In this document: piece after piece, positions 1 to 64,000 of the stretch | Layout: each line of letters starts with the position of its first letter | Numbering within the stretch: the stretch's first letter is position 1 | DNA from: Candidatus Bathyarchaeota archaeon | Lineage (GTDB): Archaea > Thermoproteota > Bathyarchaeia > Bathyarchaeales > Bathycorpusculaceae | Assembly: GCA_029881805.1 (NCBI GenBank) | Contig: JAOULW010000004.1 | Location: 62,001-126,000, forward strand | Length of the DNA stretch: 64,000 bases | Direction of reading: 5' to 3' | Notes under the pieces: model-generated | Seen by the model: the letters and a program-made list of their open reading frames with translations, nothing else | Database searches by the model: none | Told to the model about the DNA's origin: nothing | Program-made: the position numbers and the translations under genes

Positions 1-46
1 GAGACGTCCTTTCAATAGTAAGTGCAAAGAAAAGAGCCTAATCCTA

Positions 47-832
47 TTACGTCCCAAAACGCCTTTTGCGTCTTTGAAACGTTCGGACAGCCCGTAAGAG
101 GTCAATCAGACGAAAATCAGGCCAATAAACATCCAGGAAGCATAGTTCACTGTAGGCTGACTGCCACAGGAGGAAGCCGCTCAGCCTTTCCTCTCCGGAA
201 GTTCTGATAATTAAGTCCGGGTCTTGTTTGGTCATGTGCGACGTGTACAGATATTGTTCAAACATTTCCTCGTCAACGTTTTCAGGGTCTAGCTCGCCTT
301 CCCGCACTTTCTCCGCAATTTTCCTCGTTGCATCAACAATTTCTGCTCTTCCACCATACGCGAAGGCGATATTTAATAAGTGCTCATCGTAGTCTCGTGT
401 TGCATTTTCCACGTCCTTTATGAGTTGTTGCAGACTTTCTGGTAACAGGTTTACTCTACCGATGACTTTGACCCGCACTTTGTTCTTGTAGATTCGCTCG
501 TCGGTTAGGATTTCTCGAAACTTTTCCTCGGCGATCCGCATTATTTCCTCAATTTCGTTTTTTGGACGCTGAAAGTTTTCAGTGGAAAAAGCATAAAGGG
601 TTATAGACTTAACATTGAATTTCAGACACCAATCGAGCAGATTTTCAACTTTCTCAGCGCCCACTTCATGACCGAACCATGGGTTAAAAGTCTTTTCAGA
701 AGCCCATCTTCTGTTTCCGTCCAGGATTATTGCAATATGCTCAGGTCTTACGTCATTCTTAACCTGATACCAGAGCCACTTCTCATAAAGTTTGTACGCC
801 CCTAAAACGGAAAGAACCGTTTTAAACATCAT
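47..832 (-). CDS. uppS: Cis-polyprenyl diphosphate synthase (UppS family)
   Basis: Extends an allylic diphosphate with isopentenyl diphosphate to make the long cis-polyprenyl chain used as glycan carrier lipid at the archaeal membrane. The 261-residue protein has the family signatures in order: the catalytic Asp in ILDGNRRWA (about residues 36-44), FSTENFQRP (82-90), and the C-terminal RTSGEERLSGFLLWQ block (about 209-223) that binds substrate. A hydrophobic N-terminal stretch precedes the core, as often in archaeal members. Its start overlaps the end of the MTA phosphorylase gene by 4 bases, so the two are probably co-transcribed. Family is certain; chain length of the product cannot be read from sequence. 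Confidence 0.95.
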   Translation of the reverse strand: MMFKTVLSVLGAYKLYEKWLWYQVKNDVRPEHIAIILDGNRRWASEKTFNPWFGHEVGAEKVENLLDWCLKFNVKSITLYAFSTENFQRPKNEIEEIMRIAEEKFREILTDERIYKNKVRVKVIGRVNLLPESLQQLIKDVENATRDYDEHLLNIAFAYGGRAEIVDATRKIAEKVREGELDPENVDEEMFEQYLYTSHMTKQDPDLIIRTSGEERLSGFLLWQSAYSELCFLDVYWPDFRLIDLLRAVRTFQRRKRRFGT

Positions 833-1617
833 TGGAACCTCGAGTTTCTAAGTGCATGTGCACATGGACAATTGCCCTTGCGTTTCACCGGTAAAGCCTT
901 AATGGTCTCAATTAAAAGTTGCTGCATTCTCGGCGTTATTCGATTGGATATTTCTGAAACTTCTAGAGGCGTCAGTTTTTCCTGTATACCTGCAGCCATA
1001 TTCGAAACAAAGCAAACATTTGCGTAACACATTTCAAGTTCCCTTGCAAGCACGGCTTCAGTAGTGCCAGTCATTCCAACGATGTCAAAGTCTAACCGCC
1101 TAAACATTTCGATTTCAGCAGGCGTCTCAAAACGCGGTCCTTCAGTGCAAACAAGCACAGCCTTGTCCCTTACAGGTAATCCCGTTTTCTTTCCATCATC
1201 AATTAGTTGTCTGCGGATTTCAGGGCAATACGGCTTAGAAACATCAATGTGCGTCACAGGAGCTTCATCATAGAAAGTTGTGGAACGCAGCTTAGTGAAG
1301 TCGACAAAATCGTGTGGAACAACGATGTCGCCTGGCTTGAAATCGCGGTTTATGGCGCCAACAGCATTTACAGCAAAGATTCTTTCAACGCCAGCCTTAC
1401 GTAACGCGTAAATGTTTGCCTTATAATTTATTCTATGCGGCGGAACCGAGTGATCTGGACCGTGCCTAGGCAAAAACATTACTTCTTTATCGCCTATCTT
1501 GCCCATTGATACTGTTGGGGCAATTCCATATGGCGTTCCTAGGCGTAGTTGTTCGGCATTCTTGAAAAAGCGTTCGAAGCCTGTTCCACCGATAACTGCA
1601 ATTCTAGTCTTCTCCAA
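829..1617 (-). CDS. mtnP: S-methyl-5'-thioadenosine phosphorylase
   Basis: Phosphorolyses methylthioadenosine, a by-product of polyamine and related metabolism, to a purine base and methylthioribose 1-phosphate. Visible family motifs are VIGGTGFE near the N-terminus, the phosphate/sugar-site segment PRHGPDHSVPPHRINY, NAVGAIN, and GMTGTTEAVLARE near the base site. A longer frame begins with an ATG at 1677 but overlaps DUF373 by 74 bases; a TTG at 1617 gives 262 residues, the normal family length, and only a 14-base overlap, so I prefer it. A methylthioinosine-specific homologue is the main alternative. A C-terminal CPCAH tail is characteristic of this family. Confidence 0.9.
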   Translation of the reverse strand: MEKTRIAVIGGTGFERFFKNAEQLRLGTPYGIAPTVSMGKIGDKEVMFLPRHGPDHSVPPHRINYKANIYALRKAGVERIFAVNAVGAINRDFKPGDIVVPHDFVDFTKLRSTTFYDEAPVTHIDVSKPYCPEIRRQLIDDGKKTGLPVRDKAVLVCTEGPRFETPAEIEMFRRLDFDIVGMTGTTEAVLARELEMCYANVCFVSNMAAGIQEKLTPLEVSEISNRITPRMQQLLIETIKALPVKRKGNCPCAHALRNSRFQ

Positions 1618-2791
1618 ATTCTTCAACCTGCTCTTTTGTCTCTTCAAAGAATCCTCTGGCCGACCTATGAAGGACAAGTATTACCAAGATTGAAGCTATG
1701 CCTATCAAGATACCAACGACTATGGAGAAAATGAGTTTCTCGTAGCCCAATTCAGGTCTGATCAGCACGTCGGAGGTTGCATCGATAATTTGTCTAGACC
1801 ATGCGGTTGAAACTATCAAGGCAGCGTTACGCAACACTCTGACATCGCGTTCAAGATACCAGCGTATTGCCCTGCCTAGAAGCATTACACATATGCCTAA
1901 GACTATAAGGGTATTTGAGTCTTTGATGAAAAAGCCGATAGCTTGCGGCAAAATACCAAGGAAGCCAGCCAAATCTTGTGGCATCGTAATATTCAGTGCA
2001 ACTGTCGTCAATCCCAAATAGGCTCCAATGCCAATACATAGGACTCCTGCAACTGCTGCAAAATTTGTAGTCTGCACTCGAATGGGCGGCGGAGAGTACT
2101 CCTTAATCCATTGGTAGAAGTTTTTGGCTAATCTGTCAATGCCAAAGCCCTTTCCAAGCATGAATGTGCCTAAGACAAAAATGAAGGCTATCCAAAAAAT
2201 ATCAAGTAGATTGAAAATTGTAAAAATACTTAAAATTAGAAAGAGCAAGCCCGGCAAGCCCAGTGCTATACGAGAATACCTAGGATTTTCTATGATCATT
2301 CTGAGGTAGCGCCTAAACAGAGCAGCTGTCTCCTCGATCGACTCACTGTGCTTAATAACTATTCTTCTAACCGATGACACCGGTACTCTTGACTCTACAA
2401 GTGGCAGAACAGCTTCGTCAGAATAACCGTCAGTGACAAGAATGACCTCGTTTGCAGAAAAGGAATTGAGCAATTCGCCAAGTTCGACTACTATTTTCCT
2501 GTCTGCCCCGACTCCACCCAGCTCATTGCCAGATATCGTTGCTATTTCAAAAACTTCTTCAGGTTTCTTTTCATCTTGCAGGCGGTCGTGGAGACGAATT
2601 GCTTCAAACATAGCGTTTGCGTCTGGTTCCTCTGGATCTTTTAAAGCCAAGTCTACTGCAGCAGCAAGATTTTCTTTCCTTCCGACCAGAGGAGTTTTGA
2701 CTCCAGTTTTGGATCCTAAATCTCCATCTCTATCCACACATAAAATAAGAATTCTCTTTTGTTCCTTCTCTGTCATTTCTTCTTTAGCCAT
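1604..2791 (-). CDS. DUF373 family integral membrane protein
   Basis: Conserved archaeal protein of unknown function, 395 residues. The N-terminal half is a soluble Rossmann-like domain starting ILILCVDRDGDLGSK (about 14-28) with a later VILVTDGYSDEAVLP segment. From about residue 175 onward there are roughly six hydrophobic helices. The charged C-terminus ends EQVEEFGED. On the minus strand a TATA-like AAATATATAA lies about 25-30 bases upstream of the ATG, with a GGAG between, so transcription probably starts just before this gene and runs into mtnP and uppS. The acidic DRDGD motif is the diagnostic family feature; the biochemical role is unknown. Confidence 0.85.
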   Translation of the reverse strand: MAKEEMTEKEQKRILILCVDRDGDLGSKTGVKTPLVGRKENLAAAVDLALKDPEEPDANAMFEAIRLHDRLQDEKKPEEVFEIATISGNELGGVGADRKIVVELGELLNSFSANEVILVTDGYSDEAVLPLVESRVPVSSVRRIVIKHSESIEETAALFRRYLRMIIENPRYSRIALGLPGLLFLILSIFTIFNLLDIFWIAFIFVLGTFMLGKGFGIDRLAKNFYQWIKEYSPPPIRVQTTNFAAVAGVLCIGIGAYLGLTTVALNITMPQDLAGFLGILPQAIGFFIKDSNTLIVLGICVMLLGRAIRWYLERDVRVLRNAALIVSTAWSRQIIDATSDVLIRPELGYEKLIFSIVVGILIGIASILVILVLHRSARGFFEETKEQVEEFGED

Positions 2792-2832
2792 CTTGCCATG
2801 TGTTCTCCAATTTTATATATTTAGGATTCACT

Positions 2833-3708
2833 TTAATCTTGTGTTGTTATTCCCTTTTCCGCAAGGAGTTGGAACTCTTCCCACGTTAGTTTTTCGCCGC
2901 GTTTCAATTTTTCCCGCGCTTGTTTCTCAAGCTTTTCACGAAGAGCTTCTTGGCTTTTCCTCTTTTCTCTTTCTTCTTCTTTCACTATTTCATCTTTTAA
3001 TCGCTTCACTCTGTTTGAAATCTCTATCATTTCTTCTTGAAGAGGCTTCGCCTTTTCTTTTGTTTGCAGAAAAAGTTTGTGAAAGTCGTCAGCCTCCACC
3101 TTGAGCCTTTTTGATTCATCAACTTTAGCCAACATTTTTTCATGAATTCCCTGACTCATTTTTTCAGTCTGTATTATTTTTTCGTGGCAAAGTTTAGCTT
3201 GCGCTTCAACTGCTTTGATTTCAGCCCGCAAATCACGAATTTTCTTTTTCAGTTGCTCGAGTTTTTTATGGATGTTTAATTGTGTCTCCAGCTGTCTGAC
3301 CCGTTCGACAAGTTCCTTTTCTTCTTCCAGACTTTGAGGTATGGTTTGAATTTTCCAATCAATATCTTCGACTTCTTTTTGTAGAGATTGAAGGCTCCTT
3401 GAGGGTTTTTTCTTGATTAAAGCGTCGACTTCTAAATGTAAATTCTTTATCTCTTCAATTTTTCCGTGAATTTCTGTTTTTGCTTTTTCCCGCAGTTGTT
3501 TTAGCTCTTTGACTTCGTCGTTTAATTTGTCCCGTTTATTTTTAAGTTCAAATATTTCAGCGCGCAAGCTCTTGAATTGCTCATCGAGTTTGTTTCTTTT
3601 TCCTGCCCACTCCTCTGCTTCTCTGTTTATCTTGTTCTTTTGTTCCTTTAGCATAGAGAGTCTCTTGGTTGATTCTTCGATTCCCTCGGCTTTCTGCGGC
3701 TCCGGCAT
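2833..3708 (-). CDS. Archaeal coiled-coil protein (COG1340-like)
   Basis: A 291-residue protein that is almost entirely charged heptad-type sequence (Lys/Glu/Arg/Leu rich), predicted as a long parallel or antiparallel coiled coil with a few breaks and a short non-coil C-terminus (KLTWEEFQLLAEKG). No catalytic motif or membrane segment is visible. It matches the general appearance of COG1340, an uncharacterised archaeal coiled-coil family of the same length. It sits between DUF373 and cobO on the same strand with gaps of 41 and 28 bases, so an operon is likely. A structural or scaffolding role is only inference. Confidence 0.75.
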   Translation of the reverse strand: MPEPQKAEGIEESTKRLSMLKEQKNKINREAEEWAGKRNKLDEQFKSLRAEIFELKNKRDKLNDEVKELKQLREKAKTEIHGKIEEIKNLHLEVDALIKKKPSRSLQSLQKEVEDIDWKIQTIPQSLEEEKELVERVRQLETQLNIHKKLEQLKKKIRDLRAEIKAVEAQAKLCHEKIIQTEKMSQGIHEKMLAKVDESKRLKVEADDFHKLFLQTKEKAKPLQEEMIEISNRVKRLKDEIVKEEEREKRKSQEALREKLEKQAREKLKRGEKLTWEEFQLLAEKGITTQD

Positions 3709-3736
3709 TATGTTTCCTCTTTTCTTCTCCTCTAGT

Positions 3737-4249
3737 TTAGTATTGTATTCCTTTTGTTGTGATCATCTGTCTCGGATACTTGATGCCCACAATTTCATTT
3801 ACAAATTCCGCTCTGTTCATGAGTTCTTTTGGGGCGAATCTTCCTGTCAAAACCACGTCTGTTTTGTTTGGAATTTCGTCCAAAAACTTTAGAACGTCTT
3901 TCACATCTAGGAGCTTGCAGTGTAAAGCTAGGTTGATTTCATCCAAAACTAGCAGATTAGGTTTCTTTTCATTGACGACTTTTTTGGCAAATTTCAGGGC
4001 ATTGCGAGCTAGTTTTCTATCGCTTTCAGTTAAGTCGCTCAGTCCGTGCCAACCTTTACGACCAAACTGGTGAATCTCATAATATGGTGCAAGCATTTTC
4101 CGAATCTTGTATTCGCCCGTATTTTTCCACCATTTCAAGAATTGGATTATGATTACATGGCGCTTGTGTCCAACAGAACGTAGTGCCAAACCTAAGGCAT
4201 TAGTGGTTTTTCCCGCTCCTGTCCCAGTATAAAGGTAAATGTAACCCAT
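3737..4249 (-). CDS. cobO: Cob(I)yrinic acid a,c-diamide adenosyltransferase (CobO/BtuR type)
   Basis: Transfers the 5'-deoxyadenosyl group of ATP to cobalt in corrinoids, giving adenosylcobalamin precursors. The 170-residue protein opens with the modified P-loop TGTGAGKTT (residues 8-16) followed by NALGLALR, then IIQFLKWW, the Walker-B-like LLVLDEINLAL (about 100-110) and VVLTGR near the C-terminus, all typical of the CobA/CobO/CobP family. Cytosolic. Together with the ChlI/ChlD chelatase at 8.5-10.9 kb it supports corrinoid metabolism, which also fits the methyltransferase subunit MtrH at the right edge of the window. Confidence 0.92.
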   Translation of the reverse strand: MGYIYLYTGTGAGKTTNALGLALRSVGHKRHVIIIQFLKWWKNTGEYKIRKMLAPYYEIHQFGRKGWHGLSDLTESDRKLARNALKFAKKVVNEKKPNLLVLDEINLALHCKLLDVKDVLKFLDEIPNKTDVVLTGRFAPKELMNRAEFVNEIVGIKYPRQMITTKGIQY

Positions 4250-4298
4250 GAAGTTTCCTCTGTCTCAATTTCTTTTTCCTATTAGATGTCGTTATAAG

Positions 4299-4307
4299 TT
4301 TTAAATA
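4299..4307 (+). promoter_or_regulatory. TATA box of the aIF2-beta operon
   Basis: TTTTAAATA sits 36-44 bases before the ATG at 4343 and would place transcription start near 4330. That lies downstream of the alternative in-frame ATG at 4313, so it decides the start codon in favour of 4343, which also has a GGAG about 9 bases upstream. Confidence 0.55.
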
Positions 4308-4342
4308 GTTTAATGATTCTTGTCTCTTTGGAGAAGTCTCGG

Positions 4343-4753
4343 ATGAAATATGAATACGAAGAGTTGTTAAAGAGGGCGCGTTCCCAAATCCCAGACATTG
4401 TTGCGAAACATGAGCGTTTAGAAGTTCCTAGGCTGCAGCATTCAACAATAGGTATGCGCACGCTGATTCACAATTTTAGAGAAATCGCTGACACGTTAAA
4501 TCGTAATCCCCAACATTTATTGAAGTTTCTGACAGGGGAATTGGCGACGGCGGCAACCACGCAGGGTTCAAGGGTCATTTTCCAAGGGAAATTCAGACAA
4601 GATACTCTTGAAAGGCTCATCCAGAGATACGTGGAGCGCTTTGTCGTATGTCCGGTCTGCAAGCGCCCAGACACAAACATTGTAAAGGAGAAACGCCTAT
4701 CTTTTATGATATGCGAAGCGTGTGGAGCAAAATCCTCTGTTAGACAGCTATAA
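4343..4753 (+). CDS. eif2b: Translation initiation factor aIF2 beta subunit
   Basis: Subunit of heterotrimeric aIF2, which brings initiator Met-tRNA to the small ribosomal subunit. The 136-residue protein has the alpha-beta core (IGMRTLIHNFREIADTLNR, KFLTGELATAA, FQGKF) and a C-terminal zinc ribbon with CPVC and CEAC. A further 10 residues can be added from the ATG at 4313, but the TATA box and ribosome binding site support 4343. It opens a plus-strand cluster of translation and ribosome-biogenesis genes (DUF424, aIF1A, RIO1, KH protein). Confidence 0.95.
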   Translation: MKYEYEELLKRARSQIPDIVAKHERLEVPRLQHSTIGMRTLIHNFREIADTLNRNPQHLLKFLTGELATAATTQGSRVIFQGKFRQDTLERLIQRYVERFVVCPVCKRPDTNIVKEKRLSFMICEACGAKSSVRQL

Positions 4754-5063
4754 GAGTGTCAAGACATTGGAAGTCTACGTGAACCTTAGGAAAATAGGCA
4801 ATAATGTTCTTTTGGCCATATGCGATGCTGAAATACTTGGAAAAACTCTGCGAGAAGGAAAAATAGTTTTTTGCGTCAAAGAAGAATTCTACAAAGGCGC
4901 TAGGGTAAATATTGAAGAAGCAGTGGCCATGATTGAGAATTCTACGATAGTCAATATGGTCGGCAAAAACGTGGTGAAGACAGCCATGGAAAAGGGGTAC
5001 GTACATCCGGAGGCCGTGCTAAACATAGAAGGCGTACCGCACGCGCAAATATTGAAAATCTGA
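4722..5063 (+). CDS. DUF424 domain protein
   Basis: Small conserved archaeal protein of unknown function. After a poorly conserved start, residues from about 16 on (LEVYVNLRKIGNNVLLAICDAEILGKTLREGK, seen in pieces) show the DUF424 pattern: a short strand-rich region, the ILGKTLREGKI motif, and a C-terminal VLNIEGVPHAQILK. The frame overlaps the end of aIF2-beta by 32 bases; a TTG at 4767 would remove the overlap and is a plausible alternative start. Its place between two initiation factors suggests a role linked to translation, by context only. Confidence 0.8.
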   Translation: MEQNPLLDSYKSVKTLEVYVNLRKIGNNVLLAICDAEILGKTLREGKIVFCVKEEFYKGARVNIEEAVAMIENSTIVNMVGKNVVKTAMEKGYVHPEAVLNIEGVPHAQILKI

Positions 5064-5142
5064 AGCTTAAATACGCATCTAAATAACTATACTTTTAAAG
5101 AAGATGTATAGTCTCTCATAAAGACGTATCTGAGGTGCTCAA

Positions 5143-5448
5143 TTGGGTGAGAAGAAAGTCCTAAGTGAAGGGGAATTGAGTGAGATGACACGCCCATCTG
5201 GAAATGACATTTTAGGCGTAGCCATTAAACTGCTTGGCTTTAATCGTGTTCTGGTCAAGTGTCGAGATGGAAATGAACGTTTGTGCCGGATCCGCGGCAA
5301 AATGAAGCGTAGAGTTTGGATACGCCTGGGAGATGTCGTTCTAGTTTCTCCATGGGATTTTCAATCTGACAAGCGTAGGGACGTGATTTGGCGTTATACT
5401 AGGGCACAAGCGGATCTGCTCCGCAAAAAAGGGCCCTTAACGATTTAG
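5143..5448 (+). CDS. eif1A: Translation initiation factor aIF1A
   Basis: Binds the A site of the small ribosomal subunit during initiation. The 101-residue protein is an S1/OB-fold factor with the family segments KLLGFNRVLVKCRDG, RIRGKMKRRVWIRLGDVVLVSPWDFQ and a basic C-terminus. It begins with TTG at 5143, preceded by a GGTG-rich stretch; no upstream ATG exists in frame. Short gaps to DUF424 (79 bases) and RIO1 (31 bases) place it in the translation cluster. A TATA-like run (ATACTTTTAAAG) near 5090-5100 could give it its own promoter. Confidence 0.95.
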   Translation: MGEKKVLSEGELSEMTRPSGNDILGVAIKLLGFNRVLVKCRDGNERLCRIRGKMKRRVWIRLGDVVLVSPWDFQSDKRRDVIWRYTRAQADLLRKKGPLTI

Positions 5449-5479
5449 TTCTTGTATGATTATGACTGGAGAATGAAGT

Positions 5480-6277
5480 TTGTCTTTTCGGAGTCGTGTT
5501 GACAAGAAACTTCACAAAAAGGAGAAGAAGTATGAAACCGAGCGGTTGATGAAGGAAAAGCGAAGCGAAGAGTACGAGGCTTTAGAAGAGGTTTTTGACC
5601 GCTCAACTCTTATGTTGATTTACGAGTTTTTGAACAAGGGCACAATAAGCGAAATTCACGGTGTCGTCAAGGCTGGAAAAGAATCGCGAGTCTACTGGGC
5701 AAAAAACGAGAAGGGAGAGGAGTTAGCGATCAAGATTTACTTGACCGTTTCAGCAGAATTTCGTAAGGGCTTACTTAAGTACATTGAAGGGGACCGAAGG
5801 TTTAAAGGCGTTAGACGTGATACACGTTCGCTGATTTTTGCTTGGGCTTTGAAGGAATTCAAGAATTTGGAATTAGCAAGGTCTGCCAAAGTGAGAGTGC
5901 CGAAGCCTGTTACTGTGAAAAATAATGTGCTCATAATGGAGTTTGTGGGGAAGAATGGTGTAGGTGCTCCTTCTATGAAGGAGTTGCGCCCAAAAAATCC
6001 GGGAAGAATCTACGAGATTCTCATGGATTATTTGAAGAGGCTTTACTGCAAAGCAGAGCTTGTTCATGGAGATTTGAGCGAGTATAATATTATGATTTGG
6101 AGGGGTCGTCCAGTGTTGTTCGATATGTCGCAGGCTGTTCTGCTTTCGCATCCTATGGCGGACTTTCTTTTGCACAGAGATTTGAGTAATTTGAACAAGT
6201 TTTTTAGTAGGTTAGGTGTTAAGGTTCTTTCAAATGAGGAATCGTATAGGATGGTTACAGGTCATGGCAAAGCCTAG
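5480..6277 (+). CDS. rio1: RIO1-type serine protein kinase
   Basis: Atypical protein kinase/ATPase acting in small-subunit ribosome maturation. In 265 residues it shows the RIO P-loop substitute AGKESRVYWA (65-74), the ATP-binding Lys in LAIKIY (Lys85), the catalytic loop VHGDLSEYNIM with Asp198 and Asn203, and the metal-binding Asp215 in LFDMSQAV. It lacks the N-terminal winged helix of RIO2, which separates it from that paralogue. The next gene, a KH protein, starts 14 bases before its stop codon; in archaea and eukaryotes RIO kinase and Dim2/Pno1 act on the same pre-40S step, so the coupling fits. Confidence 0.95.
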   Translation: MSFRSRVDKKLHKKEKKYETERLMKEKRSEEYEALEEVFDRSTLMLIYEFLNKGTISEIHGVVKAGKESRVYWAKNEKGEELAIKIYLTVSAEFRKGLLKYIEGDRRFKGVRRDTRSLIFAWALKEFKNLELARSAKVRVPKPVTVKNNVLIMEFVGKNGVGAPSMKELRPKNPGRIYEILMDYLKRLYCKAELVHGDLSEYNIMIWRGRPVLFDMSQAVLLSHPMADFLLHRDLSNLNKFFSRLGVKVLSNEESYRMVTGHGKA

Positions 6278-6842
6278 CTCATTTCTGAGGATTCCTAAAG
6301 AGCGCGTCGGCGTGCTAATAGGGGCTGACGGAAAGGTTAAGAAAAGCATTGAAGACAAACTGTCGGTTGAGCTTCAAATAGAAAGTGAAACAGGCGGCGT
6401 CACAGTTATGCTTACACAGAAAGCTGAAGACCCAACATTGTTGTTTAAAGCAAGGGACATTGTTACAGCCGTTGGAAGAGGTTTTTCTCCAGAACACGCT
6501 TTTAAATTAATCCGTGATGAAGACGCCATGCTTGACGTTATCGATTTGCGAACCATATTTGGACGATCTGAATCTGACCTAAGGCGTATTAAAGGGCGAA
6601 TTATTGGGATGAACGGCAAGACCCGCAGACTGATTGAGGAGCTGACAGACACGAACGTGGCTGTTTATGGGCACACTGTGAGCATTATTGGAAATGTTGA
6701 GGAGGCTAAGGCTGCCAGAGAAGCGATACAAATGCTTGTTAAAGGAAGCTTACACAGCACAGTCTACAGATTCTTACACAGAAAGCGAAGAGAGCTCAAA
6801 AAGAAAATGCTCGAAATCTGGGAGAAACCACCAGAAGAATAG
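6264..6842 (+). CDS. Two-KH-domain rRNA processing protein (Dim2/Pno1-like)
   Basis: Archaeal homologue of Pno1/Dim2, an RNA-binding assembly factor at the 3' end of small-subunit rRNA. The 192-residue protein starting at 6264 has a degenerate first KH domain with GVLIGADGKVKKSIE and a second with GRIIGMNGKTRRLIEELT, each bearing the GxxG loop, then a basic C-terminal tail. An upstream ATG at 6216 would add 16 residues that lie wholly inside rio1 and look unlike the family, so 6264 is preferred. Translationally coupled to rio1. Confidence 0.9.
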   Translation: MAKPSSFLRIPKERVGVLIGADGKVKKSIEDKLSVELQIESETGGVTVMLTQKAEDPTLLFKARDIVTAVGRGFSPEHAFKLIRDEDAMLDVIDLRTIFGRSESDLRRIKGRIIGMNGKTRRLIEELTDTNVAVYGHTVSIIGNVEEAKAAREAIQMLVKGSLHSTVYRFLHRKRRELKKKMLEIWEKPPEE

Positions 6843-6981
6843 TAGGCGGGCTCTTTCGCACTCAAGATCCCAATCATTCTAGCTTCATAGGGGCCAGAGT
6901 CGTCATCGCCCACCATTGTAAACCTAAACCATCGACTTAAATAAAAAGATAATGGAAACATACAATCGCGTGCTAAACACA

Positions 6982-7965
6982 ATGCCAAAACACATCAAAA
7001 TTGTCCCACTGGCTGCTGAAAGCCTCGGCGTCAGATCAATGTGCACATACGTCGAATCCCCAGACACAAAACTACTTCTAGACGCAGGAGTTTCGCTCTG
7101 CCCAAACCGCTTCGGCCTGCCTCCTCATCCAATGGAATTCAAAGCGATAGACGAGTGCCGCAGAAAAATAGCAGAAGCCGCAGAAAAGACAGAAGTCACA
7201 ACCATAAGCCATTACCATTTCGACCATCACACGCCCTCGTATGAAGATTGGCTGTGCAACTGGACAGCAAGAGACGAAACAGCAAGACAAATCTACCAAG
7301 AAAAGACAGTTTTAATCAAAAACCCAAAAGAGAACATCAACTACAGCCAAAGACGTAGAGGATGGGTCTTCCAGAAAACTGGTGGGAAACACGCCAAAAA
7401 GCTCGAGATTGCAGATGGCAAAACCTTCATCTTTGGCGAAACAGAAGTCAAATTCTCAGAGCCAGTTTTTCATGGATCAGAAAACTCGTTCCTCGGATGG
7501 GTTTTAATGGCAACCATAAAATTTGAAGATGAGAAATTCATGTTCGCTCCAGATGTACAAGGCCCGATGTCACAACACACGCTCGGAATAATCAAAAGAG
7601 AAAAGCCCAAACTGATAATGATTGGTGGACCGCCATTGTACTTGGCAGGGTTCAGAGTTGATGAACAACAAATCCAAGCTGCGCTAAAAGGCTTAGAAGA
7701 AGTCGTCAAAGTTGCACCATGCACCTTACTGGAACATCACATTTTAAGAGAAGAAAGCTGGAAAGAAAAAGCGAAAAGTGTTCTTGACAAAGCAAATGAA
7801 ACTGGTCACAAAGTCTTAACAGCAGCGGAATATCTCGAAAAAGAAAACAATTTTCTAGAATCTATGAGGAAGAAGTGTTTCGCCGAAAATCCGCCCTTAA
7901 AAGAATTTCAAAAATGGATGCGAGCAAACGATGACGCTAAAAAGCATGTTAAGCCACCTATCTAA
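6982..7965 (+). CDS. UPF0282 metallo-beta-lactamase-fold hydrolase
   Basis: A 327-residue member of the archaeal UPF0282 family of metallo-hydrolases. The metal motif ISHYHFDHH (HxHxDH pattern) is clear, followed by later His/Asp ligands around PVFHG, FAPDVQGP and LLEHHIL. Substrate is unknown. The longest frame starts at an ATG at 6952, but a TATA-like TTAAATAAAAAG at about 6936-6947 puts the transcription start near 6970, so the ATG at 6982 is the better start and the mRNA would be nearly leaderless. It converges on the TudS-like gene, overlapping by 4 bases. Confidence 0.88.
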   Translation: MPKHIKIVPLAAESLGVRSMCTYVESPDTKLLLDAGVSLCPNRFGLPPHPMEFKAIDECRRKIAEAAEKTEVTTISHYHFDHHTPSYEDWLCNWTARDETARQIYQEKTVLIKNPKENINYSQRRRGWVFQKTGGKHAKKLEIADGKTFIFGETEVKFSEPVFHGSENSFLGWVLMATIKFEDEKFMFAPDVQGPMSQHTLGIIKREKPKLIMIGGPPLYLAGFRVDEQQIQAALKGLEEVVKVAPCTLLEHHILREESWKEKAKSVLDKANETGHKVLTAAEYLEKENNFLESMRKKCFAENPPLKEFQKWMRANDDAKKHVKPPI

Positions 7966-8453
7966 TTCCCAATCAGACTTTCTAGCTCAACTAAATCTTC
8001 TGCTAGACGCTTGTATCGTATTCCATGAAATGGGACAGTTATCTCATTCTCTACGAGCTTAGAACATAGCTCTGTCATGAGGATCCCTGAATCAGCTACG
8101 CCGCAACTGGGGCTTCCGTCAACACCTATGACTACTTTTGCTTTTATGCCGCCTTTTGAATATTCGCGGATTTGCTGAAGAATTTCTTCGGCGATTTTTC
8201 TGCAATGGCTTCTAAACTTCGCATTGTCATATTCATGCTTTGTCCGAGTTTCGCGCAATATGCCTGCATACATCAGTTCAGGACAAGGCATTTGAATAAT
8301 GCCCACGTCTTTGTGCATCAAAAATTCCACAATTTCAGCTGTTGTGCCTGACCTTTCTGCTAATCCTGAAACGCGGGAGTTTTGATTTAGAATGCAGTGG
8401 GCCACTAGAGCGATTTTTCCGCTTCTCTTGTCTTTCTGCATGTTATTTTGCAT
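7962..8453 (-). CDS. TudS-related (CD3072-like) putative desulfidase
   Basis: A 163-residue protein resembling the TudS/DUF523 superfamily, whose founding member is an Fe-S dependent thiouracil desulfidase. Three cysteines fall in the characteristic places: VAHCILNQNSR near the N-terminus, MPCPELMYAG in the middle and GVDGSPSCGV towards the end, consistent with three ligands of a [4Fe-4S] cluster. No membrane segment. The specific subtype is from memory of the family; substrate unknown. It lies downstream of the chelatase gene on the same strand, about 23 bases from that stop codon. Confidence 0.7.
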   Translation of the reverse strand: MQNNMQKDKRSGKIALVAHCILNQNSRVSGLAERSGTTAEIVEFLMHKDVGIIQMPCPELMYAGILRETRTKHEYDNAKFRSHCRKIAEEILQQIREYSKGGIKAKVVIGVDGSPSCGVADSGILMTELCSKLVENEITVPFHGIRYKRLAEDLVELESLIGN

Positions 8454-8476
8454 CCATCAGAGCAAAATAGTTGAGT

Positions 8477-10918
8477 CTAATCATGTCTTGAAAATTGTTT
8501 GGAAACTATCCGCTTTTGGTCTTCTTTTATTGCTTCAATCATGTCTTGAATCATGTATTCTTCTGTGGTTAACGTGCCAATGGCGTGATGGCTTCCGTTG
8601 GTAATTGATGCTACTCTTTTGGTCACTACAAAGCCGTATGTTTCTCTGCCGTACATGTGAGGGTTTGTGTTTACGACCATTGTGTGAATTCCCTCGCGCT
8701 TAACCAACCTTGAGACAGACACGACATCTTTGATGGCTACGTCCTCGTATTCTCTAACGATTATGCGAATTTCCTCTATTTGCCGAACCTCACCGGTTTC
8801 AAGGCTTCTTTTGAGTGGGACATTTGCGCTACCATCGGTTATTATTACCATGACGGGGACAGTTGAAGGATCTCTTCTTTTGGCTTCTTTCAGGACTTCC
8901 CAAGCTTTCAGCATTCCAGCAGCGAGGGGGGTGAATCCACTAACGCGCAAGTCTGTCAGTTTTTTGGCCACTACTCTTAGATTGGTTATTGGATGTTGGA
9001 CGACGATGGCCCCAGTGTCTTTTAGTGCAACTATTCCTATGCGATCTCTAAATCTGTAGGCGTCTTCATGAAGTTTCAACAGCGCTTCTCTCACCGCGTC
9101 CACGTTTAGAAGCATTGAGCCGCTCAAATCAACTACAAAAACCATTGTTAGGGGCGCTTTGTACAATCTTAGTTGTTCACGTATGTCCTGGATTTGTATC
9201 GCTAACGCTATGTCTGAGGGTTTTTCGCGGACTTTCTGCTTTCTGGCAGCTTCCCGGATGGACGCTGGTAAGTGAATGTCGACTGGTTTTCCGTGAGGGA
9301 CTTTCCATCTGTAGGGTTTGCCCTTATGTAGTGTTGTCAACGTTTGGGCGCGTCTTCCCGCATAGGCACGCTGACCTTTCGCCTTGATTTTTCCCATTTT
9401 TAGAAAAAACTTTGATGGAGAAACAATTTTTTTTCTCAAGCTGCCGATTATTGAGAGGCCTTCAGAGACTTTTGGCTGTCCGGCGGCGCTCCTAACTGAT
9501 GGAATTGCTTTTATGTCACCTTTTTTCTTTTCAATGGTTTCTTTGTATGTGTCTCCCCGTAACTTGTCAGAGCCTATTTGCACCCCATCGGTTACAGGTG
9601 CTTTTTTCGGGTTTTTCCTTAATCTTTTGCCAAATCCGAAGAAGATGCCGCCCATGAGACGGGTGAAACGAAAAAGACTTTCAAACCATTTCGCCCTTAT
9701 CTTATTTATCTTGCTCTCTTTTGTTACGTTTTCCTCTTCTTTTTTTGTGGCGTCTTTTTTGATCCAGAAGAGCGCTTTTCCTTTAAGCGTTTTCTTTTCT
9801 TTCACCTTTTCTTCAGTTGTTTCCCCGGTTTTTTCGATGTACCTGAGCTTTTTTGCTGTTGTAGTGAATACTTCTTTAATTTCTTCTGGGGTTGCTGGTT
9901 CTAGAAAGCCGCCTTCTCTTGTCCTGTGGCTAAGGGCGAGTTCCGCGGCAACTAGAACATCGTTAGTGCTTACCTCTGCTCTGTTTTCGAATGCTGCTAG
10001 CGTTGCGGCTGCCTTTGCGATTATTATGTCTGGACGCAAGCCATCAACTTTAAGGTCTAAGCATGTTTTGCAGATGCTTTCGAGAAGATTTTCTGGAACA
10101 GCAATCTTTTCTAGTGCTTCTCTCGCTTGCATTATTCTTTTTCTCAGTTCTTCTTGGAAAGGCTTGTATTTTACATAAAATTTCTTAGGGTCAGCCTCAA
10201 ACTCCATATTTCTTTTGACTATTTCCATTCTGCTTTCGACGGATGCTATTCTTTCAACTGTGACAGATAGTGAAAAGCGGTCAAGGAGTTGTGGTCTCAG
10301 TTCTCCTTCTTCTGGGTTCATCGTTCCAATAAATATGAAGCGGGAGGGGTGACTTACAGATATTCCCTCTCTTTCAACTATGTTCCATCCCGTGGCTGCC
10401 GCGTCTAGCAAATCGTCCGCTATGTGGTCTGGCAACAGGTTTACCTCGTCTACGTACAGAATGTTTTGGTTTGCCTCAGCCAAAATGCCAGGTTCTAGGG
10501 CTTCTATCCCATATCTTATTGCCTTTTCTACATCTAGACTCCCGACGACTCTGTCTTCTGTAGAGCCTAAAGGCAAGTCAACAACTAGCATTTCTCTTTC
10601 TTCCATAGGCAGGTTTTTTCCGCTCCTGTGTTTTTCGCTGCATTTCGGACACATGTTTGAAGGGTCGTACGGACTGCATTTGAAAGGGCAGCCTTTGACA
10701 ACCGCTATCTTGGGAAGAACATCTGTCAAAGCTCGCACAATTGTACTTTTTCCCGAGCCTTTAGCTCCTTTTATCAGTAGACCACCGATTTTCGGATTGA
10801 TCGCATTTATCAAAATGGCTAGTTTCAGCTTGTCCAATCCAACTATGGCGGAAAATGGAAAAACAAGCCTTTTCCTCTGCATAGATTGACGGCTCCATTC
10901 AAGAGATAGTAAAGGCAA
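8477..10918 (-). CDS. Fused ChlI/ChlD (BchI/BchD-type) metal chelatase ATPase and MIDAS subunit
   Basis: AAA+ motor and integrin-I-like partner of a magnesium/cobalt chelatase in one chain of 813 residues. Domains in order: AAA+ core with Walker [10 protein letters not shown] (51-59), a cysteine cluster CxxxC and CxxC (77-93), Walker [11 protein letters not shown] (about 154), sensor segment [12 protein letters not shown]; a long basic linker (about 350-560); and a von Willebrand A domain with MIDAS motif VVDLSGSM followed by SGFTPLAAG and ITDGSANV. In archaea this protein usually serves cobalt insertion for cobamides or related tetrapyrroles; the large CobN/ChlH subunit is not in the window. 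It starts with TTG; the ATG near residue 13 ([14 protein letters not shown]) is the likelier true start. Confidence 0.92.
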
Positions 10919-10992
10919 GCTTCAACCTATTAGTTTGTTGCTGCACTGCTCTACCTAGCGCCGTTTGTAAATAAAAAGCCCGCGCAATTCTC

Positions 10993-11253
10993 ATGTATGC
11001 TACAAGCGGATTGAGGAAACTTCAGGTTTTATCGTTAAAGTTTAGTAATGTCGATTTCAGCAAAAGAATGGATTTGCCTAACTGTCATACTGGAGAAATA
11101 AGACAAAGACATGTTGGTTTCTTCAATGAGGAAACAGAGAAGGCCATAAAGGAATCTACGACGAGGCACCTGAAGTGTCAGAGAACTTCAAAAAGCAAAA
11201 ATGAGAATCAGAAACGTCAATCATTAGTCTTTATCGTACTCGATGCTTCATAA
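10993..11253 (+). pseudogene. Remnant of a tyrosine recombinase catalytic domain
   Basis: The frame reads YATSGLRKLQVLSL followed by HTGEIRQRHVGFFNEETEKAIKE. This is the region of archaeal XerC/XerD-like integrases around the first catalytic Arg and the beta-hairpin Lys. After about residue 56 the similarity stops, and the continuation (SENFKK) is found in another frame, so frameshifts are likely. The C-terminal HxxR-Y half is missing. It lies 2.1 kb from tRNA-His and suggests an older integration near the same site. The match is by motif recognition only. Confidence 0.45.
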
Positions 11254-11296
11254 ACTATAAGTCAAACCGCCAACCCCATTCGAATTAAGATGCAAC

Positions 11297-11500
11297 ATGA
11301 AAACATACTTGGACATTCTAGTGGAAATTCCTTGCTTCAGATGTCTATTCTGGGATCCTATGAAAGAAAGTCATTTGCGTTGTAATCCGTTTGAATGCAA
11401 AGAGCTTGAAGAATGGCTTTTAAGACAGATGGAAACCTACGAGCAAACTGCTGAGAGTTTGACATTCGCTAGCAAGCAAAAAGAAGCACAAACTATCTAA
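11297..11500 (+). CDS. Small four-cysteine protein
   Basis: A 67-residue protein with IPCFRCLFWDPMKE and LRCNPFECKELEEWLL: two Cys pairs (CxxC and CxxxxC) that could bind one zinc ion, then an amphipathic acidic helix. The ordered spacing of Cys, Trp and Pro looks like a real conserved mini-protein rather than a chance frame. No functional assignment. It stands alone between the recombinase remnant and a membrane protein gene. Confidence 0.5.
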   Translation: MKTYLDILVEIPCFRCLFWDPMKESHLRCNPFECKELEEWLLRQMETYEQTAESLTFASKQKEAQTI

Positions 11501-11736
11501 GCAACAGCAAAATTAAAGTCACTAGGACTGGGCACTGCAGAAACGCCTAGTGAAGTACAGCTATTACTCATTTTCTCTAACTCTGTTCACCTATAGTTCA
11601 AAATTCGCGTTCATGATACCTTGTTGGACTGGCGCAAAAATTAGCAACGCCTAAATGACACGCATAATTAAACATAAATAGAGAACAGTTTCATTAAACT
11701 TTACAAGGAAACGATGGAGAAAGGTAGGAATGAGCC

Positions 11737-12045
11737 TTGAGTGTTGGATATGAAATAGTTATCCTAGGAATGCTAGTTCACGGAGCAGCGGCCTTCGGAG
11801 TGGGGTTTATGTGGAGTTTGATGCCCAAGAGGGTAATCGGTTTGTTGGGATTTGCGCTTTTTTACATTGTCATTTCTATATGGTATACAGCGACGTTCAA
11901 TTTCCAGATGCTGATATATAGCACGTTCTTTGTCTCGTACGTCATCGTTGGATTGGTTGGCTTTACAGTGGGTACTTTCTGGCTCGGTATAAAGGGATAT
12001 TATAGGAAGTATCAGCGAGGGCAGAAGGGAGGTGTTGAAACATGA
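11737..12045 (+). CDS. Small integral membrane protein with about three TM helices
   Basis: A 102-residue hydrophobic protein with helices at about residues 5-27, 33-52 and 58-84 and a basic cytoplasmic tail ending KYQRGQKGGVET. It has no recognised family. The next small gene starts in a 4-base ATGA overlap at its stop codon, so the two products are made together and may form a complex. It probably starts with TTG/GTG-type initiation around 11737; a GGAATGAG stretch lies just upstream. Confidence 0.55.
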   Translation: MSVGYEIVILGMLVHGAAAFGVGFMWSLMPKRVIGLLGFALFYIVISIWYTATFNFQMLIYSTFFVSYVIVGLVGFTVGTFWLGIKGYYRKYQRGQKGGVET

Positions 12046-12191
12046 GTGAAGAAGAAAAGGAGAAAACATTTGAAGAAGGACTAGTAAGAAGAGTTTCAAA
12101 AATAGAAGAACATTTACGTTACATTACCGTTGCTTCAATAGCAAATCTCTTTTTCCTGCTGATTTTGCTAATTACGCTGATTATAAAATAA
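12042..12191 (+). CDS. 49-residue single-pass membrane protein
   Basis: ATG at 12042 overlaps the preceding stop codon (ATGA). The product has a highly charged N-terminal half (MSEEEKEKTFEEGLVRR), a short amphipathic segment VSKIEEHLRYITV, and a C-terminal hydrophobic helix (SIANLFFLLILLITLIIK). This coupled two-gene arrangement of a multi-pass and a tail-anchored mini-protein is the only functional clue. Too small for automatic gene callers set at 60 codons. Confidence 0.55.
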   Translation: MSEEEKEKTFEEGLVRRVSKIEEHLRYITVASIANLFFLLILLITLIIK

Positions 12192-12337
12192 TGTTTTGAG
12201 ACGAGAGAATAAACCATGAATGGAAGTGGATTAACAGAGAATTTCACATGGAAAAGGGACGACATCTGACGTGGAAAACAATACAAAAAGACAGAAAACA
12301 AAACCATAGTAAGCCTATATCTAAGCACAAAACCTTA

Positions 12338-12500
12338 GCCCATCCGGGCGGGGAAAATTCGCTTGGCGCACGTCTATGCGAAGGTTGATTTGGCGTGGTC
12401 TTGGCGGGCGGCCCCGCTCGCGTCGCTGGGAGCTAGGCGGAAAGCCAGGTGTCGCTTAGGGAAGGTGCATGTGCGTGGTCGGTCTGATTCGATAGGGGGC
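12338..12500 (+). ncRNA. Candidate structured non-coding RNA, GC-rich
   Basis: About 160 bases of strongly GC-rich sequence in an otherwise AT-rich intergenic region. A TATA-like CCTATATCTA at about 12314-12323 would start transcription at roughly 12338, where the GC-rich part begins. The ends can pair: GCCCATC at 12338-12344 with GAT (12491-12493) and GGGC (12497-12500). Internal hairpins include GCGGG-CGGC-CCCGC, GGC-GGAAA-GCC and TTCGC...GCGAA. The 5' part of the 12363 reading frame covers it but has a non-protein-like composition. I could not match it to RNase P, SRP or guide RNAs. Confidence 0.4.
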
Positions 12501-12554
12501 AACAAGATTATATTAATGGTTCCGCTTTCCAAACATGGCTTGGGAATAAAAGCC

Positions 12555-13037
12555 ATGAATAAAAAGATAAGCTTGGTGCTGATATCTGCTGGAATAAGTA
12601 TCCTTCTTATGGGCTTTTTTGTGACCTTTTTTTGGATGAAGGGGAACATTGGGGAGGGAGATTATGATGTAGAAGGAGGAGCCACGCTCATATTATCAAG
12701 CGGGTACCTTGAAAAAGGTGACCGAACTGAAGGTGGTTTCACGGTCAGCGGTGGAAACGAAGAGGTAAAGTTCTACATCAAGAATCCTTCCGGAGCCACC
12801 ATTCACGACGCCGGGATCGTGAAGAGCCAGTACGACTGCGGTTTCACAGCTCAAGAAACTGGGATATACAGTTTCTATTTTGAGAATCTGGAGACCCTTA
12901 ACAACAAGCAAATACGTCCGAATTGGCGGTCACCCTATGAACCTATGCTGAACCTTTTTGATAAAATAGGCTTGTTGACGATGCTGGGAGGCATAGCAAT
13001 TCTAGTTTATGGATCGCGCACTTTCAAGCATGCATAG
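12555..13037 (+). CDS. GOLD/emp24-like domain membrane protein
   Basis: A 160-residue protein with an N-terminal TM helix (about 5-27), a beta-rich extracytoplasmic domain and a C-terminal TM helix (about 138-156). The middle (GGFTVSGGNEEVKFYI, FTAQETGIYSFYFENL) resembles the GOLD domain of p24 cargo receptors, as found in several archaeal surface proteins. The frame is open back to 12363 but the first 64 residues fall in the candidate ncRNA; a TATA-like TTATATTAAT at about 12507-12516 and the ATG at 12555 (MNKKISLVL) give the better start. Function unknown. Confidence 0.65.
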   Translation: MNKKISLVLISAGISILLMGFFVTFFWMKGNIGEGDYDVEGGATLILSSGYLEKGDRTEGGFTVSGGNEEVKFYIKNPSGATIHDAGIVKSQYDCGFTAQETGIYSFYFENLETLNNKQIRPNWRSPYEPMLNLFDKIGLLTMLGGIAILVYGSRTFKHA

Positions 13038-13317
13038 GTCATTGCTTATACATCTTTACTCGGTAGACCGCTCTGGCTTTTCTCTTAGGGGGCAATAAAT
13101 AGCCCTGCACGCATGGTGCCATGTAGAGGAATGTGGCATCATGAGCAACAAGGTGTCCACCTGCCTGTACATCGACAGGGAAGTCTTGAAGGCCGCTCGT
13201 CAAATCGGGTTGAACGTCTCAAAGGTCGCGGAAAACAGCCTGATCGAGGCGATAGGTCGCCTATGCGACTCGAAACAGGAAGCCGGCCTAATTAGCCAAG
13301 CGCCAAGACTTGTGGAG

Positions 13318-13391
13318 GGCCGGGGCCGGGATTTGAACCCGGGCGCTAGGCTCCACAGGCCTATAGGCTACCAGGCTACCTCACCCCGGCC
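13318..13391 (-). tRNA. tRNA-His (GUG)
   Basis: The cloverleaf closes fully. Acceptor stem GCCGGGG/CCCCGGC with the encoded extra G at position -1 (13391) and discriminator C73, both specific to tRNA-His. D arm has GG in the loop; anticodon stem TAGGC/GCCTA encloses loop CTGTGGA with anticodon GTG; T stem CCGGG/CCCGG encloses TTCAAAT. No CCA is encoded and no intron is present. The 5' end of the gene is the integration site of the element to the right. A TATA-like stretch at about 13411-13424, inside the element, lies 21-34 bases upstream of +1. Confidence 0.95.
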
Positions 13392-13393
13392 AC
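13377..13393 (+). repeat. Left attachment-site repeat (attL core)
   Basis: TACCTCACCCCGGCCAC, 17 bases, identical to 33987-34003. It covers the first 14 bases of tRNA-His, the G-1 and two bases upstream. The intact tRNA is at this end. Confidence 0.85.
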
Positions 13394-13432
13394 TATTCTG
13401 CTGACTTGGGCTACTTTTTATGATAGCCTTGC

Positions 13433-14851
13433 TCATTTACGTTTCCTCAGAAATATTAAGCCTTCTTTTTGACATATATACTCGAATCCGACTTCAAGCA
13501 ATGCTTTAACCTCTTCAGGCTTCTCAGCTACTTTAACTGTGAATTCATCGCTTCCAGATTCAAATAGTGTGCGTTCAATGTTGATGTATATTTCTGTGTT
13601 TCTCAGCTCTTTATGGCCCAGGAATTGCTTAACATAGTAAGGGTCTTTTGTTTGATGATAAAGCATTGTAGCCTTCCAATGTCTGAAAGTATGAAAGTTT
13701 ATCCTTAACAGTCTTGAATTTTGAAGTTTTGCAGCTAAACGCTTCCTTGCCTTTGAGAATGTTGTTTTCATTGAGTTTATCGGGCCGTCTCCAAACACTT
13801 TTGGGCTGTCTCTCGGTAAAGCGTTCAACATTGCTGTTAATTTTTGGCTTACCTTCCACATTCTCGGGTTTGAACCTTTCTCTGGATTGTTTAAGGTTAT
13901 GATGTTCTTTTCAAAGTCTATGTTAATCCATTCAAGCCTTTTAGCTTCACCACGTCTCATAGCTGTTTCTTTTAGTAGCTGAAGGAAAGTAGCAAGTTTT
14001 TTGCCTGTCCCTGATATTAAAGCGTCTAACTCTGCTTCAGATGGTATGAAAGGAAACTTTTGGGTTACATTGCATTTCGGTTTATCCCATTGTAAGCCGT
14101 TTAACTTAGCGAATAGGTTGTAAGCGTTTATCACGTTGCGTTTTCTGTTTTCACTCCATTGTTTCTGCTGTGCTATGACTTCTTTAACTGATTCCGGATT
14201 AAGTAGTTCTGATCCTCTTTCGGATAGGACTTTTAAAGCGGTTCTGTTAAGTCGAATCGTAGCTTCTTTATAGCCTTGCTTCTGCATATGGAAGCAGTAT
14301 TCAACGATTTTGCCTTTGATGTCTGCTTTAAGCTGCTCTGTGCCGCCCACACTCGGCCTTTCATTTTGGGTTGCGCTTATGGCCAAGTTTTTCGCCTCTT
14401 TGTCTAAGACGCATACTCGGCGTTTACTATTATAGGAAGGAAAAGCATTTAAGCCTTTTCCTACAGTAGTAACTCTATGCGAAGCTACATTTTCACCCCC
14501 AGAGAGAGGCGAGTCGTCAAGGCTTTCTTGAAAAGCGAAATCCCGATTAGCGATATGTCTATCCAGCAAATCCGATCCAGAGTCAAAAGTTTTGGCAAGC
14601 TTGCCAGTGACGTTGAGCTTTATGTTAGGCTGAGAGAAGCGGCATCCACAGTTTCGACATAACCATCTCTGAACAGAATCGCCATTATTTAAGCAGCGTA
14701 AGCCGTCTTTGTAAAGGCTCTTTGAACCACACTCAGGACAGCTCCTAGCGTGTATGTGTGTTGTTGAATGTGAGTGAGAGAGTGATATGTGTGCGTTGGG
14801 AGTGAGTGTGTTTGTTTCGTTCTCTTCTCTTCTACCTTCTAGGCTCACCAA
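13433..14851 (-). CDS. Tyrosine recombinase (integrase) with N-terminal zinc finger
   Basis: Catalyses site-specific integration/excision, most likely at the flanking tRNA-His repeats. The 472-residue protein has a zinc ribbon (CPECGS ... CRNCGCRF, about 38-71), a linker, a SAM-like core-binding domain (about 165-275) and a catalytic domain with Arg in TAMRRGEAKRLEW, the HxxR box HTFRHWKATM, the second His in FLGHKEL and the nucleophile Tyr in NTEIYINIE. All five key residues are present, so it should be active. It starts with GTG at 14851 in a GT-rich repeat region; the first 30 residues are low-complexity and a later start is possible. Confidence 0.9.
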   Translation of the reverse strand: MVSLEGRREENETNTLTPNAHISLSHSHSTTHIHARSCPECGSKSLYKDGLRCLNNGDSVQRWLCRNCGCRFSQPNIKLNVTGKLAKTFDSGSDLLDRHIANRDFAFQESLDDSPLSGGENVASHRVTTVGKGLNAFPSYNSKRRVCVLDKEAKNLAISATQNERPSVGGTEQLKADIKGKIVEYCFHMQKQGYKEATIRLNRTALKVLSERGSELLNPESVKEVIAQQKQWSENRKRNVINAYNLFAKLNGLQWDKPKCNVTQKFPFIPSEAELDALISGTGKKLATFLQLLKETAMRRGEAKRLEWINIDFEKNIITLNNPEKGSNPRMWKVSQKLTAMLNALPRDSPKVFGDGPINSMKTTFSKARKRLAAKLQNSRLLRINFHTFRHWKATMLYHQTKDPYYVKQFLGHKELRNTEIYINIERTLFESGSDEFTVKVAEKPEEVKALLEVGFEYICQKEGLIFLRKRK

Positions 14852-14983
14852 CGCTCACCACATCACACTCACTCACAACAACACACACATTCACACGCTT
14901 CAGACAGTGGAAACGAGTCTTGGGCTAATTCATCGGCTCGGCGCACACGACTGCTACACACACTAACTAACACACATTCACAC
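14756..14983. repeat. CA/GT-rich direct and inverted repeats around the integrase start
   Basis: ACACACATTCACAC occurs at 14883-14896 and 14970-14983 (direct repeats 87 bases apart). GTGTGTTGTTG...GTGAGTGAG at 14756-14778 is matched in inverse by CTCACTCACAACAACACAC at 14868-14886. The repeats straddle the integrase start and promoter and are candidates for recombinase arm sites, regulator binding or replication iterons. Confidence 0.5.
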
Positions 14984-15265
14984 ACTAGGCTTCACCATGT
15001 CGCCGTCAATCTTGATTTGGCCATCGTCCTCGATGACCCTTAGATATTCCATGATTCGTTTCTTGCTCAATCCTAGTTTATACTCGATTTTGGAAATTGC
15101 CTTATTCAATGGCACTTCTCGCGCTTGCCCCTGATTTTTCATTCTGTAAAACTCTGCATGGAGATAAGAAGCAATGGACTCAAGACGTTCTCTTTTCGCA
15201 TCGGCTCCATCATTTCTAACCAGATTGACCACTTTCCTTCTGGAGAAATTCTTTGAGAGCTTCAC
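14978..15265 (-). CDS. Small winged-helix-like DNA-binding protein
   Basis: A 95-residue protein with a helix-rich N-terminus and a C-terminal winged-helix-like pattern (LNKAISKIEYKLGLSKKR, IMEYLRVIEDDGQIKIDGDMV). The frame overlaps the preceding RHH gene by 50 bases; a GTG within it (VVNLVRND, near 15232) with GAAGG just upstream would shorten the overlap and is the likelier start. Co-oriented with and directly downstream of the RHH gene, so probably in the same operon as the integrase. Likely a regulator of element genes; target unknown. Confidence 0.6.
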   Translation of the reverse strand: MKLSKNFSRRKVVNLVRNDGADAKRERLESIASYLHAEFYRMKNQGQAREVPLNKAISKIEYKLGLSKKRIMEYLRVIEDDGQIKIDGDMVKPSV

Positions 15266-15377
15266 GGATTACTTGACTTATGTTTTTGAATTTGCCATCT
15301 TTGATTAGCTGCTCGATCTCTTGTCTTTCCCTTATTGAAAGTCTAAGACCAATTCTTTCTTTGTACTCGGGTATCAT
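15216..15377 (-). CDS. Ribbon-helix-helix (CopG/Arc-like) regulator
   Basis: A 53-residue protein from the ATG at 15377: ERIGLRLSIRERQEIEQLI followed by FKNISQVIREALKEFLQKE, a clear RHH fold with the beta strand (IGLRLS) and two helices. The frame extends 9 codons further to a TTG at 15404, but a TATA-like ACTTATAGA at about 15409-15417 makes the ATG more probable. Two adjacent perfect palindromes lie just upstream (15423-15443), between this gene and the divergent winged-helix gene. RHH proteins normally bind such tandem sites cooperatively, so autoregulation and control of both genes is likely. Confidence 0.75.
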   Translation of the reverse strand: MIPEYKERIGLRLSIRERQEIEQLIKDGKFKNISQVIREALKEFLQKESGQSG

Positions 15378-15422
15378 ACTTATCGGTTGAACCCATGTGT
15401 GCAACGTCTATAAGTACAGGCA

Positions 15423-15443
15423 ACTAATTAGTAACTAATTAGT
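15423..15443. promoter_or_regulatory. Tandem palindromic operator
   Basis: ACTAATTAGT, a perfect 10-base palindrome, occurs at 15423-15432 and again at 15434-15443. Centres are 11 bases apart, one helical turn, so two dimers would bind the same face. It sits in the divergent promoter between the RHH gene (minus) and the winged-helix gene starting at 15452 (plus), only 8 bases before the latter's start. Confidence 0.7.
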
Positions 15444-15451
15444 GAAAGAAT

Positions 15452-15946
15452 TTGACGGAAAAGTTAGACAATTTGAGCAGAGATGTCCTTTCACTCTTAG
15501 AGAAGCATGAACCAGATAGACTTAGACATCACGAAATCTGCGATAGCTTATGGTCTTCTTACCCGTACAATTACAAAGATAAGAAAGTTTTTGGTGTAGC
15601 GGTCACTCAAAAACTCAATCTTCTCAAAGCTAAGGGTTTAATACTCCATGAAGATATTTGGTATGGAACGGTTAATTCTAAACCAATTGAAAAGAAGCCT
15701 TCAAGTGAAAAGCCTTCTAAATTAGGATTCTTGTCTAATTTGTTAGAAAAGAGAGCAGAACATAAGAGGGAAAGAAAAAGAGAAAGCCTGATTCTTCGAT
15801 GCCAAGTGGATGTCCAAAAAGAACTGAGTATGCTTGATATGGATGATCCGACTTATGAAACTACTAAATGGAACTTAATAAAAGAATACGCAAACCGCTA
15901 TGGGTTAGACACAAGCGAGATTGCTGCAGGGTTGGGCGGGCTTTAG
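15452..15946 (+). CDS. Winged-helix domain protein of the element
   Basis: A 164-residue protein starting with TTG. Residues 1-75 look like a winged helix (LSRDVLSLLEKHEPDRLRHHEICDSL, VAVTQKLNLLKAKGLI, WYGTV); a basic linker rich in Lys/Arg follows (about 80-115), then a helical C-terminus ending in ISEIAAGLGGL-like sequence. No catalytic motif. It is divergently transcribed from the RHH gene with the tandem operator overlapping its promoter, so its expression is likely repressed by that RHH protein. Could be a replication or copy-control factor, but nothing shows this directly. Confidence 0.6.
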   Translation: MTEKLDNLSRDVLSLLEKHEPDRLRHHEICDSLWSSYPYNYKDKKVFGVAVTQKLNLLKAKGLILHEDIWYGTVNSKPIEKKPSSEKPSKLGFLSNLLEKRAEHKRERKRESLILRCQVDVQKELSMLDMDDPTYETTKWNLIKEYANRYGLDTSEIAAGLGGL

Positions 15947-16143
15947 ACATAAATTTGAATAGTGAATGGTTGCGTTTGGTTTTGCGTTTCATGGAAAAGA
16001 CTTGACAACTTTTAACTCAAAAAACTTCGTATATTTAGAATGGTTCTTTAACCAAGTTTATGAAGGGAATTTAACGCTTTTCCGAAAATAACCTACTCGA
16101 AAATCGAAAACTTTGGCTGTTGTTTGCTCATGGATTATTTCTC

Positions 16144-16836
16144 CTATCGCTCGTAATCATACATAAAAACTGGAGTTTCTATGATAATTCCGTATTTTCG
16201 TCTATGATTAAGCATATACTCAAAAGTTTCGCGATTAGTGCCTTCAGGCATGAGTTCCCTATGGATATACTTGTCTTTCATCAAACCATAATCAAACAGC
16301 CTTAGGGCACCTGGCTTGTGAAGAGCATTCAGCAAAAAAGCCCCAGCTAAAGCATCTCGGGCGTTCTTGAGATTTGCTTTCTGAAGATTAATACCAACGT
16401 CATGTTTTAATTCGTTGTAGAAATCCCACCAATTAGGAGCTGTATTTTCACATTCGAAAGGTTTAACGACTTCTCTATCAGGTATGAACTTGAAAGTAAC
16501 TATACTGGTAGATATACCATATAGGTTGTCAAAAGCCTCCACGCCTGACTCAATTATGCCTTTTCGTTCTTGAGCGCGTCTGAGAATCTCCTCACACTTT
16601 TCGTTTCCCAAGAACTCCGGAAAGCGTGCCATTTCTTTAAAAGCAGAGTCAATATACCCTCCGATACTTAGAATTAGACTAAGAAGTTTGAAGGAGTAAG
16701 TGTCCTCATTTCCTTTCAAGTAGGGAACATATTCCAGAAAATTCTGGAACTGACGCTCCAAATCCAAGTAATACTCCCAAAAGCCACCGTTTTCAAATGT
16801 GGGTTTGAATTTCTCCAAGTTTGTGCTTTCACTCAT
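16144..16836 (-). CDS. Uncharacterised helical protein
   Basis: A 230-residue mostly helical protein. The most distinctive segment is WWDFYNELKHDVGINLQKA (about 144-162), followed by an Ala-rich helix; this YNxxKHD pattern recurs in uncharacterised bacterial and archaeal proteins, some HEPN-like, but a HEPN Rx4-6H motif is not evident. It is the last gene of a three-gene run (zinc ribbon, small RHH-like protein, this gene) with an 8-base overlap to the preceding gene. Function unknown. Confidence 0.55.
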   Translation of the reverse strand: MSESTNLEKFKPTFENGGFWEYYLDLERQFQNFLEYVPYLKGNEDTYSFKLLSLILSIGGYIDSAFKEMARFPEFLGNEKCEEILRRAQERKGIIESGVEAFDNLYGISTSIVTFKFIPDREVVKPFECENTAPNWWDFYNELKHDVGINLQKANLKNARDALAGAFLLNALHKPGALRLFDYGLMKDKYIHRELMPEGTNRETFEYMLNHRRKYGIIIETPVFMYDYER

Positions 16837-17020
16837 GACTCAGCACCTTCCTTTTTTTCTGCTCTTCTACTGCTTTATGCATCAAATCCTTAATGGCTGC
16901 AGCTATCCCGCCTGGATAATGAGGCTGAACAACGTACACGCTAAATTCATGAATCAGCTCTTCTGAAAGGCCGATAATGGTTAGATCAACAGAATCTCCA
17001 ATTCTCCTAATCTTGCTCAT
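16829..17020 (-). CDS. Small RHH-like protein
   Basis: From the ATG at 17020 a 63-residue protein: a strand-forming SVDLTIIGL, then helices ELIHEFSVYVV and GGIAAAIKDLMHKAVEEQKK, compatible with a ribbon-helix-helix DNA-binding fold. An upstream in-frame start at 17080 would add 20 residues that overlap the zinc-ribbon gene and look unrelated. Overlaps the following 230-residue gene by 8 bases, an arrangement that resembles an antitoxin-toxin pair, although the partner has no known toxin motif. Confidence 0.5.
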   Translation of the reverse strand: MSKIRRIGDSVDLTIIGLSEELIHEFSVYVVQPHYPGGIAAAIKDLMHKAVEEQKKRKVLSHE

Positions 17021-17022
17021 GC

Positions 17023-17223
17023 CTAATCCTTCTTTTCTGATTTCTCTGTGTAAAGCTCCGTGTACCCACAGACTTTGCATGAGAAAGCATAGATCTTTCT
17101 CTGTCGCCCTCGAAACCAGAAGCTTTCAGAATCGGAGAATCTGACAGGCATATAACCTCCAGGCCGTATGCAACCCTGCTCCATTTCTCCATCACACTTA
17201 GGACACTTCCTGACTTCATTCAT
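17023..17223 (-). CDS. Zinc-ribbon mini-protein (DUF6487-like)
   Basis: A 66-residue protein with two zinc knuckles, CPKCDGEMEQG at the N-terminus and CKVCGYTELY near the C-terminus, separated by GYMPVRFSDSESFWFRG. This is the layout of the small zinc-ribbon family often annotated DUF6487 in bacteria and archaea. First gene of the 17223-16144 run; its function is unknown. Another overlapping frame on the same strand (to 17007) lacks these features. Confidence 0.65.
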   Translation of the reverse strand: MNEVRKCPKCDGEMEQGCIRPGGYMPVRFSDSESFWFRGRQRKIYAFSCKVCGYTELYTEKSEKKD

Positions 17224-17578
17224 GGCTCATTCATCTTCCTTCTTCTTTCCGTCAACTATTATTAATTCTTTAGCAGAATGGGGCACCTTGACTGGGCATT
17301 TTTGCACTAAAGAGGAAAAGTTACTTACTTACACACCAACTAACAACAACGTAGTCTGTATGAAGATGTATGTATACACACCAACATACAACAACAATAG
17401 AAACTTCATCTTTTTACTTACTAGTAAACAAATACCATGGTTCTTTAACTAAAATATAGTTTAGTTAAAAGCTATTCGTTCCTTAACAAAATCTTCAAAA
17501 GGGGCAAAATTCTATACGTGAAACTAGTTATATAGTATATTGTATATAGAAGGGGCATTAAAAAACAGACAGTTGAAA
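17224..17578. other. Intergenic region with 20-base repeats and AT-rich promoter
   Basis: 355 bases without a gene. It holds two near-identical 20-mers, ACACACCAACTAACAACAAC at 17331-17350 and ACACACCAACATACAACAAC at 17376-17395 (18 of 20 match), similar in style to the CA-rich repeats near the integrase start. Farther right is a TATA-rich stretch (TATATAGTATATTGTATATAG) at about 17530-17550. It could be an origin, a regulator-binding region or recombinase accessory sites. Confidence 0.5.
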
Positions 17579-18328
17579 CTATACCTTTCTGTTGCTTATT
17601 CGTTCTGTCATACTCGGCATTCCTTCAACGTAGTGAACAGCCGTCTCATATCTGGACCAATCAAACCAATCTTTAAGCTCGTGTGGTGTAAAGCCTTGCT
17701 CCGCTAATTCAGTAGCGAGGCTGTGCCTGAACCAGTGCGGATAAGCGTTATGATCTAGGGCCTTCAGTATTTTGTAAGCGTGAACCCGGCTCATTACGCC
17801 TTCTCGCTTGAACTCGTAGCGGTATTCCTTCTTGACTTCATTCGTCTGCTTGTCCTTCACCTTGACTATTTGAGTGTGGGGATAGCTGCGCCCAGGGAAC
17901 AGAGGCATTTCCATTTCGGCGAAGTCTTTAACGTAGTCTATTATCGGTATGGCAAAGGTTCGCTGGGACTTGACGCTTACGCGCTTAACCTTCTCTATTT
18001 GCTTGGCTAGTTCCGTTCTGCTTTTCTTCTTGAGGACCCTGAACCTCACGTAAAGGTATCCCTGCTTAGTGTACAAGTCTCGGCGTTTCAAATCCAACAC
18101 TTCAGAAATGCGTTTGCCGAAAAGGTAGAGTATGCACACTAAAGCCTTAACCATGCCGTAATGAACCGTTATCTCCTCACTATGCTCACGTCCTTCTTTG
18201 TCCTTGCCCTTGTAAAGGACAGGCCTCTTAGAGACTGCTAAAGCGTCAACAAACTCGAGCATACGCCTAACGTCCTGGCTTCTCAAAATATCCTCATGCT
18301 TAGTCTTTACAAACGGCAACTTTTTCAA
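17579..18328 (-). CDS. Second tyrosine recombinase, XerD-like
   Basis: A 249-residue recombinase unrelated in detail to the 472-residue one. It has the catalytic Arg in LFGKRISEVLDL, the HxxR box HWFRHSLATELAEQG, and the C-terminal WSRYETAVHYVEGM with the nucleophile Tyr (HYVE). The second catalytic His position reads LKDWFDWS, i.e. Trp replaces His, as in some active Xer homologues. The N-terminal core-binding domain is very short. It may resolve multimers or be a second integration enzyme. An AT-rich promoter (TACATATGTATATATA) lies upstream at about 18338-18355. Confidence 0.85.
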   Translation of the reverse strand: MKKLPFVKTKHEDILRSQDVRRMLEFVDALAVSKRPVLYKGKDKEGREHSEEITVHYGMVKALVCILYLFGKRISEVLDLKRRDLYTKQGYLYVRFRVLKKKSRTELAKQIEKVKRVSVKSQRTFAIPIIDYVKDFAEMEMPLFPGRSYPHTQIVKVKDKQTNEVKKEYRYEFKREGVMSRVHAYKILKALDHNAYPHWFRHSLATELAEQGFTPHELKDWFDWSRYETAVHYVEGMPSMTERISNRKV

Positions 18329-18875
18329 CGCCTATTCTTTACATATGTATATATACGGCATTTCAACGAAGATTCCGCCCCTTTTAAGTTTTTTGTTAAC
18401 GGGTTCTGTTAACTCTTAGGGTCTTAGACCAGTATATGGATAAACCTTATACGTTGCAACAACAGAGTTTAGGTAGGATATTTGCCCGCAGAACAGACAG
18501 CGTCATTAGCCAAATCTTTTGGTGCGGTAATGACCTTGCCAAAATCAAAGTCATTTCCACTATTCCAACTTCAGCATTGATTAAGCTTTAACTTTGTTTT
18601 CCTCATAAACAGTGTAATTTCACCTTACACTCAGCGCGTCTTCTCTAGGGTAAAGACAATCTGCCTGATTTTATTATTCTATGAAGCAAACCAGGTTTTT
18701 TTTGGCAAAATGATTTACAAAAGCAATAGGAATTTGTACAATAATTTAAATTGATTTGTGTCTATTCCAAACTTGCCTGGCATTTTACTGCGTTTCGCTC
18801 GGGGGTGAGCACCATAAAATTATTCATTTATTATGACGCAATTCTTATTATCTTACGAGTTTTAATCTTACCAGC
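18329..18875. other. Long intergenic region before the PAPS-reductase gene
   Basis: 547 bases. GTTAAC occurs at 18395-18400 and 18408-18413, separated by 7 bases, giving an inverted-repeat operator-like site near the second recombinase promoter. A 32-codon frame from a TTG at 18481, preceded by GGTAGG and a TATA-like TTATAC, could be a mini-gene or decayed remnant. The last 60 bases before 18876 are AT-rich promoter-like sequence. I see no convincing gene or RNA. Confidence 0.4.
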
Positions 18876-20450
18876 ATGGTATCTGAGAAGGCGCCTCGGC
18901 TTGTTCAAATTAGTTGGTGTCCAAACTGCAATGTTCCTGTTTTGAATGAAGGCCCTTGTAAGAACTGCTCGTCTGAAACTAGAAGAATTCCAGTAAATAG
19001 TTCAAGATTGAAACCTGTCTTCTCTGAAGAAAAGAGATTCTACAATCAAATTATTGATAAATCTCTGAGCACTTCTGACGACTTACTTCCTTCAGATGAA
19101 TGTTTCATCTCTTGTGGATCAGTTGTGGTGGATGGACAAAAAGCGTTTCGAATATCATTCACTGAAGGTGAATGGAAGGCAAAGGCATTCGCCAAATACG
19201 TGGTTGGTGACTTAGTAGGTTCAAACCTAGAGGAGGTTCTTAGAGCGAATGAGCATTTGCTTAAAGAAAAAGAAGCTGAAGCTGTAAGTTTTCTGGAGAA
19301 TACATTCGATCAATATGATCTTCCAGCAGTCGTATCGATGAGCGGGGGCAAAGATAGCGTAGTCGCTCTCTCGTTGGCTCTAAAAGTTGACAACAAGATC
19401 CCTGTTGTTTACATGAACACGACTTTGGATTTTCCGGAGACGGTTGATTATATTCATAGATTGTCAAGGGAATGGAAACTCGATCTTAACGAGATTCTTC
19501 CTGAAAAGAATTTTTTTGATTTAGCTAAGGAACTAGGGCCTCCAAGTTCAATGATGCCTTGGTGCTGTCAAACCCAAAAATTCGCCCCCTTCAACAAATA
19601 CTTGAACGCTAATTACCCTAAAGGTATTCTCTCAATTGAAGGATTGAGAAGATTCGAATCCGGGAAGAGAATGAACTATAAAAGGATTTCGCAAAATCGA
19701 GCGATTCCGAGGAAGAAATCTGTTTGTCCAATTCTGAATTGGACATCGCTCGATGTGTGGTTATATATTCTATGGAAAAAGATACCCTTTAACCCTGTTT
19801 ATGAATTTGGATATGACAGGATTGGTTGTTGGGCGTGTCCTCACAAAGGTATGCCATCATTTAGAATGATGGAGCACACTCATCCAAGACTTCTTGGTAA
19901 TTGGAATGAGTTTCTTCTGAGTTATGCTTCTAGCAATGGAAAAGACAAGGAATGGGTTCTGAATGGAAAATGGCGACTCAGACATGAACCATATGAGAAA
20001 GTATTGCTTCATTCGAAGAAACTCTGCGGAGCCGATAATTCTCTACTTTATGAGATAAAGGGTGATTTGAACTTACGCAGAAGCAAGGAATTTATGAAGG
20101 TCTTCGGAGAATCCAGAGGAAATAACAACATTCGTATAATACGAGGACACGATATTCAAATCTCAATTATAGGTAATAGTCTAAGAGTGACTTACACAAA
20201 CAAATTGATGGCAAGGTTATTTGAAAAACAATTAATGAAAGCAACTAACTGTGTCGCATGTGGAGCGTGTGTCGGAGCTTGCGAAGCCTTGAAAATCGAA
20301 GACAAGATCTTAACCATTAATGAAAGAGAATGCACTCACTGCTTAAGATGTACAAGTTCCAAGTACTTGAGAATGAGTTGTGTTGCTCTCAACTACCGGA
20401 AAAAGCGTTTTATCTGGAAAGAAGGGGCAGATCTAGCATCGAACGACTAA
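18876..20450 (+). CDS. PAPS-reductase-family protein with zinc ribbon and ferredoxin domain
   Basis: A 524-residue protein in three parts: N-terminal zinc ribbon (CPNC ... CKNC, about 14-29); an adenine-nucleotide alpha-hydrolase (PP-loop) core with SMSGGKDSVVAL (about 152-163), CCQTQK and CWACPHKGMPS; and a C-terminal [4Fe-4S] ferredoxin module with CVACGACVGACEA and CTHCLRC. The PP-loop family includes PAPS reductase, DndC (DNA phosphorothioation) and BrxP of BREX type 4. Related stand-alone proteins are common in methanogens, so the link to defence rests on context: it ends 6 bases from the convergent HerA gene of the PglZ operon. Confidence 0.85.
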   Translation: MVSEKAPRLVQISWCPNCNVPVLNEGPCKNCSSETRRIPVNSSRLKPVFSEEKRFYNQIIDKSLSTSDDLLPSDECFISCGSVVVDGQKAFRISFTEGEWKAKAFAKYVVGDLVGSNLEEVLRANEHLLKEKEAEAVSFLENTFDQYDLPAVVSMSGGKDSVVALSLALKVDNKIPVVYMNTTLDFPETVDYIHRLSREWKLDLNEILPEKNFFDLAKELGPPSSMMPWCCQTQKFAPFNKYLNANYPKGILSIEGLRRFESGKRMNYKRISQNRAIPRKKSVCPILNWTSLDVWLYILWKKIPFNPVYEFGYDRIGCWACPHKGMPSFRMMEHTHPRLLGNWNEFLLSYASSNGKDKEWVLNGKWRLRHEPYEKVLLHSKKLCGADNSLLYEIKGDLNLRRSKEFMKVFGESRGNNNIRIIRGHDIQISIIGNSLRVTYTNKLMARLFEKQLMKATNCVACGACVGACEALKIEDKILTINERECTHCLRCTSSKYLRMSCVALNYRKKRFIWKEGADLASND

Positions 20451-20456
20451 CCCCTA

Positions 20457-21785
20457 TTATTCTTCCTTCCGCATTTTTCGTAAAACATCCATCACCGATG
20501 TACCACTCATGGCTATCTTCTTGAGAATACTCGACTCAGCCCCTGCATGCCAACTCATTCGGGGTCTTATCGCAATTTGGGATATTGATTCTCTTTTGTC
20601 GTCGAAAAGCAAAGCAGCACCCTTAAGATCTCTGGGCAATTCGTTTAGGCTGTCTTTTACATCAGACTTTAGGTAAGTATGATGTATCTGATTTAGACCA
20701 TCAATATCTGGTTTTGCTGTCACTCTATGGGAAACAAGGATATCGGATTGAGTGATAGCCTCTGAAGAAAGTTTTCCTGGGTTTTGAGTAGCTAAAACAA
20801 TGCTGATGCCAGGATATCTGCCCTCTTTTATTGCGACTTCAAGTGGATAACTTGCAGCTGTCGAATGTGCAGATGGCAGAAATTCATGCGCTTCATCGAT
20901 AAGAATCCAAACCTTGGAGGCGATGTTCGATTCTTCGCTTGTACTTCCACTTATTTCTTTGAACTCTTCTGCTTTCCTTCTTTCTAATCTTATGTCCAGT
21001 ATCTTCTTGGTCAGCAAGCCCGCGACTAGGGCTCGAATGCTCCATTGCTTTGTTCCATGTTTTAACTCAGAAATATCTATGACTGAAATTTGCCCAGGCT
21101 TTAGGAAATCTTCTGCTTTAAATCCTTCTACACTAAAGATTCCCCAATTTTCAGCTGCCCGCAATTTATTTTCAATCGCCCTCATTGTGTTTTCAGCATT
21201 ATAAGGATCAGAATTAACTTCTGTAATGATATCAAAAATATCCCATTTTGAGGTTCGTTCGGTTAATTTGCTAACAGCTTTAGTTATTGCTATTCCCATT
21301 GGCTGATTCTCATCAATTTCGAAGGTCAGACACCAATCTTCAGGGGTAATATCAGACGGATGGAAAGCGAAAGTTTCAACTTCAAACTTGTGCTGCTCCT
21401 TAAGCCCTTTGGGAACAAACACTTTGACGTCAAATGCCTTTGGTTCCATGCCCCACTTTTCAAGCAATTTTTGTTGCTCTGTTCTTCGCGCTGGAAATTT
21501 TAGAGACCAGAAGATTCCCATCGTATCAATTACTATTGTTGCAATTTCCTCGCGAACCTCAGGTGGAGATTCAGCAATTCCCTCCACAATATTTCCTAAA
21601 GTCCATGACTTACCCGTTCCCCTCTTGCCACAGATTAGTATTACATGCGCTTTGTCTACATCCAAGTATATCGAATCTTGACCTTCAGTAAGTAATTTTC
21701 CCAAGAAAATTGATGCTAATTCTCCTACTTCCTCACATTCTCTTCTGTCTCTTCCAACTACCCATGGGATTGTCATTTTCACCAC
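20457..21785 (-). CDS. HerA-like hexameric DNA translocase ATPase (DUF87)
   Basis: A 442-residue ATPase of the HerA/FtsK superfamily. Walker A is ICGKRGTGKSWTLGNI (about 51-66), Walker B VWILIDEAHEFLPSAHS (about 290), followed by the YPGISIVLATQNPGKLSSEA sensor segment and an arginine-rich C-terminal VSHRVTAKPDIDGL. HerA proteins translocate along duplex DNA, often with nucleases such as NurA or Sir2. Here it is the last gene of the PglZ operon, overlapping the giant ATPase gene by 7 bases. Cytosolic; no nuclease domain of its own. Confidence 0.88.
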   Translation of the reverse strand: MVKMTIPWVVGRDRRECEEVGELASIFLGKLLTEGQDSIYLDVDKAHVILICGKRGTGKSWTLGNIVEGIAESPPEVREEIATIVIDTMGIFWSLKFPARRTEQQKLLEKWGMEPKAFDVKVFVPKGLKEQHKFEVETFAFHPSDITPEDWCLTFEIDENQPMGIAITKAVSKLTERTSKWDIFDIITEVNSDPYNAENTMRAIENKLRAAENWGIFSVEGFKAEDFLKPGQISVIDISELKHGTKQWSIRALVAGLLTKKILDIRLERRKAEEFKEISGSTSEESNIASKVWILIDEAHEFLPSAHSTAASYPLEVAIKEGRYPGISIVLATQNPGKLSSEAITQSDILVSHRVTAKPDIDGLNQIHHTYLKSDVKDSLNELPRDLKGAALLFDDKRESISQIAIRPRMSWHAGAESSILKKIAMSGTSVMDVLRKMRKEE

Positions 21786-24700
21786 AACAAACCAAATTTT
21801 TCAACTTCTTTGAGGAATTTTAAAACCTCCTCAGGTTTAAGCTTACGGCCCATTTTTTCACTTGATATTAGAGCTAAGACCGTTTCAAAAATTTCTTTTC
21901 TTTCATGTGCTTCTTTAATTTCTTTCAAAATCGTACTATAAGGCTCTTGTAATCCTTTCGGGATGCTTGCAATGATACTTTTTACATTTTCTTCGTTAAA
22001 TCTAGTGATGTGTTGCATAAAGGCTGTTATATCTTTGATTTGTGTTCCTGGGACTTTTATTTCTAATTGTTGCCATACTCCGTCAATATAACTTTCTGCG
22101 AATAACTCATATTTTTTTGAAAACTGTTCTTCTTTTTCCTTCCAGAAATCTTCCTTAAATCCCACGTTATATACATCACAGAATTTCTTAATGCCAGCAA
22201 TGCTCGTCTTATATTCTACAAATTTGGTTTTTACAAGGTGTTCATGAAGTGTCCTTTTAATTTCACTTTTCGCATCCATGTTCACCGTATGAAGAACAAG
22301 ACACCCATACGATTCATTAATGGTTAGACTTCCAAGAAGAGTGTCTGATTTTTTCTTTATTTCTCTCTTGTCAAGTATGCCAGCATCTCTTCTTGTCATA
22401 ATTTCTCGATACTCATGGTAGATCTTTCTCGCTCCTGTAAGAAATTTCTGATATTCTTCCGTCTTTTTCTTACACACATCTATTTTATTCGTCTCTGAGA
22501 AAATCTCGTCGAGCTTTTCGATTTCCTCTTTGATCATATCAAGTAATTCGAGGCAAACATTGGTCACAGCATCATTGTACTGAATGCCAGCTCTTTTGGC
22601 ATAGTCAACAATACCTTCGCCTCCTTCAACGTATCCTCTAGCTATGTTAAGTGCCTTTGTGACTTTTTCAAGATTCTTTATAGGCTTTAAAAGTTTAATA
22701 TAATCTTCAAAGTTCAAAGACGTTAAGTTTGAGAGTTTTTCTGTCGTGGAAGAAATATTAGGAACCACTGACATTTGTCCCTTAACTACTTCTATCCATT
22801 TAGAAACTCTCTTGGCCTCATCGCTCAGAACATCTTCCATCTTAGACCAAATGTTCATTTCCCATTGTTTCTTTATTTTCACTCTTTCTTCTTTAGTGCA
22901 TCCTTCCGACTCAAACCATGCATCAATAACCTTTTCAAGTCTTTCTTTTATTTTATCTGGCAATGGTAAGAGAGTCTCTTTTTCCATAGTTTGCGTCTGT
23001 TCGTTCCATTCTTCACCATAAGGATTCTTCAGCCATTCATTAAGTGAAGGGTACGCGCAAAGCGCTTCTTTTATCATTCCTAGAGTTTTCATAATTGCGG
23101 TAGATAAGGCATCACACCGTGCATGAGCAGTCAATTTTTGCTTAGTTAAATTGCTCTCTTTCTCTTCCAACATAATTTGCTTAGCTTCATTCACCAAAGC
23201 CTTCTCCATTCTTCGTTCAATTATTTGAGCTATTTTCTGCAAATCCTTTAGCTCACTGCTTTCTAACCTTAACTCGAAACCCTTGTCTGTTAGAAATGCA
23301 ATGGTCTTATCTATTTTTTCAATATCTTTAAGGAAACTTTTAGGGTCGACTATTTCTTTAAGTAGCTTGTAAGTAAATCTATTATCTTCCATCCTTCTCG
23401 CGAGTACAAGAGAGTCTGGGAACATCTTAAAAATTAAAAAAAGCGCAAGATCCACAGTTTCTACTAAGCTTCTGGTTTTCTTAGCCGCGAACTTTTGAAC
23501 ATTGAAACTTAGTAACGTTTCTTCGAGTATTTCCGCTTTGAATGGCTCGCAATTTTCCAAATATGATTGAAAAATATCATTTGCATCTTTCGTTTCATCT
23601 CCCACCATACCAAAGAGTTCTTTAAACTGTTTAGGAACCATTTTCCCGCTCATGGAGACATCGGTTTTTAGATATATCTCGTCGATTTGTTTTCCATGGT
23701 ATCCAAAGAAACCGGTGGTTATTAATCCCGCTGCAATTTTCCTATTTTCATCATCACACTTAATAGCTCCAATTTTCGCTACCTGATCGAGTAAATTTAG
23801 TAAGTCAGTATTATCAACCCATTTTTTCTTCTCGAATATCTGGGGCCAGGATTTTTCATCCCTAATCATTCCAATTGGTAAATCAATCTCCCATACTCGA
23901 TTAAGTACAGACTTTAACAAAGGATCGACGAGCATAGGATTAACTATGATATTTTTCAATGAGTTGAGCGAGAGATCAAGATGTTTGGCTTTAATGTCAT
24001 CAAATTCCTTTCCAAAAAAGCTTGGCATTTTGTCTAGTGCAAGGATGTAATCTATTATTTTTTCTCCTTCGAATCTACTTTCAGCTGGAAACCTTTCTTC
24101 TCCATGTACTGGATAAAGAAAGAGTAAATCCGAGAACTTAATTTTGTCCTCTTCCCATATTATATCATAACCTTCCCTCGCTACTGTATTTTCACTTCCC
24201 AATACCTCTCCATGAATGGCAAAGATTCTTTTCCACTGCATAGGATCAATTTTAGCTCTGGTTACTTCAGACTCTGGTGCTTTTAAACCAAGAAAATCTG
24301 GTAGAGGAGGTCCATAAATGCATAGAATAAGCCCAAACTGTAATTTCTTATTTTTTTGCAGCACCCTTTTAAGCTGAAGAGCATCTGCCTTCAACATGTC
24401 TTCGGAGGGCTTGAAATGTCTATAGTCCCTAAACAACACGACACCCATTATTTTTCTTTCAATAGCACCTCCGGTCATTGGATCAAAAGAAGATGAGACC
24501 GTCCACATATTGTCTTCAACGTATTTCTTCGCTTCCCATCCCCACACTTCAGTTATAATGTAAGGTGCTAGTCTTTTGTTTTCCATTTCCAGCTTTACGG
24601 TAGGACGTTCCCCTCCTACGCTACGAATTACTTCTTTAATTCTATCTATAACCTCTGGCCGAGGAGCAGTTAGTCGAACTTTTTCACCGTAGATTTGAAG

Positions 24701-26251
24701 CGTGTCACCTAAGCTTCTCATAACACTGTCAATTGTTCTATCTGGAAATTTCTCTTCTTCCAATTGCTTTCGGAACGCTACAAGGGCAACCTCAGTGCCA
24801 GTTCCAGCCAGTTTATAAAAGATTTCCAAAAATCTTCTTTCCAAATGGGTTCTTTCAAATTCTAATGTTGCGAAATTTTCTCTGTTTACGATGTATACAT
24901 TTTCTCTAATTTCTTCGATGGCGCCAATTCTTCTCATAGTTTCTAGGAATATATTAAATTCATACGCTTCCGCCTCAAGTAAGAATTTTTTCCGCAAAGC
25001 GTCATAATCAAATTCTTCAAATTGAACAAGAATAGCTTTTACCCATCTTTCAAGTTGCGGTCTTTTTCGTTTGGGCAGTGCCCTTTCCAACATCTGGACG
25101 CAATAGTTATAAAAATCAATTTTTATTGACTTGTCAAAGTAGTTTCTTATCACATACTCCAAAGTACAAATCCAATCTTTCTCGCCTGTCTCAGAATTTT
25201 TTATATAATCCTCATAACAAAAGTTTAGCACAGCCATACAATTCCTGAAGTTGTGATAAGAATAATGTGCTACAAATCGTGTTGCATCCTGGTCTTTAAA
25301 CGGGCTATATTTTTCTTGATTCAATCTCTTAAGATGTTCCATTATCGCTTCGTTAAGATCTTCAAATTCTAAGTTGGGAATTGACTGTGGTCTAAAGGCC
25401 TGACGAAACATCTCGGTAAAATTTACCCAAATTTTGCTCGTGCATGCCACGATCACTTTTAACCCCTGGGGCGTAAATTCTTGCACCAAATGTTCCCGAA
25501 GCTCTGTTTGCGTAATACTCTTAAGAAATATTCCATATCGTTCCATTTCGATTATCTTTTCCATTTCGTCGACATAAAGAACAAAAATGTCAATGTTTAG
25601 CTCCTTTCTAAGTCTGTTTAGAAAAACGTTGAGGAACGAATAAAATTCTTCTTGTGTAAATACTTCCTCTCTTAGAATTCGGCTAGAAGCACTTTCCAAT
25701 ACTCGCCTTCGTTCTTCTAGCTTTTCATCCTTACCAGTTTTCCTAAGTTTTTCATCGATCTCCTTTATCCACTCATCGTGAGTCGCAAGTTCTTTAAACC
25801 TTGGTTCAATTATTTTCCTTTTTGTTTCTTTTATCAAATTAACGACTTTTCTAGCAAACTCCTTTTGTGTACTATTAGCATTCTCGCTTGTTGAGACGCT
25901 TTCATAGATTTTTTCTAATTGAAGATATATTTCATTATGGAAGATTTGTACGTAGTTTACTTCCATTTCTTTTGCTGGTTTCTCACCCAATTTGCGAAAA
26001 ACTTCTTGTAGGCTAACATAACATACGACTTTATCTGTATCAAGTTTGAACTTTTCCGCTAAGTACTTCATTAAACGTGTTTTTCCTGAACCTACATCAC
26101 CGACTATAGAGTGCGATGGCCAAAAACCTCTGGTAATGCATTGATTTTCAAAAAAATCCCTAAATTTTACCATGGACCCGGACTTGGCAGTCCAAAAGGT
26201 TACGACGGGTTCCGGCTGAGGTGTAAATGGATTATCTAATTTTATCGTCAT
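21779..26251 (-). CDS. Giant P-loop ATPase, BrxC/PglY-like
   Basis: A 1490-residue protein. The N-terminus is an ORC/Cdc6-like AAA+ module with Walker A IVGDVGSGKTRLMKYLAEK (about 49-67) and Walker B IFVLYVDEMEKIIEME (about 222-237), then a sensor-like VIVACTSK. The central part (about 450-1000) has winged-helix-like and mixed segments including DIIWEEDKIKFSDLLFLYPV; the last 500 residues are long charged helices. Size, N-terminal ATPase and linkage to a PglZ gene match BrxC/PglY of BREX systems (DUF6079-type), which assemble on DNA. Identification is by architecture; overall similarity must be tested. Overlaps neighbours by 4 and 7 bases. Confidence 0.7.
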   Translation of the reverse strand: MTIKLDNPFTPQPEPVVTFWTAKSGSMVKFRDFFENQCITRGFWPSHSIVGDVGSGKTRLMKYLAEKFKLDTDKVVCYVSLQEVFRKLGEKPAKEMEVNYVQIFHNEIYLQLEKIYESVSTSENANSTQKEFARKVVNLIKETKRKIIEPRFKELATHDEWIKEIDEKLRKTGKDEKLEERRRVLESASSRILREEVFTQEEFYSFLNVFLNRLRKELNIDIFVLYVDEMEKIIEMERYGIFLKSITQTELREHLVQEFTPQGLKVIVACTSKIWVNFTEMFRQAFRPQSIPNLEFEDLNEAIMEHLKRLNQEKYSPFKDQDATRFVAHYSYHNFRNCMAVLNFCYEDYIKNSETGEKDWICTLEYVIRNYFDKSIKIDFYNYCVQMLERALPKRKRPQLERWVKAILVQFEEFDYDALRKKFLLEAEAYEFNIFLETMRRIGAIEEIRENVYIVNRENFATLEFERTHLERRFLEIFYKLAGTGTEVALVAFRKQLEEEKFPDRTIDSVMRSLGDTLQIYGEKVRLTAPRPEVIDRIKEVIRSVGGERPTVKLEMENKRLAPYIITEVWGWEAKKYVEDNMWTVSSSFDPMTGGAIERKIMGVVLFRDYRHFKPSEDMLKADALQLKRVLQKNKKLQFGLILCIYGPPLPDFLGLKAPESEVTRAKIDPMQWKRIFAIHGEVLGSENTVAREGYDIIWEEDKIKFSDLLFLYPVHGEERFPAESRFEGEKIIDYILALDKMPSFFGKEFDDIKAKHLDLSLNSLKNIIVNPMLVDPLLKSVLNRVWEIDLPIGMIRDEKSWPQIFEKKKWVDNTDLLNLLDQVAKIGAIKCDDENRKIAAGLITTGFFGYHGKQIDEIYLKTDVSMSGKMVPKQFKELFGMVGDETKDANDIFQSYLENCEPFKAEILEETLLSFNVQKFAAKKTRSLVETVDLALFLIFKMFPDSLVLARRMEDNRFTYKLLKEIVDPKSFLKDIEKIDKTIAFLTDKGFELRLESSELKDLQKIAQIIERRMEKALVNEAKQIMLEEKESNLTKQKLTAHARCDALSTAIMKTLGMIKEALCAYPSLNEWLKNPYGEEWNEQTQTMEKETLLPLPDKIKERLEKVIDAWFESEGCTKEERVKIKKQWEMNIWSKMEDVLSDEAKRVSKWIEVVKGQMSVVPNISSTTEKLSNLTSLNFEDYIKLLKPIKNLEKVTKALNIARGYVEGGEGIVDYAKRAGIQYNDAVTNVCLELLDMIKEEIEKLDEIFSETNKIDVCKKKTEEYQKFLTGARKIYHEYREIMTRRDAGILDKREIKKKSDTLLGSLTINESYGCLVLHTVNMDAKSEIKRTLHEHLVKTKFVEYKTSIAGIKKFCDVYNVGFKEDFWKEKEEQFSKKYELFAESYIDGVWQQLEIKVPGTQIKDITAFMQHITRFNEENVKSIIASIPKGLQEPYSTILKEIKEAHERKEIFETVLALISSEKMGRKLKPEEVLKFLKEVEKFGLLW

Positions 26252-26952
26252 AATGTCTCCATTTCATCTAACATTTTTAATATATCGTTCCAACTGAATG
26301 TCCTTCCTTTTGAATATTCACCACTTATTTTATCAAAAAACTCAAGGATCGTTCGTTCTTGAAGCTCAAACTTTCCAGCCACTATTTCGCAAAACGTTTC
26401 TTTGTCTTTCTTAAAATCAATCAGCTCATTTAAATAAACTCTTTTGAAGAAAAAGGATGTGATTACTCTCTCCGCTTTCTTCCATGCGTCATCATCACAT
26501 ACCGCAATAATGTCTGCAATTTCATTTTCTATTGGCCATCTTGCCTCCCGCCAATTCCGACAGATTTCCAGGTGATCAAGCACAATAAACACTCTTTTTC
26601 CTTTTTCTTTACAGATGGAATTTATTTTACTCATTTTGTTTAATATGGAATTAATTTCATCAATTTCACTAAAATTAATGTTAGGTAATAAATCCTTAAC
26701 CTGCTTGATGTACTCTTCCCAATTCACATTGACTCGCGGTTCGGGGCAAATAACGGGAGCAAATAGGTCTAAACGCACAAATTCCAACTCTTCATTAGTC
26801 ACATTTTTAACCAAAAACTTGATTACTTCAGTTTTACCAAAACTGTCTGGTCCTATGAAGGCTATTCCCCATTTGCTTGAGGATTTCTCTACATCCTTGA
26901 TTTTATTCTTTAAAGCTTCAAAAGCTTCTCTCTGTGGTGAAGTTAATTTCAT
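26248..26952 (-). CDS. Small AAA-type ATPase of the PglZ operon
   Basis: A 234-residue P-loop protein with Walker A FIGPDSFGKTEVIKFL (about 32-47) and Walker B RVFIVLDHLEICRNW (about 118-132), followed by sensor-like AERVITSFFF. The fold looks like the ORC/STAND branch. It overlaps the 1490-residue ATPase start and the preceding gene by 4 bases each, so stoichiometric co-translation is likely. Classical BREX operons do not contain a separate small ATPase of this type, which is one reason to regard the system as a variant. Confidence 0.65.
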   Translation of the reverse strand: MKLTSPQREAFEALKNKIKDVEKSSSKWGIAFIGPDSFGKTEVIKFLVKNVTNEELEFVRLDLFAPVICPEPRVNVNWEEYIKQVKDLLPNINFSEIDEINSILNKMSKINSICKEKGKRVFIVLDHLEICRNWREARWPIENEIADIIAVCDDDAWKKAERVITSFFFKRVYLNELIDFKKDKETFCEIVAGKFELQERTILEFFDKISGEYSKGRTFSWNDILKMLDEMETL

Positions 26953-27902
26953 AGCAGCTGTTCACCTTTTAAAGTAATTGAATAAATCAGCGTATTGTCA
27001 GGTAATCTAAGCCCTATTGCATCTTCCTTTGTTTTTTGACTGTACACTCTAATTTTGCCCATGTTACGTAATATCAGTGTTCGCATAATATAGTCAAACA
27101 TCTTTTCATTTATTCGAAATTTTTTACAAATGGAAGATTTTAGCTCATCAATTGGAACCATCAACAGAGTAACATCCCGTCCAATAATTTTATTATACTC
27201 TTCAAAAACCGCTCCCTTAAACTCTGGATAAGAAATCTTAACTTCCTTTTTGGAGATTCCCTGTACCTTTCCAGCCTCTTCGCTTATCCATTTAGCCTTT
27301 TTCGCAATAGCCAACAAAGCGTTCAAATGTGACAAAGAATACCTCCATTTTTCAACTGGTTTCCTTCTTTGTTCCATTTCTTTCTTTTTCTCTAGAAAAT
27401 AGTCGGGACGATTCGCTTTCGCACAAGCTAACATGTCTTCACTCAATCTTTCCTTTAAGACTTCTTTAGCGATGGGGACTGAATATTCATTTATGATAGT
27501 GATCAACAATTTGAATGGAATGTGAAACTCGTAAGCCCTTTTCGCAACGTACTCAAAAATCTTCTGGTCACTTGTCACATCGACATTTAGAATATCCCCA
27601 TCTACTCCAAACTCGGTGCCAGCACCCGCCTTTATCACATCAGCTGTTTGTTTCCCTTTTTCTATCCAAATTATCCCACTTTTTCTTAAGAGCCTAATAG
27701 GCTCGTTAAAATGCTTGGAACTAACGTCTTTGGTAAAGCCATATAGTTTGCTAAATTTCTCTCTAACATCGTCCAGCTGCACTACATACCTGCCATCTTT
27801 TTTCTTCACCGATTTTTGTAATGATTCAATTAATACTGCAATTGTGCCTGGCGCAACAAGTTCATATGACCAGGTAAATTTCATGTGTTCTTCTCCGCTC
27901 AT
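26949..27902 (-). CDS. Uncharacterised protein of the PglZ operon
   Basis: A 317-residue soluble protein. The N-terminal 90 residues look winged-helix-like (VAPGTIAVLIESLQKS, VREKFSKLYGF, FNEPIRLLRKSGIIWIEKG), and a second such unit appears near the C-terminus (LKSSICKKFRINEKMFDYIMRTLILRNMGKIRVYSQ), suggesting a DNA-binding adaptor with two wHTH modules around a helical middle. No family recognised. Sits 15 bases after pglZ and overlaps the small ATPase by 4. The first residues may be dropped in favour of the ATG at residue 7 (MKFTWSYEL). Confidence 0.6.
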   Translation of the reverse strand: MSGEEHMKFTWSYELVAPGTIAVLIESLQKSVKKKDGRYVVQLDDVREKFSKLYGFTKDVSSKHFNEPIRLLRKSGIIWIEKGKQTADVIKAGAGTEFGVDGDILNVDVTSDQKIFEYVAKRAYEFHIPFKLLITIINEYSVPIAKEVLKERLSEDMLACAKANRPDYFLEKKKEMEQRRKPVEKWRYSLSHLNALLAIAKKAKWISEEAGKVQGISKKEVKISYPEFKGAVFEEYNKIIGRDVTLLMVPIDELKSSICKKFRINEKMFDYIMRTLILRNMGKIRVYSQKTKEDAIGLRLPDNTLIYSITLKGEQLL

Positions 27903-27917
27903 TTCATAAACCCCTCA

Positions 27918-30900
27918 CTATTTTTCTAATCGCACTAAGGGTATAAATAGTTCGCACATCGATATCCCGCCATGAATCCCTCCATAGTATTTTTTCCTTT
28001 CTGGTCGGGCAAACATGCCAACAGTTGGAAAAACAATAAAGTCAGGCTTGATTGTCAAATTCCTTTTATTTTCTTCTATCTTTTTTTCCTCAAAAACTAT
28101 TTCATTAGCCTGTTGTGAAATCTCTAGAGCTTCTTTAATCTTCTCTTTTTTGTAGAGCCCACTTTTTAATAAAAAGATTGACATGAACTTTCTAGATGTG
28201 TGGCCCGGGATGCAAGAACCGATAAGCCGATCATCTTCAGCAAATAATTCACCTGTTCTATGCTTTGGTAAACATGCAAATCCTTCTACTGAGCCCAGTA
28301 TCTGATTTATTCCCTTAAATTCGCTTGTTCTTCCCAAGGCAAGTCCGTGATCTGCTGTGATGATGACAACTGTTCCCTTTTTTAGCTTATTGAAACCATT
28401 AGAGATGCGATTAACAACACTTTTCCAAAGGTCTAGGTATACCTCCCAATAATCCTTTACAACATCATTGAAAAATGCAGGCGGGTAGGGTGTATTGAGA
28501 GCTTGCAGAAAAGCGTCCATTAAATTAACTTGGGAAACAACGAGGTCATGAGTTCTGTCTGAAAGAGCTTCGTCTATTGCACTCGCATAAGCGCCAACTT
28601 GCTTAAAGGCGGCGTTGCCTTTAAATAGATACGAAAGAAAAGTCGTTTCTGAATTTGCGGATATAAGAAGACCTCTTTTTGAGGTTTGCCCAAGTGCTTT
28701 ATCCCACGACTCGGTCGGTCTCTGAAGGTTGCATTCTTCTAATCTTGGCCTCCAAATTACTGATTTACGGTTCTGTTCGTTTAAATGAAGGATGCTGAAT
28801 ATCTTTGCTTTATCCTCACCCTTATTAGGCACGAAAGAGTCGTCGGTTGCTCTTATAAGAAATGAATCATCATTGAGGAGCTTCTCTCCAAAAAATAAAG
28901 CAATATGGTTAACTCCGGTTACTGTTGGGATGCATGAAGACAAAATTTGAGCATTCCCCTTTTGGAAAAGGTTGACGAAGTACTCTGAGAATTCTGCAAG
29001 TTGCTTCGATTCTTTGCGAGCTATCTCTAAACATGCAAAAAAGGAATGAATGAAGCCAAGTCCATCAAAGATTAAAAGTATCACTTTTTTGTTTTCCTCT
29101 TGCAGTTTCTTAACTACATCAAAAACAGAGGTTATAGGCTGAAAATAGTCAAAATAATGATTCCTGCTTTTCTTTAACTGCAGACCGATGTATTTATCAA
29201 ATACGCATTGATAATCAAAAAATCGCGATGGTTCACGTTTAAAGAGCTTCAATGTGTTAACGGAGCAAAATGTCTCAAATGCTTTCCTAAATAGGCTGGA
29301 ATCAAATTGATCTTGTTCAATCTCTTCTTCAATTCTTCTTTTAAAGAAATTTAGTGGATTTCCTGTTTCCCATTGATTGATGAGTTTGTCAATTTCAATG
29401 GCTAACGAAGGGCGAATAACTATTTCATCTATCACTGCTTTCTTAATAAAATTAATAACATCTATGATTTGGTCACAGTGTTTATTTCGGAGTAGTTGAA
29501 GGAAAGCAATTTTCTCTTCAACACTAAAGATCGGATAGCCAAACAGTCCAATAACATATGGTAATACCTCCAATATTTCGTTGGAATCCATGTTTTCTAT
29601 TTGTTTCAAGACAGGGAGAAGATCATCCCATATCTGAGAAGCTGCGATTTTCTTTGTTGCGTAACGTGCTGTTATGGCTTTTAACTTGGTGCGCGCGCTG
29701 TCATGATATAACAAAAGTAGCTGTTCGAGTGCATCAACTTCATTCTCATCTTTAGCCAGTTCATTAATGTTCTTGAAGAACTCCTTGACTAAGTTCAAAT
29801 TTATTCCTAATTCGAGGGCTAAATCATATTCAAGAAAATCCTTGTAGCCGTACAAAAGCGAGTTAATTTTTTCCAACAGTACTTTGGCTTTCACAGAATT
29901 AAGTTTGGATGAATCAACTTTCGTTCTTTGGTAGGAAAACTCGAGCATCTTTTTGAGTTTCCAGACTACATAAAGCGATGATACATCCTCTTTACTGAAA
30001 CGCCACAGTCCATAACAGGTATTCATTCTAAAGGCATACTTTGAGACAAGTTTTTCTACATCGTCTCCCAATGGAAGTTTCTTGATTCTACTTTTGACGT
30101 CTTCCAAAAAATCTTGGATGACGTCTCCAGTTTTGTCAAGTGCACTAAGAAATATTAGAGCTGAGACCTGCTTAAGAGGAACCGATTTCTCGAGCGGATA
30201 AATATAGTCCAGTAAATAAGCATCAGGCTTATTTTGGATGTCAGTCGTGATGCCGAAACCAGGATAGACTACTGCGCCCATCTGGTATGCGTCATGCAGA
30301 AAAATGGCGAGTTCTAAGGGGCACTTAAATTCGCTTACGTAGGAAGTGATATCAATGTAAATATAGTTTTCTCGAAACTGGTGTCTCATGTACAAGGAAA
30401 GAGGATAGTAGATACCATTTAATCTAACCAGATCGAAAAACTCTTTTTTCATCGTCAATGAGAATTTTGACAAGCAACCTTTACATTTTTCAATTTTTTC
30501 TTCAGTGCAATACATTACTTCAGAGCAAAATTCCATATAATTTTTGAGCAAAATTAGCGAAATTACTAGATTAACTAAAGTGCTTTCCTTCATTTCCATG
30601 ATGTGCCTTATACAATATGGTAGTTCGTTGACCTCCGAAAATGCGTTTAAAACATCGTCATGACTTAGTTGAGAATCATGACTAACTGTTGTTAGATCAA
30701 GGCGTTTTGGCAATTTCTTTATGATTCTTTGAAAATCTTCTATTTCTTGCCTCTTTGCATATTCATCAGATATAAAGAGGAAAAAACAGGCATAAGGAGA
30801 AACGATTTCTCTTCTAATTTCTTCATCGGCTGGATTGAAAAATGCTGTTATTTTGTTGCGTTGAAGCCAAGATGTCAATCCCTTTACAGTCTCAATCTCT

Positions 30901-31061
30901 GTGATGATTACTCTTTTCTTTTGCCATTCTCCTTTAGCTGCTTTCTTGATCGCCCTATTGAGCGGAGATATTTTTCTCCAGAAATCGTGGACTTCAAATA
31001 TTTGCTTTGCTTGATTTAGAAGTTCTCTTCCTAAGTTCACTCCACATCGTTTCCGAATCAT
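27918..31061 (-). CDS. pglZ: PglZ-domain alkaline-phosphatase-superfamily protein
   Basis: A 1047-residue protein whose C-terminal third is a PglZ domain: metal-binding Asp in ILLIFDGLGFIHS (about 668-680), nucleophile-type Thr in CIPTVTGVNHIALFFGE, VVIITADHGLALGR, and the terminal YYGGIHGGISMCELFIPLV. These are the metal ligands of the alkaline-phosphatase fold. The first 650 residues are helical and unrecognised. PglZ is the hallmark of BREX/Pgl phage-defence systems and of Pbe phosphorothioation-linked systems. First gene of the tight five-gene operon; a TATA-like TTTATTATTA at about 31082-31093 gives a nearly leaderless start at ATG 31061. Confidence 0.88.
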   Translation of the reverse strand: MIRKRCGVNLGRELLNQAKQIFEVHDFWRKISPLNRAIKKAAKGEWQKKRVIITEIETVKGLTSWLQRNKITAFFNPADEEIRREIVSPYACFFLFISDEYAKRQEIEDFQRIIKKLPKRLDLTTVSHDSQLSHDDVLNAFSEVNELPYCIRHIMEMKESTLVNLVISLILLKNYMEFCSEVMYCTEEKIEKCKGCLSKFSLTMKKEFFDLVRLNGIYYPLSLYMRHQFRENYIYIDITSYVSEFKCPLELAIFLHDAYQMGAVVYPGFGITTDIQNKPDAYLLDYIYPLEKSVPLKQVSALIFLSALDKTGDVIQDFLEDVKSRIKKLPLGDDVEKLVSKYAFRMNTCYGLWRFSKEDVSSLYVVWKLKKMLEFSYQRTKVDSSKLNSVKAKVLLEKINSLLYGYKDFLEYDLALELGINLNLVKEFFKNINELAKDENEVDALEQLLLLYHDSARTKLKAITARYATKKIAASQIWDDLLPVLKQIENMDSNEILEVLPYVIGLFGYPIFSVEEKIAFLQLLRNKHCDQIIDVINFIKKAVIDEIVIRPSLAIEIDKLINQWETGNPLNFFKRRIEEEIEQDQFDSSLFRKAFETFCSVNTLKLFKREPSRFFDYQCVFDKYIGLQLKKSRNHYFDYFQPITSVFDVVKKLQEENKKVILLIFDGLGFIHSFFACLEIARKESKQLAEFSEYFVNLFQKGNAQILSSCIPTVTGVNHIALFFGEKLLNDDSFLIRATDDSFVPNKGEDKAKIFSILHLNEQNRKSVIWRPRLEECNLQRPTESWDKALGQTSKRGLLISANSETTFLSYLFKGNAAFKQVGAYASAIDEALSDRTHDLVVSQVNLMDAFLQALNTPYPPAFFNDVVKDYWEVYLDLWKSVVNRISNGFNKLKKGTVVIITADHGLALGRTSEFKGINQILGSVEGFACLPKHRTGELFAEDDRLIGSCIPGHTSRKFMSIFLLKSGLYKKEKIKEALEISQQANEIVFEEKKIEENKRNLTIKPDFIVFPTVGMFARPERKKYYGGIHGGISMCELFIPLVRLEK

Positions 31062-31134
31062 TTTTATCTGCTACCCTACAATAATAATAAATGATATCTC
31101 ATGAAGGCCCATATGTGTTTACCTTTACGACGAG

Positions 31135-31908
31135 TTATCGAGTTTCAATTAATTCTTTGAATTTCTTCAATTGGTGCTGAATTTCTTCCTTCATCGTGGG
31201 ATGAATTTCTGTTTGTGTAAACATTGCTAGGAAAACTTTTCCGTAGTCTGTCGCAGGTTTTGATGGTACAAAAGTTGCTCGAAAGATTAGTTTACTTTTG
31301 GTTTTGGATATCTCTATAAAATCTATGTAGTCTACCCACGTGCCTTCTAACTCGACCTCCTGAAGTGAAGCGTCCATTCCAGCTGCTTGGACTTCAATCT
31401 TTGTTTTCTTTGTAGTGATATGGATTGGTTTGGTGAGTTCAATCTCTTCAAATGTTTCCACCCAAATGTCTCCTCTTTCCGGGTCAACTCTCTTTAGCCA
31501 GAAATGAGTTTCGTCAATTCTTCCAGCAGACCCATTAAGCAGAGTTTGAGATATCACGTCCATATCTCTCCAAAACTCCCAAACCTTCTCCACAGGTGCA
31601 TTAATAGAAATCGTTTCAGAACATTCACCTACGCTTTCATCCTTCTGTCCTTCTTCAAGGGTTGACAGCACGTCTTTTTTCCAATTCATCATCATTTCAT
31701 TGTATCGCTGAAACAATGAAACATCTTCTGAACTGATTCGTTTATTTTCTATGTCATCAGCTATGCAATTCAGAACATGTTCATTAGCCATAATTCGCCA
31801 AGTGTCGCTTTCAACCGAAGCTGTTCCAGTTTCAAGTTCTTTTCTAACTCTTCTTAACGCTTCAATGGTCTCAGAATGCGGTTTTTTCTTGCGGGTCCAA
31901 AAAGGCAT
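31135..31908 (-). CDS. SRPBCC (START-like) domain protein
   Basis: From the ATG at 31908, preceded by a good GGAGGT ribosome binding site, the product has 257 residues. The N-terminal 80 are charged helices (KKKPHSETIEALRRVRKEL). The rest is a START/polyketide-cyclase-like fold: ETISINAPVEKVWEFWRDMDVI, then beta strands and a C-terminal helix MKEEIQHQLKKFKELIE, the classic long closing helix. Such domains bind hydrophobic ligands. The upstream in-frame start at 31971 lacks a ribosome site. It lies 73 bases ahead of pglZ on the same strand, so may be part of the same module. Confidence 0.75.
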   Translation of the reverse strand: MPFWTRKKKPHSETIEALRRVRKELETGTASVESDTWRIMANEHVLNCIADDIENKRISSEDVSLFQRYNEMMMNWKKDVLSTLEEGQKDESVGECSETISINAPVEKVWEFWRDMDVISQTLLNGSAGRIDETHFWLKRVDPERGDIWVETFEEIELTKPIHITTKKTKIEVQAAGMDASLQEVELEGTWVDYIDFIEISKTKSKLIFRATFVPSKPATDYGKVFLAMFTQTEIHPTMKEEIQHQLKKFKELIETR

Positions 31909-31981
31909 TTTTATAACCTCCATCTGGTAAAACAAGTTAAAAAAACTCTCATTTTGCTTCTGCACGTGCACATATATCCGA

Positions 31982-33010
31982 TTACCCCACTACTATGATG
32001 TCTTTCAAGGCGATGATTTTAGGCCAGTTTTTTGGTGGTTCTTGTTTGTCGTTTTCCCAGCAAACTATGAAATCGCATTCTTGAGGTGGATGCTTATGTG
32101 TTTCAAATTCACTAGCGAACAGTTCCAGTTCGATTTTCTTCTCCTCTCCTCGATCATTTAGCACATTCACATCCGGGAACCCCTGCTGTATTCTCTTGAT
32201 ATAAGTAAAGCCTAGTTTTCTATGGTGCCTTGCAAAAAGATACAGCACCTCCTGTTCAGTCCTCGGCGCGTACAATAATCCCTCTCCAATTAAAGGTTCA
32301 AAAGATGCAGTAATTCCTCTAGTCAGTTGAGCAGCCCTAGGCGAAAGCTCCTCTCGAAATGTCGAGTAAAGAAACTTGGCAAAGTAGGCGTTATGCCAAT
32401 TTCGGGTCTCTTCAAGACTGTTCTTGAAATTTAGCAGCAAGTTGTTTAACAACTCATATTTCTTGCCAATTGTGGATTCATCATAGACCTCCCCATATCT
32501 ACTGTTGCTCTCGTTTTCCAGTGTAGTTCTTGTAATACCCAACATTTCACAGAATTTTTCAAGATCGCCTGTCCTAAAGGCATATATATCAATGTCAGGG
32601 TAAAAGCAGTTTATTATCTTCTTTGCAATGTGTTTGTCGCCACCCCACATCTTGATGTTTTCCCATGGAGCATCGACCTTCTGATGCAAGGGTTTAATAT
32701 CATCAACCGCGATTTTCAGAAGCCCTTTGAATTGGCTGATGTTGTTTGCAGCATTCTCCCATACACCAGCATGTCCAATATAGAGGTGCCCAAATCCCTT
32801 TAGCTTATGCTCGATCCAATCAAAGAAATATCCTGGATGCCCAGGATTATACAAGTCATCATGTGTAATGTTATTGATTAGTTGAGGGTTGCTTCGCCAA
32901 GGATATCTTTGATTGAATTTTCTTATGAGTTCCAATGCCTCATCAAGCTTCTTTTTCTGTTTGGAGTCTGGATCAAAAATTCGTGCTTTCTCAATTATCT
33001 CTTCAAACAT
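31982..33010 (-). CDS. Putative PD-(D/E)xK nuclease
   Basis: A 342-residue protein from the ATG at 33010. The N-terminal 230 residues are helical with conserved aromatic segments (YFFDWIEHKLKGFGHLYIGH, NIKMWGGDKHIAKKI). The C-terminal 110 residues look like a restriction-endonuclease fold: QGFPDVNVLNDRGEEKKIELEL with PD...ELEL as candidate metal ligands, then ECDFIVCWENDKQ. Such C-terminal domains occur in uncharacterised archaeal nucleases. It may be the effector of the neighbouring PglZ system; 74 bases separate it from the SRPBCC gene. Confidence 0.6.
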   Translation of the reverse strand: MFEEIIEKARIFDPDSKQKKKLDEALELIRKFNQRYPWRSNPQLINNITHDDLYNPGHPGYFFDWIEHKLKGFGHLYIGHAGVWENAANNISQFKGLLKIAVDDIKPLHQKVDAPWENIKMWGGDKHIAKKIINCFYPDIDIYAFRTGDLEKFCEMLGITRTTLENESNSRYGEVYDESTIGKKYELLNNLLLNFKNSLEETRNWHNAYFAKFLYSTFREELSPRAAQLTRGITASFEPLIGEGLLYAPRTEQEVLYLFARHHRKLGFTYIKRIQQGFPDVNVLNDRGEEKKIELELFASEFETHKHPPQECDFIVCWENDKQEPPKNWPKIIALKDIIVVG

Positions 33011-33192
33011 ACTCAAGCAAGTCAACCTTCAGAGGAGAAATTATCATGTTCTCAATAAGAGTTTTTCTTTTGCACAGACAGGCATCATCAATTGGAATCT
33101 CTCTAAGTCTGAATAACAGAGAAAAATGTATACTTATCAAGCACATAGAGACAAAAACCATTTGAGCCAAGTTAATACTAGGTGATATAGAG

Positions 33193-33876
33193 GTGGTTAT
33201 CCTGAAGAAGAAATACCCTAGAATAGTATTCAGGCTTGGTCGAAGGAAGACACCAAAAAGTAGCCGTGTATGGTTGGCAAGAAAGAGAGATAATTTTTCA
33301 AGAAAGTGGCAAAGGAATGGAAGTAACATTTTGAGAAATATCGAAAGGAATTGTGGCCTCCATTTCCCAAAGAAAGCAGTCGAAGAGGGAATCGAAGTCT
33401 ACCTGTATAAATGGAGAAGAGAAGATGGAGACTACTTAGGCGACATGAAGGAAACCGAGCCTTTAAGACTAAACATATACCTGAAGAAACGGAGCACGTG
33501 GAGAACTGTCAAAAGCACCTTGATTCATGAATTGGTACATTGCATAATGTGGCAAACTTACTACTTTGACTATAGAAGGAGAAACCCAACACTTTTTGAA
33601 GATTACTTTGCCGATGAAATGATAACATGCATAGTCGAACATATTGTTCTCGGAAGGAAACCCAGTCGAAAAATATGCCGTGAAGCTTTTGATTATGCTC
33701 TTAGCGAAACTAAGCTTCGTCTTGCACGCGTCGAGCATCCCCAAAAACTAGCAAGGTCGCTAATTGAGTTCACTCGAAGTTATAAGAGCCGAATCCGAAG
33801 CAGAAAGTCTAGTATTCTGGAGGAGAGACCGCGACTACTGCGAGAATTACCAAGTCCGCTGCCTGAAACAATCTAG
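33193..33876 (+). CDS. SprT-like zinc metallopeptidase
   Basis: A 227-residue protein starting with GTG. The zinc motif is LIHELVHCIMW (HExxH, about 117-121), followed by YYFDYRRRNPTLFEDYFADEM with a Glu/Asp that could be the third ligand, as in SprT/Spartan-like and related minigluzincin families. The N- and C-terminal tails are strongly basic (KKKYPRIVFRLGRRKTPKSSR; RSYKSRIRSRKSS), suggesting nucleic-acid association. Last gene of the element before the right repeat; transcribed opposite to the nuclease gene. Substrate unknown. Confidence 0.65.
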   Translation: MVILKKKYPRIVFRLGRRKTPKSSRVWLARKRDNFSRKWQRNGSNILRNIERNCGLHFPKKAVEEGIEVYLYKWRREDGDYLGDMKETEPLRLNIYLKKRSTWRTVKSTLIHELVHCIMWQTYYFDYRRRNPTLFEDYFADEMITCIVEHIVLGRKPSRKICREAFDYALSETKLRLARVEHPQKLARSLIEFTRSYKSRIRSRKSSILEERPRLLRELPSPLPETI

Positions 33877-33986
33877 ACTTTTCTCTAAAGGATTCCGACT
33901 ATCTGGAACATCGCCTATGAACAGGGACCGGAAAAAAGAAGGGTTTGCGTGGGTTCAAGTGGAGACATCTCCATTTTGACCGAGGT

Positions 33987-34003
33987 TACCTCACCCCGGC
34001 CAC
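33987..34003 (+). repeat. Right attachment-site repeat (attR core)
   Basis: Identical 17-base copy of the 5' end of tRNA-His (TACCTCACCCCGGCCAC). No tRNA body follows. The sequence to its right (CTAATTTTTAG at about 34017-34027, TATA-like when read on the minus strand) is probably the ancestral tRNA-His promoter, now 20 kb from the gene. Confidence 0.85.
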
Positions 34004-34077
34004 ATTTTGTTGCTTTCTAATTTTTAGATGAGCAAGGTTATTTAGATTTCTGAAGTCAGATATACTCTAATGACGGG

Positions 34078-35283
34078 TCAGTTTCGCCAAGTTTTCTCCA
34101 GTATACGCATTATATTAGCCCCTGCGGCTTTTTCTATTTCTTGATCAGAGTAACCATGTTTAATCATCCACCTAATTATATTGTGAAACTCCGACGGATT
34201 TTCCAAACCGTCGACATACTCTACTTCTTTAAACTCTGGCAAAGCTTCCCTAACTGCTGATGTTGCAAGTTCCCTAGCGAAAATCTTGTGAAGTTCTACA
34301 TGGTCTCCGAAAAGCGTGTCCGGGCCAAAGGCTACATGTTCAATTCCTATCAGATTCGTTATATACTCAAAATGCTCCATGACGCTTTCTATGCTATGCT
34401 TCATTCTGTTCATTGTCAGGGTTGTGTGTGGAGCGGCTTCAACACCTATTACGCCACCTTTCTCAGCAAGTGCGTGTAAAGCCTCGTCTGCGACCATCCT
34501 TCTAGACGACCAAAGAGCCCTAGCGCCGGCATGCGTTACAAAAACCGGTTTTTCAGACGCCTCTATGGCTTCTAGACGTGATTTGTCGCTGACATGGGCT
34601 AGGTCTATGGTTAAACCCAGTTTATTCATCCTCTCAATCGCTTCATATCCTAGGTCCGTCAATCCCTTGTCATGCTTTTCAGCTAGTCCAGAACAAAAGA
34701 CATTACCATGACTGTACGCGAGACCCATGCATCTAATTCCGAAACCGTAGAGAACGTCTATCTTGTCTAAATTAGAGCCGATGTCCGGTATACTCTCCAT
34801 GTGCAATATTATAGCTATCTTTCCATTTTCGTGAGCTCTCAATACATCTTCGACCCTTTTCGCGAGAAAAACGACGTCCTGATGATCTAAGTCGGAAAGA
34901 AACATTCCCACCTGATAGATTATGTTCTCCCACGCCCAAGGGTCTTTGGATTCAATGCTTCCGACTCCATCGTACAAGGCTTCGAAAACAGCGTCAACAC
35001 CAGAAGCAGCAAGACCTTCATAACCGATAAATGTTCTTCCAGACCGAATACAATCAATTATAAGGTTTGGGTCTTCAGGGTACAACGTCGTATGGTCATG
35101 CAGTGAGATCACAATGTACTTTTCAAGTATTTTCTCTAATCTTTCCTGCTCTATCCTTGAAAGCTGGATTATCTGCGACTGTACTCTGCTCACTTGCTTT
35201 GCGAGTTTGTAGACTCTGTAGTCTTTTCCTGGTTTCAAGTATTGAAAAGACTTGTATCCATCATACATTTTACTTTTTCCCAT
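34078..35283 (-). CDS. Membrane dipeptidase (peptidase M19 family)
   Basis: Zinc-dependent dipeptidase of the amidohydrolase fold. Diagnostic segments are VISLHDHTTLYP (H-x-D/H metal site), LHMESI (metal-bridging Glu), IDLAHVSDKSRLEAIE, PVFVTHAGARAL, and HVAFGPDTLFGDH near the end. From ATG 35283 the protein has 401 residues; the frame is open to 35475 and could add 64 unconserved residues, so the start is uncertain. No signal peptide despite the family name, so probably cytosolic. First chromosomal gene right of the element. Confidence 0.85.
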   Translation of the reverse strand: MGKSKMYDGYKSFQYLKPGKDYRVYKLAKQVSRVQSQIIQLSRIEQERLEKILEKYIVISLHDHTTLYPEDPNLIIDCIRSGRTFIGYEGLAASGVDAVFEALYDGVGSIESKDPWAWENIIYQVGMFLSDLDHQDVVFLAKRVEDVLRAHENGKIAIILHMESIPDIGSNLDKIDVLYGFGIRCMGLAYSHGNVFCSGLAEKHDKGLTDLGYEAIERMNKLGLTIDLAHVSDKSRLEAIEASEKPVFVTHAGARALWSSRRMVADEALHALAEKGGVIGVEAAPHTTLTMNRMKHSIESVMEHFEYITNLIGIEHVAFGPDTLFGDHVELHKIFARELATSAVREALPEFKEVEYVDGLENPSEFHNIIRWMIKHGYSDQEIEKAAGANIMRILEKTWRN

Positions 35284-35663
35284 ATTAACACACGGCAGCT
35301 GAATACTAGAGTCTTTTGAAGTATGATTTTTGGATTTATTTACGTTTTCTAAAAATCTTATGATGCGTTTTTGAAGAATAGCATATAGTGTTTCTAAGAT
35401 GCCTTCAGGTGAGTTTTCTGGAAAATTTAAAGGTCTTATTCCTTCAGTTGGTGACGGCTGACGATGTATGGCCATAGGGACTATGGCGAAACATACAAGC
35501 GAACGCTGGGGTTGGGAGACATTAGCGGGTTAGAAGTGGTCTGCGGACCGTAGAATGTGACACCGCCGACATAGTTTTCCTTGTTTATGAATAGCAGAGT
35601 CTGTACATTGTCAAGCCTTTAATAGAAGCGCTTTAGCTTTTAGCTGACTATAAGGAACAACAA

Positions 35664-36860
35664 TTGCCTAAAGGAGGCAAATACCAATTGCAGCAGCAAC
35701 AGCCAAGGAGAAACATTCACCTTATTCTATTGGGCTCAGCTCACTCACTAAACCACTCACTTTTTGTTGTAGCGCCGCCATTGTTGACTTTAATCATGAG
35801 TGACTTAGGCGTCTCAAATTCAGTTATAGGCGCTGTTTCAACGGGTGCTTCTATGCTGTACGGCGTTGGAGCTCTAGCAGGCGGACTTCTAGGCGACAAG
35901 ATTGGAGAAGCAAAAACAATAATCCTATTTCTTATATGTTCAGGATTTTCCACATTCATAATGCTAGCCGCCTGGGCCACAAGAAGCATATACGTTTATA
36001 CTTTGGCCCTAGCCTTAATAGCCATTTGGGCAAGCCTTTACCATCCAACAGCAAACTCTCTCATTTCAAAAGCATTCACTGGGAAAGTTTCCGAATCCAT
36101 GGGACTGCATGGAGTTGGCGGAACCTTAGGAGTAGTGCTGACTCCTACAATGGCATGGTTACTAGGCTCAACCCTTGGATGGTCATGGGCTTTTGCAGCA
36201 TTTGGCTTGGCATGCATTCTACTCGCACTCTTCTTCGTCAGATTTTTTGGAAAGACAAAAAGCCAAAACGAGCATGGCGGAACAATAATCAATGTCTTCA
36301 AAATTCGAAAGCTTTGGACGCTTTTGATCTTTAACGTATTAACAGGGCTTTTCATGAAAGGCGTAGAATTGTGGTTCCCAACTTACCTTCAAAACAACCG
36401 ACAGATTGACCCAATGTGGGCTTCAATAGCTTACACAACGCTTCTGGCTTTCGGTGTTCCAGGACAATGGATTGGAGGAAAAGCCTCCGACAAGATTGGT
36501 CCAAAGAAAGTCTTGATAGCTGCCACAGTAGGCGTTTGTGTAAGCCTTCTCTCTCTTCTGCTCATTCCAGTATACATTGTTGGAATAGCCCTATTTCTCT
36601 TTTTATACGGTTTTTTCTTCAACTCACATCAACCCGCTTTGACTGCGCTGACTGGTTTTCTTACACCTCAAGTTCAGCGAGGAGCAGTTTACGGCGTATT
36701 CTTCTTCACATCTTTCGGTTTAGGCTCTATCTCCCAGTTCATAGCAGGATACTTGGCAGAATTTTACGGTTTAGACGTGGCTTTTTACGCGTTAACAGTT
36801 TTCGCCTTGGCTGCTCTCATATTGTCTTTCAAAATTCCAGACAAAAGAGAAAACAGATAA
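35664..36860 (+). CDS. Major facilitator superfamily transporter (fosmidomycin-resistance-like)
   Basis: A 398-residue protein with about 12 TM helices, starting with TTG (PKGGKYQLQQQQ). The inter-helix motif GGLLGDKIGEAK (about 72-83) between TM2 and TM3 and its counterpart GGKASDKIGPKK in the second half are typical MFS motif A repeats. HGVGGTLGVVLTP resembles Fsr-type drug exporters. Substrate unknown. It converges on feoB with a 4-base gap. Between it and the dipeptidase gene is 188 bases containing a small GC-rich hairpin. Confidence 0.85.
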   Translation: MPKGGKYQLQQQQPRRNIHLILLGSAHSLNHSLFVVAPPLLTLIMSDLGVSNSVIGAVSTGASMLYGVGALAGGLLGDKIGEAKTIILFLICSGFSTFIMLAAWATRSIYVYTLALALIAIWASLYHPTANSLISKAFTGKVSESMGLHGVGGTLGVVLTPTMAWLLGSTLGWSWAFAAFGLACILLALFFVRFFGKTKSQNEHGGTIINVFKIRKLWTLLIFNVLTGLFMKGVELWFPTYLQNNRQIDPMWASIAYTTLLAFGVPGQWIGGKASDKIGPKKVLIAATVGVCVSLLSLLLIPVYIVGIALFLFLYGFFFNSHQPALTALTGFLTPQVQRGAVYGVFFFTSFGLGSISQFIAGYLAEFYGLDVAFYALTVFALAALILSFKIPDKRENR

Positions 36861-36864
36861 CATG

Positions 36865-38835
36865 TCATGTGAGCATTGTTAATGAAAGAAATCTGTAGGC
36901 TAATCCCCCTAAGAAAAGCGCAAAAGCAATGTCAACAGTCATTATCGCAATGGCTCTTTTCCATCCAAATTCCCTCTTGCACGCGGCAATAGTCGCCAGA
37001 CAAGGAATGTAAATCATCGTTACCAACGCAAAAACAATCATTTGAACAGAAGTTAAATCCTGAAGCACCATTCCCTGCTGTAACAAGACATCTTGTAATA
37101 AAATGAGCGTTAACTCCTTACGCAAAATCCCAAACACCAACGGAATGCTAGTCACTGGAGGAAGCCCAAGCCAATCACTCATTAGCGGACTTGCAGCGAC
37201 AGTAATATAATCAATAACGCCTAAAGCGTCAAAAGCGACTATTACTAGGCTTCCAACGATTATTATCGGAAAGGCTACGTAAACGAAATCTCTGGTTCTG
37301 CTCCAAGTTTTCATAATAATATTCCGGAATGACGGTCTCCTATAAGACGGCATCTCCACGATTAAGCCTACTGGTTCACCTGGCACAATTTTGAACGCAA
37401 TTCTCCCCAAGATGAAGACAAGAATAAGATCAAACGCGTACAGGGCCAAGGCAACATGTAATCCCACGAATCTCCCAACCAACCCGAGAATTACAACTGT
37501 GCGGGCAGCACACGGAATCAAAACAACCACGAAAGCGGCTAAGAAACGCTCCCGCTCAGTTTCCATAATTCTACATCCAATACACGCTGGAACGCTACAG
37601 CCATAACCGAGAATTAATGGTATGAACGCCTTTCCATGCAAGCCAATCTTATGCATCAAATTGTCCATCAAAAAAGCGGCACGCGGCAGATAACCACTAT
37701 CTTCCAAAATCGCTAAGAAAATATAGAATGGCACAATATAGGGCAAAGCTATGGTTATTCCAGCAACTATTCCGGCCAGAATTCCATCAGTAATGAGATT
37801 AACAGCAATTTCAGGGAGAAACAGTAGAAAAACGCTTTCAATATAGGCTGTGAAAATGCCGAAAACATAGTCTAATCCCGCGGAAATGAAATTTCCACCA
37901 AGAAAGATTAAGGCAAACATTGACGCCAAGACCATGGCAAGTATTGGGTATCCCAGAAACTTGTGCGTAGTCCAAGCGTCTAGTTTCTGCTCCAAACTTA
38001 CTCTTGGAGGAGTCTCGACAATGGTTACTGCATTAGCTATTTTGGTAGCAAGTCCATATCTTTCAGAAGTTGTGATGACGGGTGAGGATTCTCCATGCAT
38101 TTTTTCCAATTCTCCAGCCGATTTTTCCGCGAATTTCAAAACCTCTTTTCCATTCTCATAATTTTGAAGCTTGCCAGCAACATCAGCATCTCTTTCCAAA
38201 AGTTTGATTGCAATCCATCTTGTAGGATAAACAGTGCAAAGTTGCGAAAGCTTGGAGCTAGCTAGTTTTTCGATAGCTTGCACTCTTTTCTCGATTTCTC
38301 GACCATACCTCATTTTCAGCGATTTGCGTTTTTGCTCTCCGTTCACTGTAGCTATGACTGTTGAGAGGAGCTCATCAATTCCACTTCCAGTTATCGCGAC
38401 TGTAGGAACGACTGGCACTCCTAATGCCTTAGAAAGCTTCTCGACGTCGATCTTCAAACCTTTCTTCGCTGCAAAATCAACCTGATTTAGAGCCACTATT
38501 ATAGGCGCTTCAAGTTCTAGTAGTTGCATTGTAAAATACAGGTTACGCTCGAGTGCTGAAGCATCAACAACATTAACTATGACATCTGGCTTTTCAATGG
38601 AAATATAATCTCGCGAAACAATTTCCTCCATAGAGAATGTGGAGAGCGAGTATATTCCTGGCAAGTCGATTATGTGGATTGTATGGCCTTTAAAATGCAG
38701 CGTTCCTTCAGCTCTTTCAACGGTTTTTCCAGGCCAATTTCCCACAATCTGGTTTAGACCTGTGAGCTGATTGAAAATCACGCTTTTTCCTACATTGGCA
38801 TTTCCAGCTAGTGCTATCCTCAATTGGTTAGGCAT
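36865..38835 (-). CDS. feoB: Ferrous iron transporter FeoB
   Basis: GTP-gated Fe(II) importer of the cytoplasmic membrane. The N-terminal GTPase has G1 GNANVGKSV (11-19), G3 DLPGIYSL (about 58), G4 NQVD (about 117) and a GDI-like helical domain; the C-terminal part (about 285 onward) carries two Gate domains ([25 protein letters not shown] split by [12 protein letters not shown], and later [11 protein letters not shown]). 656 residues, near full length. Start overlaps feoA by 8 bases. Last gene of dtxR-feoA-feoB. Confidence 0.95.
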
Positions 38836-39130
38836 CTGCTTCGTCCTTCAACGGTGTGACAAAGACTTTGGAGGCCACACCATAACCAAGCGCAAGTGCT
38901 ACTCCCCTAACTTCAAGCTCTACAGGTCCGTGAAAAGCGCACTTTCTGAGAACTCTGATTTCGATGCCTGGGGTAATTCCCATTTCAGTTAGTCTGCGTA
39001 CAAGTCCAAAGCCTCCCATGGCTTTTGTCACAATTCCTTTTTCACCTTCACCTAGGCTTGTCAGAGAAGTCACACCGCCATTAGATTGTGCACCTCGTGC
39101 TCGCCGATTTCTCCTATTTCTGAATCGCAT
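38828..39130 (-). CDS. feoA: Ferrous iron transport protein FeoA
   Basis: Small SH3-like partner of FeoB. From ATG 39130 a 100-residue protein: an Arg-rich N-terminus (RFRNRRNRRARG), then LGEGEKGIVTKAMGG, GLVRRLTEMGITPGIEI and ELEVRGVALALGYGVASKVFV, the complete FeoA domain. An upstream ATG (39178) would add 16 residues inside dtxR. Overlaps dtxR by 17 bases and feoB by 8, so translation of the three is coupled. Confidence 0.92.
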   Translation of the reverse strand: MRFRNRRNRRARGAQSNGGVTSLTSLGEGEKGIVTKAMGGFGLVRRLTEMGITPGIEIRVLRKCAFHGPVELEVRGVALALGYGVASKVFVTPLKDEADA

Positions 39131-39797
39131 TTGCTTTCCTCCTGAGAATCTTGACCCAGACGTCTGAAGCAGCATCATAGCTCAATGTGCACTCTCTCCC
39201 GGACACGCATAGAATCATGCTTGATCGCAGACGTTTAGCAACATGAACGGGTGCGTCGAGTCTAATTCCTTTGCCTGCTAAATGTAGCAGTTTCTCTTTT
39301 TTTTCATCCGTTATTTTTGCCACCCTACCCTCCTCGTCTAAGTCCATATCAATCAGCGGAAGGCACTCTTCTTCTTTCATCTCGCCTTCTTCCGTGGGTA
39401 TAGGATTTCCGTGCGGACAAAACTTAGGATGACCTAGGCGTTTCTCCAAAAGCGGAACCACGTCTTTTGTCAGGGCATGTTCGAGCCTGCAAGCGCTCTC
39501 GTGCACATTGATCCATTCAACATTCAAAATGTCCGTAAGCAACCTTTCTGCAAGCCTATGCCTTCTGACAATGTCTAAGGCTAGTTTCTGACCTTTCATT
39601 GTAAGCTTCACCCCTCTGTAAGGTTCATGTTCAACCAAACTGTGTTTTTCCAAATGTTCTATGGTGTTGGTAATGGATCCTGGAACGACCTGCAATTCCT
39701 CTGCTAACTCCTTTGTTTTGGCGGCACCACTACGTTTCTGAAGCCTGTAGATTGCCTCAATGTATTCTTCAGCTTCATACGAAAGAGAAGCTTCCAT
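39114..39797 (-). CDS. DtxR/IdeR-family metal-dependent repressor
   Basis: Iron- or manganese-sensing repressor, 227 residues. Winged helix with AAKTKELAEELQVVPGSITNTIEHLEKHSLVEH in the first 60 residues (seen in parts), dimerisation/metal domain with HRLAERLLTDIL, HESACRLEHAL, and the ligand-rich HPKFCPHGNPIP, then a C-terminal SH3-like FeoA domain. First gene of the feo operon, so it most likely controls iron uptake and itself. A GGGAG ribosome site lies upstream of the ATG, and a palindrome is found at the expected transcription start. Confidence 0.92.
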   Translation of the reverse strand: MEASLSYEAEEYIEAIYRLQKRSGAAKTKELAEELQVVPGSITNTIEHLEKHSLVEHEPYRGVKLTMKGQKLALDIVRRHRLAERLLTDILNVEWINVHESACRLEHALTKDVVPLLEKRLGHPKFCPHGNPIPTEEGEMKEEECLPLIDMDLDEEGRVAKITDEKKEKLLHLAGKGIRLDAPVHVAKRLRSSMILCVSGRECTLSYDAASDVWVKILRRKANAIQK

Positions 39798-39818
39798 TAT
39801 TTTGTCTCCCGTGAATGT

Positions 39819-39830
39819 ACGAGGTCTCGT
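39819..39830. promoter_or_regulatory. Candidate operator of the dtxR-feoA-feoB promoter
   Basis: ACGAG-GT-CTCGT, a 5-base inverted repeat with 2-base spacer, 22-33 bases upstream of the repressor's ATG and just downstream of a TATA-like AAATAAG (about 39836-39842, minus strand). It would overlap the transcription start, a position suited to repression by the gene's own product. Confidence 0.35.
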
Positions 39831-40191
39831 AATTTCTTATTTACAAATGCAGTGGATAAATCTTTCGCATCGACCGAACATGAACGAAGCTTATAAAGAG
39901 ACAAAATTCCTAGAAATATTTTGTGAAAATACAAACTGTCCATGATTGAAGCAATAATTACTTGTCTCAGATAAATTGAAAAGCTGAAGGATTGGGAGGA
40001 TTTCTATGGTTTTTGAAGGAAAACCTTGTCTCTCTTCATTCTTTCTCTGGACGAAAGCGGAACGAATGCACAAAGGTTCGCATTAAACGTTTAAATAACG
40101 GATATCCTGTCAGTCAAAAGACGTTTAGAATTTAAACTTGCGTGTATAATGCCGTGCTAAAATGCTGTAGGAAAGCCCGAACTTTGGTCTG

Positions 40192-40961
40192 CTAGAAAAG
40201 GTAAGTCAGGATAGCGTTAAGGATTTTTCTGTGTACTTCTTGTTTTAGCTGCCTTTTATATGGGATCGATTTCCATGCTGGAAGTTCTTTCAATGGGAGA
40301 TCGCCTATTCTGATTATGCCAACAGTTTTCTTCTCGTAGTGGTTAGCCAAGGCATATAATACAGAGAGTTCCATATCGACTGAAGAGGCGTCTTGTTCTT
40401 GCAGGCGTTTCAACAGTTCTTTTGTTTCTGAAAGAAAGAACGGTACTGTGGCATGAGTTTCGCTGAGAATTTTTATTCCAAGGGTCTTGACTTCTTTTTT
40501 GACTATGTCTTTCATTCTTTCCAGTAAGTCAGTGTCAGCCTTTGCTGGAGCTTCACGCGGTGGAGAGATTTCAAGGACCTTATCTGGTCGGATGCAGTCG
40601 GTGGCCTGTTAATATCTGCAGATTCTAAATGAGTACCTACTCCTCCGCCAGTTCCAACAAATATTATCTCTTCCGCGTTTTTGCAGTGGCATAGAATGTA
40701 GCTTGAATCTGCAAAATTCGATGCGCCGATTCCTCCTGAGCCGAAGAGAACATGCTTGCTTCCTTTCCGAACCAAGAAACTGTTGCCAGTCTTCTCAAGC
40801 TTTAATCCTCTATCCGTAACTAGATTTCGGAATTCTCCACAGTATTTTTCAAACTTAAACGGAGAAATTACTATTTGAGAAGGCATTGAAGTAGGGTCAA
40901 GTTCAAAAACAAATTTTGCTGCCCATTCAAGTGCTTTACCCTGTAATTCGCCATACACCAT
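40192..40961 (-). pseudogene. Nucleoside (uridine) phosphorylase, frameshifted
   Basis: Two minus-strand frames make one phosphorylase. The first (from 40961) has VISPFKFEKYC, VLFGSGGIGASNFAD, FVGTGGGVG and LESADIN; the second continues with CIRPDKVLEISPPREAPAKADTD (shown in parts) and LSETHATVPFFLSETKE, SSVDMELSVLYALANHYEKKTVGII, the nucleobase/ribose site. The switch falls at about 40605-40612, where one base appears to be missing after the ADIN codons. Joined, the chain has about 255 residues, the normal length. Either a real inactivating mutation or a sequencing error; both halves remain well conserved, which favours recent change or error. Confidence 0.75.
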
Positions 40962-40964
40962 TAT

Positions 40965-41381
40965 TTACTGCTCACCTAAAACTTGGATTATTATTGTTCT
41001 TCTTCGCGGGTGGACGTCTGTTTCCACAAAGACTAGCGACTGCCACGTTCCAAACTCCACTCGTCCATCAATTATTGGGAGAGTCTTGTCAGGTGGCAAA
41101 AGCGCAGATCTCAGATGTGCGTGGGCGTTAGAAGGATGATTATATGATCCGCTTTTTGGGATTAGTTTCTCGAGCAGAATCTTGATGTCCTTTAATAGGC
41201 CGTATTCGCTTTCTGTCAGAATTAGTATTCCAGTGGCGTGCGGCGCAAACACGTGGACTAAACCATTTTTCACTCCTGATTTAGAAACTGCTTCCTGAAC
41301 CTTGTCGGTTAGGTCTATGAATTCTATTTCACCTTTAGTGGAAAAACTGTAACTTGTGTTGACAACTTTAAAGCTTGACAT
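40965..41381 (-). CDS. YjbQ/UPF0047 family protein
   Basis: A 138-residue single-domain protein with VHVFAPHATGILILTE (metal-site His), SYNHPSNAHAHLRSALL with the H-x3-AHAH pattern, and GTWQSLVFVETDVHPRRR near the C-terminus, all hallmarks of UPF0047. Bacterial members show weak thiamine-phosphate-synthase-like activity; the physiological role is unsettled. It lies 3 bases upstream of the phosphorylase gene and 8 bases after the acetyltransferase gene on the same strand, forming a small operon. Confidence 0.9.
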   Translation of the reverse strand: MSSFKVVNTSYSFSTKGEIEFIDLTDKVQEAVSKSGVKNGLVHVFAPHATGILILTESEYGLLKDIKILLEKLIPKSGSYNHPSNAHAHLRSALLPPDKTLPIIDGRVEFGTWQSLVFVETDVHPRRRTIIIQVLGEQ

Positions 41382-41389
41382 AAGTGGTC

Positions 41390-41935
41390 TTACTCCAGAA
41401 GCATGATCATTATTATTTCATCTGTGTATTTGCCATCTTTGAAAAACTTTTGAGGAATTCTGCCTGTTTGCTTAAACCCCACTTTCTCGTAAATGTGGAT
41501 GGCAGATTTGTTGTTTGCGAAGGCAGAAAGCGTTAAAACCTTTAAACCCATAATGCGAGCCTGTTCTATCAAAATCTTCATCATCTCAGTACCTATTCCA
41601 ATATCTCTAAAACCATCTCTAATCGCTATGCCTATTCCCCCTACATGCCTTTCATAGACACTCTGACCTCTATCAATCTCAGAAGTCGCGACAAGCTTAT
41701 CCCCGACTTCCGCAACCAAATGAAATGCTTCGCTTTCCCCCAAACTGCTAAGCGCCTTAGACAGCCATTCCCTCTCCTCCTCCAGCGAGACTTTTCGTGT
41801 CATGACTACTCTCTCCTCAGCAAGTGAATTAATCAGATCCAGCAAATCATCTAGGTCTTCCCACTTGGGCGTCCTCAAAACCACTTTACGCCCGTCTTTA
41901 GTAGAGAAGCTTCGGATAGTTTTTCCAGATTTCAT
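41390..41935 (-). CDS. GNAT-family N-acetyltransferase
   Basis: A 181-residue acetyltransferase of the RimI/RimJ type. Motif A is seen in VGGIGIAIRDGFRDIGIGTEMMKILIEQAR (in parts; R/Q-x2-G-x-G/A at GFRDIGIG), motif B in LTLSAFANNKSAIHIYEKVGFKQTGRIP. Acceptor unknown; could be a protein N-terminus, an amine or an antibiotic. First gene of the small operon with the YjbQ protein and the phosphorylase. Confidence 0.9.
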   Translation of the reverse strand: MKSGKTIRSFSTKDGRKVVLRTPKWEDLDDLLDLINSLAEERVVMTRKVSLEEEREWLSKALSSLGESEAFHLVAEVGDKLVATSEIDRGQSVYERHVGGIGIAIRDGFRDIGIGTEMMKILIEQARIMGLKVLTLSAFANNKSAIHIYEKVGFKQTGRIPQKFFKDGKYTDEIIMIMLLE

Positions 41936-43023
41936 AATTCACTAGTAACGCCCTGAACGTTTAATACTGTTACCATTTTTTAGTCTAGCAGACGCCTAAA
42001 ACGTGGAACTCTGTTGATGCTTTTGTATACAGCGACTTAGCCTTGTGTTTCTGGAGAATATTGGTGATACATAAAAAGTGTACGTAATACCAACCTCACC
42101 AAACTCACTGAACAGTAAAATCTTAACATAACAAAGCCAAAAAAATCATCTACTTAGCCTACAGTATGTGCAACAAATGCATACCTTCATGAAAAATAAG
42201 CCAGAAAAAGGCTCCTTCGCTGACCCAAACGCACAACGAAAAACTCGGTGAAAAACTTCAAAACGAAAACTAGCATTTAAACCCGTATACAAAAGCATCA
42301 ACGAAAGTTACTTATTTTTCTCGCCTTTCCTTTTTCCCTGACAACCTACTAATTCTTTCCTGTGTTTTCTTCCTTCCCTTTCTCGTTCCTCCGTTCGCTG
42401 TTGGCGCATCCGTATCCAATAATATACGATCGCCCTTCCTCTCGTAGCCAACATAGAAATCAACCCTAAACCGATAAGGAAATTCCGAATTCGCCTAATT
42501 TTTTCCTTCAAGCCTGAATTCAATGACAAAGCACGTTGCCAATAAACTATTTGACGACATTTTGATAATAATGTTATGGCCACTTGATAATTCGCTCCTC
42601 TCTGTTGCATAGAAAACATCGAACAATAACCGAAGTTGCAAGCTGTTGCTTCGCATGGAGTTTTTCGTCGGTTTTTATATGAGGCCACGGTAAAGTCCAT
42701 AGGATTGGTTAATTAACAAAACAGAAAAGGCTAAAACAGGCTCTTTATATCATTTTAAGCCGAAAGCAAGCCAAAAAATTTTTGGTCTAGGGGAGAAGTG
42801 GAGAGCACTCTTGGTCCGAATGAGTTCGACCAAAAACAAGCTAAAATATTAATGATTTCAATCAAAAAGGATTTTGAAAGGGTTTAGATATGAAAAGATA
42901 CATTTCGCACTTTTTTCACTCTTGTGACTATGTTATCATTTTCTTCATATTGCCGATTTTGAAATAACCTCTATAATAATTCATGACCACGTATTTTGGC
43001 AGAGAAAGGTACTAGTAAAAGGT
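41936..43023. other. Gene-poor region
   Basis: Nearly 1.1 kb between divergent gene blocks. A 130-codon minus-strand frame (42308-42700) has no recognisable domain; its Arg/Lys/Glu-rich tail (EEREREGRKHRKE) looks like chance coding, and I do not call it a gene. The stretch after 42700 is AT-rich and includes the promoter region of lon (TATA-like TATAATAATT near 42971). No RNA gene is evident. Confidence 0.4.
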
Positions 43024-45276
43024 GTGTTATGCTTGCTCCTTGACCATTTTGGAAGCGACGTTGAGATACTTGAAAGAAACGTCAACGGTAGAAAAGTCAG
43101 CATAGAATGGGATTGGGGGGACTTCAAAAGTACTGAAAGCTTTCCGGTCGATTCCAACCTCATAAACTGGGTTATCGGACAAGAACAAGCGTTGAAAGAA
43201 TGCTTTTTATGCCTTGATGAATGGGTCCACAAACTCAAGTGGCTTGATAAAACCAAATGGTATGAAAGCTGGAGCGACCCGGAAAAGGCCAAACCATCAG
43301 CTAGAACAGTAATAAGTCCAGGACCCTACCTTCTCCTTTTGGGAGACCCAGGGACGGGCAAGTCCTTAATTGGTAGAGCTCTGGCTGAAAAGCTTACACA
43401 AGTTTACAAGGAGAAAGCAATAAAACTCTTTGACATGATCTGCTGGAGAAACACTGCACTACCAAGCCAACCTAAGATCTCGATTCACAAGACTGGGGAA
43501 GGAAAGAAAATCTTACAGAAGGAGCAACTCAAGGAGCTGAAAAGAAAGTTCATAGCGAAAATAGGGCTCAAGGCGCTACAAACATTTTTGGTGTTAATGG
43601 GCTTACTCCTGATATCCGTGGGCTTTTACTTCATGTTCCAAGCTTGGCTGACGTGGGAATCAAATCCGATGTATCTAGGGGAACCTCTTCAAGATTACTA
43701 CTACCATAATTTCCTGGACTACCTGATTGGAAAATTCGTTGGTCTAGTACCGCTAACCTTTATTCCAGGCGGTAGCCTCATCTTCTTCGGCGTCTTCATT
43801 TGGTGGTTTTCGAAGCTCGGCGGCTTAGGGAACATGAAAGGCATTTCAGGCGCTCAACAGACAGATGTTCCAAAACTAATAGTTGACAACAGCTCAGGGC
43901 ATGCACCTTTCGTGGATGCAACAGGACACAGAAACGCTCAACTCTTCGGCTCAATAGCCTGGGACCCTTACCAAACTGGTGGCTTGGGCACTCCTGAACA
44001 CCAGAGAGTTACTGCAGGAGACGCCCATAGAGCATCTCTAGGTATCTTGTACATTGATGAGATAAAAAATCTTGACCCCGAAGAAGCCGTGACCCTATTA
44101 ACGGTGCTTGAGGATGGACAGTTACCAATAACTTTGAGGGGCAGATGGCATGGAGGAGACACAGCCGCTATGGCTGTTTCGACTGAACCCACGCCAGCCA
44201 TAACATTCCTAGTGGGCGCCGGAAACTTCGACAGCATAAGTCAACTTCACCCAGCCTTGATGGATCGCATCTATGGCTATGGCAAAGTCGTTCGAATGAA
44301 CAACGATATGCCGAACAGTGTAGAGAACAGACGCAAATATGTACAGTTCATAGCCCAAGAAGTCAAGCGCTTCAACCTCATTCCCTTCCGTAGAGACGCA
44401 TGCCAAGAAATAGTCGAGGAAGGCAGACGTAGAAGCAACAAAAAAGATGCGTTAACAACTAAATTCAGACCACTAATCTCAATCATCAAAACAGCCGCAA
44501 CGCTTGCTATAAACGAAGACTGCAAAGTTGTTGAGAGACGACACGTTCAAGAAGCCATAGAAAACCACTGCAAAACTATTCAAAGACAAATATTGGAACA
44601 TGAAATCAGCGAAAGAGGAAAGCTCCTAGAAATAAAGCCAAAAGGAATCAAGCTTGGGCAAATACACGGTTTAGCCGTTGTCAAGGATCCCTACAGCGGA
44701 GAAATGACCGGAAGCGTCCTAAATGTCAAAGCCCACATGGTCAAGCGCAGCGAACTTCCAAGAAAGTATCCACTTAAGGGCTACTATAAAGTAACAGGAG
44801 TTGCTAAAGGTCAGAGCTTCATTTCAGACAGTATAGCCAAAGTTAGAAGTGTAATCCTCCAAAACTATGGATTAGACATAGCACAAGACTATCTTACGCA
44901 CATTGACTTCTCCCAATCTTATGGAGTGGATGGACCATCAGCAGGCGTAACAATGACCATACTCTTATGCTCGCTTATTGAAGGTAAACCGATAAGACAG
45001 GATGTGACTGTTACGGGGGAAATAAACTTGGGCGTGGGAGACTCAATTCAAATAACTGCTGTAGGCGGCGTGTACGAGAAGATCAAGGCTGCTGAGGCGT
45101 GGGGATTTAGAAAAGTCGTTATCCCAAAGAAGAACTTTGAGCATTCCATAGACGTTAAGGACTACAAAATTGAGGTCGTGCCAGCATCTACATTAGACGA
45201 CTACCTCAAAGAATGCCTAGTTGAAAAACCAACGCTCACTGTTCCAGATCAACCCCATAAACGAAGAAAAAGCTAA
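43024..45276 (+). CDS. lon: Archaeal membrane-bound Lon protease (LonB)
   Basis: ATP-dependent protease anchored in the cytoplasmic membrane. In 750 residues: AAA+ Walker A LLGDPGTGKSLIGRAL (about 104-119); an insertion with two TM helices (about 184-206 and 236-262); Walker B GILYIDEIKNL (about 340); and the C-terminal protease with catalytic Ser in YGVDGPSAGVTMT (about 638) and Lys in GVYEKIKAAEAWG (about 687). The TM insertion between Walker A and B defines the archaeal B type. Complete catalytic dyad. It is chromosomal and not linked to the BREX-like island, although BrxL proteins share the Lon-type protease fold. Confidence 0.95.
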   Translation: MLCLLLDHFGSDVEILERNVNGRKVSIEWDWGDFKSTESFPVDSNLINWVIGQEQALKECFLCLDEWVHKLKWLDKTKWYESWSDPEKAKPSARTVISPGPYLLLLGDPGTGKSLIGRALAEKLTQVYKEKAIKLFDMICWRNTALPSQPKISIHKTGEGKKILQKEQLKELKRKFIAKIGLKALQTFLVLMGLLLISVGFYFMFQAWLTWESNPMYLGEPLQDYYYHNFLDYLIGKFVGLVPLTFIPGGSLIFFGVFIWWFSKLGGLGNMKGISGAQQTDVPKLIVDNSSGHAPFVDATGHRNAQLFGSIAWDPYQTGGLGTPEHQRVTAGDAHRASLGILYIDEIKNLDPEEAVTLLTVLEDGQLPITLRGRWHGGDTAAMAVSTEPTPAITFLVGAGNFDSISQLHPALMDRIYGYGKVVRMNNDMPNSVENRRKYVQFIAQEVKRFNLIPFRRDACQEIVEEGRRRSNKKDALTTKFRPLISIIKTAATLAINEDCKVVERRHVQEAIENHCKTIQRQILEHEISERGKLLEIKPKGIKLGQIHGLAVVKDPYSGEMTGSVLNVKAHMVKRSELPRKYPLKGYYKVTGVAKGQSFISDSIAKVRSVILQNYGLDIAQDYLTHIDFSQSYGVDGPSAGVTMTILLCSLIEGKPIRQDVTVTGEINLGVGDSIQITAVGGVYEKIKAAEAWGFRKVVIPKKNFEHSIDVKDYKIEVVPASTLDDYLKECLVEKPTLTVPDQPHKRRKS

Positions 45277-45347
45277 AGCTCCCCTATTTCTGAAGGAAAA
45301 AACGTTTAATTCCAATTATCACCTTCTAGAGATTGAGGATAGTATTA

Positions 45348-45791
45348 ATGGTGAGAGAGGTTGACAAAGTAGAAATCCGAAGGTGGCGCAAGAGAGGCTT
45401 TTACAGCGAAAATGTTCTCGTAAAGGTTCTACAAAAAAATGGGTACAAGGCCGTAAGGGTTCCCGTCAGCAACCCGAGCCTCAACCCTCTACCAGATGTA
45501 ATTGCTAGAAAAGACACGCACGTTTACGCCTTTGAAGTTAAAAATGCAAGTTATTACGCCTATTTCCCGAAGCAACAGATTGGAAAACTGTTTAGATTTC
45601 TAAACGAGCTTATTCCCGTGGAGAATAAGTATAAACATGCGGTTCTTGCTGCGCATCTGGGTAAAAAATGGATCTTTAAAGAAATGCGCTGGGAAGACTG
45701 GGAAAAGGATAAGCTGCCGGACAAAGCAAGAATCGTAAAACGAGACAGAGGAAATGTCAAACTAAAGAAAGTAAGGAAGCCAGAAAGATGA
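45348..45791 (+). CDS. hjc: Holliday junction resolvase Hjc
   Basis: Structure-specific nuclease that cuts four-way DNA junctions. The 147-residue protein from ATG 45348 has RKRGFYSENVLVKVLQKNGYKAVRVPVS, with catalytic Glu, then NPLPDVIARK (Asp) and YAFEVKNAS (Glu-x-Lys), the metal-binding core of archaeal Hjc. The C-terminus is longer and more basic than in typical Hjc (about 120-140 residues). Five extra upstream codons from 45333 are unlikely to be used. Its stop overlaps the start of an ABC ATPase gene by 4 bases. Confidence 0.88.
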   Translation: MVREVDKVEIRRWRKRGFYSENVLVKVLQKNGYKAVRVPVSNPSLNPLPDVIARKDTHVYAFEVKNASYYAYFPKQQIGKLFRFLNELIPVENKYKHAVLAAHLGKKWIFKEMRWEDWEKDKLPDKARIVKRDRGNVKLKKVRKPER

Positions 45792-46468
45792 AAGCCGCGG
45801 TCGCTGCTTCTCTTCTGTGTAAAACTTACCTGACCGAAGACGCAAAAGTCGAAGTCTTCAAAGATTTGAGCTTCAAAATTGGAAAAGGCAAATTTGCAGT
45901 GTTAAGCGGTCCATCTGGCTCAGGAAAAACGACGCTCTTGAATATCATAAGTGGTATCGATAAGCCCACAAGCGGAAAAATTGTTGTCTTTGGAGAAGAC
46001 TTGAGCATTAAAGATGAGGATTTTCTGGCGAATTTCCGCTGTTTCAACATAGGTTTCGTGTTCCAATCTTACAATCTTGTTTCCACGTTGACTGTGGCTG
46101 AAAACGTCGCTTTTCCGATGGAATGGATCCAAAAGCAAGAGAACTACATGACGAACCGCATCGAAAAATTATTGGAAGTTGTTGGTTTGCAGCATAGGGC
46201 AGACCACTTCCCATTTCAGCTAAGCGGCGGTGAACAACAGCGCGTAGCCTTTGCCCGAGCTTTAGCAAATGACCCACATTTGTTTCTTGCTGATGAGCCC
46301 ACCGGAAACTTGGATGCAAAAACAAGCCTAAAAATCGTTCAGATACTGCAGAAACTAAAAACTGAGGAAAAAACTGTAATTGTCGCAACCCACGATGAGC
46401 AGATATTCCGGCTAGCGGATCAAAAGTTGTGTCTCGAAGATGGAAAGCTGGTAAACCTAAATGAGTGA
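45788..46468 (+). CDS. ABC transporter ATPase, LolD/MacB type
   Basis: A 226-residue nucleotide-binding subunit. Walker [13 protein letters not shown] (about 38-49), Q-loop [17 protein letters not shown], signature [15 protein letters not shown] (about 138-152), Walker [13 protein letters not shown], and switch His in [11 protein letters not shown]. This branch drives extrusion or lipoprotein-release type machines with FtsX-like permeases rather than import. The permease gene follows, overlapping by 8 bases. Confidence 0.93.
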
Positions 46469-48323
46469 AACCTTCTTTCCAATAAACGATTTGCTGCGTA
46501 GGAAACTTCAGACAAGCCTGACTATTATTAGCCTAACCCTTTGCGTTGCATCAACCCTCTTTCTTCTTCTTTTCAGCGAAAAAATAGGTTTTGGGATATC
46601 ATTGATGGTTGAAGGAAAGCTTACATCCAGCTTTTCAAGTGTATTTTCACGCTTTATAATATTTGTTAGCTTTTTGGTTTTTACTGTTGGAGCCTTGATT
46701 ATGTCTTTCATGATTTTTCTAATGATTTCGCAGAGAGTCAGAGACATTGGATTGATGAAGGCTGCAGGATGCACAAACGATTTGATTTTTGGCTATTTCA
46801 TGACCGAGCTCCTGATAGTCACATTTATCAGCTGTGGTTTGGGAGTGGTCTTGGGAATTACCGCTGATTTTTTCTTCGCTGGACTACTAAATACTTTAGG
46901 TTTTCAAGTCTTACAAGAACCACCTAATTTTTGGATTGCTCTTCTAGTATTTGCGCTATATTTTGTTCTCGCATTGATTTTAGGAGCAAAACCCGTCCTT
47001 GATTCAGCCAAACTTGAACCAGTCAAGGCGTTTTCTCCAACACACTATCTCGGATTAAGCAGAGAATCCGGATTTGAGGTTTTCTCAAAATTAGGTTTCG
47101 CACCAAAAGTAGCTATGAGGAATCTATTCCGCCGCAAGTCAGGGACTTTTCAAATCATAGTTTGTCTAACAACAATTTTCATCTTGGTAACTGTATCCAT
47201 CGCGGGGGGAATAATTGCAAACCAAACAACCAAAGACTGGGTTGAAAAGGCCGTAGGCAGAGACGTAGTTCTAATAGCACAGAAAGATATGATTAATCAA
47301 TACGAACTATCATTGGCAAAATTCCACGAAGTGAAAGAAGATTCACACTTTGATTATTCAGACGAAAAATACTCGATACCAGAAGACATCTTGAGCATTT
47401 TAAATTCGACAGAGGAAATTACCGATATTGATGAACGACTAGTTCTGAAGACGCATGTTGAAGAAATTCAGACATACAGAATTATCCCAGAGACAGGAGC
47501 CACAATTCCAGTGGGTGATGACCGCGAAGGAGAATCCCTAATAATCGGTATAGAACCCGGAAAAGCACTAAACAATTGGTTTCTAGAAGGCAAATTACTG
47601 CATGAAGATCAAAGCTTTGAAGCCATGATAGGGGATTCTTTAGCTCAAAAAATGTTCTCCACGCCACTAATCCAAGGAATAAGACTGTTTGACACTGATT
47701 TTGCTGTAATCGGCATTTGCCTGGACCCTATTGAAAATGGAAACGTCACTTATGTGCCATTGAAAACTTTGCAGGAAATCACTGGTAAACCAAAACCTAA
47801 TGGTGTTATGATTAAGATTGATCCCTCAGCTAACCGTACACAAATTCTAAGCCAGATAAAAAACGAAATTGGAAGCATAAATTTCGAGTTTGAGGTTTTG
47901 GAACTTAACGAAGTATTGGACAAAAATCTTGGTTTTCTTAGTTACATCTGGTCGTCAATAATGTTTCTGCCTCTGTTCGCTCTGGCGTCAGCTTCCTTGT
48001 GTTTGATTGGATATGTGATGCTTGCTATAGCTGAACAGCGTCAGGAATTTGGTGTTTTAAGGGCCGTTGGGGCAAAACCTAAGACTATCATAAAGATCGT
48101 TTTGTGGCAAAATTTCTTAGTCCTGCTTTCAAGTTGCGCTATCGGAATCTCGTCAGGCGTGATCATTACTTTGATGATTTTGGTTTCAAAGCCACTCGTT
48201 ACAATCTATGCCACTATCGAGATAACCGGATGGTTGCTAATAGCTCTGGTCATTTTGTTCATTTTAGGCGTGTACCCTGCGGTAAGGTTTGCAAAGAAAC
48301 CAATCCTAGAAATCATCGCTTGA
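46461..48323 (+). CDS. FtsX/MacB-like ABC permease
   Basis: A 620-residue membrane protein with two FtsX-like modules. An N-terminal TM anchor (about 17-40) is followed by helices at 65-90, 112-135 and 150-175, a second anchor near 226-250, an extracytoplasmic MacB-like periplasmic-core domain (about 260-480) and three C-terminal helices (about 490-515, 540-565, 580-605). LMKAAGCTNDLIFGYF and VLRAVGAKPKTIIKIV are the two coupling motifs. Partner of the preceding ATPase; substrate unknown. Confidence 0.9.
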   Translation: MSETFFPINDLLRRKLQTSLTIISLTLCVASTLFLLLFSEKIGFGISLMVEGKLTSSFSSVFSRFIIFVSFLVFTVGALIMSFMIFLMISQRVRDIGLMKAAGCTNDLIFGYFMTELLIVTFISCGLGVVLGITADFFFAGLLNTLGFQVLQEPPNFWIALLVFALYFVLALILGAKPVLDSAKLEPVKAFSPTHYLGLSRESGFEVFSKLGFAPKVAMRNLFRRKSGTFQIIVCLTTIFILVTVSIAGGIIANQTTKDWVEKAVGRDVVLIAQKDMINQYELSLAKFHEVKEDSHFDYSDEKYSIPEDILSILNSTEEITDIDERLVLKTHVEEIQTYRIIPETGATIPVGDDREGESLIIGIEPGKALNNWFLEGKLLHEDQSFEAMIGDSLAQKMFSTPLIQGIRLFDTDFAVIGICLDPIENGNVTYVPLKTLQEITGKPKPNGVMIKIDPSANRTQILSQIKNEIGSINFEFEVLELNEVLDKNLGFLSYIWSSIMFLPLFALASASLCLIGYVMLAIAEQRQEFGVLRAVGAKPKTIIKIVLWQNFLVLLSSCAIGISSGVIITLMILVSKPLVTIYATIEITGWLLIALVILFILGVYPAVRFAKKPILEIIA

Positions 48324-48395
48324 ATAGAATAATCGACCGAAACAGATTTAACGCTTCACTTGCATTTTTGAAAAGGCATTGCATGGGGTAAGTTT

Positions 48396-48662
48396 ATGGA
48401 ACAAGTTCAAGGAATAATAGTCAACTATCGTATAGGCCCTAAAACTCAAAGGTCCAAAGAGTGCATAATCCAGTTTGCACATGTAAGTTCTCTTTCTGAA
48501 GCTGGCAGACTCATCGGCAGAAAAGTAGCCTGGAAAAACGAGAAAAACAGGATTGTTGGAAAAGTTGTGGCTTTACATGGCAAAAAAGGTCTAGTTAGGG
48601 TCAGATTCAGAAAAGGCGTGCCAGGCCATGCCTTAGGCGCCACAGTCGAATTAATTGGCTAA
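48396..48662 (+). CDS. rpl35ae: Ribosomal protein L35Ae
   Basis: Large-subunit ribosomal protein found in archaea and eukaryotes. The 88-residue product is a small beta-barrel with GIIVNYRIGPKTQRSKECI, GRKVAWKNEKNRIVGKVVALHG and the family's C-terminal VRVRFRKGVPGHALGATVELI. ATG at 48396 has GGTAAG upstream. It converges on a nuclease gene, overlapping 12 bases at the 3' ends. Confidence 0.95.
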   Translation: MEQVQGIIVNYRIGPKTQRSKECIIQFAHVSSLSEAGRLIGRKVAWKNEKNRIVGKVVALHGKKGLVRVRFRKGVPGHALGATVELIG

Positions 48663-49343
48663 ACGCTTTGAAAAATGTTTGAGAGAGTCTGCGTAGACTG
48701 GCAGTTGACTTAGAAAATCTTGCAGTTGGAGCACTGGAACAACGGGTACATTGTCATAAAATTTGAATCTACCAAAGACAAGTGATAATACTGCAGGGAC
48801 GAGTCTAACATTACCCCATGAAGCGCATTCAATTTTGCCATAAAACTCAGTCAGTGATTCGGCAAGAGCGGACGTTCTTTCTACTTGTTCCTCGACCACC
48901 TTCTTTAGTTTGGAACGGTACATTCCATGATGCCAATGCTTACAGTCAATGCACACGACTATCGGTCTTTTGCATCCAATAACGTCTATTTCCCATCTCT
49001 TTCCAGCGTATTTAAACCGTAAATTTTTCTCAACAGCATATCTGTTCTGCTGTAGCGCAATTGCAGCCATGTCTTCGAACTCCTGCCATTGAAGAAAACT
49101 ACTTACATGTTCGAGGTCAGCGCCTAAGCTTATGGCTTTCACAGCTAATTTGAGGCGTAGTGCGCTGTCTGTTTCCACAATGTTTTTCCTTAGATAAAGT
49201 AGTCCATCATTTTGCAATTTTCTAAGCAATTTTCGAGCAACTTCTGATGGAAGCCTTGCTGTCTTGTTGATCAGTTCGTGTGAAACAGGTCTGCTTTTGG
49301 TCAATTCTAGAATTACGATAATCAAATTTCTTTCAACACTCAT
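48651..49343 (-). CDS. Archaeal wHTH/restriction-endonuclease-fold protein
   Basis: A 230-residue protein: N-terminal winged helix (about 1-65; SHELINKTARLPSEVARKLLRKLQNDGLLYL in parts) and a C-terminal PD-(D/E)xK-like nuclease core with GKRWEIDVIGCKRPIVVCIDCKHW (Asp, then D-x-K as metal and lysine ligands). This domain pair is a conserved archaeal family thought to be DNA-processing; actual activity is unknown. It is chromosomal and monocistronic, convergent with L35Ae. Confidence 0.75.
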   Translation of the reverse strand: MSVERNLIIVILELTKSRPVSHELINKTARLPSEVARKLLRKLQNDGLLYLRKNIVETDSALRLKLAVKAISLGADLEHVSSFLQWQEFEDMAAIALQQNRYAVEKNLRFKYAGKRWEIDVIGCKRPIVVCIDCKHWHHGMYRSKLKKVVEEQVERTSALAESLTEFYGKIECASWGNVRLVPAVLSLVFGRFKFYDNVPVVPVLQLQDFLSQLPVYADSLKHFSKRLAN

Positions 49344-49552
49344 TAATCAAACCTCCAGAATTATACACAATGATTGTCAAAAAAGAACCGCCTCAGAACT
49401 TTGCTTAAAAACTTTTCTATCAAGCACTGAGGGTGAAAAGACTACAACAGACACAGTGTTCAGAACAAAAAAAGCGAGCAAGCGTGTAAGGCAATTGCGA
49501 ATGATTTAAATCGAGCTGTAGAAAATTTAGTAGAACCTAAGAAGGGCTTCAC

Positions 49553-50848
49553 ATGAAAGAGAATTACATTTCTAAAACCCCAACATCCAAGGCCTTATAC
49601 GAACAAGCCAAAAATCTTCTCCCAGCCGGGGTCTCCTACGGGATCCGCTTTTTTGAACCTTATCCCTTCTACACAGCCAAAGCGAAAGGAAGCAAACTTT
49701 ACGATGTTGACGGAAACGAATACATCGACTTCTGGTTAGGACACACCGCACTCATTCTTGGACACAGCCCACCAGAAATTGTAAACGCGGTCAAAAAACA
49801 GCTTGAAACCGGAACCCATTACGGAACATCCCATGAACTAGAAATCGAATTAGCTAAACAAGTCACAAAAATGGTTCCAAGCTCCGAAATGGTACGCTTC
49901 ACAAACTCAGGAACAGAAGCAAACATGTACGCCACACGCTTGGCACGCGCTTACACTGGTAGAAGCAAAATTGCCAAATTCGAAGGGGGATGGCACGGAG
50001 GCTATGATGCACTTCATGTAAGCGTTAAATACCCTTTCAATGTTCCAGAGTCAGCTGGCTTAACAGCCGGAGCAGTTCAAGACACTATTGCCTTACCCTT
50101 CAACAACTTGGAGGGAGTTAGAAAAAAACTAAAGAACGAAGAAGTAGCCTCTATAGTAATTGAGCCAGTTTTGGGCGCTGGCGGAGGCGTTCCCGCAGAA
50201 AAAGAATTTTTGAAAGGACTTAGAAAGTTTTGTGATGAAAAAGAAATTCTGCTAGTTTTTGACGAGGTAATAACTGGTTTTCGATTGGCTCCTGGAGGAG
50301 GTCAGCAATACTTCGGTGTTACGCCAGACATAACTGTTCTCGGAAAAATTCTGGGGGGAGGCTTCCCAATAGGCGCCTTGTGTGGCGGTAAGAAAATCAT
50401 GGAAAAACTCAACACACGTGTACATGAACGTCCACATTACTCTTTTCATGGTGGGACCTTCGCAGCTAATCCAATAACAATGGTTGCTGGTTTAACGACG
50501 CTAAGAATTTTGGAAGATGGGCAGCTGATAAATAGCCTTAACAAGCTTGGAGACAAAATAAGAGAGCAAATACGGGAGATTTTTGAAAAAAACGGCACAG
50601 ACGTTAAAGTTCCTGGAGTTGGGTCTCTTTTCAACATCCACTTCACAAAAGAAGAGATAAAGGATGCTAACGCCGCATTTAGGGCAAATAGGAAGAAACT
50701 TCTTGATTATGATCTAAAATTGATTGAAAATGGAGTTTTCTTCCTACCGACCCACACCGGAGCCTTAAGCACTGCACATTCTAAGGCGGAGATAGAGAAG
50801 TTGCTCTCGGAAACAACGAAATATGCTAAACAATGCAAAATAGCATAA
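49553..50848 (+). CDS. hemL: Glutamate-1-semialdehyde 2,1-aminomutase-like enzyme
   Basis: PLP enzyme of the class III aminotransferase fold, 431 residues. N-terminal LLPAGVSYGIRFFEPYPFYTAKAKGSKLYDVDGNEYIDFW (seen in parts), NSGTEANMYATRLARAYTGR for PLP phosphate, LLVFDEVITGFRLAPGG with the PLP-nitrogen Asp, and the Schiff-base Lys in LGKILGGGFPIGAL. HemL in tetrapyrrole synthesis is the best call and fits the corrinoid genes; a HemL-like aminotransferase of other function cannot be excluded because glutamyl-tRNA reductase is not nearby. TATA-like GATTTAAATC at about 49504. Confidence 0.85.
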   Translation: MKENYISKTPTSKALYEQAKNLLPAGVSYGIRFFEPYPFYTAKAKGSKLYDVDGNEYIDFWLGHTALILGHSPPEIVNAVKKQLETGTHYGTSHELEIELAKQVTKMVPSSEMVRFTNSGTEANMYATRLARAYTGRSKIAKFEGGWHGGYDALHVSVKYPFNVPESAGLTAGAVQDTIALPFNNLEGVRKKLKNEEVASIVIEPVLGAGGGVPAEKEFLKGLRKFCDEKEILLVFDEVITGFRLAPGGGQQYFGVTPDITVLGKILGGGFPIGALCGGKKIMEKLNTRVHERPHYSFHGGTFAANPITMVAGLTTLRILEDGQLINSLNKLGDKIREQIREIFEKNGTDVKVPGVGSLFNIHFTKEEIKDANAAFRANRKKLLDYDLKLIENGVFFLPTHTGALSTAHSKAEIEKLLSETTKYAKQCKIA

Positions 50849-50850
50849 AA

Positions 50851-51474
50851 TCATCTTTCCTTACGATTAAGCGTGCGTTCAGCTTTCTTTAAATCTAAAG
50901 GAGTATTCACGTTAAAGAATGTTTCAAGTTCAGGGTCCAACTGTTGCAGGACAAGGGTAGAGACATAGCGCACACGATGCAATCTGTCCACCATAGACTG
51001 CATGGTCAATCTTCCCGCGCCAAAAGCGCTTTTGGCAGCCTCTAAAGCTGATTTTGTACGGTAAACCGCATGCAAAGGCTCGATGTAAAAGTTTGGCCAG
51101 CGAGGAATAACCGCATTCTTTTCCAAGCATAGGTCAAGCAAAAGCAGAAGAACATCCCTAGACATGAGAGGAGTGTCGCATGGGAGAAGAAGCGAGTAAT
51201 TCCCATGTGCCTTTTCAAAACCAGTTAGTGTACCCACCAGCGGACCCCGCACATCACCCGCATCGACAAGAACGTTCACACCTGAACCAACAACTTTCGC
51301 AAAGTCTTCAGCCTGAGCCTTCGAACTGACAACTACTATTTTTTCCTCAGCAATATTGCTGACAATGTCTAAAACATGCTTCACAAGAGGCTTACCCCCT
51401 AATGACACTAATCCTTTATCTTGTCCAAATCTGCTAGAAAAGCCACCTGCAAGAATAATTGCCGATCTTTCCAA
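50851..51474 (-). CDS. mobA: Molybdenum cofactor guanylyltransferase
   Basis: Nucleotidyltransferase that attaches GMP to molybdopterin, 207 residues. The N-terminal ILAGGFSSRFGQDKGLVSLGGKPL carries the GG-x-S-x-R-x-G-x-DK signature; LLPCDTPLMS contains the metal-binding Asp; the C-terminus has FFNVNTPLDL, a very typical MobA ending. Convergent with hemL (2-base gap). Related CTP-type enzymes for other cofactors are the alternative. Confidence 0.9.
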   Translation of the reverse strand: MERSAIILAGGFSSRFGQDKGLVSLGGKPLVKHVLDIVSNIAEEKIVVVSSKAQAEDFAKVVGSGVNVLVDAGDVRGPLVGTLTGFEKAHGNYSLLLPCDTPLMSRDVLLLLLDLCLEKNAVIPRWPNFYIEPLHAVYRTKSALEAAKSAFGAGRLTMQSMVDRLHRVRYVSTLVLQQLDPELETFFNVNTPLDLKKAERTLNRKER

Positions 51475-51621
51475 TAATGGATTTTCCCCGTTTTTTCCGA
51501 AGTGGATTGTATTGAGGATATTTTTGCTGTTCTATAAGTCTTTTGTAAAGAATATTACGAAAACGGAATAGGGCATATTACCAAATTTACAATCATAATT
51601 TGTAGGAAAAGGGAGACAACG

Positions 51622-51741
51622 ATGAACTCAGAAATTAGAGAATTAAATCGTATGATATGCAACCAATGCGACGAAAAGAATTACGAAAAGTGCAAAAGCT
51701 GCAAAGTCTATCAACTGATAAATAAAATAGCAACACAATGA
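51622..51741 (+). CDS. 39-residue four-cysteine mini-protein
   Basis: ATG at 51622 with GGGAG 8 bases upstream. The product (NSEIRELNRMICNQCDEKN, then YEKCKSCKVYQLINK) has two CxxC pairs spaced 8 residues apart, enough to bind one zinc or an Fe-S cluster. The strong ribosome site and the patterned cysteines argue for a real gene. It ends 3 bases before the convergent MinD gene. Confidence 0.6.
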   Translation: MNSEIRELNRMICNQCDEKNYEKCKSCKVYQLINKIATQ

Positions 51742-51744
51742 CAA

Positions 51745-52533
51745 CTACACTAAACTGTTGTCAATTTTGTTTGCAAGCTCATCTAAAATTTTAGCGAAAG
51801 AATGATCCGGTCTTTCTTGAGTGAAAATGGCGTTTCCTTCTGCCTTCGAAATGTCGCAGAAGCACGGTATTATTCCCAAAAGCGGAACCTGATAAACATC
51901 TTTGATTCTACTCTGCACTTCATCTCTCCCTGATTTTGAGGAGAAATCATGAAGGACTTTGTTCAGAACTACCTCTGTTTTCTTTTCAAACAAATCGTAA
52001 AGTTCCCTTAACATGCGCTTTGTTCCATCGACGTCTGACCTGTCACAGGTCGTTGCCACAATCACGAGGTCAGCGGTTACAATGGCGTTTATTGAGGAAT
52101 ACTGCAATCCTGGACTGGTGTCTAAAACTAGATAATCAAAGCCTTTAGCTTCCAGAAGGGAATTTCTAAGAGCCAACAGTCTTCCTAAAGCCCGCATCTC
52201 CCATTTTCTATCCTTCGCAGACATGTTTCTAATTGCTTCTGTCGTTGGATTAGCCAATCCCACAAAAAACTTGTCTTTATCATGAAATCGGTCACTTAAA
52301 TCAATTAATACCTTGTCAATTTCACATGTACCATTTAAATAGTCATTCAACCAACACTCTGCTTTGTCAATTTTCAGAATCGTAGAAAGGCTTGGCGCTC
52401 GGAAGTCGAGATCCATCAAGCACACTTTTTTGCCACGTTTCACAAAAGTTGCAGCTAAATTTAGCGAGAGGAGAGTTTTTCCCGTTCCGCCCTTATATGA
52501 ATGGACTGCTATTATTCTAGCCAATATCATCAC
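51745..52533 (-). CDS. MinD/ParA-family ATPase
   Basis: A 262-residue deviant-Walker ATPase. KGGTGKTLLSLNLAATF (14-30) contains the signature Lys of the MinD/ParA group, with MDLDFRAPSLSTIL (switch I) and LVLDTSPGLQYSSINAI (switch II Asp). A C-terminal membrane-targeting helix as in MinD is not obvious (ILDELANKIDNSL). Such archaeal ATPases position cell-surface or chromosomal cargo. It is coupled by a 4-base overlap to an upstream winged-helix/coiled-coil gene, reminiscent of a ParA-ParB-like or MinD-adaptor pair. Confidence 0.85.
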   Translation of the reverse strand: MMILARIIAVHSYKGGTGKTLLSLNLAATFVKRGKKVCLMDLDFRAPSLSTILKIDKAECWLNDYLNGTCEIDKVLIDLSDRFHDKDKFFVGLANPTTEAIRNMSAKDRKWEMRALGRLLALRNSLLEAKGFDYLVLDTSPGLQYSSINAIVTADLVIVATTCDRSDVDGTKRMLRELYDLFEKKTEVVLNKVLHDFSSKSGRDEVQSRIKDVYQVPLLGIIPCFCDISKAEGNAIFTQERPDHSFAKILDELANKIDNSLV

Positions 52534-52940
52534 CCTTGAGTATCTCTGTCTACGTAAAAGTAGGCTTTCCTTCCCTTCCTTTCTTTTTTCACATGGCCCA
52601 TGATCACTAGTTGGTTAAGATACGCGCTTTCCACTGCCCTAGCTCTCTTCGTTTGCTGAGCAACCTCCTCTGCTGTTGCACGGCCGAGTCTGCAAACTGT
52701 CATAGCCGTCTTTCGAAGGTGATCAGGCATGGATAGCAATGTCATAACATCCAAGGGAGCCTCTGCAGGAAGCATCTGAATGTCCTTTTTACCATGCTTT
52801 TGCAACTCAATCATGACTTCCATTTTCTCATTTAGTCTTTCAAGATTTTCCCTGATTTTCTCTAATATTGACAAAGGTTTTTTCCCTAGAACTTCCTGTC
52901 TGGCCACTCTGATTCCCCATGGTGTTTTGCGCGTGTACAC
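52530..52940 (-). CDS. Coiled-coil/winged-helix protein coupled to MinD
   Basis: A 136-residue protein. Residues about 22-50 form a short coiled coil (LSILEKIRENLERLNEKMEV), and 65-132 a winged helix (LSMPDHLRKTAMTVCRLGRATAEEVAQQT, YLNQLVIMGHVKKERKGRKAYFYV). DNA-binding adaptor is a reasonable guess. Shares a 4-base start/stop overlap with the MinD gene. Start may be at one of the first two codons; no upstream alternative. Confidence 0.65.
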   Translation of the reverse strand: MYTRKTPWGIRVARQEVLGKKPLSILEKIRENLERLNEKMEVMIELQKHGKKDIQMLPAEAPLDVMTLLSMPDHLRKTAMTVCRLGRATAEEVAQQTKRARAVESAYLNQLVIMGHVKKERKGRKAYFYVDRDTQG

Positions 52941-53010
52941 TAATGGTAAAGAAAATAGCGTTTATTAAGTCTTGCGAAACGTCCATAATGATTATGAAAA
53001 CAAACGCTGG

Positions 53011-53130
53011 CTACTTACGGTAAACATCGGTTTTCGCCCAATACAAGCCTAGGAGCATTATTGCAACTATTGTGAAAAGAAGCAGTGTTGTGGCATACGC
53101 CGCAGCTTGTATGGCCATTTGTTCGAACAT
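53011..53130 (-). CDS. 39-residue single-TM mini-protein
   Basis: ATG at 53130. The product starts FEQMAIQAAAYATTLLLF, continues with TIVAIMLLGLYWAK and ends in a short basic tail (TDVYRK). One TM helix with a small polar tail. Stop at 53011 lies 71 bases before the MinD/wHTH pair. Well-formed hydrophobic helix and position suggest a genuine gene; function unknown. Confidence 0.45.
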   Translation of the reverse strand: MFEQMAIQAAAYATTLLLFTIVAIMLLGLYWAKTDVYRK

Positions 53131-53233
53131 GTTTGATCGTAGCAACTAGAAGGAGATTGCAGAATAAAAGAGGTGTTTCAAATTCGAAATATTCTTAGAT
53201 GTGAAAGGTTGTTTTTTGGGAAAACGGATAGAA

Positions 53234-53527
53234 TTAGTATGGGACCGGTGTTCTGTTGCGGGCTTCTTCCACTATTGGCAGAACCTGTTTCAGTTCTCTG
53301 AAGTATTTCAGCACTGTTATGCCTCTTTGAGTTACTGCGTAGACCACTCTTCGCTTGCCAACTGTCCGCTCTTCGACGAGATTCTGCTTCATTAGAAAGT
53401 CTAAGTATTCCTTGAGGACACTGCAGTTAACATTAGCTTTATACATAATGTGAGTTAGCTTTAATGGACCACGATGCGCTAATACTTTGAGTATATCTAT
53501 ATACATTTCAAGTTTGGAGCGTCTCAT
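53234..53527 (-). CDS. Archaeal winged-helix transcription factor (HTH_45-like)
   Basis: A 97-residue single-domain winged helix: YIDILKVLAHRGPLKLTHIMYKANVNCSVLKEYLDFLMKQNLVEE (seen in parts), a wing VGKRRVVYAVTQRG, and a closing helix TVLKYFRELKQVLP. This is the common archaeal family that regulates nearby or distant genes as a dimer. A TATA-like AAAAAAGTG/TTTATATAAAG region lies upstream at about 53548-53570. Target unknown. Confidence 0.8.
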   Translation of the reverse strand: MRRSKLEMYIDILKVLAHRGPLKLTHIMYKANVNCSVLKEYLDFLMKQNLVEERTVGKRRVVYAVTQRGITVLKYFRELKQVLPIVEEARNRTPVPY

Positions 53528-53613
53528 TACCCAAACCTCTTACGGGCATATTCACTTTTTTTATATAAAGCTTTTATGGATTCAAACTATGGCTTTTTCC
53601 TATTTAGTCTGCA

Positions 53614-53796
53614 TTAGTAGCTCCTTTTCTTTTGTACTCGAATTAACACGTTTATTCTATTTTGGAAAGCTGTGACCAGGTCATCTAGCAATATTTTTTG
53701 CAATTCTGTCGAGAGTCCCTTGATGTTTCCTTTGAAAACCTTTGCCATTCTAGTCTCTAACTCTTTCCTTTGTTGTGATGTTATTTCTTTTTTCAA
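53614..53796 (-). CDS. Small conserved archaeal protein
   Basis: A 60-residue helical protein: KEITSQQRKELETRMAKVF, then LSTELQKILLDDLVTAFQNR. Two amphipathic helices and a basic tail. The pattern LQxILLDDLVTAFxNR looks like one I have seen in short uncharacterised proteins of related archaea, but I cannot name a family. A GGACAG/GAGG-like ribosome site precedes the ATG. Confidence 0.5.
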   Translation of the reverse strand: MKKEITSQQRKELETRMAKVFKGNIKGLSTELQKILLDDLVTAFQNRINVLIRVQKKRSY

Positions 53797-53977
53797 GAGC
53801 TGTCCTCCATGTCAACGCAGAGAAATAGGGCACTGATATTTAACTACCTTATGAATACAGAATATGAATCCAGAATCCATTTTTTCTGATGGGATAAATG
53901 TGGCATTCTAAAGCGTCTAGGCACGTTTTGTTGCTTTGACATAAAAAAAGAAATGAAGTTTGAGATTTAAGGACGTG

Positions 53978-56266
53978 TCATGGTGGAATTGTTTGTCCAT
54001 AGTTCAATGCTGCTGCTAGTATGTCTTTTACGTCTATGAAGTCATCGTCGTTGATGTCAAGGTTCGGTCCGAATTTAGGATCCCCCGGGGAACTTCCGTA
54101 GGCTAGGGCTATTGCTAACAAGTCTTTCACTTCAACAAAGTCATTGCCATCTACGTCACCTGTAATGCCAACGTAGATCCAACCATTAGTAAGCGTATTG
54201 TCTGCTGTCTCTATTTCTCCTATAACAGGCCATGCATAAGCTCTTAAGCTATAGTTGCCATAGGCGACGCCTTCAGTGTCCCAAGTGTACGTTGTAGTTG
54301 TTGAGGTTCCATTTGTTACTGTAACACCTGGTATTGTGGCTATAGAACTTGCATTTGCGAAGAGTTCTATTGTTGCTGTTTCAGTGAAGTACCCGATGTT
54401 TTCAACCGTTATATTTATTCTTGCGTTATTTCCTCGGCCAACGATTGTCTTTTGCTTTGCTACATCTCTTGTGGCGATGTCGTGTGGAGGTCCGTACCTA
54501 AAGAAGTAGGGGTTTGCTCTCAGTAGCCAATATTGACCCCTTAGATAACTGTCAATTACGTATGGGCCTGAGCAGGTTAGGTTGCCTGTCGTTACAAATT
54601 CGCCTTTGTTTTCGACTTGTCTGGGCGCTATAGCTTCCCATATGTGTTTCGGTATTATCGGCGTGTCTCCAGCCCATGATAGAGCCCATACGGATTGAAC
54701 GGTGTAGTAGATAACGACTGTGTTTGCGTCTGGTGTTTCAATGTGAGGAGTCAGTGTGTCTATGCCATCGATCGTCTCCACGTAGGGGTAATAGGAAGGA
54801 GAATTAGCATCGTACATGTACTTCATGGTAAATGCGACATCAGATGAATTGAGAGGTTGACCATCAGACCATTTCAAGTTGTCATAAAGCTCCAATGTCA
54901 ATTTCGTTGCATTGTCTCCTCCATAATCCCACGTCTCGATTGTCCATTCTTTTGCCAACCATGGAATAAAGAATCCAGTGAACGGATCTAACATAAGCAA
55001 TGTGCTATAGAGTTCATCTTGTAAGTAAGAGTCCCAAATAGAGTATACTGTTATTGGATTTATATGATCAGCATCAGACATCCATCCGTAACGTAGCACA
55101 CCTCCCCTTGTAACGTCTCCTGGATGTGCATTCAGGCATGTCCAATAATCGTTTATGCCGGAGTCTATCGTTGGTATTATCGAGTTTACAAAGCCGTTCC
55201 AGGGTCTATCCCAGTATGGTTCCTCACCGCCATGGTGTCCATAGTTAGCCCTATAAGCTTTTGAACCAGCAGAGTAGTACACAGGGATCAGCGGTACCTG
55301 ATCCATGAATACCGCTTGAGCTTCTTTGCACGCATTTATTGCAGTAGCTTCATCTGGTGCAAACTTCATTGCTTCCACCCAATAATCATACGTTGCGTTC
55401 ATGAAAAACACATTGTTCATGCACCAAGCGATTTCTGGTGTGGCATATTTGCTGTGGTAGTAGTCGTACAGAAATTGCGGATCTGGGAAGGGGCCCATTC
55501 CAGCTGTGTATAGGTGATATTCGTATTTTTGATATGCTTTTTGCCAACAGATTGATCGTTGGGCAACCACATATGTTGTAGGGATTCCTATCGCATTCAG
55601 GTCCGCGTTTATCATGTCTCCTAGGGCATTCCGAATTGGATCGTCTTGCCTTGCGTAGAATTCCAGACTGGGCAACTCGTAGATTGTAGCGTTCGGAGCC
55701 TTCCATTCCAGCTGTGGATCACCGTCCCAGTTTTCATATCCTGCCGCTGCAAGTATGTCCAGTGCAGTATATGGATCGTACCAATATTTGGTAGCGTCTG
55801 GGTTGTACCACTTCGCCCATTCAGACCATATTATGTTATCCATCATTTCGCCAGCATAAGCCCTCAAAACAAGTGTGTAGAAATCTTCGTAGTTGATCAG
55901 GTGAGCTATGGCTTTTCTGAACTGATAGTCGCTTGTTGGCCATCTCAAATTATTTATGTCGATATCGTAACAGTCATACATTGTTAATGGTTCTAGCACA
56001 AAATCGGGATCAGTCTTTAGCAAGTTGTATGTGTCGTAGTCTAGTGGCCAATCTATGAAATCAACAAGTCCGTTGCGAAGAGCCTGAACCTCACTTTCAT
56101 AGTTGCTATAGATTATGAATTGAAGATAATCGACTCTTGGCCCCCATTTTTCGTACTCGGTGGAACCGCTAGCCTCACTTGTAAAGAAATTGAAACTCAG
56201 TACTGAGATCAGCAACATTGAGATCACTAGCATCTTCTTGAAACTGTTCACATTTATATATGTCAA
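53978..56266 (-). CDS. Peptide ABC transporter substrate-binding protein with CARDB and dockerin modules
   Basis: Extracytoplasmic solute-binding protein (family 5) of a Dpp/Opp transporter, 762 residues, starting with TTG after GGGAGAG. Order: signal/anchor helix (about 11-27); binding domain with two halves (QALRNGLVDFIDWPL, FRKAIAHLINYEDFY; VAFTMKYMYDANSP, YTVQSVWALSWAGDTP); a CARDB/Ig-like domain (about 625-700, VGRGNNARINITVENIGYF); and two dockerin-type Ca-binding repeats at the end (DVDGNDFVEVKDLLAIALAYG, DINDDDFIDVKDILAAALNYG). The dockerin tail implies docking to a cohesin or self-association at the cell surface. Divergent from the permease genes. Confidence 0.88.
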   Translation of the reverse strand: MTYINVNSFKKMLVISMLLISVLSFNFFTSEASGSTEYEKWGPRVDYLQFIIYSNYESEVQALRNGLVDFIDWPLDYDTYNLLKTDPDFVLEPLTMYDCYDIDINNLRWPTSDYQFRKAIAHLINYEDFYTLVLRAYAGEMMDNIIWSEWAKWYNPDATKYWYDPYTALDILAAAGYENWDGDPQLEWKAPNATIYELPSLEFYARQDDPIRNALGDMINADLNAIGIPTTYVVAQRSICWQKAYQKYEYHLYTAGMGPFPDPQFLYDYYHSKYATPEIAWCMNNVFFMNATYDYWVEAMKFAPDEATAINACKEAQAVFMDQVPLIPVYYSAGSKAYRANYGHHGGEEPYWDRPWNGFVNSIIPTIDSGINDYWTCLNAHPGDVTRGGVLRYGWMSDADHINPITVYSIWDSYLQDELYSTLLMLDPFTGFFIPWLAKEWTIETWDYGGDNATKLTLELYDNLKWSDGQPLNSSDVAFTMKYMYDANSPSYYPYVETIDGIDTLTPHIETPDANTVVIYYTVQSVWALSWAGDTPIIPKHIWEAIAPRQVENKGEFVTTGNLTCSGPYVIDSYLRGQYWLLRANPYFFRYGPPHDIATRDVAKQKTIVGRGNNARINITVENIGYFTETATIELFANASSIATIPGVTVTNGTSTTTTYTWDTEGVAYGNYSLRAYAWPVIGEIETADNTLTNGWIYVGITGDVDGNDFVEVKDLLAIALAYGSSPGDPKFGPNLDINDDDFIDVKDILAAALNYGQTIPP

Positions 56267-56392
56267 GATACTCTCCCTTCTCGTCTACAATAAGTTAAGT
56301 CAAATTTTGATTTATACTTTGTGGAAGTCTGTTCTATAATCATGAAGAGAATAACAAAGATTTGATGATGTCGCCTAAATCATAAACTACGG

Positions 56393-56417
56393 AGAAAGCA
56401 TAAATACAATGCTTTCT
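56393..56417. promoter_or_regulatory. Palindrome enclosing the TATA box of the dpp permease operon
   Basis: AGAAAGCAT (56393-56401) and ATGCTTTCT (56409-56417) are perfect 9-base inverted arms around a 7-base spacer. The spacer and inner arm ends form CATAAATACA, a good TATA box 34-43 bases upstream of the ATG at 56441. A repressor bound here would block TBP directly. Confidence 0.6.
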
Positions 56418-56440
56418 GAATGTAAAAAGTGAGGGGTAGG

Positions 56441-57421
56441 ATGGGTCTGCGAGAATACGTGGCTAAAAGGGCTGTTTATTCTATTGCATTAGTTTTGATT
56501 GTCATTACGATCAATTTCGCCATCTTCATGGTGAGAAGCCCTGTAGAAATGTTTGCATCTGAAAGAAGACTGCGCCCTGAGCAAATCGAAGAACTAGAAA
56601 TACGTTTTGGATTGCTTGAACCGCTCCATATAAGATATCTTAAATATCTTCAGAATCTATTGACCTTTCAGTTTGGCTATTCCTATCGCACCGGAGAATC
56701 AATATCTGAAGAAGTCTCTTCACGTTTATCTAATACGCTAGCATTGTGTGTCACTGCAGAAATCGTTGCAGTTGCACTTGGATTACTTCTTGGAGTCGTG
56801 GCAGCCTATGAAAGAGGAAAGATTGCAGACACGTTCTTTTCAGTATTTTCAGTAGTAACACAGGGATTACCGGTCTTCTGGATAGGAATGCTTTTGCTCT
56901 TCATATTCTCCTACAGCTTGGGCTGGTTCCCACTAGGTCATTCAGAACCTCCAGAGTGGGCTATTCACGGTAGACCCGATAGCTACCTAGTGGAACTTGC
57001 CGTCCGATTCTGGTATCTTCTCTTGCCAGCCTTGACACTAGTCATAATAACTGTTGGAGGATACGTTCTTCTGACGAGAGCATCGATGTTGGAGGTCTTG
57101 AGCGAAGATTATCTGGTTACTCTCAAAGCAAAAGGATTGAGTAACGTAAAGATACTCTTTAAGCATGCATTGAAAAACGCTTCATTGCCTCTGATAACAC
57201 AAGTCGCAATAGCTTTTGCTTTCACTCTTTCAGGAGCACTAGTCACAGAAACAATTTTCTCATATCCTGGACTGGGAATGTGGATTTGGACATCGATCGA
57301 AGAATGGGACTATCCTGCACTACAAGCGATTTTTTACATTGTCAGCATCTGCGTCATTGCCGGTAACTTCTTGGTAGACATGATTTACGGAGCAATTGAT
57401 CCACGAATACGATATGGATGA
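56441..57421 (+). CDS. dppB: Peptide ABC transporter permease (DppB family)
   Basis: A 326-residue membrane permease with six TM helices (first at about 10-28). The conserved EAA-type coupling loop is in DYLVTLKAKGLSNVKILFKHALKNASLPL, and the N-terminal FGLLEPLHIRYLKYLQNLLTFQFGYSY segment is typical of DppB. The frame can begin at a GTG (56429), but ATG 56441 follows GGGGTAGG and the expected transcription start. Ends one base before the ATG of dppC, so translation is coupled. Confidence 0.93.
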   Translation: MGLREYVAKRAVYSIALVLIVITINFAIFMVRSPVEMFASERRLRPEQIEELEIRFGLLEPLHIRYLKYLQNLLTFQFGYSYRTGESISEEVSSRLSNTLALCVTAEIVAVALGLLLGVVAAYERGKIADTFFSVFSVVTQGLPVFWIGMLLLFIFSYSLGWFPLGHSEPPEWAIHGRPDSYLVELAVRFWYLLLPALTLVIITVGGYVLLTRASMLEVLSEDYLVTLKAKGLSNVKILFKHALKNASLPLITQVAIAFAFTLSGALVTETIFSYPGLGMWIWTSIEEWDYPALQAIFYIVSICVIAGNFLVDMIYGAIDPRIRYG

Positions 57422-57422
57422 G

Positions 57423-58997
57423 ATGACAATGTCCTCTTGGTATAAATCAAAAGTCCTGCCTCGATTCATGGAATTTCTCAACATTTTAAGAGTCGTGATT
57501 CGAAACAAAAGAGGAGTCCTAGGCATCGCAATCCTTGTTCTATTCATTTTTCTAGCTATTGGTGCGCCTTTACTCACGCCATATGATCCTTTACTAATCC
57601 CGAAAGGAGATAAAATGTATGCTAGTCCTTTCACCCTTCCTTCATGGGTCAGATACTTACCGACATATGGGAATCTGAGTGAAAATCTCAACCCCATTGA
57701 AGGTCCAAGCATCTCGACTAGTGCTTCATTGCAACAATGGGAATTCGCAACAAACGCATCAAGTGAGTACGTTTCGCTAGAGTATTCACCTGATGAGGGA
57801 AGCCCTGACAGCGGTCCAGGCTGTATCGCCATAAACTTGAGACGAGGCGAAATTACGTACGAAGAAAAAGCAAGAGCGGTTTTGACTAAAGGGTTTAACT
57901 ACCCATATTTAAATCCACCTAGCAAATGGGTCGGAAAATTCTATCTCAAGGTTGAAGCTCCTTCCAACATCAACATTACATTAGCTGATCTTAACATCAC
58001 AGTTTTCATCAAGCGAGCTGATGGCGAGACAATGACTTTGTGGAATTCCACAGATGGTCTCTTACACCGACTTCGCCCCAGAGTGCTACGCGGAAACTTT
58101 TCTATGGGAATTTGGATTAAGCCGAGTCTGTCAGGCAACTGGACAGCAGGAACGGTATACCCTAAACTTATAGACTCTGACATCCTAGATGCGGAAAAAA
58201 AGGTATTCTCTGCAGCCACAAACTATACTTTCGGTATTGAATTTATGTTTGGCGAATTTGTGTCGAATGTAACAGTTTACGTAGATGACTTTAACTTGAA
58301 ACTGTATGGTGAGGCCTTCGGTCTACTTGGAACGGACAGATTTTCACGAGACATATTTTCTCAGCTTTTATATGGGACAAGGATATCACTCCTTGTCGGA
58401 TTCCTAGGAGCTGTATTTTCTACAGCTATAGGATTGTTTGTCGGAATGATATCAGGATATTTTGGTGGCCTTATAGACGAAATAATGATGAGGATAACTG
58501 ACACTTTTCTCGTAATACCAGAACTCCCATTATTGTTAGTGCTAGTGGCTGTAGCTGGACCATCATTATGGATCATCATTCTATTGATTTCCCTTCTTGG
58601 GTGGATGGGGTTCGCGAGGATGGTCAGGGCTCAAGTTCTTAGTCTTAAGGAACGACCGTTTGTCGACGCGTCCAGAATCCTTGGAGGAAGTGAGCTTTAC
58701 ATAGTCTTCAGAGTTTTAGCCCCAAATGTCATGAACTTAGTGTATGTTACACTAGCTATGTCAGCACCAGCAGCTATCTATTCGGAGGCGTATCTAAGCT
58801 TTTTGGGTCTCTATCCCTTTGAAGTAATGACATGGGGGAGAATATTACACGACGCTTTAGAATCTACTGGTGGCGTTTCAAAATGGTGGTGGGTCCTACC
58901 GCCTGGTCTATGCATAGCCGCCATCTCCATATCATTTATTTTCATAGGGTACGCTTTGGATGAAGTATTCAATCCGAAACTTCGTGAACGATTCTAA
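57423..58997 (+). CDS. dppC: Peptide ABC transporter permease (DppC family) with large insertion
   Basis: DppC-type permease, about 524 residues from ATG 57423 where 280-320 is usual. TM1 is VLGIAILVLFIFLAIGAPLL; then come roughly 240 residues of beta-rich, Asn/Ser/Thr-rich sequence (WVGKFYLKVEAPSNINITLADLNITVFI; several N-x-T/S sites) before the usual LLGTDRFSRDIFSQLLYG and the remaining five TM helices with coupling loop VDASRILGGSELYIVFRVLAPN. The insertion lies on the outside and looks like a jelly-roll or carbohydrate-binding-like domain. It could help dock the dockerin-bearing binding protein. Confidence 0.9.
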   Translation: MTMSSWYKSKVLPRFMEFLNILRVVIRNKRGVLGIAILVLFIFLAIGAPLLTPYDPLLIPKGDKMYASPFTLPSWVRYLPTYGNLSENLNPIEGPSISTSASLQQWEFATNASSEYVSLEYSPDEGSPDSGPGCIAINLRRGEITYEEKARAVLTKGFNYPYLNPPSKWVGKFYLKVEAPSNINITLADLNITVFIKRADGETMTLWNSTDGLLHRLRPRVLRGNFSMGIWIKPSLSGNWTAGTVYPKLIDSDILDAEKKVFSAATNYTFGIEFMFGEFVSNVTVYVDDFNLKLYGEAFGLLGTDRFSRDIFSQLLYGTRISLLVGFLGAVFSTAIGLFVGMISGYFGGLIDEIMMRITDTFLVIPELPLLLVLVAVAGPSLWIIILLISLLGWMGFARMVRAQVLSLKERPFVDASRILGGSELYIVFRVLAPNVMNLVYVTLAMSAPAAIYSEAYLSFLGLYPFEVMTWGRILHDALESTGGVSKWWWVLPPGLCIAAISISFIFIGYALDEVFNPKLRERF

Positions 58998-59130
58998 AAG
59001 AAGCATCAATTCACACAAACTGCTGATTAATCACCATCTTTCACTATATTCGACGCCTTCAAAAAAGCATTTATACCAAAATCAACTTCAAACTAATGTC
59101 TGCAAACATTGCAAGAAGGAAACCTATCAA

Positions 59131-60093
59131 ATGTCTCTTCTAAATGTTGAAAACCTAAAGACCTACTACTTCACAAAAAGAGGCCCTGTCAAGGCTGTAG
59201 ATGACGTCAGCTTTCAGGTTGAAGAAGGCCAAGCCATGGGACTGGCAGGAGAATCCGGCTGTGGCAAAACAACGGTCGCCTTATCTATCATAAAAGTTCT
59301 TCCATCTCGAGGAAAAATAGTTGGAGGCAAAGTATCCCTCAAAAATCTTGATATTACAACTATTCCTGAAAAACAGATGAAGAACGTTCGATGGAAGAGA
59401 ATATCCTTGGTATTTCAAGGAGCCATGAATGCTCTTGATCCACTTTACAGTCTTGGAGACCAGATAGTGGAGGCTATATTGACTCATGAATCAAAAATTA
59501 ACAAAAAAGAAGCAATGAACAGAGCTGAGAAACTTTTACAATTAGTAGGCATAGAACGGAACAGATTGAAGAGCTATCCCCACGAGCTAAGCGGTGGCAT
59601 GAGACAACGCGGACTCATAGCTATGGCTTTGGCCTGCAATCCCGAACTCTTAATTGCCGACGAACCAGGAACGGCCCTCGATGTCATCGTCCAAGCCCAA
59701 GTACTAAACATCATGGAAGATCTGAGAAGGAAGCTAAACTTAGCAGTGATTTTGATAACACACGATTTGTCGATAATAGCCGATACTTGCGATAAAGTTG
59801 CCATAATGTACGCAGGAAAGGTGGTGGAACACGCAAGCGTTTCAGATTTGTTTGAAGAACCTCTACACCCATATACGCAAGGGTTGATACAAGCCTTTCC
59901 AAACATAAAGTCAAGAAGAACACGCATGAGATCAATTCCAGGATCCCCACCGGACCTCTTGGATCCACCTATGGGGTGCAGGTTTCATCCTAGATGCCCT
60001 TATGCCAAAAGTCTTTGTATGGAAAAGGAACCTTCGGCACAAATGGCAAAAAGGGAACATTCTGTCGCATGCCACTTGTACCATGATACCTGA
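59131..60093 (+). CDS. dppD: Peptide ABC transporter ATPase (DppD family)
   Basis: A 320-residue ATPase from ATG 59131 (SLLNVENLKTYYFTKRG). Walker A ESGCGKTTVALS, signature ELSGGMRQRGLIAMALAC, Walker B LLIADEPGTALDV, switch His ITHDLSII, and the oligopeptide-type C-terminal extension GCRFHPRCPYAKSLC, which holds a [4Fe-4S]-type Cys cluster in this family. The frame is open 57 codons further upstream but that part overlaps dppC and is not family-like. Confidence 0.93.
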   Translation: MSLLNVENLKTYYFTKRGPVKAVDDVSFQVEEGQAMGLAGESGCGKTTVALSIIKVLPSRGKIVGGKVSLKNLDITTIPEKQMKNVRWKRISLVFQGAMNALDPLYSLGDQIVEAILTHESKINKKEAMNRAEKLLQLVGIERNRLKSYPHELSGGMRQRGLIAMALACNPELLIADEPGTALDVIVQAQVLNIMEDLRRKLNLAVILITHDLSIIADTCDKVAIMYAGKVVEHASVSDLFEEPLHPYTQGLIQAFPNIKSRRTRMRSIPGSPPDLLDPPMGCRFHPRCPYAKSLCMEKEPSAQMAKREHSVACHLYHDT

Positions 60094-60113
60094 TTGAAAA
60101 TGGAAGAAATGAA

Positions 60114-61106
60114 ATGTCTGAAGATAACGTAGTAAAAGTGATAAATTTAAGAAAATGGTTTCCTATTAGAAGAGGTTTTTTCCAAGCTTTGCTTTCTAGG
60201 AAAGAATTATTCGTTCGAGCCGTAGATGGGATAAGCTTCGATGTAAGACGAAGAGAAGTTTTTTGCCTAGCTGGAGAAAGTGGAAGTGGAAAAACAACCA
60301 CCGGAAGATTAGTCATCAGAGTAATTGATCCAACCAGTGGACAGATTTTTTTCAAGGGCAAAAACATCACGTCACTTACCAGAAAAGACATAAAGCCATT
60401 GCGGAAAAAAATGCAGATGGTTTTCCAAGACCCTTATGAATCACTGAATCCGAGAAGGACTGTACGCGATATAATAGCAGAAGGTCTACGCATTCAGAAC
60501 ATTGTGAATGGCGAAAAGGAAGTGGAAGAGAATGTGACAAAAATCCTCGAGGATGTTAAGCTGGTGCCTCCAACGGAATTTTTGCTGAGGTACCCTCATG
60601 AACTAAGCGGAGGACAAAGACAAAGAGTTGCAGTCGCAAGAACATTCATACTCAATCCCGAGTTCGTGGTTGCAGATGAACCAATATCAATGCTTGACGT
60701 ATCAATAAGAGCTGAAATTCTGAATCTGTTCCTAGATCTTGTTGAGAAACTTGACGTCTCAATTCTATATATAACTCATGACTTAGCCACGGCTCGTCAT
60801 ATGTGCCATAGAATTGCAGTAATGTACCTCGGCAAGATAATGGAGATAGGAACATCTGAGCAAATTGTTTATGAACATTTGCATCCCTACACTAAAGCTC
60901 TTATATCGGCAGTTCCAGTGCCAGATCCGAAATCTCGACGAACCAAGTTAATAGTGAAAGGAGAGATCCCGAGTCCAATAAACCCACCTTCTGGTTGCAG
61001 ATTCCACACGAGATGTCCTGTTGCTGGCGAATCTTGCCACCAGAAAGAACCAGAGCTAGTTAAAATAGACAATGAACACTACGTGGCATGCCATAAAGCC
61101 ATATAG
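60114..61106 (+). CDS. dppF: Peptide ABC transporter ATPase (DppF family)
   Basis: A 330-residue partner ATPase. Walker A ESGSGKTTTGRLVIR (about 56-70), Q-loop QMVFQDPYESLNPRRTV, signature ELSGGQRQRVAVARTF, Walker B FVVADEPISMLDVS, switch ITHDLATARHM, and C-terminal GCRFHTRCPVAGESC with the same cysteine pattern as DppD. ATG 60114 follows GGAAGAAATGAA. Last gene of the plus-strand dpp operon. Confidence 0.93.
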   Translation: MSEDNVVKVINLRKWFPIRRGFFQALLSRKELFVRAVDGISFDVRRREVFCLAGESGSGKTTTGRLVIRVIDPTSGQIFFKGKNITSLTRKDIKPLRKKMQMVFQDPYESLNPRRTVRDIIAEGLRIQNIVNGEKEVEENVTKILEDVKLVPPTEFLLRYPHELSGGQRQRVAVARTFILNPEFVVADEPISMLDVSIRAEILNLFLDLVEKLDVSILYITHDLATARHMCHRIAVMYLGKIMEIGTSEQIVYEHLHPYTKALISAVPVPDPKSRRTKLIVKGEIPSPINPPSGCRFHTRCPVAGESCHQKEPELVKIDNEHYVACHKAI

Positions 61107-61182
61107 ACCTTCAGTGTTCAGACTTCTTTGATTTTGTTCCACACAGGATTTTAGTAAAATCAGCAAGCTTGCGTTATCTCGT

Positions 61183-62001
61183 CTACAATCCTAGGATTTT
61201 CCTTACCTCTTTTGGCGTAGCTATTTCGCGTTGGAGTTCCTCTGCAAGTCGTCGAACTCTAGCCACAAAATCTTCGTTTGGAGTCAATTCACCTTTTCTG
61301 TAGTAGATATTGTCTTCAAGCCCTACCCGAACATGTCCGCCCAAGATTATTGCCATAGCAATTATACTTAATTGCCACCTTCCGACGCTTGCCACACTAA
61401 AAGTGGAGCCCTCAGGGAGTTGGTGACACATGTGCAATAGGTTTTCAGGACTAGCTGGAATGCCACCGTCAACGCCCATAACTAACTGAAAATGTGCTGG
61501 TTCTTTAACCAGCCCTTGCTCAATGAGCTTGATGCCTTGACGAATAAAACCCACATCAAACGCTTCTATCTCTGGTTTAATGTTTGCTTCTGACATTTTT
61601 TTGGCGAGAAATGTTATTGTTTCCCATGTATTCACGTAAACAATCGATGGTCTGCGTCCTGCAAAGTTTAGCGATCCAGTCGTGAGGCTAGCCATATCAG
61701 GCTTTGTCTTTAGTGGTTCGACTCTCTTATCATCCGATTTACCCGCTACACCGCTTGTTGACACCATAACAAGAAGATGCGTCCTTTTGCGAATCTTACT
61801 CACGGTTTCTTTAAAAACATCGTAATCTGAAGTGGGGTTTTCATTCTCATCTCGGCAGTGGACATGGATGATAGACGCTCCTTCTTGCTCGCACAAATAG
61901 GCTGTCTCAGCGATCTCGTGGGGCGTTACTGGCACATAGGGCGTATCCTTCTTGCGCGGTACAGAACCAGTCGGAGCAACTGTGATGATGAGCTTCTCCA
62001 T
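61183..62001 (-). CDS. Beta-keto acid cleavage enzyme (BKACE, DUF849)
   Basis: Zn-dependent enzyme that condenses a beta-keto acid with acetyl-CoA to give acetoacetate and a CoA ester. The 272-residue protein has APTGSVPRKKDTPYVPVTP, the metal motif IIHVHCRDENENPTSD (HxHxR), TTGSLNF, EAFDVGFI and VGLEDNIYYRKGELT, all conserved in BKACE. Family members act on different keto acids; the founding one (Kce) cleaves 3-keto-5-aminohexanoate in lysine fermentation. Downstream of the dehydrogenase gene with a 35-base gap on the same strand. Confidence 0.88.
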   Translation of the reverse strand: MEKLIITVAPTGSVPRKKDTPYVPVTPHEIAETAYLCEQEGASIIHVHCRDENENPTSDYDVFKETVSKIRKRTHLLVMVSTSGVAGKSDDKRVEPLKTKPDMASLTTGSLNFAGRRPSIVYVNTWETITFLAKKMSEANIKPEIEAFDVGFIRQGIKLIEQGLVKEPAHFQLVMGVDGGIPASPENLLHMCHQLPEGSTFSVASVGRWQLSIIAMAIILGGHVRVGLEDNIYYRKGELTPNEDFVARVRRLAEELQREIATPKEVRKILGL

Positions 62002-62036
62002 AACACCACCTGCAGACCTACAAACTACACAATGTA

Positions 62037-63200
62037 CTAGTGAACACTGACCCTCTGTGTTCTTCGGCTCTCTTTAACGTTGACTCTACGCCTTTTCATC
62101 ATGCTAATGAATTCGCTGTAAACTTTCTTCTTTAGCCCAAGTCCTTCCGGCGAAATTACACCCTTTTCCTTTATGGTTTTCTTGGCTAGAAGTTGAGCCA
62201 CTACTGAGGTCGTGTATGCTGTGGTCCTTGCCATGGCTGTTACATTGCCCTTTTCGTCATAACGGTCCAAAACATGATATGTATATGTGACCTTTTTGTT
62301 ACCCTTTAATCCTACAACTTCCACGAGCATAACCACAATATCGGGAACTTCAGGTCTTTTCAACTTCTTTTCTAGGAGAATGGCAGCTATTTCTCTGGGG
62401 GGAATTTTGAAGTTCTCAACTTCGACAGGTTTTTCATCAAAGAATCCCAGAGTTTTGAGCAGTTTTATCTTTTCAACGTGTCCAGGATAGCGAAGGGATT
62501 TTTCCCACATGTCCTTTACGCCTTTAAACGTGTGGAGCATTGTTCTCAGTCCGTCTGTGTAGAAAGCTTCCAGTTTCCCGACGCCCGGAAACGTTATCTT
62601 TTCAAGACCGCTCATAGCCTCCACTTGGATTACCTTGCTTTCCTTGACTATAGCCACTTTCCTCATGTACATGTCTATAAGATCTTTAACGGACCATGTT
62701 ACTACGTAACCCAACGGCGGTACAGGCTTTTCTGGCAAGCCTCCATTTAACATATGAATACTTTCGACCCGGTCGAGTTCGCTCACAGCACGGCCAGCTA
62801 GTATGCTACCTAATCCTGGGCTCATTCCGCAGTCTGGTACAATGCATACTCTGGCTTTTGAAGCGTCTTTGTTCAGTGCCATTACATCCTCGGGCATGTA
62901 GGAAACATCGACCATATCCACTTTCGCCGAAATGGAAGCCTTACATGTTCTGTAACCCATCCGTCCAGGTAAAGCTCCGACGGCCAAGTCGAATTTTTTA
63001 ATGGTGTTCATCAGTAGGGTACGATTAGTTGCGTCCGTCTGCGCCCAAGAAACATTATCCCGATTGATTTTTGAGGCGGTCCTCTCGGCTCGGTTCTTGT
63101 CGACATCGGAAATGACGATTTTTGCCGAGGGCAAACTTTCTGCCAAGTCTTTGGCAGTCACCGAGCCTATGTTACCGCAACCTAACACGATTATCTTCAT
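62037..63200 (-). CDS. Saccharopine-dehydrogenase-like oxidoreductase
   Basis: NAD(P)-dependent amino-acid dehydrogenase of the saccharopine dehydrogenase family, 387 residues. Rossmann motif VLGCGNIGSVTAKDL (4-18), SDVDKNRAER for the cofactor ribose, FDLAVGALPGRMGY, and the family's catalytic-region PDCGMSPGLGSILAGRA. The C-terminal domain ends in a Lys/Arg tail. Pairing with a BKACE gene suggests oxidation of an amino acid to a keto acid that BKACE then cleaves; the exact substrate is not readable. Confidence 0.82.
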   Translation of the reverse strand: MKIIVLGCGNIGSVTAKDLAESLPSAKIVISDVDKNRAERTASKINRDNVSWAQTDATNRTLLMNTIKKFDLAVGALPGRMGYRTCKASISAKVDMVDVSYMPEDVMALNKDASKARVCIVPDCGMSPGLGSILAGRAVSELDRVESIHMLNGGLPEKPVPPLGYVVTWSVKDLIDMYMRKVAIVKESKVIQVEAMSGLEKITFPGVGKLEAFYTDGLRTMLHTFKGVKDMWEKSLRYPGHVEKIKLLKTLGFFDEKPVEVENFKIPPREIAAILLEKKLKRPEVPDIVVMLVEVVGLKGNKKVTYTYHVLDRYDEKGNVTAMARTTAYTTSVVAQLLAKKTIKEKGVISPEGLGLKKKVYSEFISMMKRRRVNVKESRRTQRVSVH

Positions 63201-63360
63201 TCTAAATCCCTAGACTAATTTGCCGTTTATTACGCTTAAAACTTGTCATTCATAGAAGTCGCTCTCAACTAGATGAGTTAATCAAATAAATTGCGAATAT
63301 GAGACTCAAGGAGTCAGGTTTAATTACAGTCCAGTAATAATCAATTGGGGTAACGTGGCA

Positions 63361-64000
63361 ATGTGGCAACTACAGTCTGAACAGAAAAGATTCACGGTTG
63401 GAAAAATATCAATTGGTGGAAAACTCGGCGAAAATCCAACAGTATTAATAGGTTCGATTTTTTACCACAAACAGAGAAGTTTAAACTTCGAAGAAGAAAC
63501 AGGAGAATTCAATCGCAGCGAAGCTGAAAGGCTCATAAAAACACAAGAAGAATTTTCTGACAAGACAGGCCTACCATGTATGCTTGATGTGATCCTACCT
63601 TCTAAGAAATGGATAGGCCAGATTATCGACTTCATAACTTCAGCCTCAAACGTGCCAATACTTGTAGACGCTGCTTCAGCTGAAATTAGAATCGCTGCGT
63701 TGGACTACGCCAAGCAAATAGGAATCTTGGACAACTGTGTTTACAATTCGCTTAACCCAGAATCGAAAAGTGTAGAATTTGAGAAAATCAAAGAAACAAA
63801 ACTCAGGGCAGCTGTGTTGCTAGCATATAACTCTAAGAACATGGGAGTGTCTGGTCGAGTAGAGGTTGTAAAGCATCTTTTGCCTTTAGCTGCTCAAAGC
63901 GGGATCGAAAAAATGCTCATGGATACATGTGTACTAGACGTGCCAACTTTGGGTTCCGCATTCAAGGCGATTTTCGATCTCAAAAATGAGCTAGGATACC
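63361..64000 (+). CDS. mtrH: Tetrahydromethanopterin S-methyltransferase subunit H homologue, 3' truncated by window
   Basis: Open to the window end; 213 residues visible. The start WQLQSEQKRFTVGKISIGG, VLIGSIFYHKQRSL, EFSDKTGLPCMLDV and VPILVDAASAEIRI match MtrH, the subunit that moves a methyl group between tetrahydromethanopterin and a corrinoid. In lineages without a full Mtr complex, MtrH homologues pair with corrinoid proteins for methyl-compound use. An in-frame GTG two codons upstream (63355) is the alternative start; GGGGT lies before it. The continuation and partner genes are outside the window. Confidence 0.88.
   Translation, partial: MWQLQSEQKRFTVGKISIGGKLGENPTVLIGSIFYHKQRSLNFEEETGEFNRSEAERLIKTQEEFSDKTGLPCMLDVILPSKKWIGQIIDFITSASNVPILVDAASAEIRIAALDYAKQIGILDNCVYNSLNPESKSVEFEKIKETKLRAAVLLAYNSKNMGVSGRVEVVKHLLPLAAQSGIEKMLMDTCVLDVPTLGSAFKAIFDLKNELGY

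Follow-up and report, generated by a model that had tools for sequence, protein, structure and literature searches.

A PAPS-reductase-like/ferredoxin gene beside a BRC-like HerA–PglZ operon on an archaeal integrative element: a candidate DNA-marking module

In the genome of a Candidatus Bathyarchaeota archaeon, a gene for a PAPS-reductase-like/ferredoxin protein and a gene for a HerA ATPase converge until their stop ends are 6 bases apart, raising the question of whether the two belong to one defence system and what the first would do in it. We analysed the 64,000-nucleotide stretch of contig JAOULW010000004.1 that holds them (hereafter, the window; all positions are window positions unless a locus is named). 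A first-pass annotation had linked the protein to type 4 BREX or to DNA sulfur modification. The explanation we favour, with confidence just short of even, is that the PAPS gene is a sulfur-transfer DNA-marking module paired with an operon for capture and restriction that resembles BREX-Related Capture (BRC); the functional link between them is one that we infer.

An integrative element at tRNA-His

The genome carrying the window is about 2.2 Mb, and window positions 13317-34003 form a 20.6-kb integrative element at tRNA-His. The first-pass annotation had correctly described the adjacency of the PAPS and HerA genes and had missed the element common to both. The element is bounded by att-like repeats of 21 nt that match at 20 of 21 positions (one mismatch); among 1500 21-mers drawn at random from the window, not one had a partner with one mismatch or fewer. 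Its features are as follows.

13317-13390 (-): tRNA-His gene
13373..13393: att-like direct repeat, within the 5' end of the tRNA-His gene
13433..14851 (-): tyrosine integrase, 472 aa, adjoining tRNA-His (PF00589, 1.1e-16)
17579..18328 (-): second tyrosine recombinase, 249 aa (PF00589, 4.9e-14)
18876..20450 (+): PAPS-reductase-like/ferredoxin protein, 524 aa (PF01507 at residues 151-323, E 3.7e-42; tree; signatures; AF2 pLDDT 85.9)
20457..21785 (-): HerA/FtsK-type ATPase, 442 aa (DUF87, 2.1e-14; homology to Haloplanus BRC HerA)
21779..26251 (-): P-loop ATPase, 1490 aa, in the BrxC position (Walker A GDVGSGKT, Walker B LYVDE; size, order)
26248..26952 (-): P-loop protein, 234 aa, in the STAND/BrxB position (GPDSFGKT and FIVLDH motifs; order)
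26949..27902 (-): winged-helix-like protein, 317 aa, in the DUF4007/BrxA position (size, order)
27918..31061 (-): PglZ-like protein, 1047 aa, first operon gene (DGLG, ADHG, GIHGGISMCELFIPL; BREX_PglZ_2, 5e-4)
31135..31971 (-): SRPBCC-like protein, 278 aa, upstream of pglZ (PF10604, 0.016, below cut-off); possibly accessory to the operon
31982..33025 (-): 347-aa protein upstream of the operon (PADLOC PD-T4-1 match weak and local, 6.9e-5 over 35 residues); possibly an accessory defence gene
33983..34003: second att-like repeat, distal end of the element

The repeats enclose both tyrosine recombinases, the PAPS gene and the HerA operon along with a few small genes, which makes the PAPS gene and the operon cargo of a single integrative element. 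A check for an empty site by way of the flanking dipeptidase found no relative with a close copy of that gene. As the PAPS gene (+) and HerA (-) converge, they do not form one transcript and would be transcribed separately.

The operon runs on the minus strand in the order PglZ, 317-aa protein, 234-aa P-loop protein, 1490-aa P-loop protein and, last, HerA, with start/stop overlaps joining every gene pair except the first (PglZ/317 aa). That this is a PglZ–HerA operon, as first annotated, held up: HerA was identified by DUF87 and a plasmid homologue, and PglZ by the motifs DGLG, ADHG and HGG.S..E..PL together with weak profile matches (NCBIfam 5e-4, PADLOC 0.027). For most of the operon proteins, no homologue could be detected. 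The 1490-aa BrxC-like ATPase had no significant homologue in related genomes or plasmid searches, and searches of 200-300 related genomes with the BrxC-like, PglZ and HerA proteins returned nothing or generic HerA alone. Plasmid searches with the BrxC-like and PglZ proteins found none, viral scans with the BrxC-like protein, HerA and the HerA pair gave no confirmed relative, and PDB sequence searches with the PglZ and BrxC-like proteins gave no meaningful matches. The DUF4007 profile did not match the 317-aa protein significantly (E 0.23), and a single-sequence AF2 model of this protein was unusable (pLDDT 40).

The PAPS protein and its relatives

The 524-aa protein is composed of the following parts.

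18918..18968 (+): zinc ribbon (CxxC..CxxC; C15/C18/C28/C31), read from the sequence and common to its nearest relative and Ssp-type relatives
19326..19844 (+): PP-loop domain (SGGKDS at 156-161, CC230/231, C318xxC321)
20007..20249 (+): alpha+beta domain, residues 378-458, between the PP-loop domain and the ferredoxin (secondary structure of the AF2 model)
20250..20381 (+): 2x[4Fe-4S] ferredoxin module, C459-C502 (eight cysteines aligned with relatives)

The AF2 model comprises N-terminal strands, the PP-loop domain, the alpha+beta domain and the ferredoxin, whose cysteines (459, 462, 465, 469 and 486, 489, 492, 502) are all present. The CC..CxxC motif is typical of [4Fe-4S] APS reductases, and in a fold search with the PP-loop domain the top matches included the APS reductase 7lhs (Z 20.3, rmsd 2.5, 186 aligned residues); the structural neighbours also included the tRNA thiolases TtuA/NcsA (Z 13-14). 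Solved Dnd/Ssp or other phosphorothioate (PT) structures were not among the matches listed, and omission from that list is not evidence of absence. The open reading frames, PF01507 and the cysteines thus bear out the first description of the protein, with its zinc ribbon and [4Fe-4S] module, ending 6 bases from HerA. Its C-terminus shows no catalytic cysteine of the ECGLH type found in true (P)APS reductases, so sulfate reduction is unlikely. We propose that the protein is a sulfur-transfer modification enzyme. It is the sole PAPS-reductase protein of the genome, the other PF01507 matches being GMP synthase and an AsnB-like protein.

To place the protein in its family, we scanned GTDB genomes for relatives (80 loci) and built a tree of 52 rows. 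The tree holds a housekeeping clade of PUA-type proteins (support 100/99) and an Ssp/BREX4 clade of 16 members (99/96), and the window protein falls outside both; AU tests rejected neither its grouping with the PUA type (p 0.20) nor that with Ssp/BREX4 (p 0.06). We then compared signature positions between 51 sequences with Ssp/BREX4 neighbours (the PT-neighbourhood group) and 57 long PUA-type sequences without them. At position 183, the PUA-type sequences have G (57/57) and most PT-neighbourhood sequences T (47/51); at position 257, the former have Q/K/N (57/57) and the latter I/V (51/51). The window protein is missing the PUA region and has T183 and the hydrophobic L257, a combination that, read from its sequence, is of the PT type. 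It also has P228, just ahead of the CC motif, where 57/57 PUA-type and 49/51 PT-neighbourhood sequences have R.

Profile scores were compared as well. The PADLOC match to BrxP (197 bits) was not accepted as a sign of membership: housekeeping PUA-type proteins reach 186-207 bits, so the match is not diagnostic. A Methanosphaera BrxP (785 aa) fits the same model end to end with 818 bits. The archaeal PUA-type proteins (PRK13795) share with the window protein the zinc ribbon, the PP-loop with CC/CxxC and the ferredoxin, but they have the PUA region and form a separate clade; the window protein stays under every PRK13795 cut-off in NCBIfam (best 310 of 456 bits).

The best relative found lies on a Thermoplasmatota MAG contig (L052; 36% identity over the aligned core, same architecture). 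There, positions 8443-19432 hold an integrase and the PAPS gene, followed by DrmA (1.9e-105), DrmB (3e-44), DrmC (9.3e-14) and DrmE (3.5e-17; PF24957, 6.4e-30), and no methylase was found in the PAPS-drmA-drmB-drmC-drmE run. By its gene content, this single locus looks like a DISARM system with the sulfur enzyme in the methylase's place. A literature search found no published link between DISARM and a PAPS reductase. The comparison loci found thus number one DISARM-PAPS locus and one complete BRC locus.

The main alternative to a functional pairing is that the gene is unlinked cargo, a sulfur-metabolism or RNA-thiolation gene that shares the element and ends beside HerA by chance. The convergent orientation would suit this, the family does hold a large archaeal housekeeping clade from which the AU test (p 0.20) does not exclude the window protein, and no second co-occurrence of PAPS gene and operon was found: operon homologues were absent from all 160 PAPS loci, and no further pairing with PglZ/HerA appeared in 256-300 related genomes. 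Since the operon has almost no counterpart in the data searched, the missing second pairing counts only weakly against a link. The absent PUA region, the PT-type residues at 183 and 257, the defence locus around the nearest relative and the lack of another PAPS-reductase protein in the genome argue against unlinked cargo, which we consider somewhat unlikely. Of the two outcomes that the first-pass annotation had set against a link, clustering with housekeeping homologues was not seen in the tree; the lack of a second genome with both the PAPS gene and this PglZ operon was.

A proposed mark on self DNA

We read the PAPS gene as a self-marking gene because it shares one element with a BRC-type HerA, carries PT-type signatures, has a DISARM-borne relative and encodes the only PAPS-reductase of the genome. 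The catalytic steps and the substrate, like the link itself, are ones that we infer. The 524-aa protein would be an ATP-pyrophosphatase sulfurtransferase of the BrxP/SspD kind and would most likely put a sulfur mark on host DNA, probably a backbone phosphorothioate. Its PP-loop domain would adenylate the DNA phosphate, a cluster on the CC230/231-C318/C321 motif present in the protein would carry the sulfur, and the C-terminal two-cluster ferredoxin would give electrons. The sulfur would come from a host cysteine desulfurase, for which the Aminotran_5 proteins encoded in the genome (best 2.7e-147) are candidates. The winged-helix-like and P-loop proteins of the operon would recognise DNA, HerA would capture and translocate it, and PglZ would act as a nuclease on unmarked DNA, with the mark shielding self DNA from HerA capture and PglZ cleavage.

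This explanation is weakened by the convergent genes, the missing second pairing, the single comparison locus found for each of DISARM-PAPS and complete BRC, the position outside the Ssp/BREX4 clade and P228. It is also weakened because Ssp and BREX4 need SspB/DUF4007 and SspC/BrxC, whose counterparts in the window are not detectably homologous. The mark itself might be another DNA thio-modification, such as a thio-base. Neither an SspB/SspC nor a DndD/DndE partner could be recognised at the locus, BRC relatives carry base-modifying TGT/QueF-like genes, and tRNA thiolases are among the structural neighbours, all of which would suit such a mark. We nevertheless hold it improbable, as the closest sequence relatives of known product make PT and the PP-loop tRNA thiolases are structurally further away than APS reductase (Z 13-14 versus 20). 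Very unlikely is an effector or sensor role, in which the ferredoxin-linked sulfurtransferase would act against or detect invader DNA, or a signal, instead of marking self: convergent placement would permit separate, inducible control and P228 is unusual, but the characterised homologues SspD, BrxP and DndC serve the modification step.

Tentatively, and with less confidence than the pairing itself, the locus may represent a further defence architecture based on PT. In it, an archaeal PAPS-reductase/ferredoxin enzyme that stands alone would mark DNA without recognisable Dnd/Ssp partners and join unrelated restriction modules (BRC-type HerA–PglZ in the window, DISARM in the Thermoplasmatota relative), with methyl, deazaguanine and sulfur chemistries as interchangeable cassettes. 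A sulfur enzyme of separate lineage, with HerA–PglZ in one archaeon and DISARM in another, would widen PT-based immunity, and exchangeable self-marking cassettes would become testable via sulfur in the native DNA of these archaea.

Comparison with known systems

Type 4 BREX, Dnd and Pbe do not describe the window locus, and no Ssp system was recognised in it. To date, PT synthesis has been attributed to three families of genes (dnd, ssp and brxPCZL) and is documented for brxPCZL and sspBCD (PMC11931770). Type 4 BREX (BrxP-BrxC-PglZ-BrxL) shares with the window a PAPS-reductase with alpha+beta domain and ferredoxin, a PglZ and a large P-loop ATPase; the alpha+beta domain resembles the extra domain reported for BrxP in position. 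Unlike the window, it has no HerA and does have BrxL, and in the tree the window PAPS protein falls outside the BrxP/Ssp clade (AU p 0.06). BrxP is usually fused to DUF4007, whereas the window protein ends after the ferredoxin. No BrxL was found in the neighbouring genes (PADLOC, Pfam, NCBIfam), a BrxL profile against the window proteins was not significant, and Ssp and BREX4 profiles (42-43 homologues each) gave nothing significant against the operon proteins, for which distant homology is possible. A locus in a genome of the window's family (L250:1-10689) encodes BrxP (775 aa), BrxC (1398), PglZ (700), BrxL and a cysteine desulfurase; judged by size, order and sequence it is apparently a genuine type 4 BREX, and it differs from the window locus. 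The proposed link to type 4 BREX is therefore not upheld.

Three further loci carry related genes. One in another genome of the family (L042:3734-19326), probably a provirus, has a 409-aa PAPS-reductase-like gene near ParB-like and head-tail-virus-like genes. Among viral contigs, one has two tandem BrxP-like genes (L134:2403-5753) and another a type 4 BREX-like gene set (L133).

SspABCD has an SspD-type PAPS protein without the PUA region and with T183 and a hydrophobic 257, as in the window, but its SspB/SspC/SspA neighbours were not recognised beside the window PAPS gene. In a PADLOC scan of ten genes at the locus, DndC matched at 7e-6 and the DndD/DndE models did not match, in agreement with the first-pass reading that neither was visible; the link to PT chemistry is reasonable, given the PT-type form and the context of the nearest relative, and the Dnd label is not. 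That annotation had also described Pbe as pairing Dnd genes with a PglZ protein. Pbe is defined by an HKD nuclease-helicase, a CxC ABC ATPase and a DndE cognate beside Dnd genes (PMC10853773), and published accounts name no PglZ component (PMC6459918, PMC10853773), which contradicts the description; Pbe was dropped as a comparator, and the scanned window genes contained no PbeABCD components. As for DISARM, the nearest PAPS relative heads a Drm locus, whereas the window itself has no Drm genes.

The closest likeness is to BRC, described in January 2026 (Rakesh & Krishnan 2026; PMC12839542), in which GNAT and TGT occur in a subset and are optional by definition and a PAPS-reductase/ferredoxin gene is not among the components listed. 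The window HerA is homologous to the HerA of a Haloplanus sp. HW8-1 plasmid (37.8% identity, 402 columns, E 4e-96), its one close homologue in a plasmid collection (E 9e-83; next match 2e-14). The Haloplanus locus (L257:9284-22124) encodes TGT (PF01702, 1.1e-10), a 282-aa protein, a small AAA protein, a BrxC-type ATPase (PF10923, 2.3e-6), a 380-aa PglZ-like protein, HerA, GNAT and a QueF-like protein (PF14489, 6.3e-17), with queC, queE and a QueD-like gene upstream. Read by its genes, it is a complete BRC system. It is likely a deazaguanine-marking one.

Like BRC, the window has small P-loop, large P-loop, winged-helix-like and PglZ-like genes in one operon with a HerA of the BRC kind; its PglZ, recognised by motifs and weak profile matches, has the HGG motif in common with the Haloplanus PglZ, their overall similarity being weak. 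It differs in that PglZ comes first and the non-HerA proteins are too diverged to show homology: against the BRC BrxC-type ATPase (DUF6079), active STAND NTPase and DUF4007-type winged helix, hhalign probabilities were below 1% and alignment Z was 3.2, 1.6 and -0.7, respectively, and PF19557 is absent from the genome. The operon fits the five BRC core positions, with HerA alone proven homologous and PglZ recognised from its motifs; the proteins in the BrxC, STAND and winged-helix positions are putative assignments drawn from size, order and Walker motifs. TGT, GNAT and QueF-like genes were not found in the window element, where HerA has the PAPS gene as its neighbour, so that the sulfur enzyme may have taken the slot of the Haloplanus genes. 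This difference in marking genes suggests that such defence systems swap their self-marking chemistry, and the window operon is better termed BRC-like than BREX.

What the first reader, a model, noticed from the sequence alone, without database searches (positions are those of the whole stretch)
20457..31061. Five-gene PglZ operon with HerA, giant ATPase, small AAA ATPase and an unknown protein: possible new BREX-type defence variant
pglZ, a 317-residue double-wHTH-like protein, a 234-residue AAA ATPase, a 1490-residue BrxC/PglY-like ATPase and a HerA ATPase are fused by 4-7 base overlaps (one 15-base gap) behind one promoter. PglZ plus a giant P-loop ATPase is the BREX core, but there is no PglX methylase, no BrxL and no BrxA/B, while HerA and the small ATPase are not standard members. 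The set lies in a tRNA-integrated island, the usual home of defence systems.
Basis: partly seen in the sequence, partly recalled or inferred. Interest (0 to 1): 0.93.

Follow-up and report, generated by a model that had tools for sequence, protein, structure and literature searches.

The report
Archaeal PglZ–HerA BREX-related defence operon
A 20.6-kb mobile element in an archaeal genome carries five tightly packed genes (a PglZ-type nuclease/phosphatase, a HerA DNA pump, two other ATPases and an unidentified protein) that most likely form a virus-defence machine of the recently described "BREX-related capture" kind, but without any of the DNA-marking genes that some of those systems carry.

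Summary
In detail: five minus-strand genes (20457-31061) overlap by 7, 4 and 4 bases with one 15-base gap. They lie in a 20.6-kb element bounded by 21-bp direct repeats at the 5' end of tRNA-His (20/21 identical), with an integrase beside the tRNA copy and low GC. PglZ keeps the full alkaline-phosphatase-fold motif set; HerA and both other ATPases keep Walker motifs. "Possible new BREX-type variant" is only partly right: a January 2026 paper (PMC12839542) describes BREX-Related Capture (BRC) systems made of PglZ, a BrxC-like ATPase, an active STAND NTPase, a DUF4007 DNA-binding protein and HerA, in a subset with GNAT and TGT. I found such a locus on a Haloplanus plasmid; its HerA is 38% identical to this one. 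The window's set lacks TGT and GNAT, its PglZ is 1047 aa (391 in Haloplanus) and comes first, and its other four proteins have no detectable sequence relative in anything searched. I file it as a probable divergent BRC variant, not proven. Its HerA belongs to an archaeal subfamily otherwise found as a stand-alone gene, so HerA kinship alone does not prove common descent.

The parts
27918..31061 (-). PglZ, 1047 aa: alkaline-phosphatase-fold phosphodiesterase core at about 640-1047 with motifs D666-G, P712-x-x-T715, D904-H905-G906, H1030-G-G; long N-terminal region; nothing after the core
   Evidence: BREX_PglZ_2 E 5e-4 (below the model's cut-off), PADLOC PglZ E 0.027; motifs in register with three other PglZ proteins
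26949..27902 (-). 317-aa protein, proposed DNA-binding (BrxA/DUF4007-position) subunit; identity not established
   Evidence: No family above cut-off; EAP30 (tandem winged helix) E 0.03; position matches the 286-aa protein of the Haloplanus BRC locus; no sequence match to it
26248..26952 (-). 234-aa P-loop ATPase with intact Walker A (GPDSFGKT, 34-41) and a Walker-B-like IVLD; proposed active STAND-type ATPase
   Evidence: Sequence; very weak ATPase_2/AAA_14 matches; position matches the small ATPase of the Haloplanus locus
21779..26251 (-). 1490-aa giant ATPase: Walker A 51-58, Walker B 228-229, mixed middle region, long helical C-terminal third; proposed BrxC-like scaffold
   Evidence: Weak AAA_22 only; layout like the BRC BrxC-like proteins; Walker-A region aligns with BrxC set above six shuffled and one reversed control; homology not proven
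20457..21785 (-). HerA/FtsK-type ATPase, 442 aa, DNA translocase
   Evidence: PF01935 2e-14; 37.8% identical to the HerA of the Haloplanus BRC locus, E 9e-83; up to 42% to stand-alone archaeal HerA-like proteins
18876..20450 (+). PAPS reductase-type protein with C-terminal 4Fe-4S ferredoxin region, convergent with HerA (6 bases between stops); possible but unproven partner
   Evidence: PF01507 3.7e-42; BrxP model 8.7e-59 but a chromosomal control also matches BrxP at 2.9e-47; only copy in the genome and sparse in relatives
31135..31971 (-). 278-aa protein upstream of PglZ on the same strand, weak SRPBCC/START-like match; possible extension of the operon
   Evidence: Polyketide_cyc2 E 0.016, below cut-off; 73 bases before PglZ
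31982..33025 (-). 347-aa protein, C-terminus looks like a PD-(D/E)xK nuclease by eye; possible auxiliary nuclease
   Evidence: No family match; motif FPD...IELELFASEF...CDFIVCWEND read from sequence; inference
13373..13393 (.). Direct repeat at the 5' end of tRNA-His: one end of the element
   Evidence: 20/21 identical to 33983-34003
33983..34003 (.). Direct repeat: other end of the element
13433..14851 (-). Tyrosine integrase of the element
   Evidence: PF00589 1.1e-16
17579..18328 (-). Second tyrosine recombinase in the element
   Evidence: PF00589 4.9e-14

Best explanation
The five genes encode one multi-subunit anti-invader machine of the BREX-Related Capture (BRC) kind, carried as cargo of an integrated mobile element. 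Proposed working: the 317-aa protein and the giant ATPase bind and scan incoming DNA (inferred); the giant and the small ATPase assemble on it with ATP (inferred from intact Walker motifs); the HerA ring pumps the captured DNA (inferred from homology to HerA/FtsK translocases) to PglZ, a metal-dependent phosphodiesterase of the alkaline-phosphatase fold, which nicks or cuts it (inferred; PglZ of Type-1 BREX has this activity, PMC12205998). No DNA-marking gene lies in the operon, so self is either recognised without a mark or marked by a gene outside it, the PAPS reductase being the only candidate noticed in the element. Shown here: gene arrangement, catalytic motifs, HerA kinship to a BRC HerA, location in a mobile element. 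All activity is inferred.
For: The five part-types that the BRC paper lists apart from GNAT and TGT are all matched in kind: PglZ (motifs), giant AAA+ ATPase, small ATPase with intact Walker motifs, a further small protein, HerA. The strongest tblastn match of this HerA in 72,556 plasmid records is the HerA of a BRC locus in Haloplanus (37.8%, 88% covered, E 9e-83; the other five hits are at 20-23% identity). The run small protein - small ATPase - giant ATPase ... HerA is in the same order in both. The giant's layout resembles the BRC BrxC-like proteins. Mobile-element setting with att-like repeats and integrase.
Against: Four of the five proteins have no detectable sequence similarity to their BRC counterparts. 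The closest relatives of this HerA by identity are stand-alone chromosomal genes, not BRC genes. PglZ is 1047 aa against 391 aa in Haloplanus and sits first rather than between BrxC and HerA. The exact operon was found nowhere else. No defence phenotype is known for any member that I could find.
Confidence: 0.6

Rival explanations
1. Independent assembly: a defence operon that works like BRC but is not of one descent with it. A stand-alone archaeal HerA-like gene, a long BREX-type PglZ and two unrelated ATPases came together separately.
For: Window HerA is nearest to stand-alone DPANN copies (up to 42%) and is an unresolved long branch in the tree; the other four proteins do not match BRC proteins; PglZ differs in length and position.
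Against: Same set of part-types and partly the same order as Haloplanus BRC. Even the Haloplanus BrxC-like protein does not match a Type-1 BREX BrxC in single-sequence hhalign, so missing sequence signal is expected either way.
Confidence: 0.13
2. The set is the mobile element's own DNA-handling machinery (replication, partition or transfer): HerA as a segregation or transfer pump, the ATPases as loaders, the 317-aa protein as a site binder, PglZ as a processing phosphodiesterase.
For: The genes lie inside an integrated element; HerA/FtsK and Orc/Cdc6-type ATPases also serve DNA movement; no known defence gene with a family-level hit stands next to them.
Against: PglZ with a giant ATPase is a recurring defence pair (PMC12839542). 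No replication-initiator, relaxase or coupling-protein family hit among the element genes scanned.
Confidence: 0.1
3. A phosphorothioate-based system akin to BREX Type 4, with the PAPS reductase as marking enzyme and HerA in the place of BrxL.
For: BREX Type 4 combines PAPS reductase, PglZ, BrxC and a DUF4007 protein. A PAPS reductase with the ferredoxin region matches BrxP over 97-507 of 779, lies 6 bases from HerA's end in the same element, and is the genome's only copy. Twelve aminotransferase class-V (PF00266) matches exist elsewhere in the genome, so a cysteine desulfurase in trans is possible.
Against: The gene is on the opposite strand, not in the operon. The BrxP score is not specific: a Methanomethylovorans chromosomal enzyme scores 2.9e-47, and similar genes in relatives stand in ordinary surroundings where I read them. 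No BrxL, and no DUF4007 hit at E 0.1.
Confidence: 0.12

Closest known systems
BREX-Related Capture (BRC) systems (PMC12839542, 2026); example found here: Haloplanus sp. HW8-1 plasmid NZ_CP098519 (L012)
   Same: PglZ, giant AAA+ ATPase, small ATPase with intact Walker motifs, one further small protein in the DUF4007 position, HerA; HerA 38% identical; order small protein - small ATPase - giant ... HerA
   Different: No TGT, GNAT or queuosine-type genes; PglZ 1047 aa instead of 391 and first in the operon; four proteins without detectable sequence similarity to the Haloplanus ones
BREX Type 4 (phosphorothioate-based)
   Same: PglZ, giant ATPase; a PAPS reductase lies in the same element
   Different: PAPS reductase on the other strand, no BrxL, no DUF4007 hit, HerA present
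BREX Types 1-3
   Same: PglZ and a giant P-loop ATPase; PglZ long, with nothing after the core, as reported for Type 3
   Different: No PglX/BrxX methylase, BrxL or helicase in the element; HerA present. A true Type-1 locus was seen in a genome of the same order (L138)
HerA/FtsK capture systems including DndFGH (PMC10853773)
   Same: HerA-type pump combined with an Orc/Cdc6-type ATPase and a DNA-binding protein, mobile setting
   Different: PglZ in place of the restriction nucleases described there; DndH match is weak (E 2e-4)
MADS (mad8 HerA-like ATPase)
   Same: mad8 model matches the HerA (3e-15)
   Different: Stand-alone archaeal HerA matches mad8 as well (3.1e-17), so the hit is not specific; no other mad model matched the neighbours except a weak 0.02 hit of the giant

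Membership tests
BRC system | HerA/FtsK translocase (universal in BRC) | tested here: met
   PF01935 2e-14; 37.8% identity to the Haloplanus BRC HerA, E 9e-83. Same subfamily also occurs stand-alone
BRC system | PglZ with catalytic alkaline-phosphatase-fold core | tested here: met
   All motif residues present and aligned; BREX_PglZ_2 5e-4, below the model's cut-off
BRC system | PglZ short, lacking the HTH units and helical connector | tested here: not met
   1047 aa with about 640 aa before the core; Haloplanus 391 aa. The paper gives this as a description of BRC PglZ, not as a criterion of membership
BRC system | BrxC-like DUF6079 AAA+ ATPase | tested here: inconclusive
   Giant ATPase of right size and layout, Walker A aligns above controls, no DUF6079 or BrxC_BrxD hit
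BRC system | Enzymatically active STAND NTPase | tested here: inconclusive
   Small ATPase with intact Walker motifs; no STAND family hit, no match to the Haloplanus one beyond Walker A
BRC system | DUF4007 tripartite DNA-binding protein | tested here: inconclusive
   317-aa protein in that position, no DUF4007 hit, model of pLDDT 40
BRC system | GNAT and TGT (in a subset only) | tested here: not met
   Absent from the element; the genome's single TGT is on another contig
BREX (Types 1, 2, 3) | PglX/BrxX methylase next to PglZ and BrxC | tested here: not met
   No methylase hit among the operon and neighbouring element genes scanned
BREX Type 4 | PAPS reductase (BrxP) in the system | tested here: inconclusive
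   Present in the element but convergent, and the BrxP hit is not specific
BREX Type 4 | BrxL | tested here: not met
   No BrxL hit among the proteins scanned against PADLOC
MADS | mad1-mad7 partners, including a methylase and a kinase (recalled, not looked up) | tested here: not met
   Only mad8 matched with support, and stand-alone HerA controls match it as well
Any defence system | Restricts viruses or plasmids | not testable with these tools
   Needs experiment

The most novel reading that the evidence does not exclude
A mark-free relative of BREX/BRC: a PglZ nuclease fed by a HerA pump that tells foreign from own DNA without any DNA modification; or one in which a PAPS reductase encoded in the same element supplies a phosphorothioate mark, joining BREX Type 4 chemistry to HerA capture.
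Probability: 0.17. Interest if true: 0.75.

Novelty: new variant of a known kind. Interest (0 to 1): 0.5.

Why it matters
BRC systems were proposed in 2026 from 45 taxa, and I found no experiment on any of them. A version stripped to five genes, with no marking enzyme in the operon, would be a compact system for asking what HerA and PglZ do together and whether a BREX-type machine needs a DNA mark at all. It also shows a tRNA-borne integrated element as the vehicle, and four of its five proteins escape or barely reach the family models tried here, so such loci are easily missed by defence finders.

Tried and rejected
Related-locus scans with PglZ (genome contigs, viral contigs) and with the giant (viral contigs) found nothing; plasmid tblastn of the giant, PglZ, the 317-aa and the 347-aa proteins found nothing. 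Whole-genome searches with the giant (257 genomes of the class, 398 of the phylum, overlapping sets), HerA (398) and PglZ (61) gave no convincing counterpart; the few matches of the giant and PglZ were 12-20 bits over short stretches. A HerA hit in G578 proved a canonical HerA. Small-ATPase plasmid hits (E 0.05) proved to be conjugation ATPases. Two AlphaFold jobs without alignment failed (pLDDT 35 and 40), so no fold search was run. MADS was rejected because stand-alone HerAs match mad8 as well. PAPS reductase as a diagnostic of Type-4 BREX was rejected because a chromosomal control also matches BrxP. A PF08665 scan of the phylum found a true Type-1 BREX and a DUF499-type locus in G105, used only as comparators; PF08665 itself does not find the window PglZ. 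The empty integration site could not be shown: the neighbouring peptidase gene has no close counterpart in the relatives searched.

Full report
What is there. Five minus-strand genes occupy 20457-31061: PglZ (1047 aa), a 317-aa protein, a 234-aa ATPase, a 1490-aa ATPase and HerA (442 aa), with one gap of 15 bases and overlaps of 4, 4 and 7 bases.

Setting. ARAGORN finds tRNA-His at 13317-13390 on the minus strand. A 21-base stretch covering its 5' end (13373-13393) recurs at 33983-34003 with 20 of 21 bases identical. A 472-aa tyrosine integrase lies next to the tRNA copy (13433-14851) and a second tyrosine recombinase at 17579-18328. GC falls to 36-38% over the operon against 40-44% outside the element. 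This is a 20.6-kb integrated element, and the operon is its largest cargo. The insertion is at the 5' end of the tRNA gene rather than the 3' end, which I believe to be the more usual place.

Protein identities. HerA is clear (PF01935 2e-14). PglZ is weak by model (BREX_PglZ_2 5e-4, below that model's cut-off) but its catalytic motifs fall in register with PglZ proteins from a Type-1 BREX locus, a DUF499-type locus and a BRC locus: D666-G, P712-x-x-T715, D904-H905-G906, H1030-G-G. In the E. fergusonii enzyme a threonine (T538) and a histidine (H741) of this site are needed for metal binding and cleavage, and PglZ there is a metal-dependent nuclease (PMC12205998); I take T715 as the likely counterpart of T538 because it is the invariant threonine of the motif (inference). 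The 1490-aa protein has Walker A at 51-58 and Walker B at 228-229, a middle region richer in Gly/Pro and a long helical C-terminal third; BRC BrxC-like proteins show a similar layout. Homology is not proven: only the Walker-A region aligns above shuffled controls. The 234-aa protein has intact Walker motifs.

Known counterpart. PMC12839542 describes BREX-Related Capture systems in 45 taxa, with PglZ, a BrxC-like DUF6079 ATPase, an active STAND NTPase, a DUF4007 DNA-binding protein and HerA, and in a subset GNAT and TGT. A tblastn of the window HerA against plasmids gives one strong hit, a Haloplanus plasmid at 37.8% identity and E 9e-83. Around it lie QueD-, QueE- and QueC-type genes, TGT, a 286-aa protein, a small ATPase, a 1363-aa BrxC-like protein, a 391-aa PglZ, HerA, GNAT and a QueF-like protein: a BRC locus with a 7-deazaguanine pathway beside it. 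An Oscillatoria plasmid carries a GNAT-TGT fusion, a 286-aa protein and a BrxC-like protein without PglZ or HerA nearby in the stretch read. The window operon has the five non-marking part-types in partly the same order and none of the marking genes. The genome's only TGT is on another contig.

HerA history. A scan of 84,980 species genomes with the two-HerA alignment returned 113 relatives, of which the best 80 were kept, headed by Aenigmatarchaeota, Micrarchaeota and Woesearchaeota (up to 42%) and including many Methanosarcinales. Their neighbourhoods show no PglZ/BrxC-like set recurring beside HerA; in Methanosarcinaceae the gene sits among conserved ordinary chromosomal neighbours. In the tree the window and Haloplanus genes are both long, unresolved branches near the base of the subfamily. 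So the HerA of these two operons belongs to an archaeal HerA-like subfamily that is otherwise stand-alone, and HerA kinship alone does not prove that the operons share descent. The subfamily was found in no other genome of the phylum sample (the one other hit is a canonical HerA), in line with horizontal arrival.

PAPS reductase. It lies in the same element, convergent with HerA, 6 bases between the two stops. The BrxP hit is not diagnostic, because a Methanomethylovorans chromosomal enzyme matches the same model. Only 5 of 40 relatives have a similar gene, in ordinary surroundings where I read them. It remains a candidate marking enzyme, no more.

Uniqueness. No convincing counterpart of the giant ATPase was found in 257 genomes of the class or 398 of the phylum sample (overlapping sets), nor of PglZ in 61 genomes. 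So the exact operon is, in what could be searched, unique to this genome. That weakens conservation as evidence for one system; the gene packing and the Haloplanus parallel still make a single functional unit likely.

Verdict. Probable anti-invader system of the BRC kind, a divergent variant without a marking module in the operon; confidence 0.6. Proposed mechanism: DNA bound by the giant ATPase and the 317-aa protein, pumped by HerA and cut by PglZ. The anatomy, motifs, element setting and HerA kinship are shown; all activity is inferred.

Noticed in passing
L016-L095 (80 loci): An archaeal HerA-like ATPase subfamily of about 430 aa, conserved as a stand-alone chromosomal gene in DPANN archaea and Methanosarcinales, well separated from canonical HerA in the tree; no partner gene explains its role.
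   Followed up: partly
L012 9284-22124 (Haloplanus sp. HW8-1 plasmid NZ_CP098519): BRC locus with TGT and GNAT that also has QueD-, QueE-, QueC- and QueF-type genes beside it, which fits a 7-deazaguanine DNA mark; the paper's main text names no Haloplanus.
   Followed up: partly
L096 9729-15909 (Oscillatoria nigro-viridis plasmid): GNAT-TGT fusion, 286-aa protein and BrxC-like protein in a row, without PglZ or HerA in the stretch read: a partial or separate BRC-like set.
   Followed up: partly
L138 6109-18761 and L137 3-10718 (G105, same order as the window genome): A complete-looking Type-1 BREX locus and a DUF499-type set with methylase, helicase, PglZ and a BrxA-like protein in one archaeal genome.
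   Followed up: partly
window 13373-13393 and 33983-34003: Element inserted at the 5' end of tRNA-His, so the tRNA now has element DNA upstream of it.
   Followed up: no
window 33193-33876: SprT-like metalloprotease-type gene at the far end of the element (SprT-like E 2e-4, below cut-off; weak phage metalloprotease matches).
   Followed up: no
window 31982-33025: 347-aa protein whose C-terminus looks like a PD-(D/E)xK nuclease, upstream of PglZ on the same strand; no family match.
   Followed up: partly
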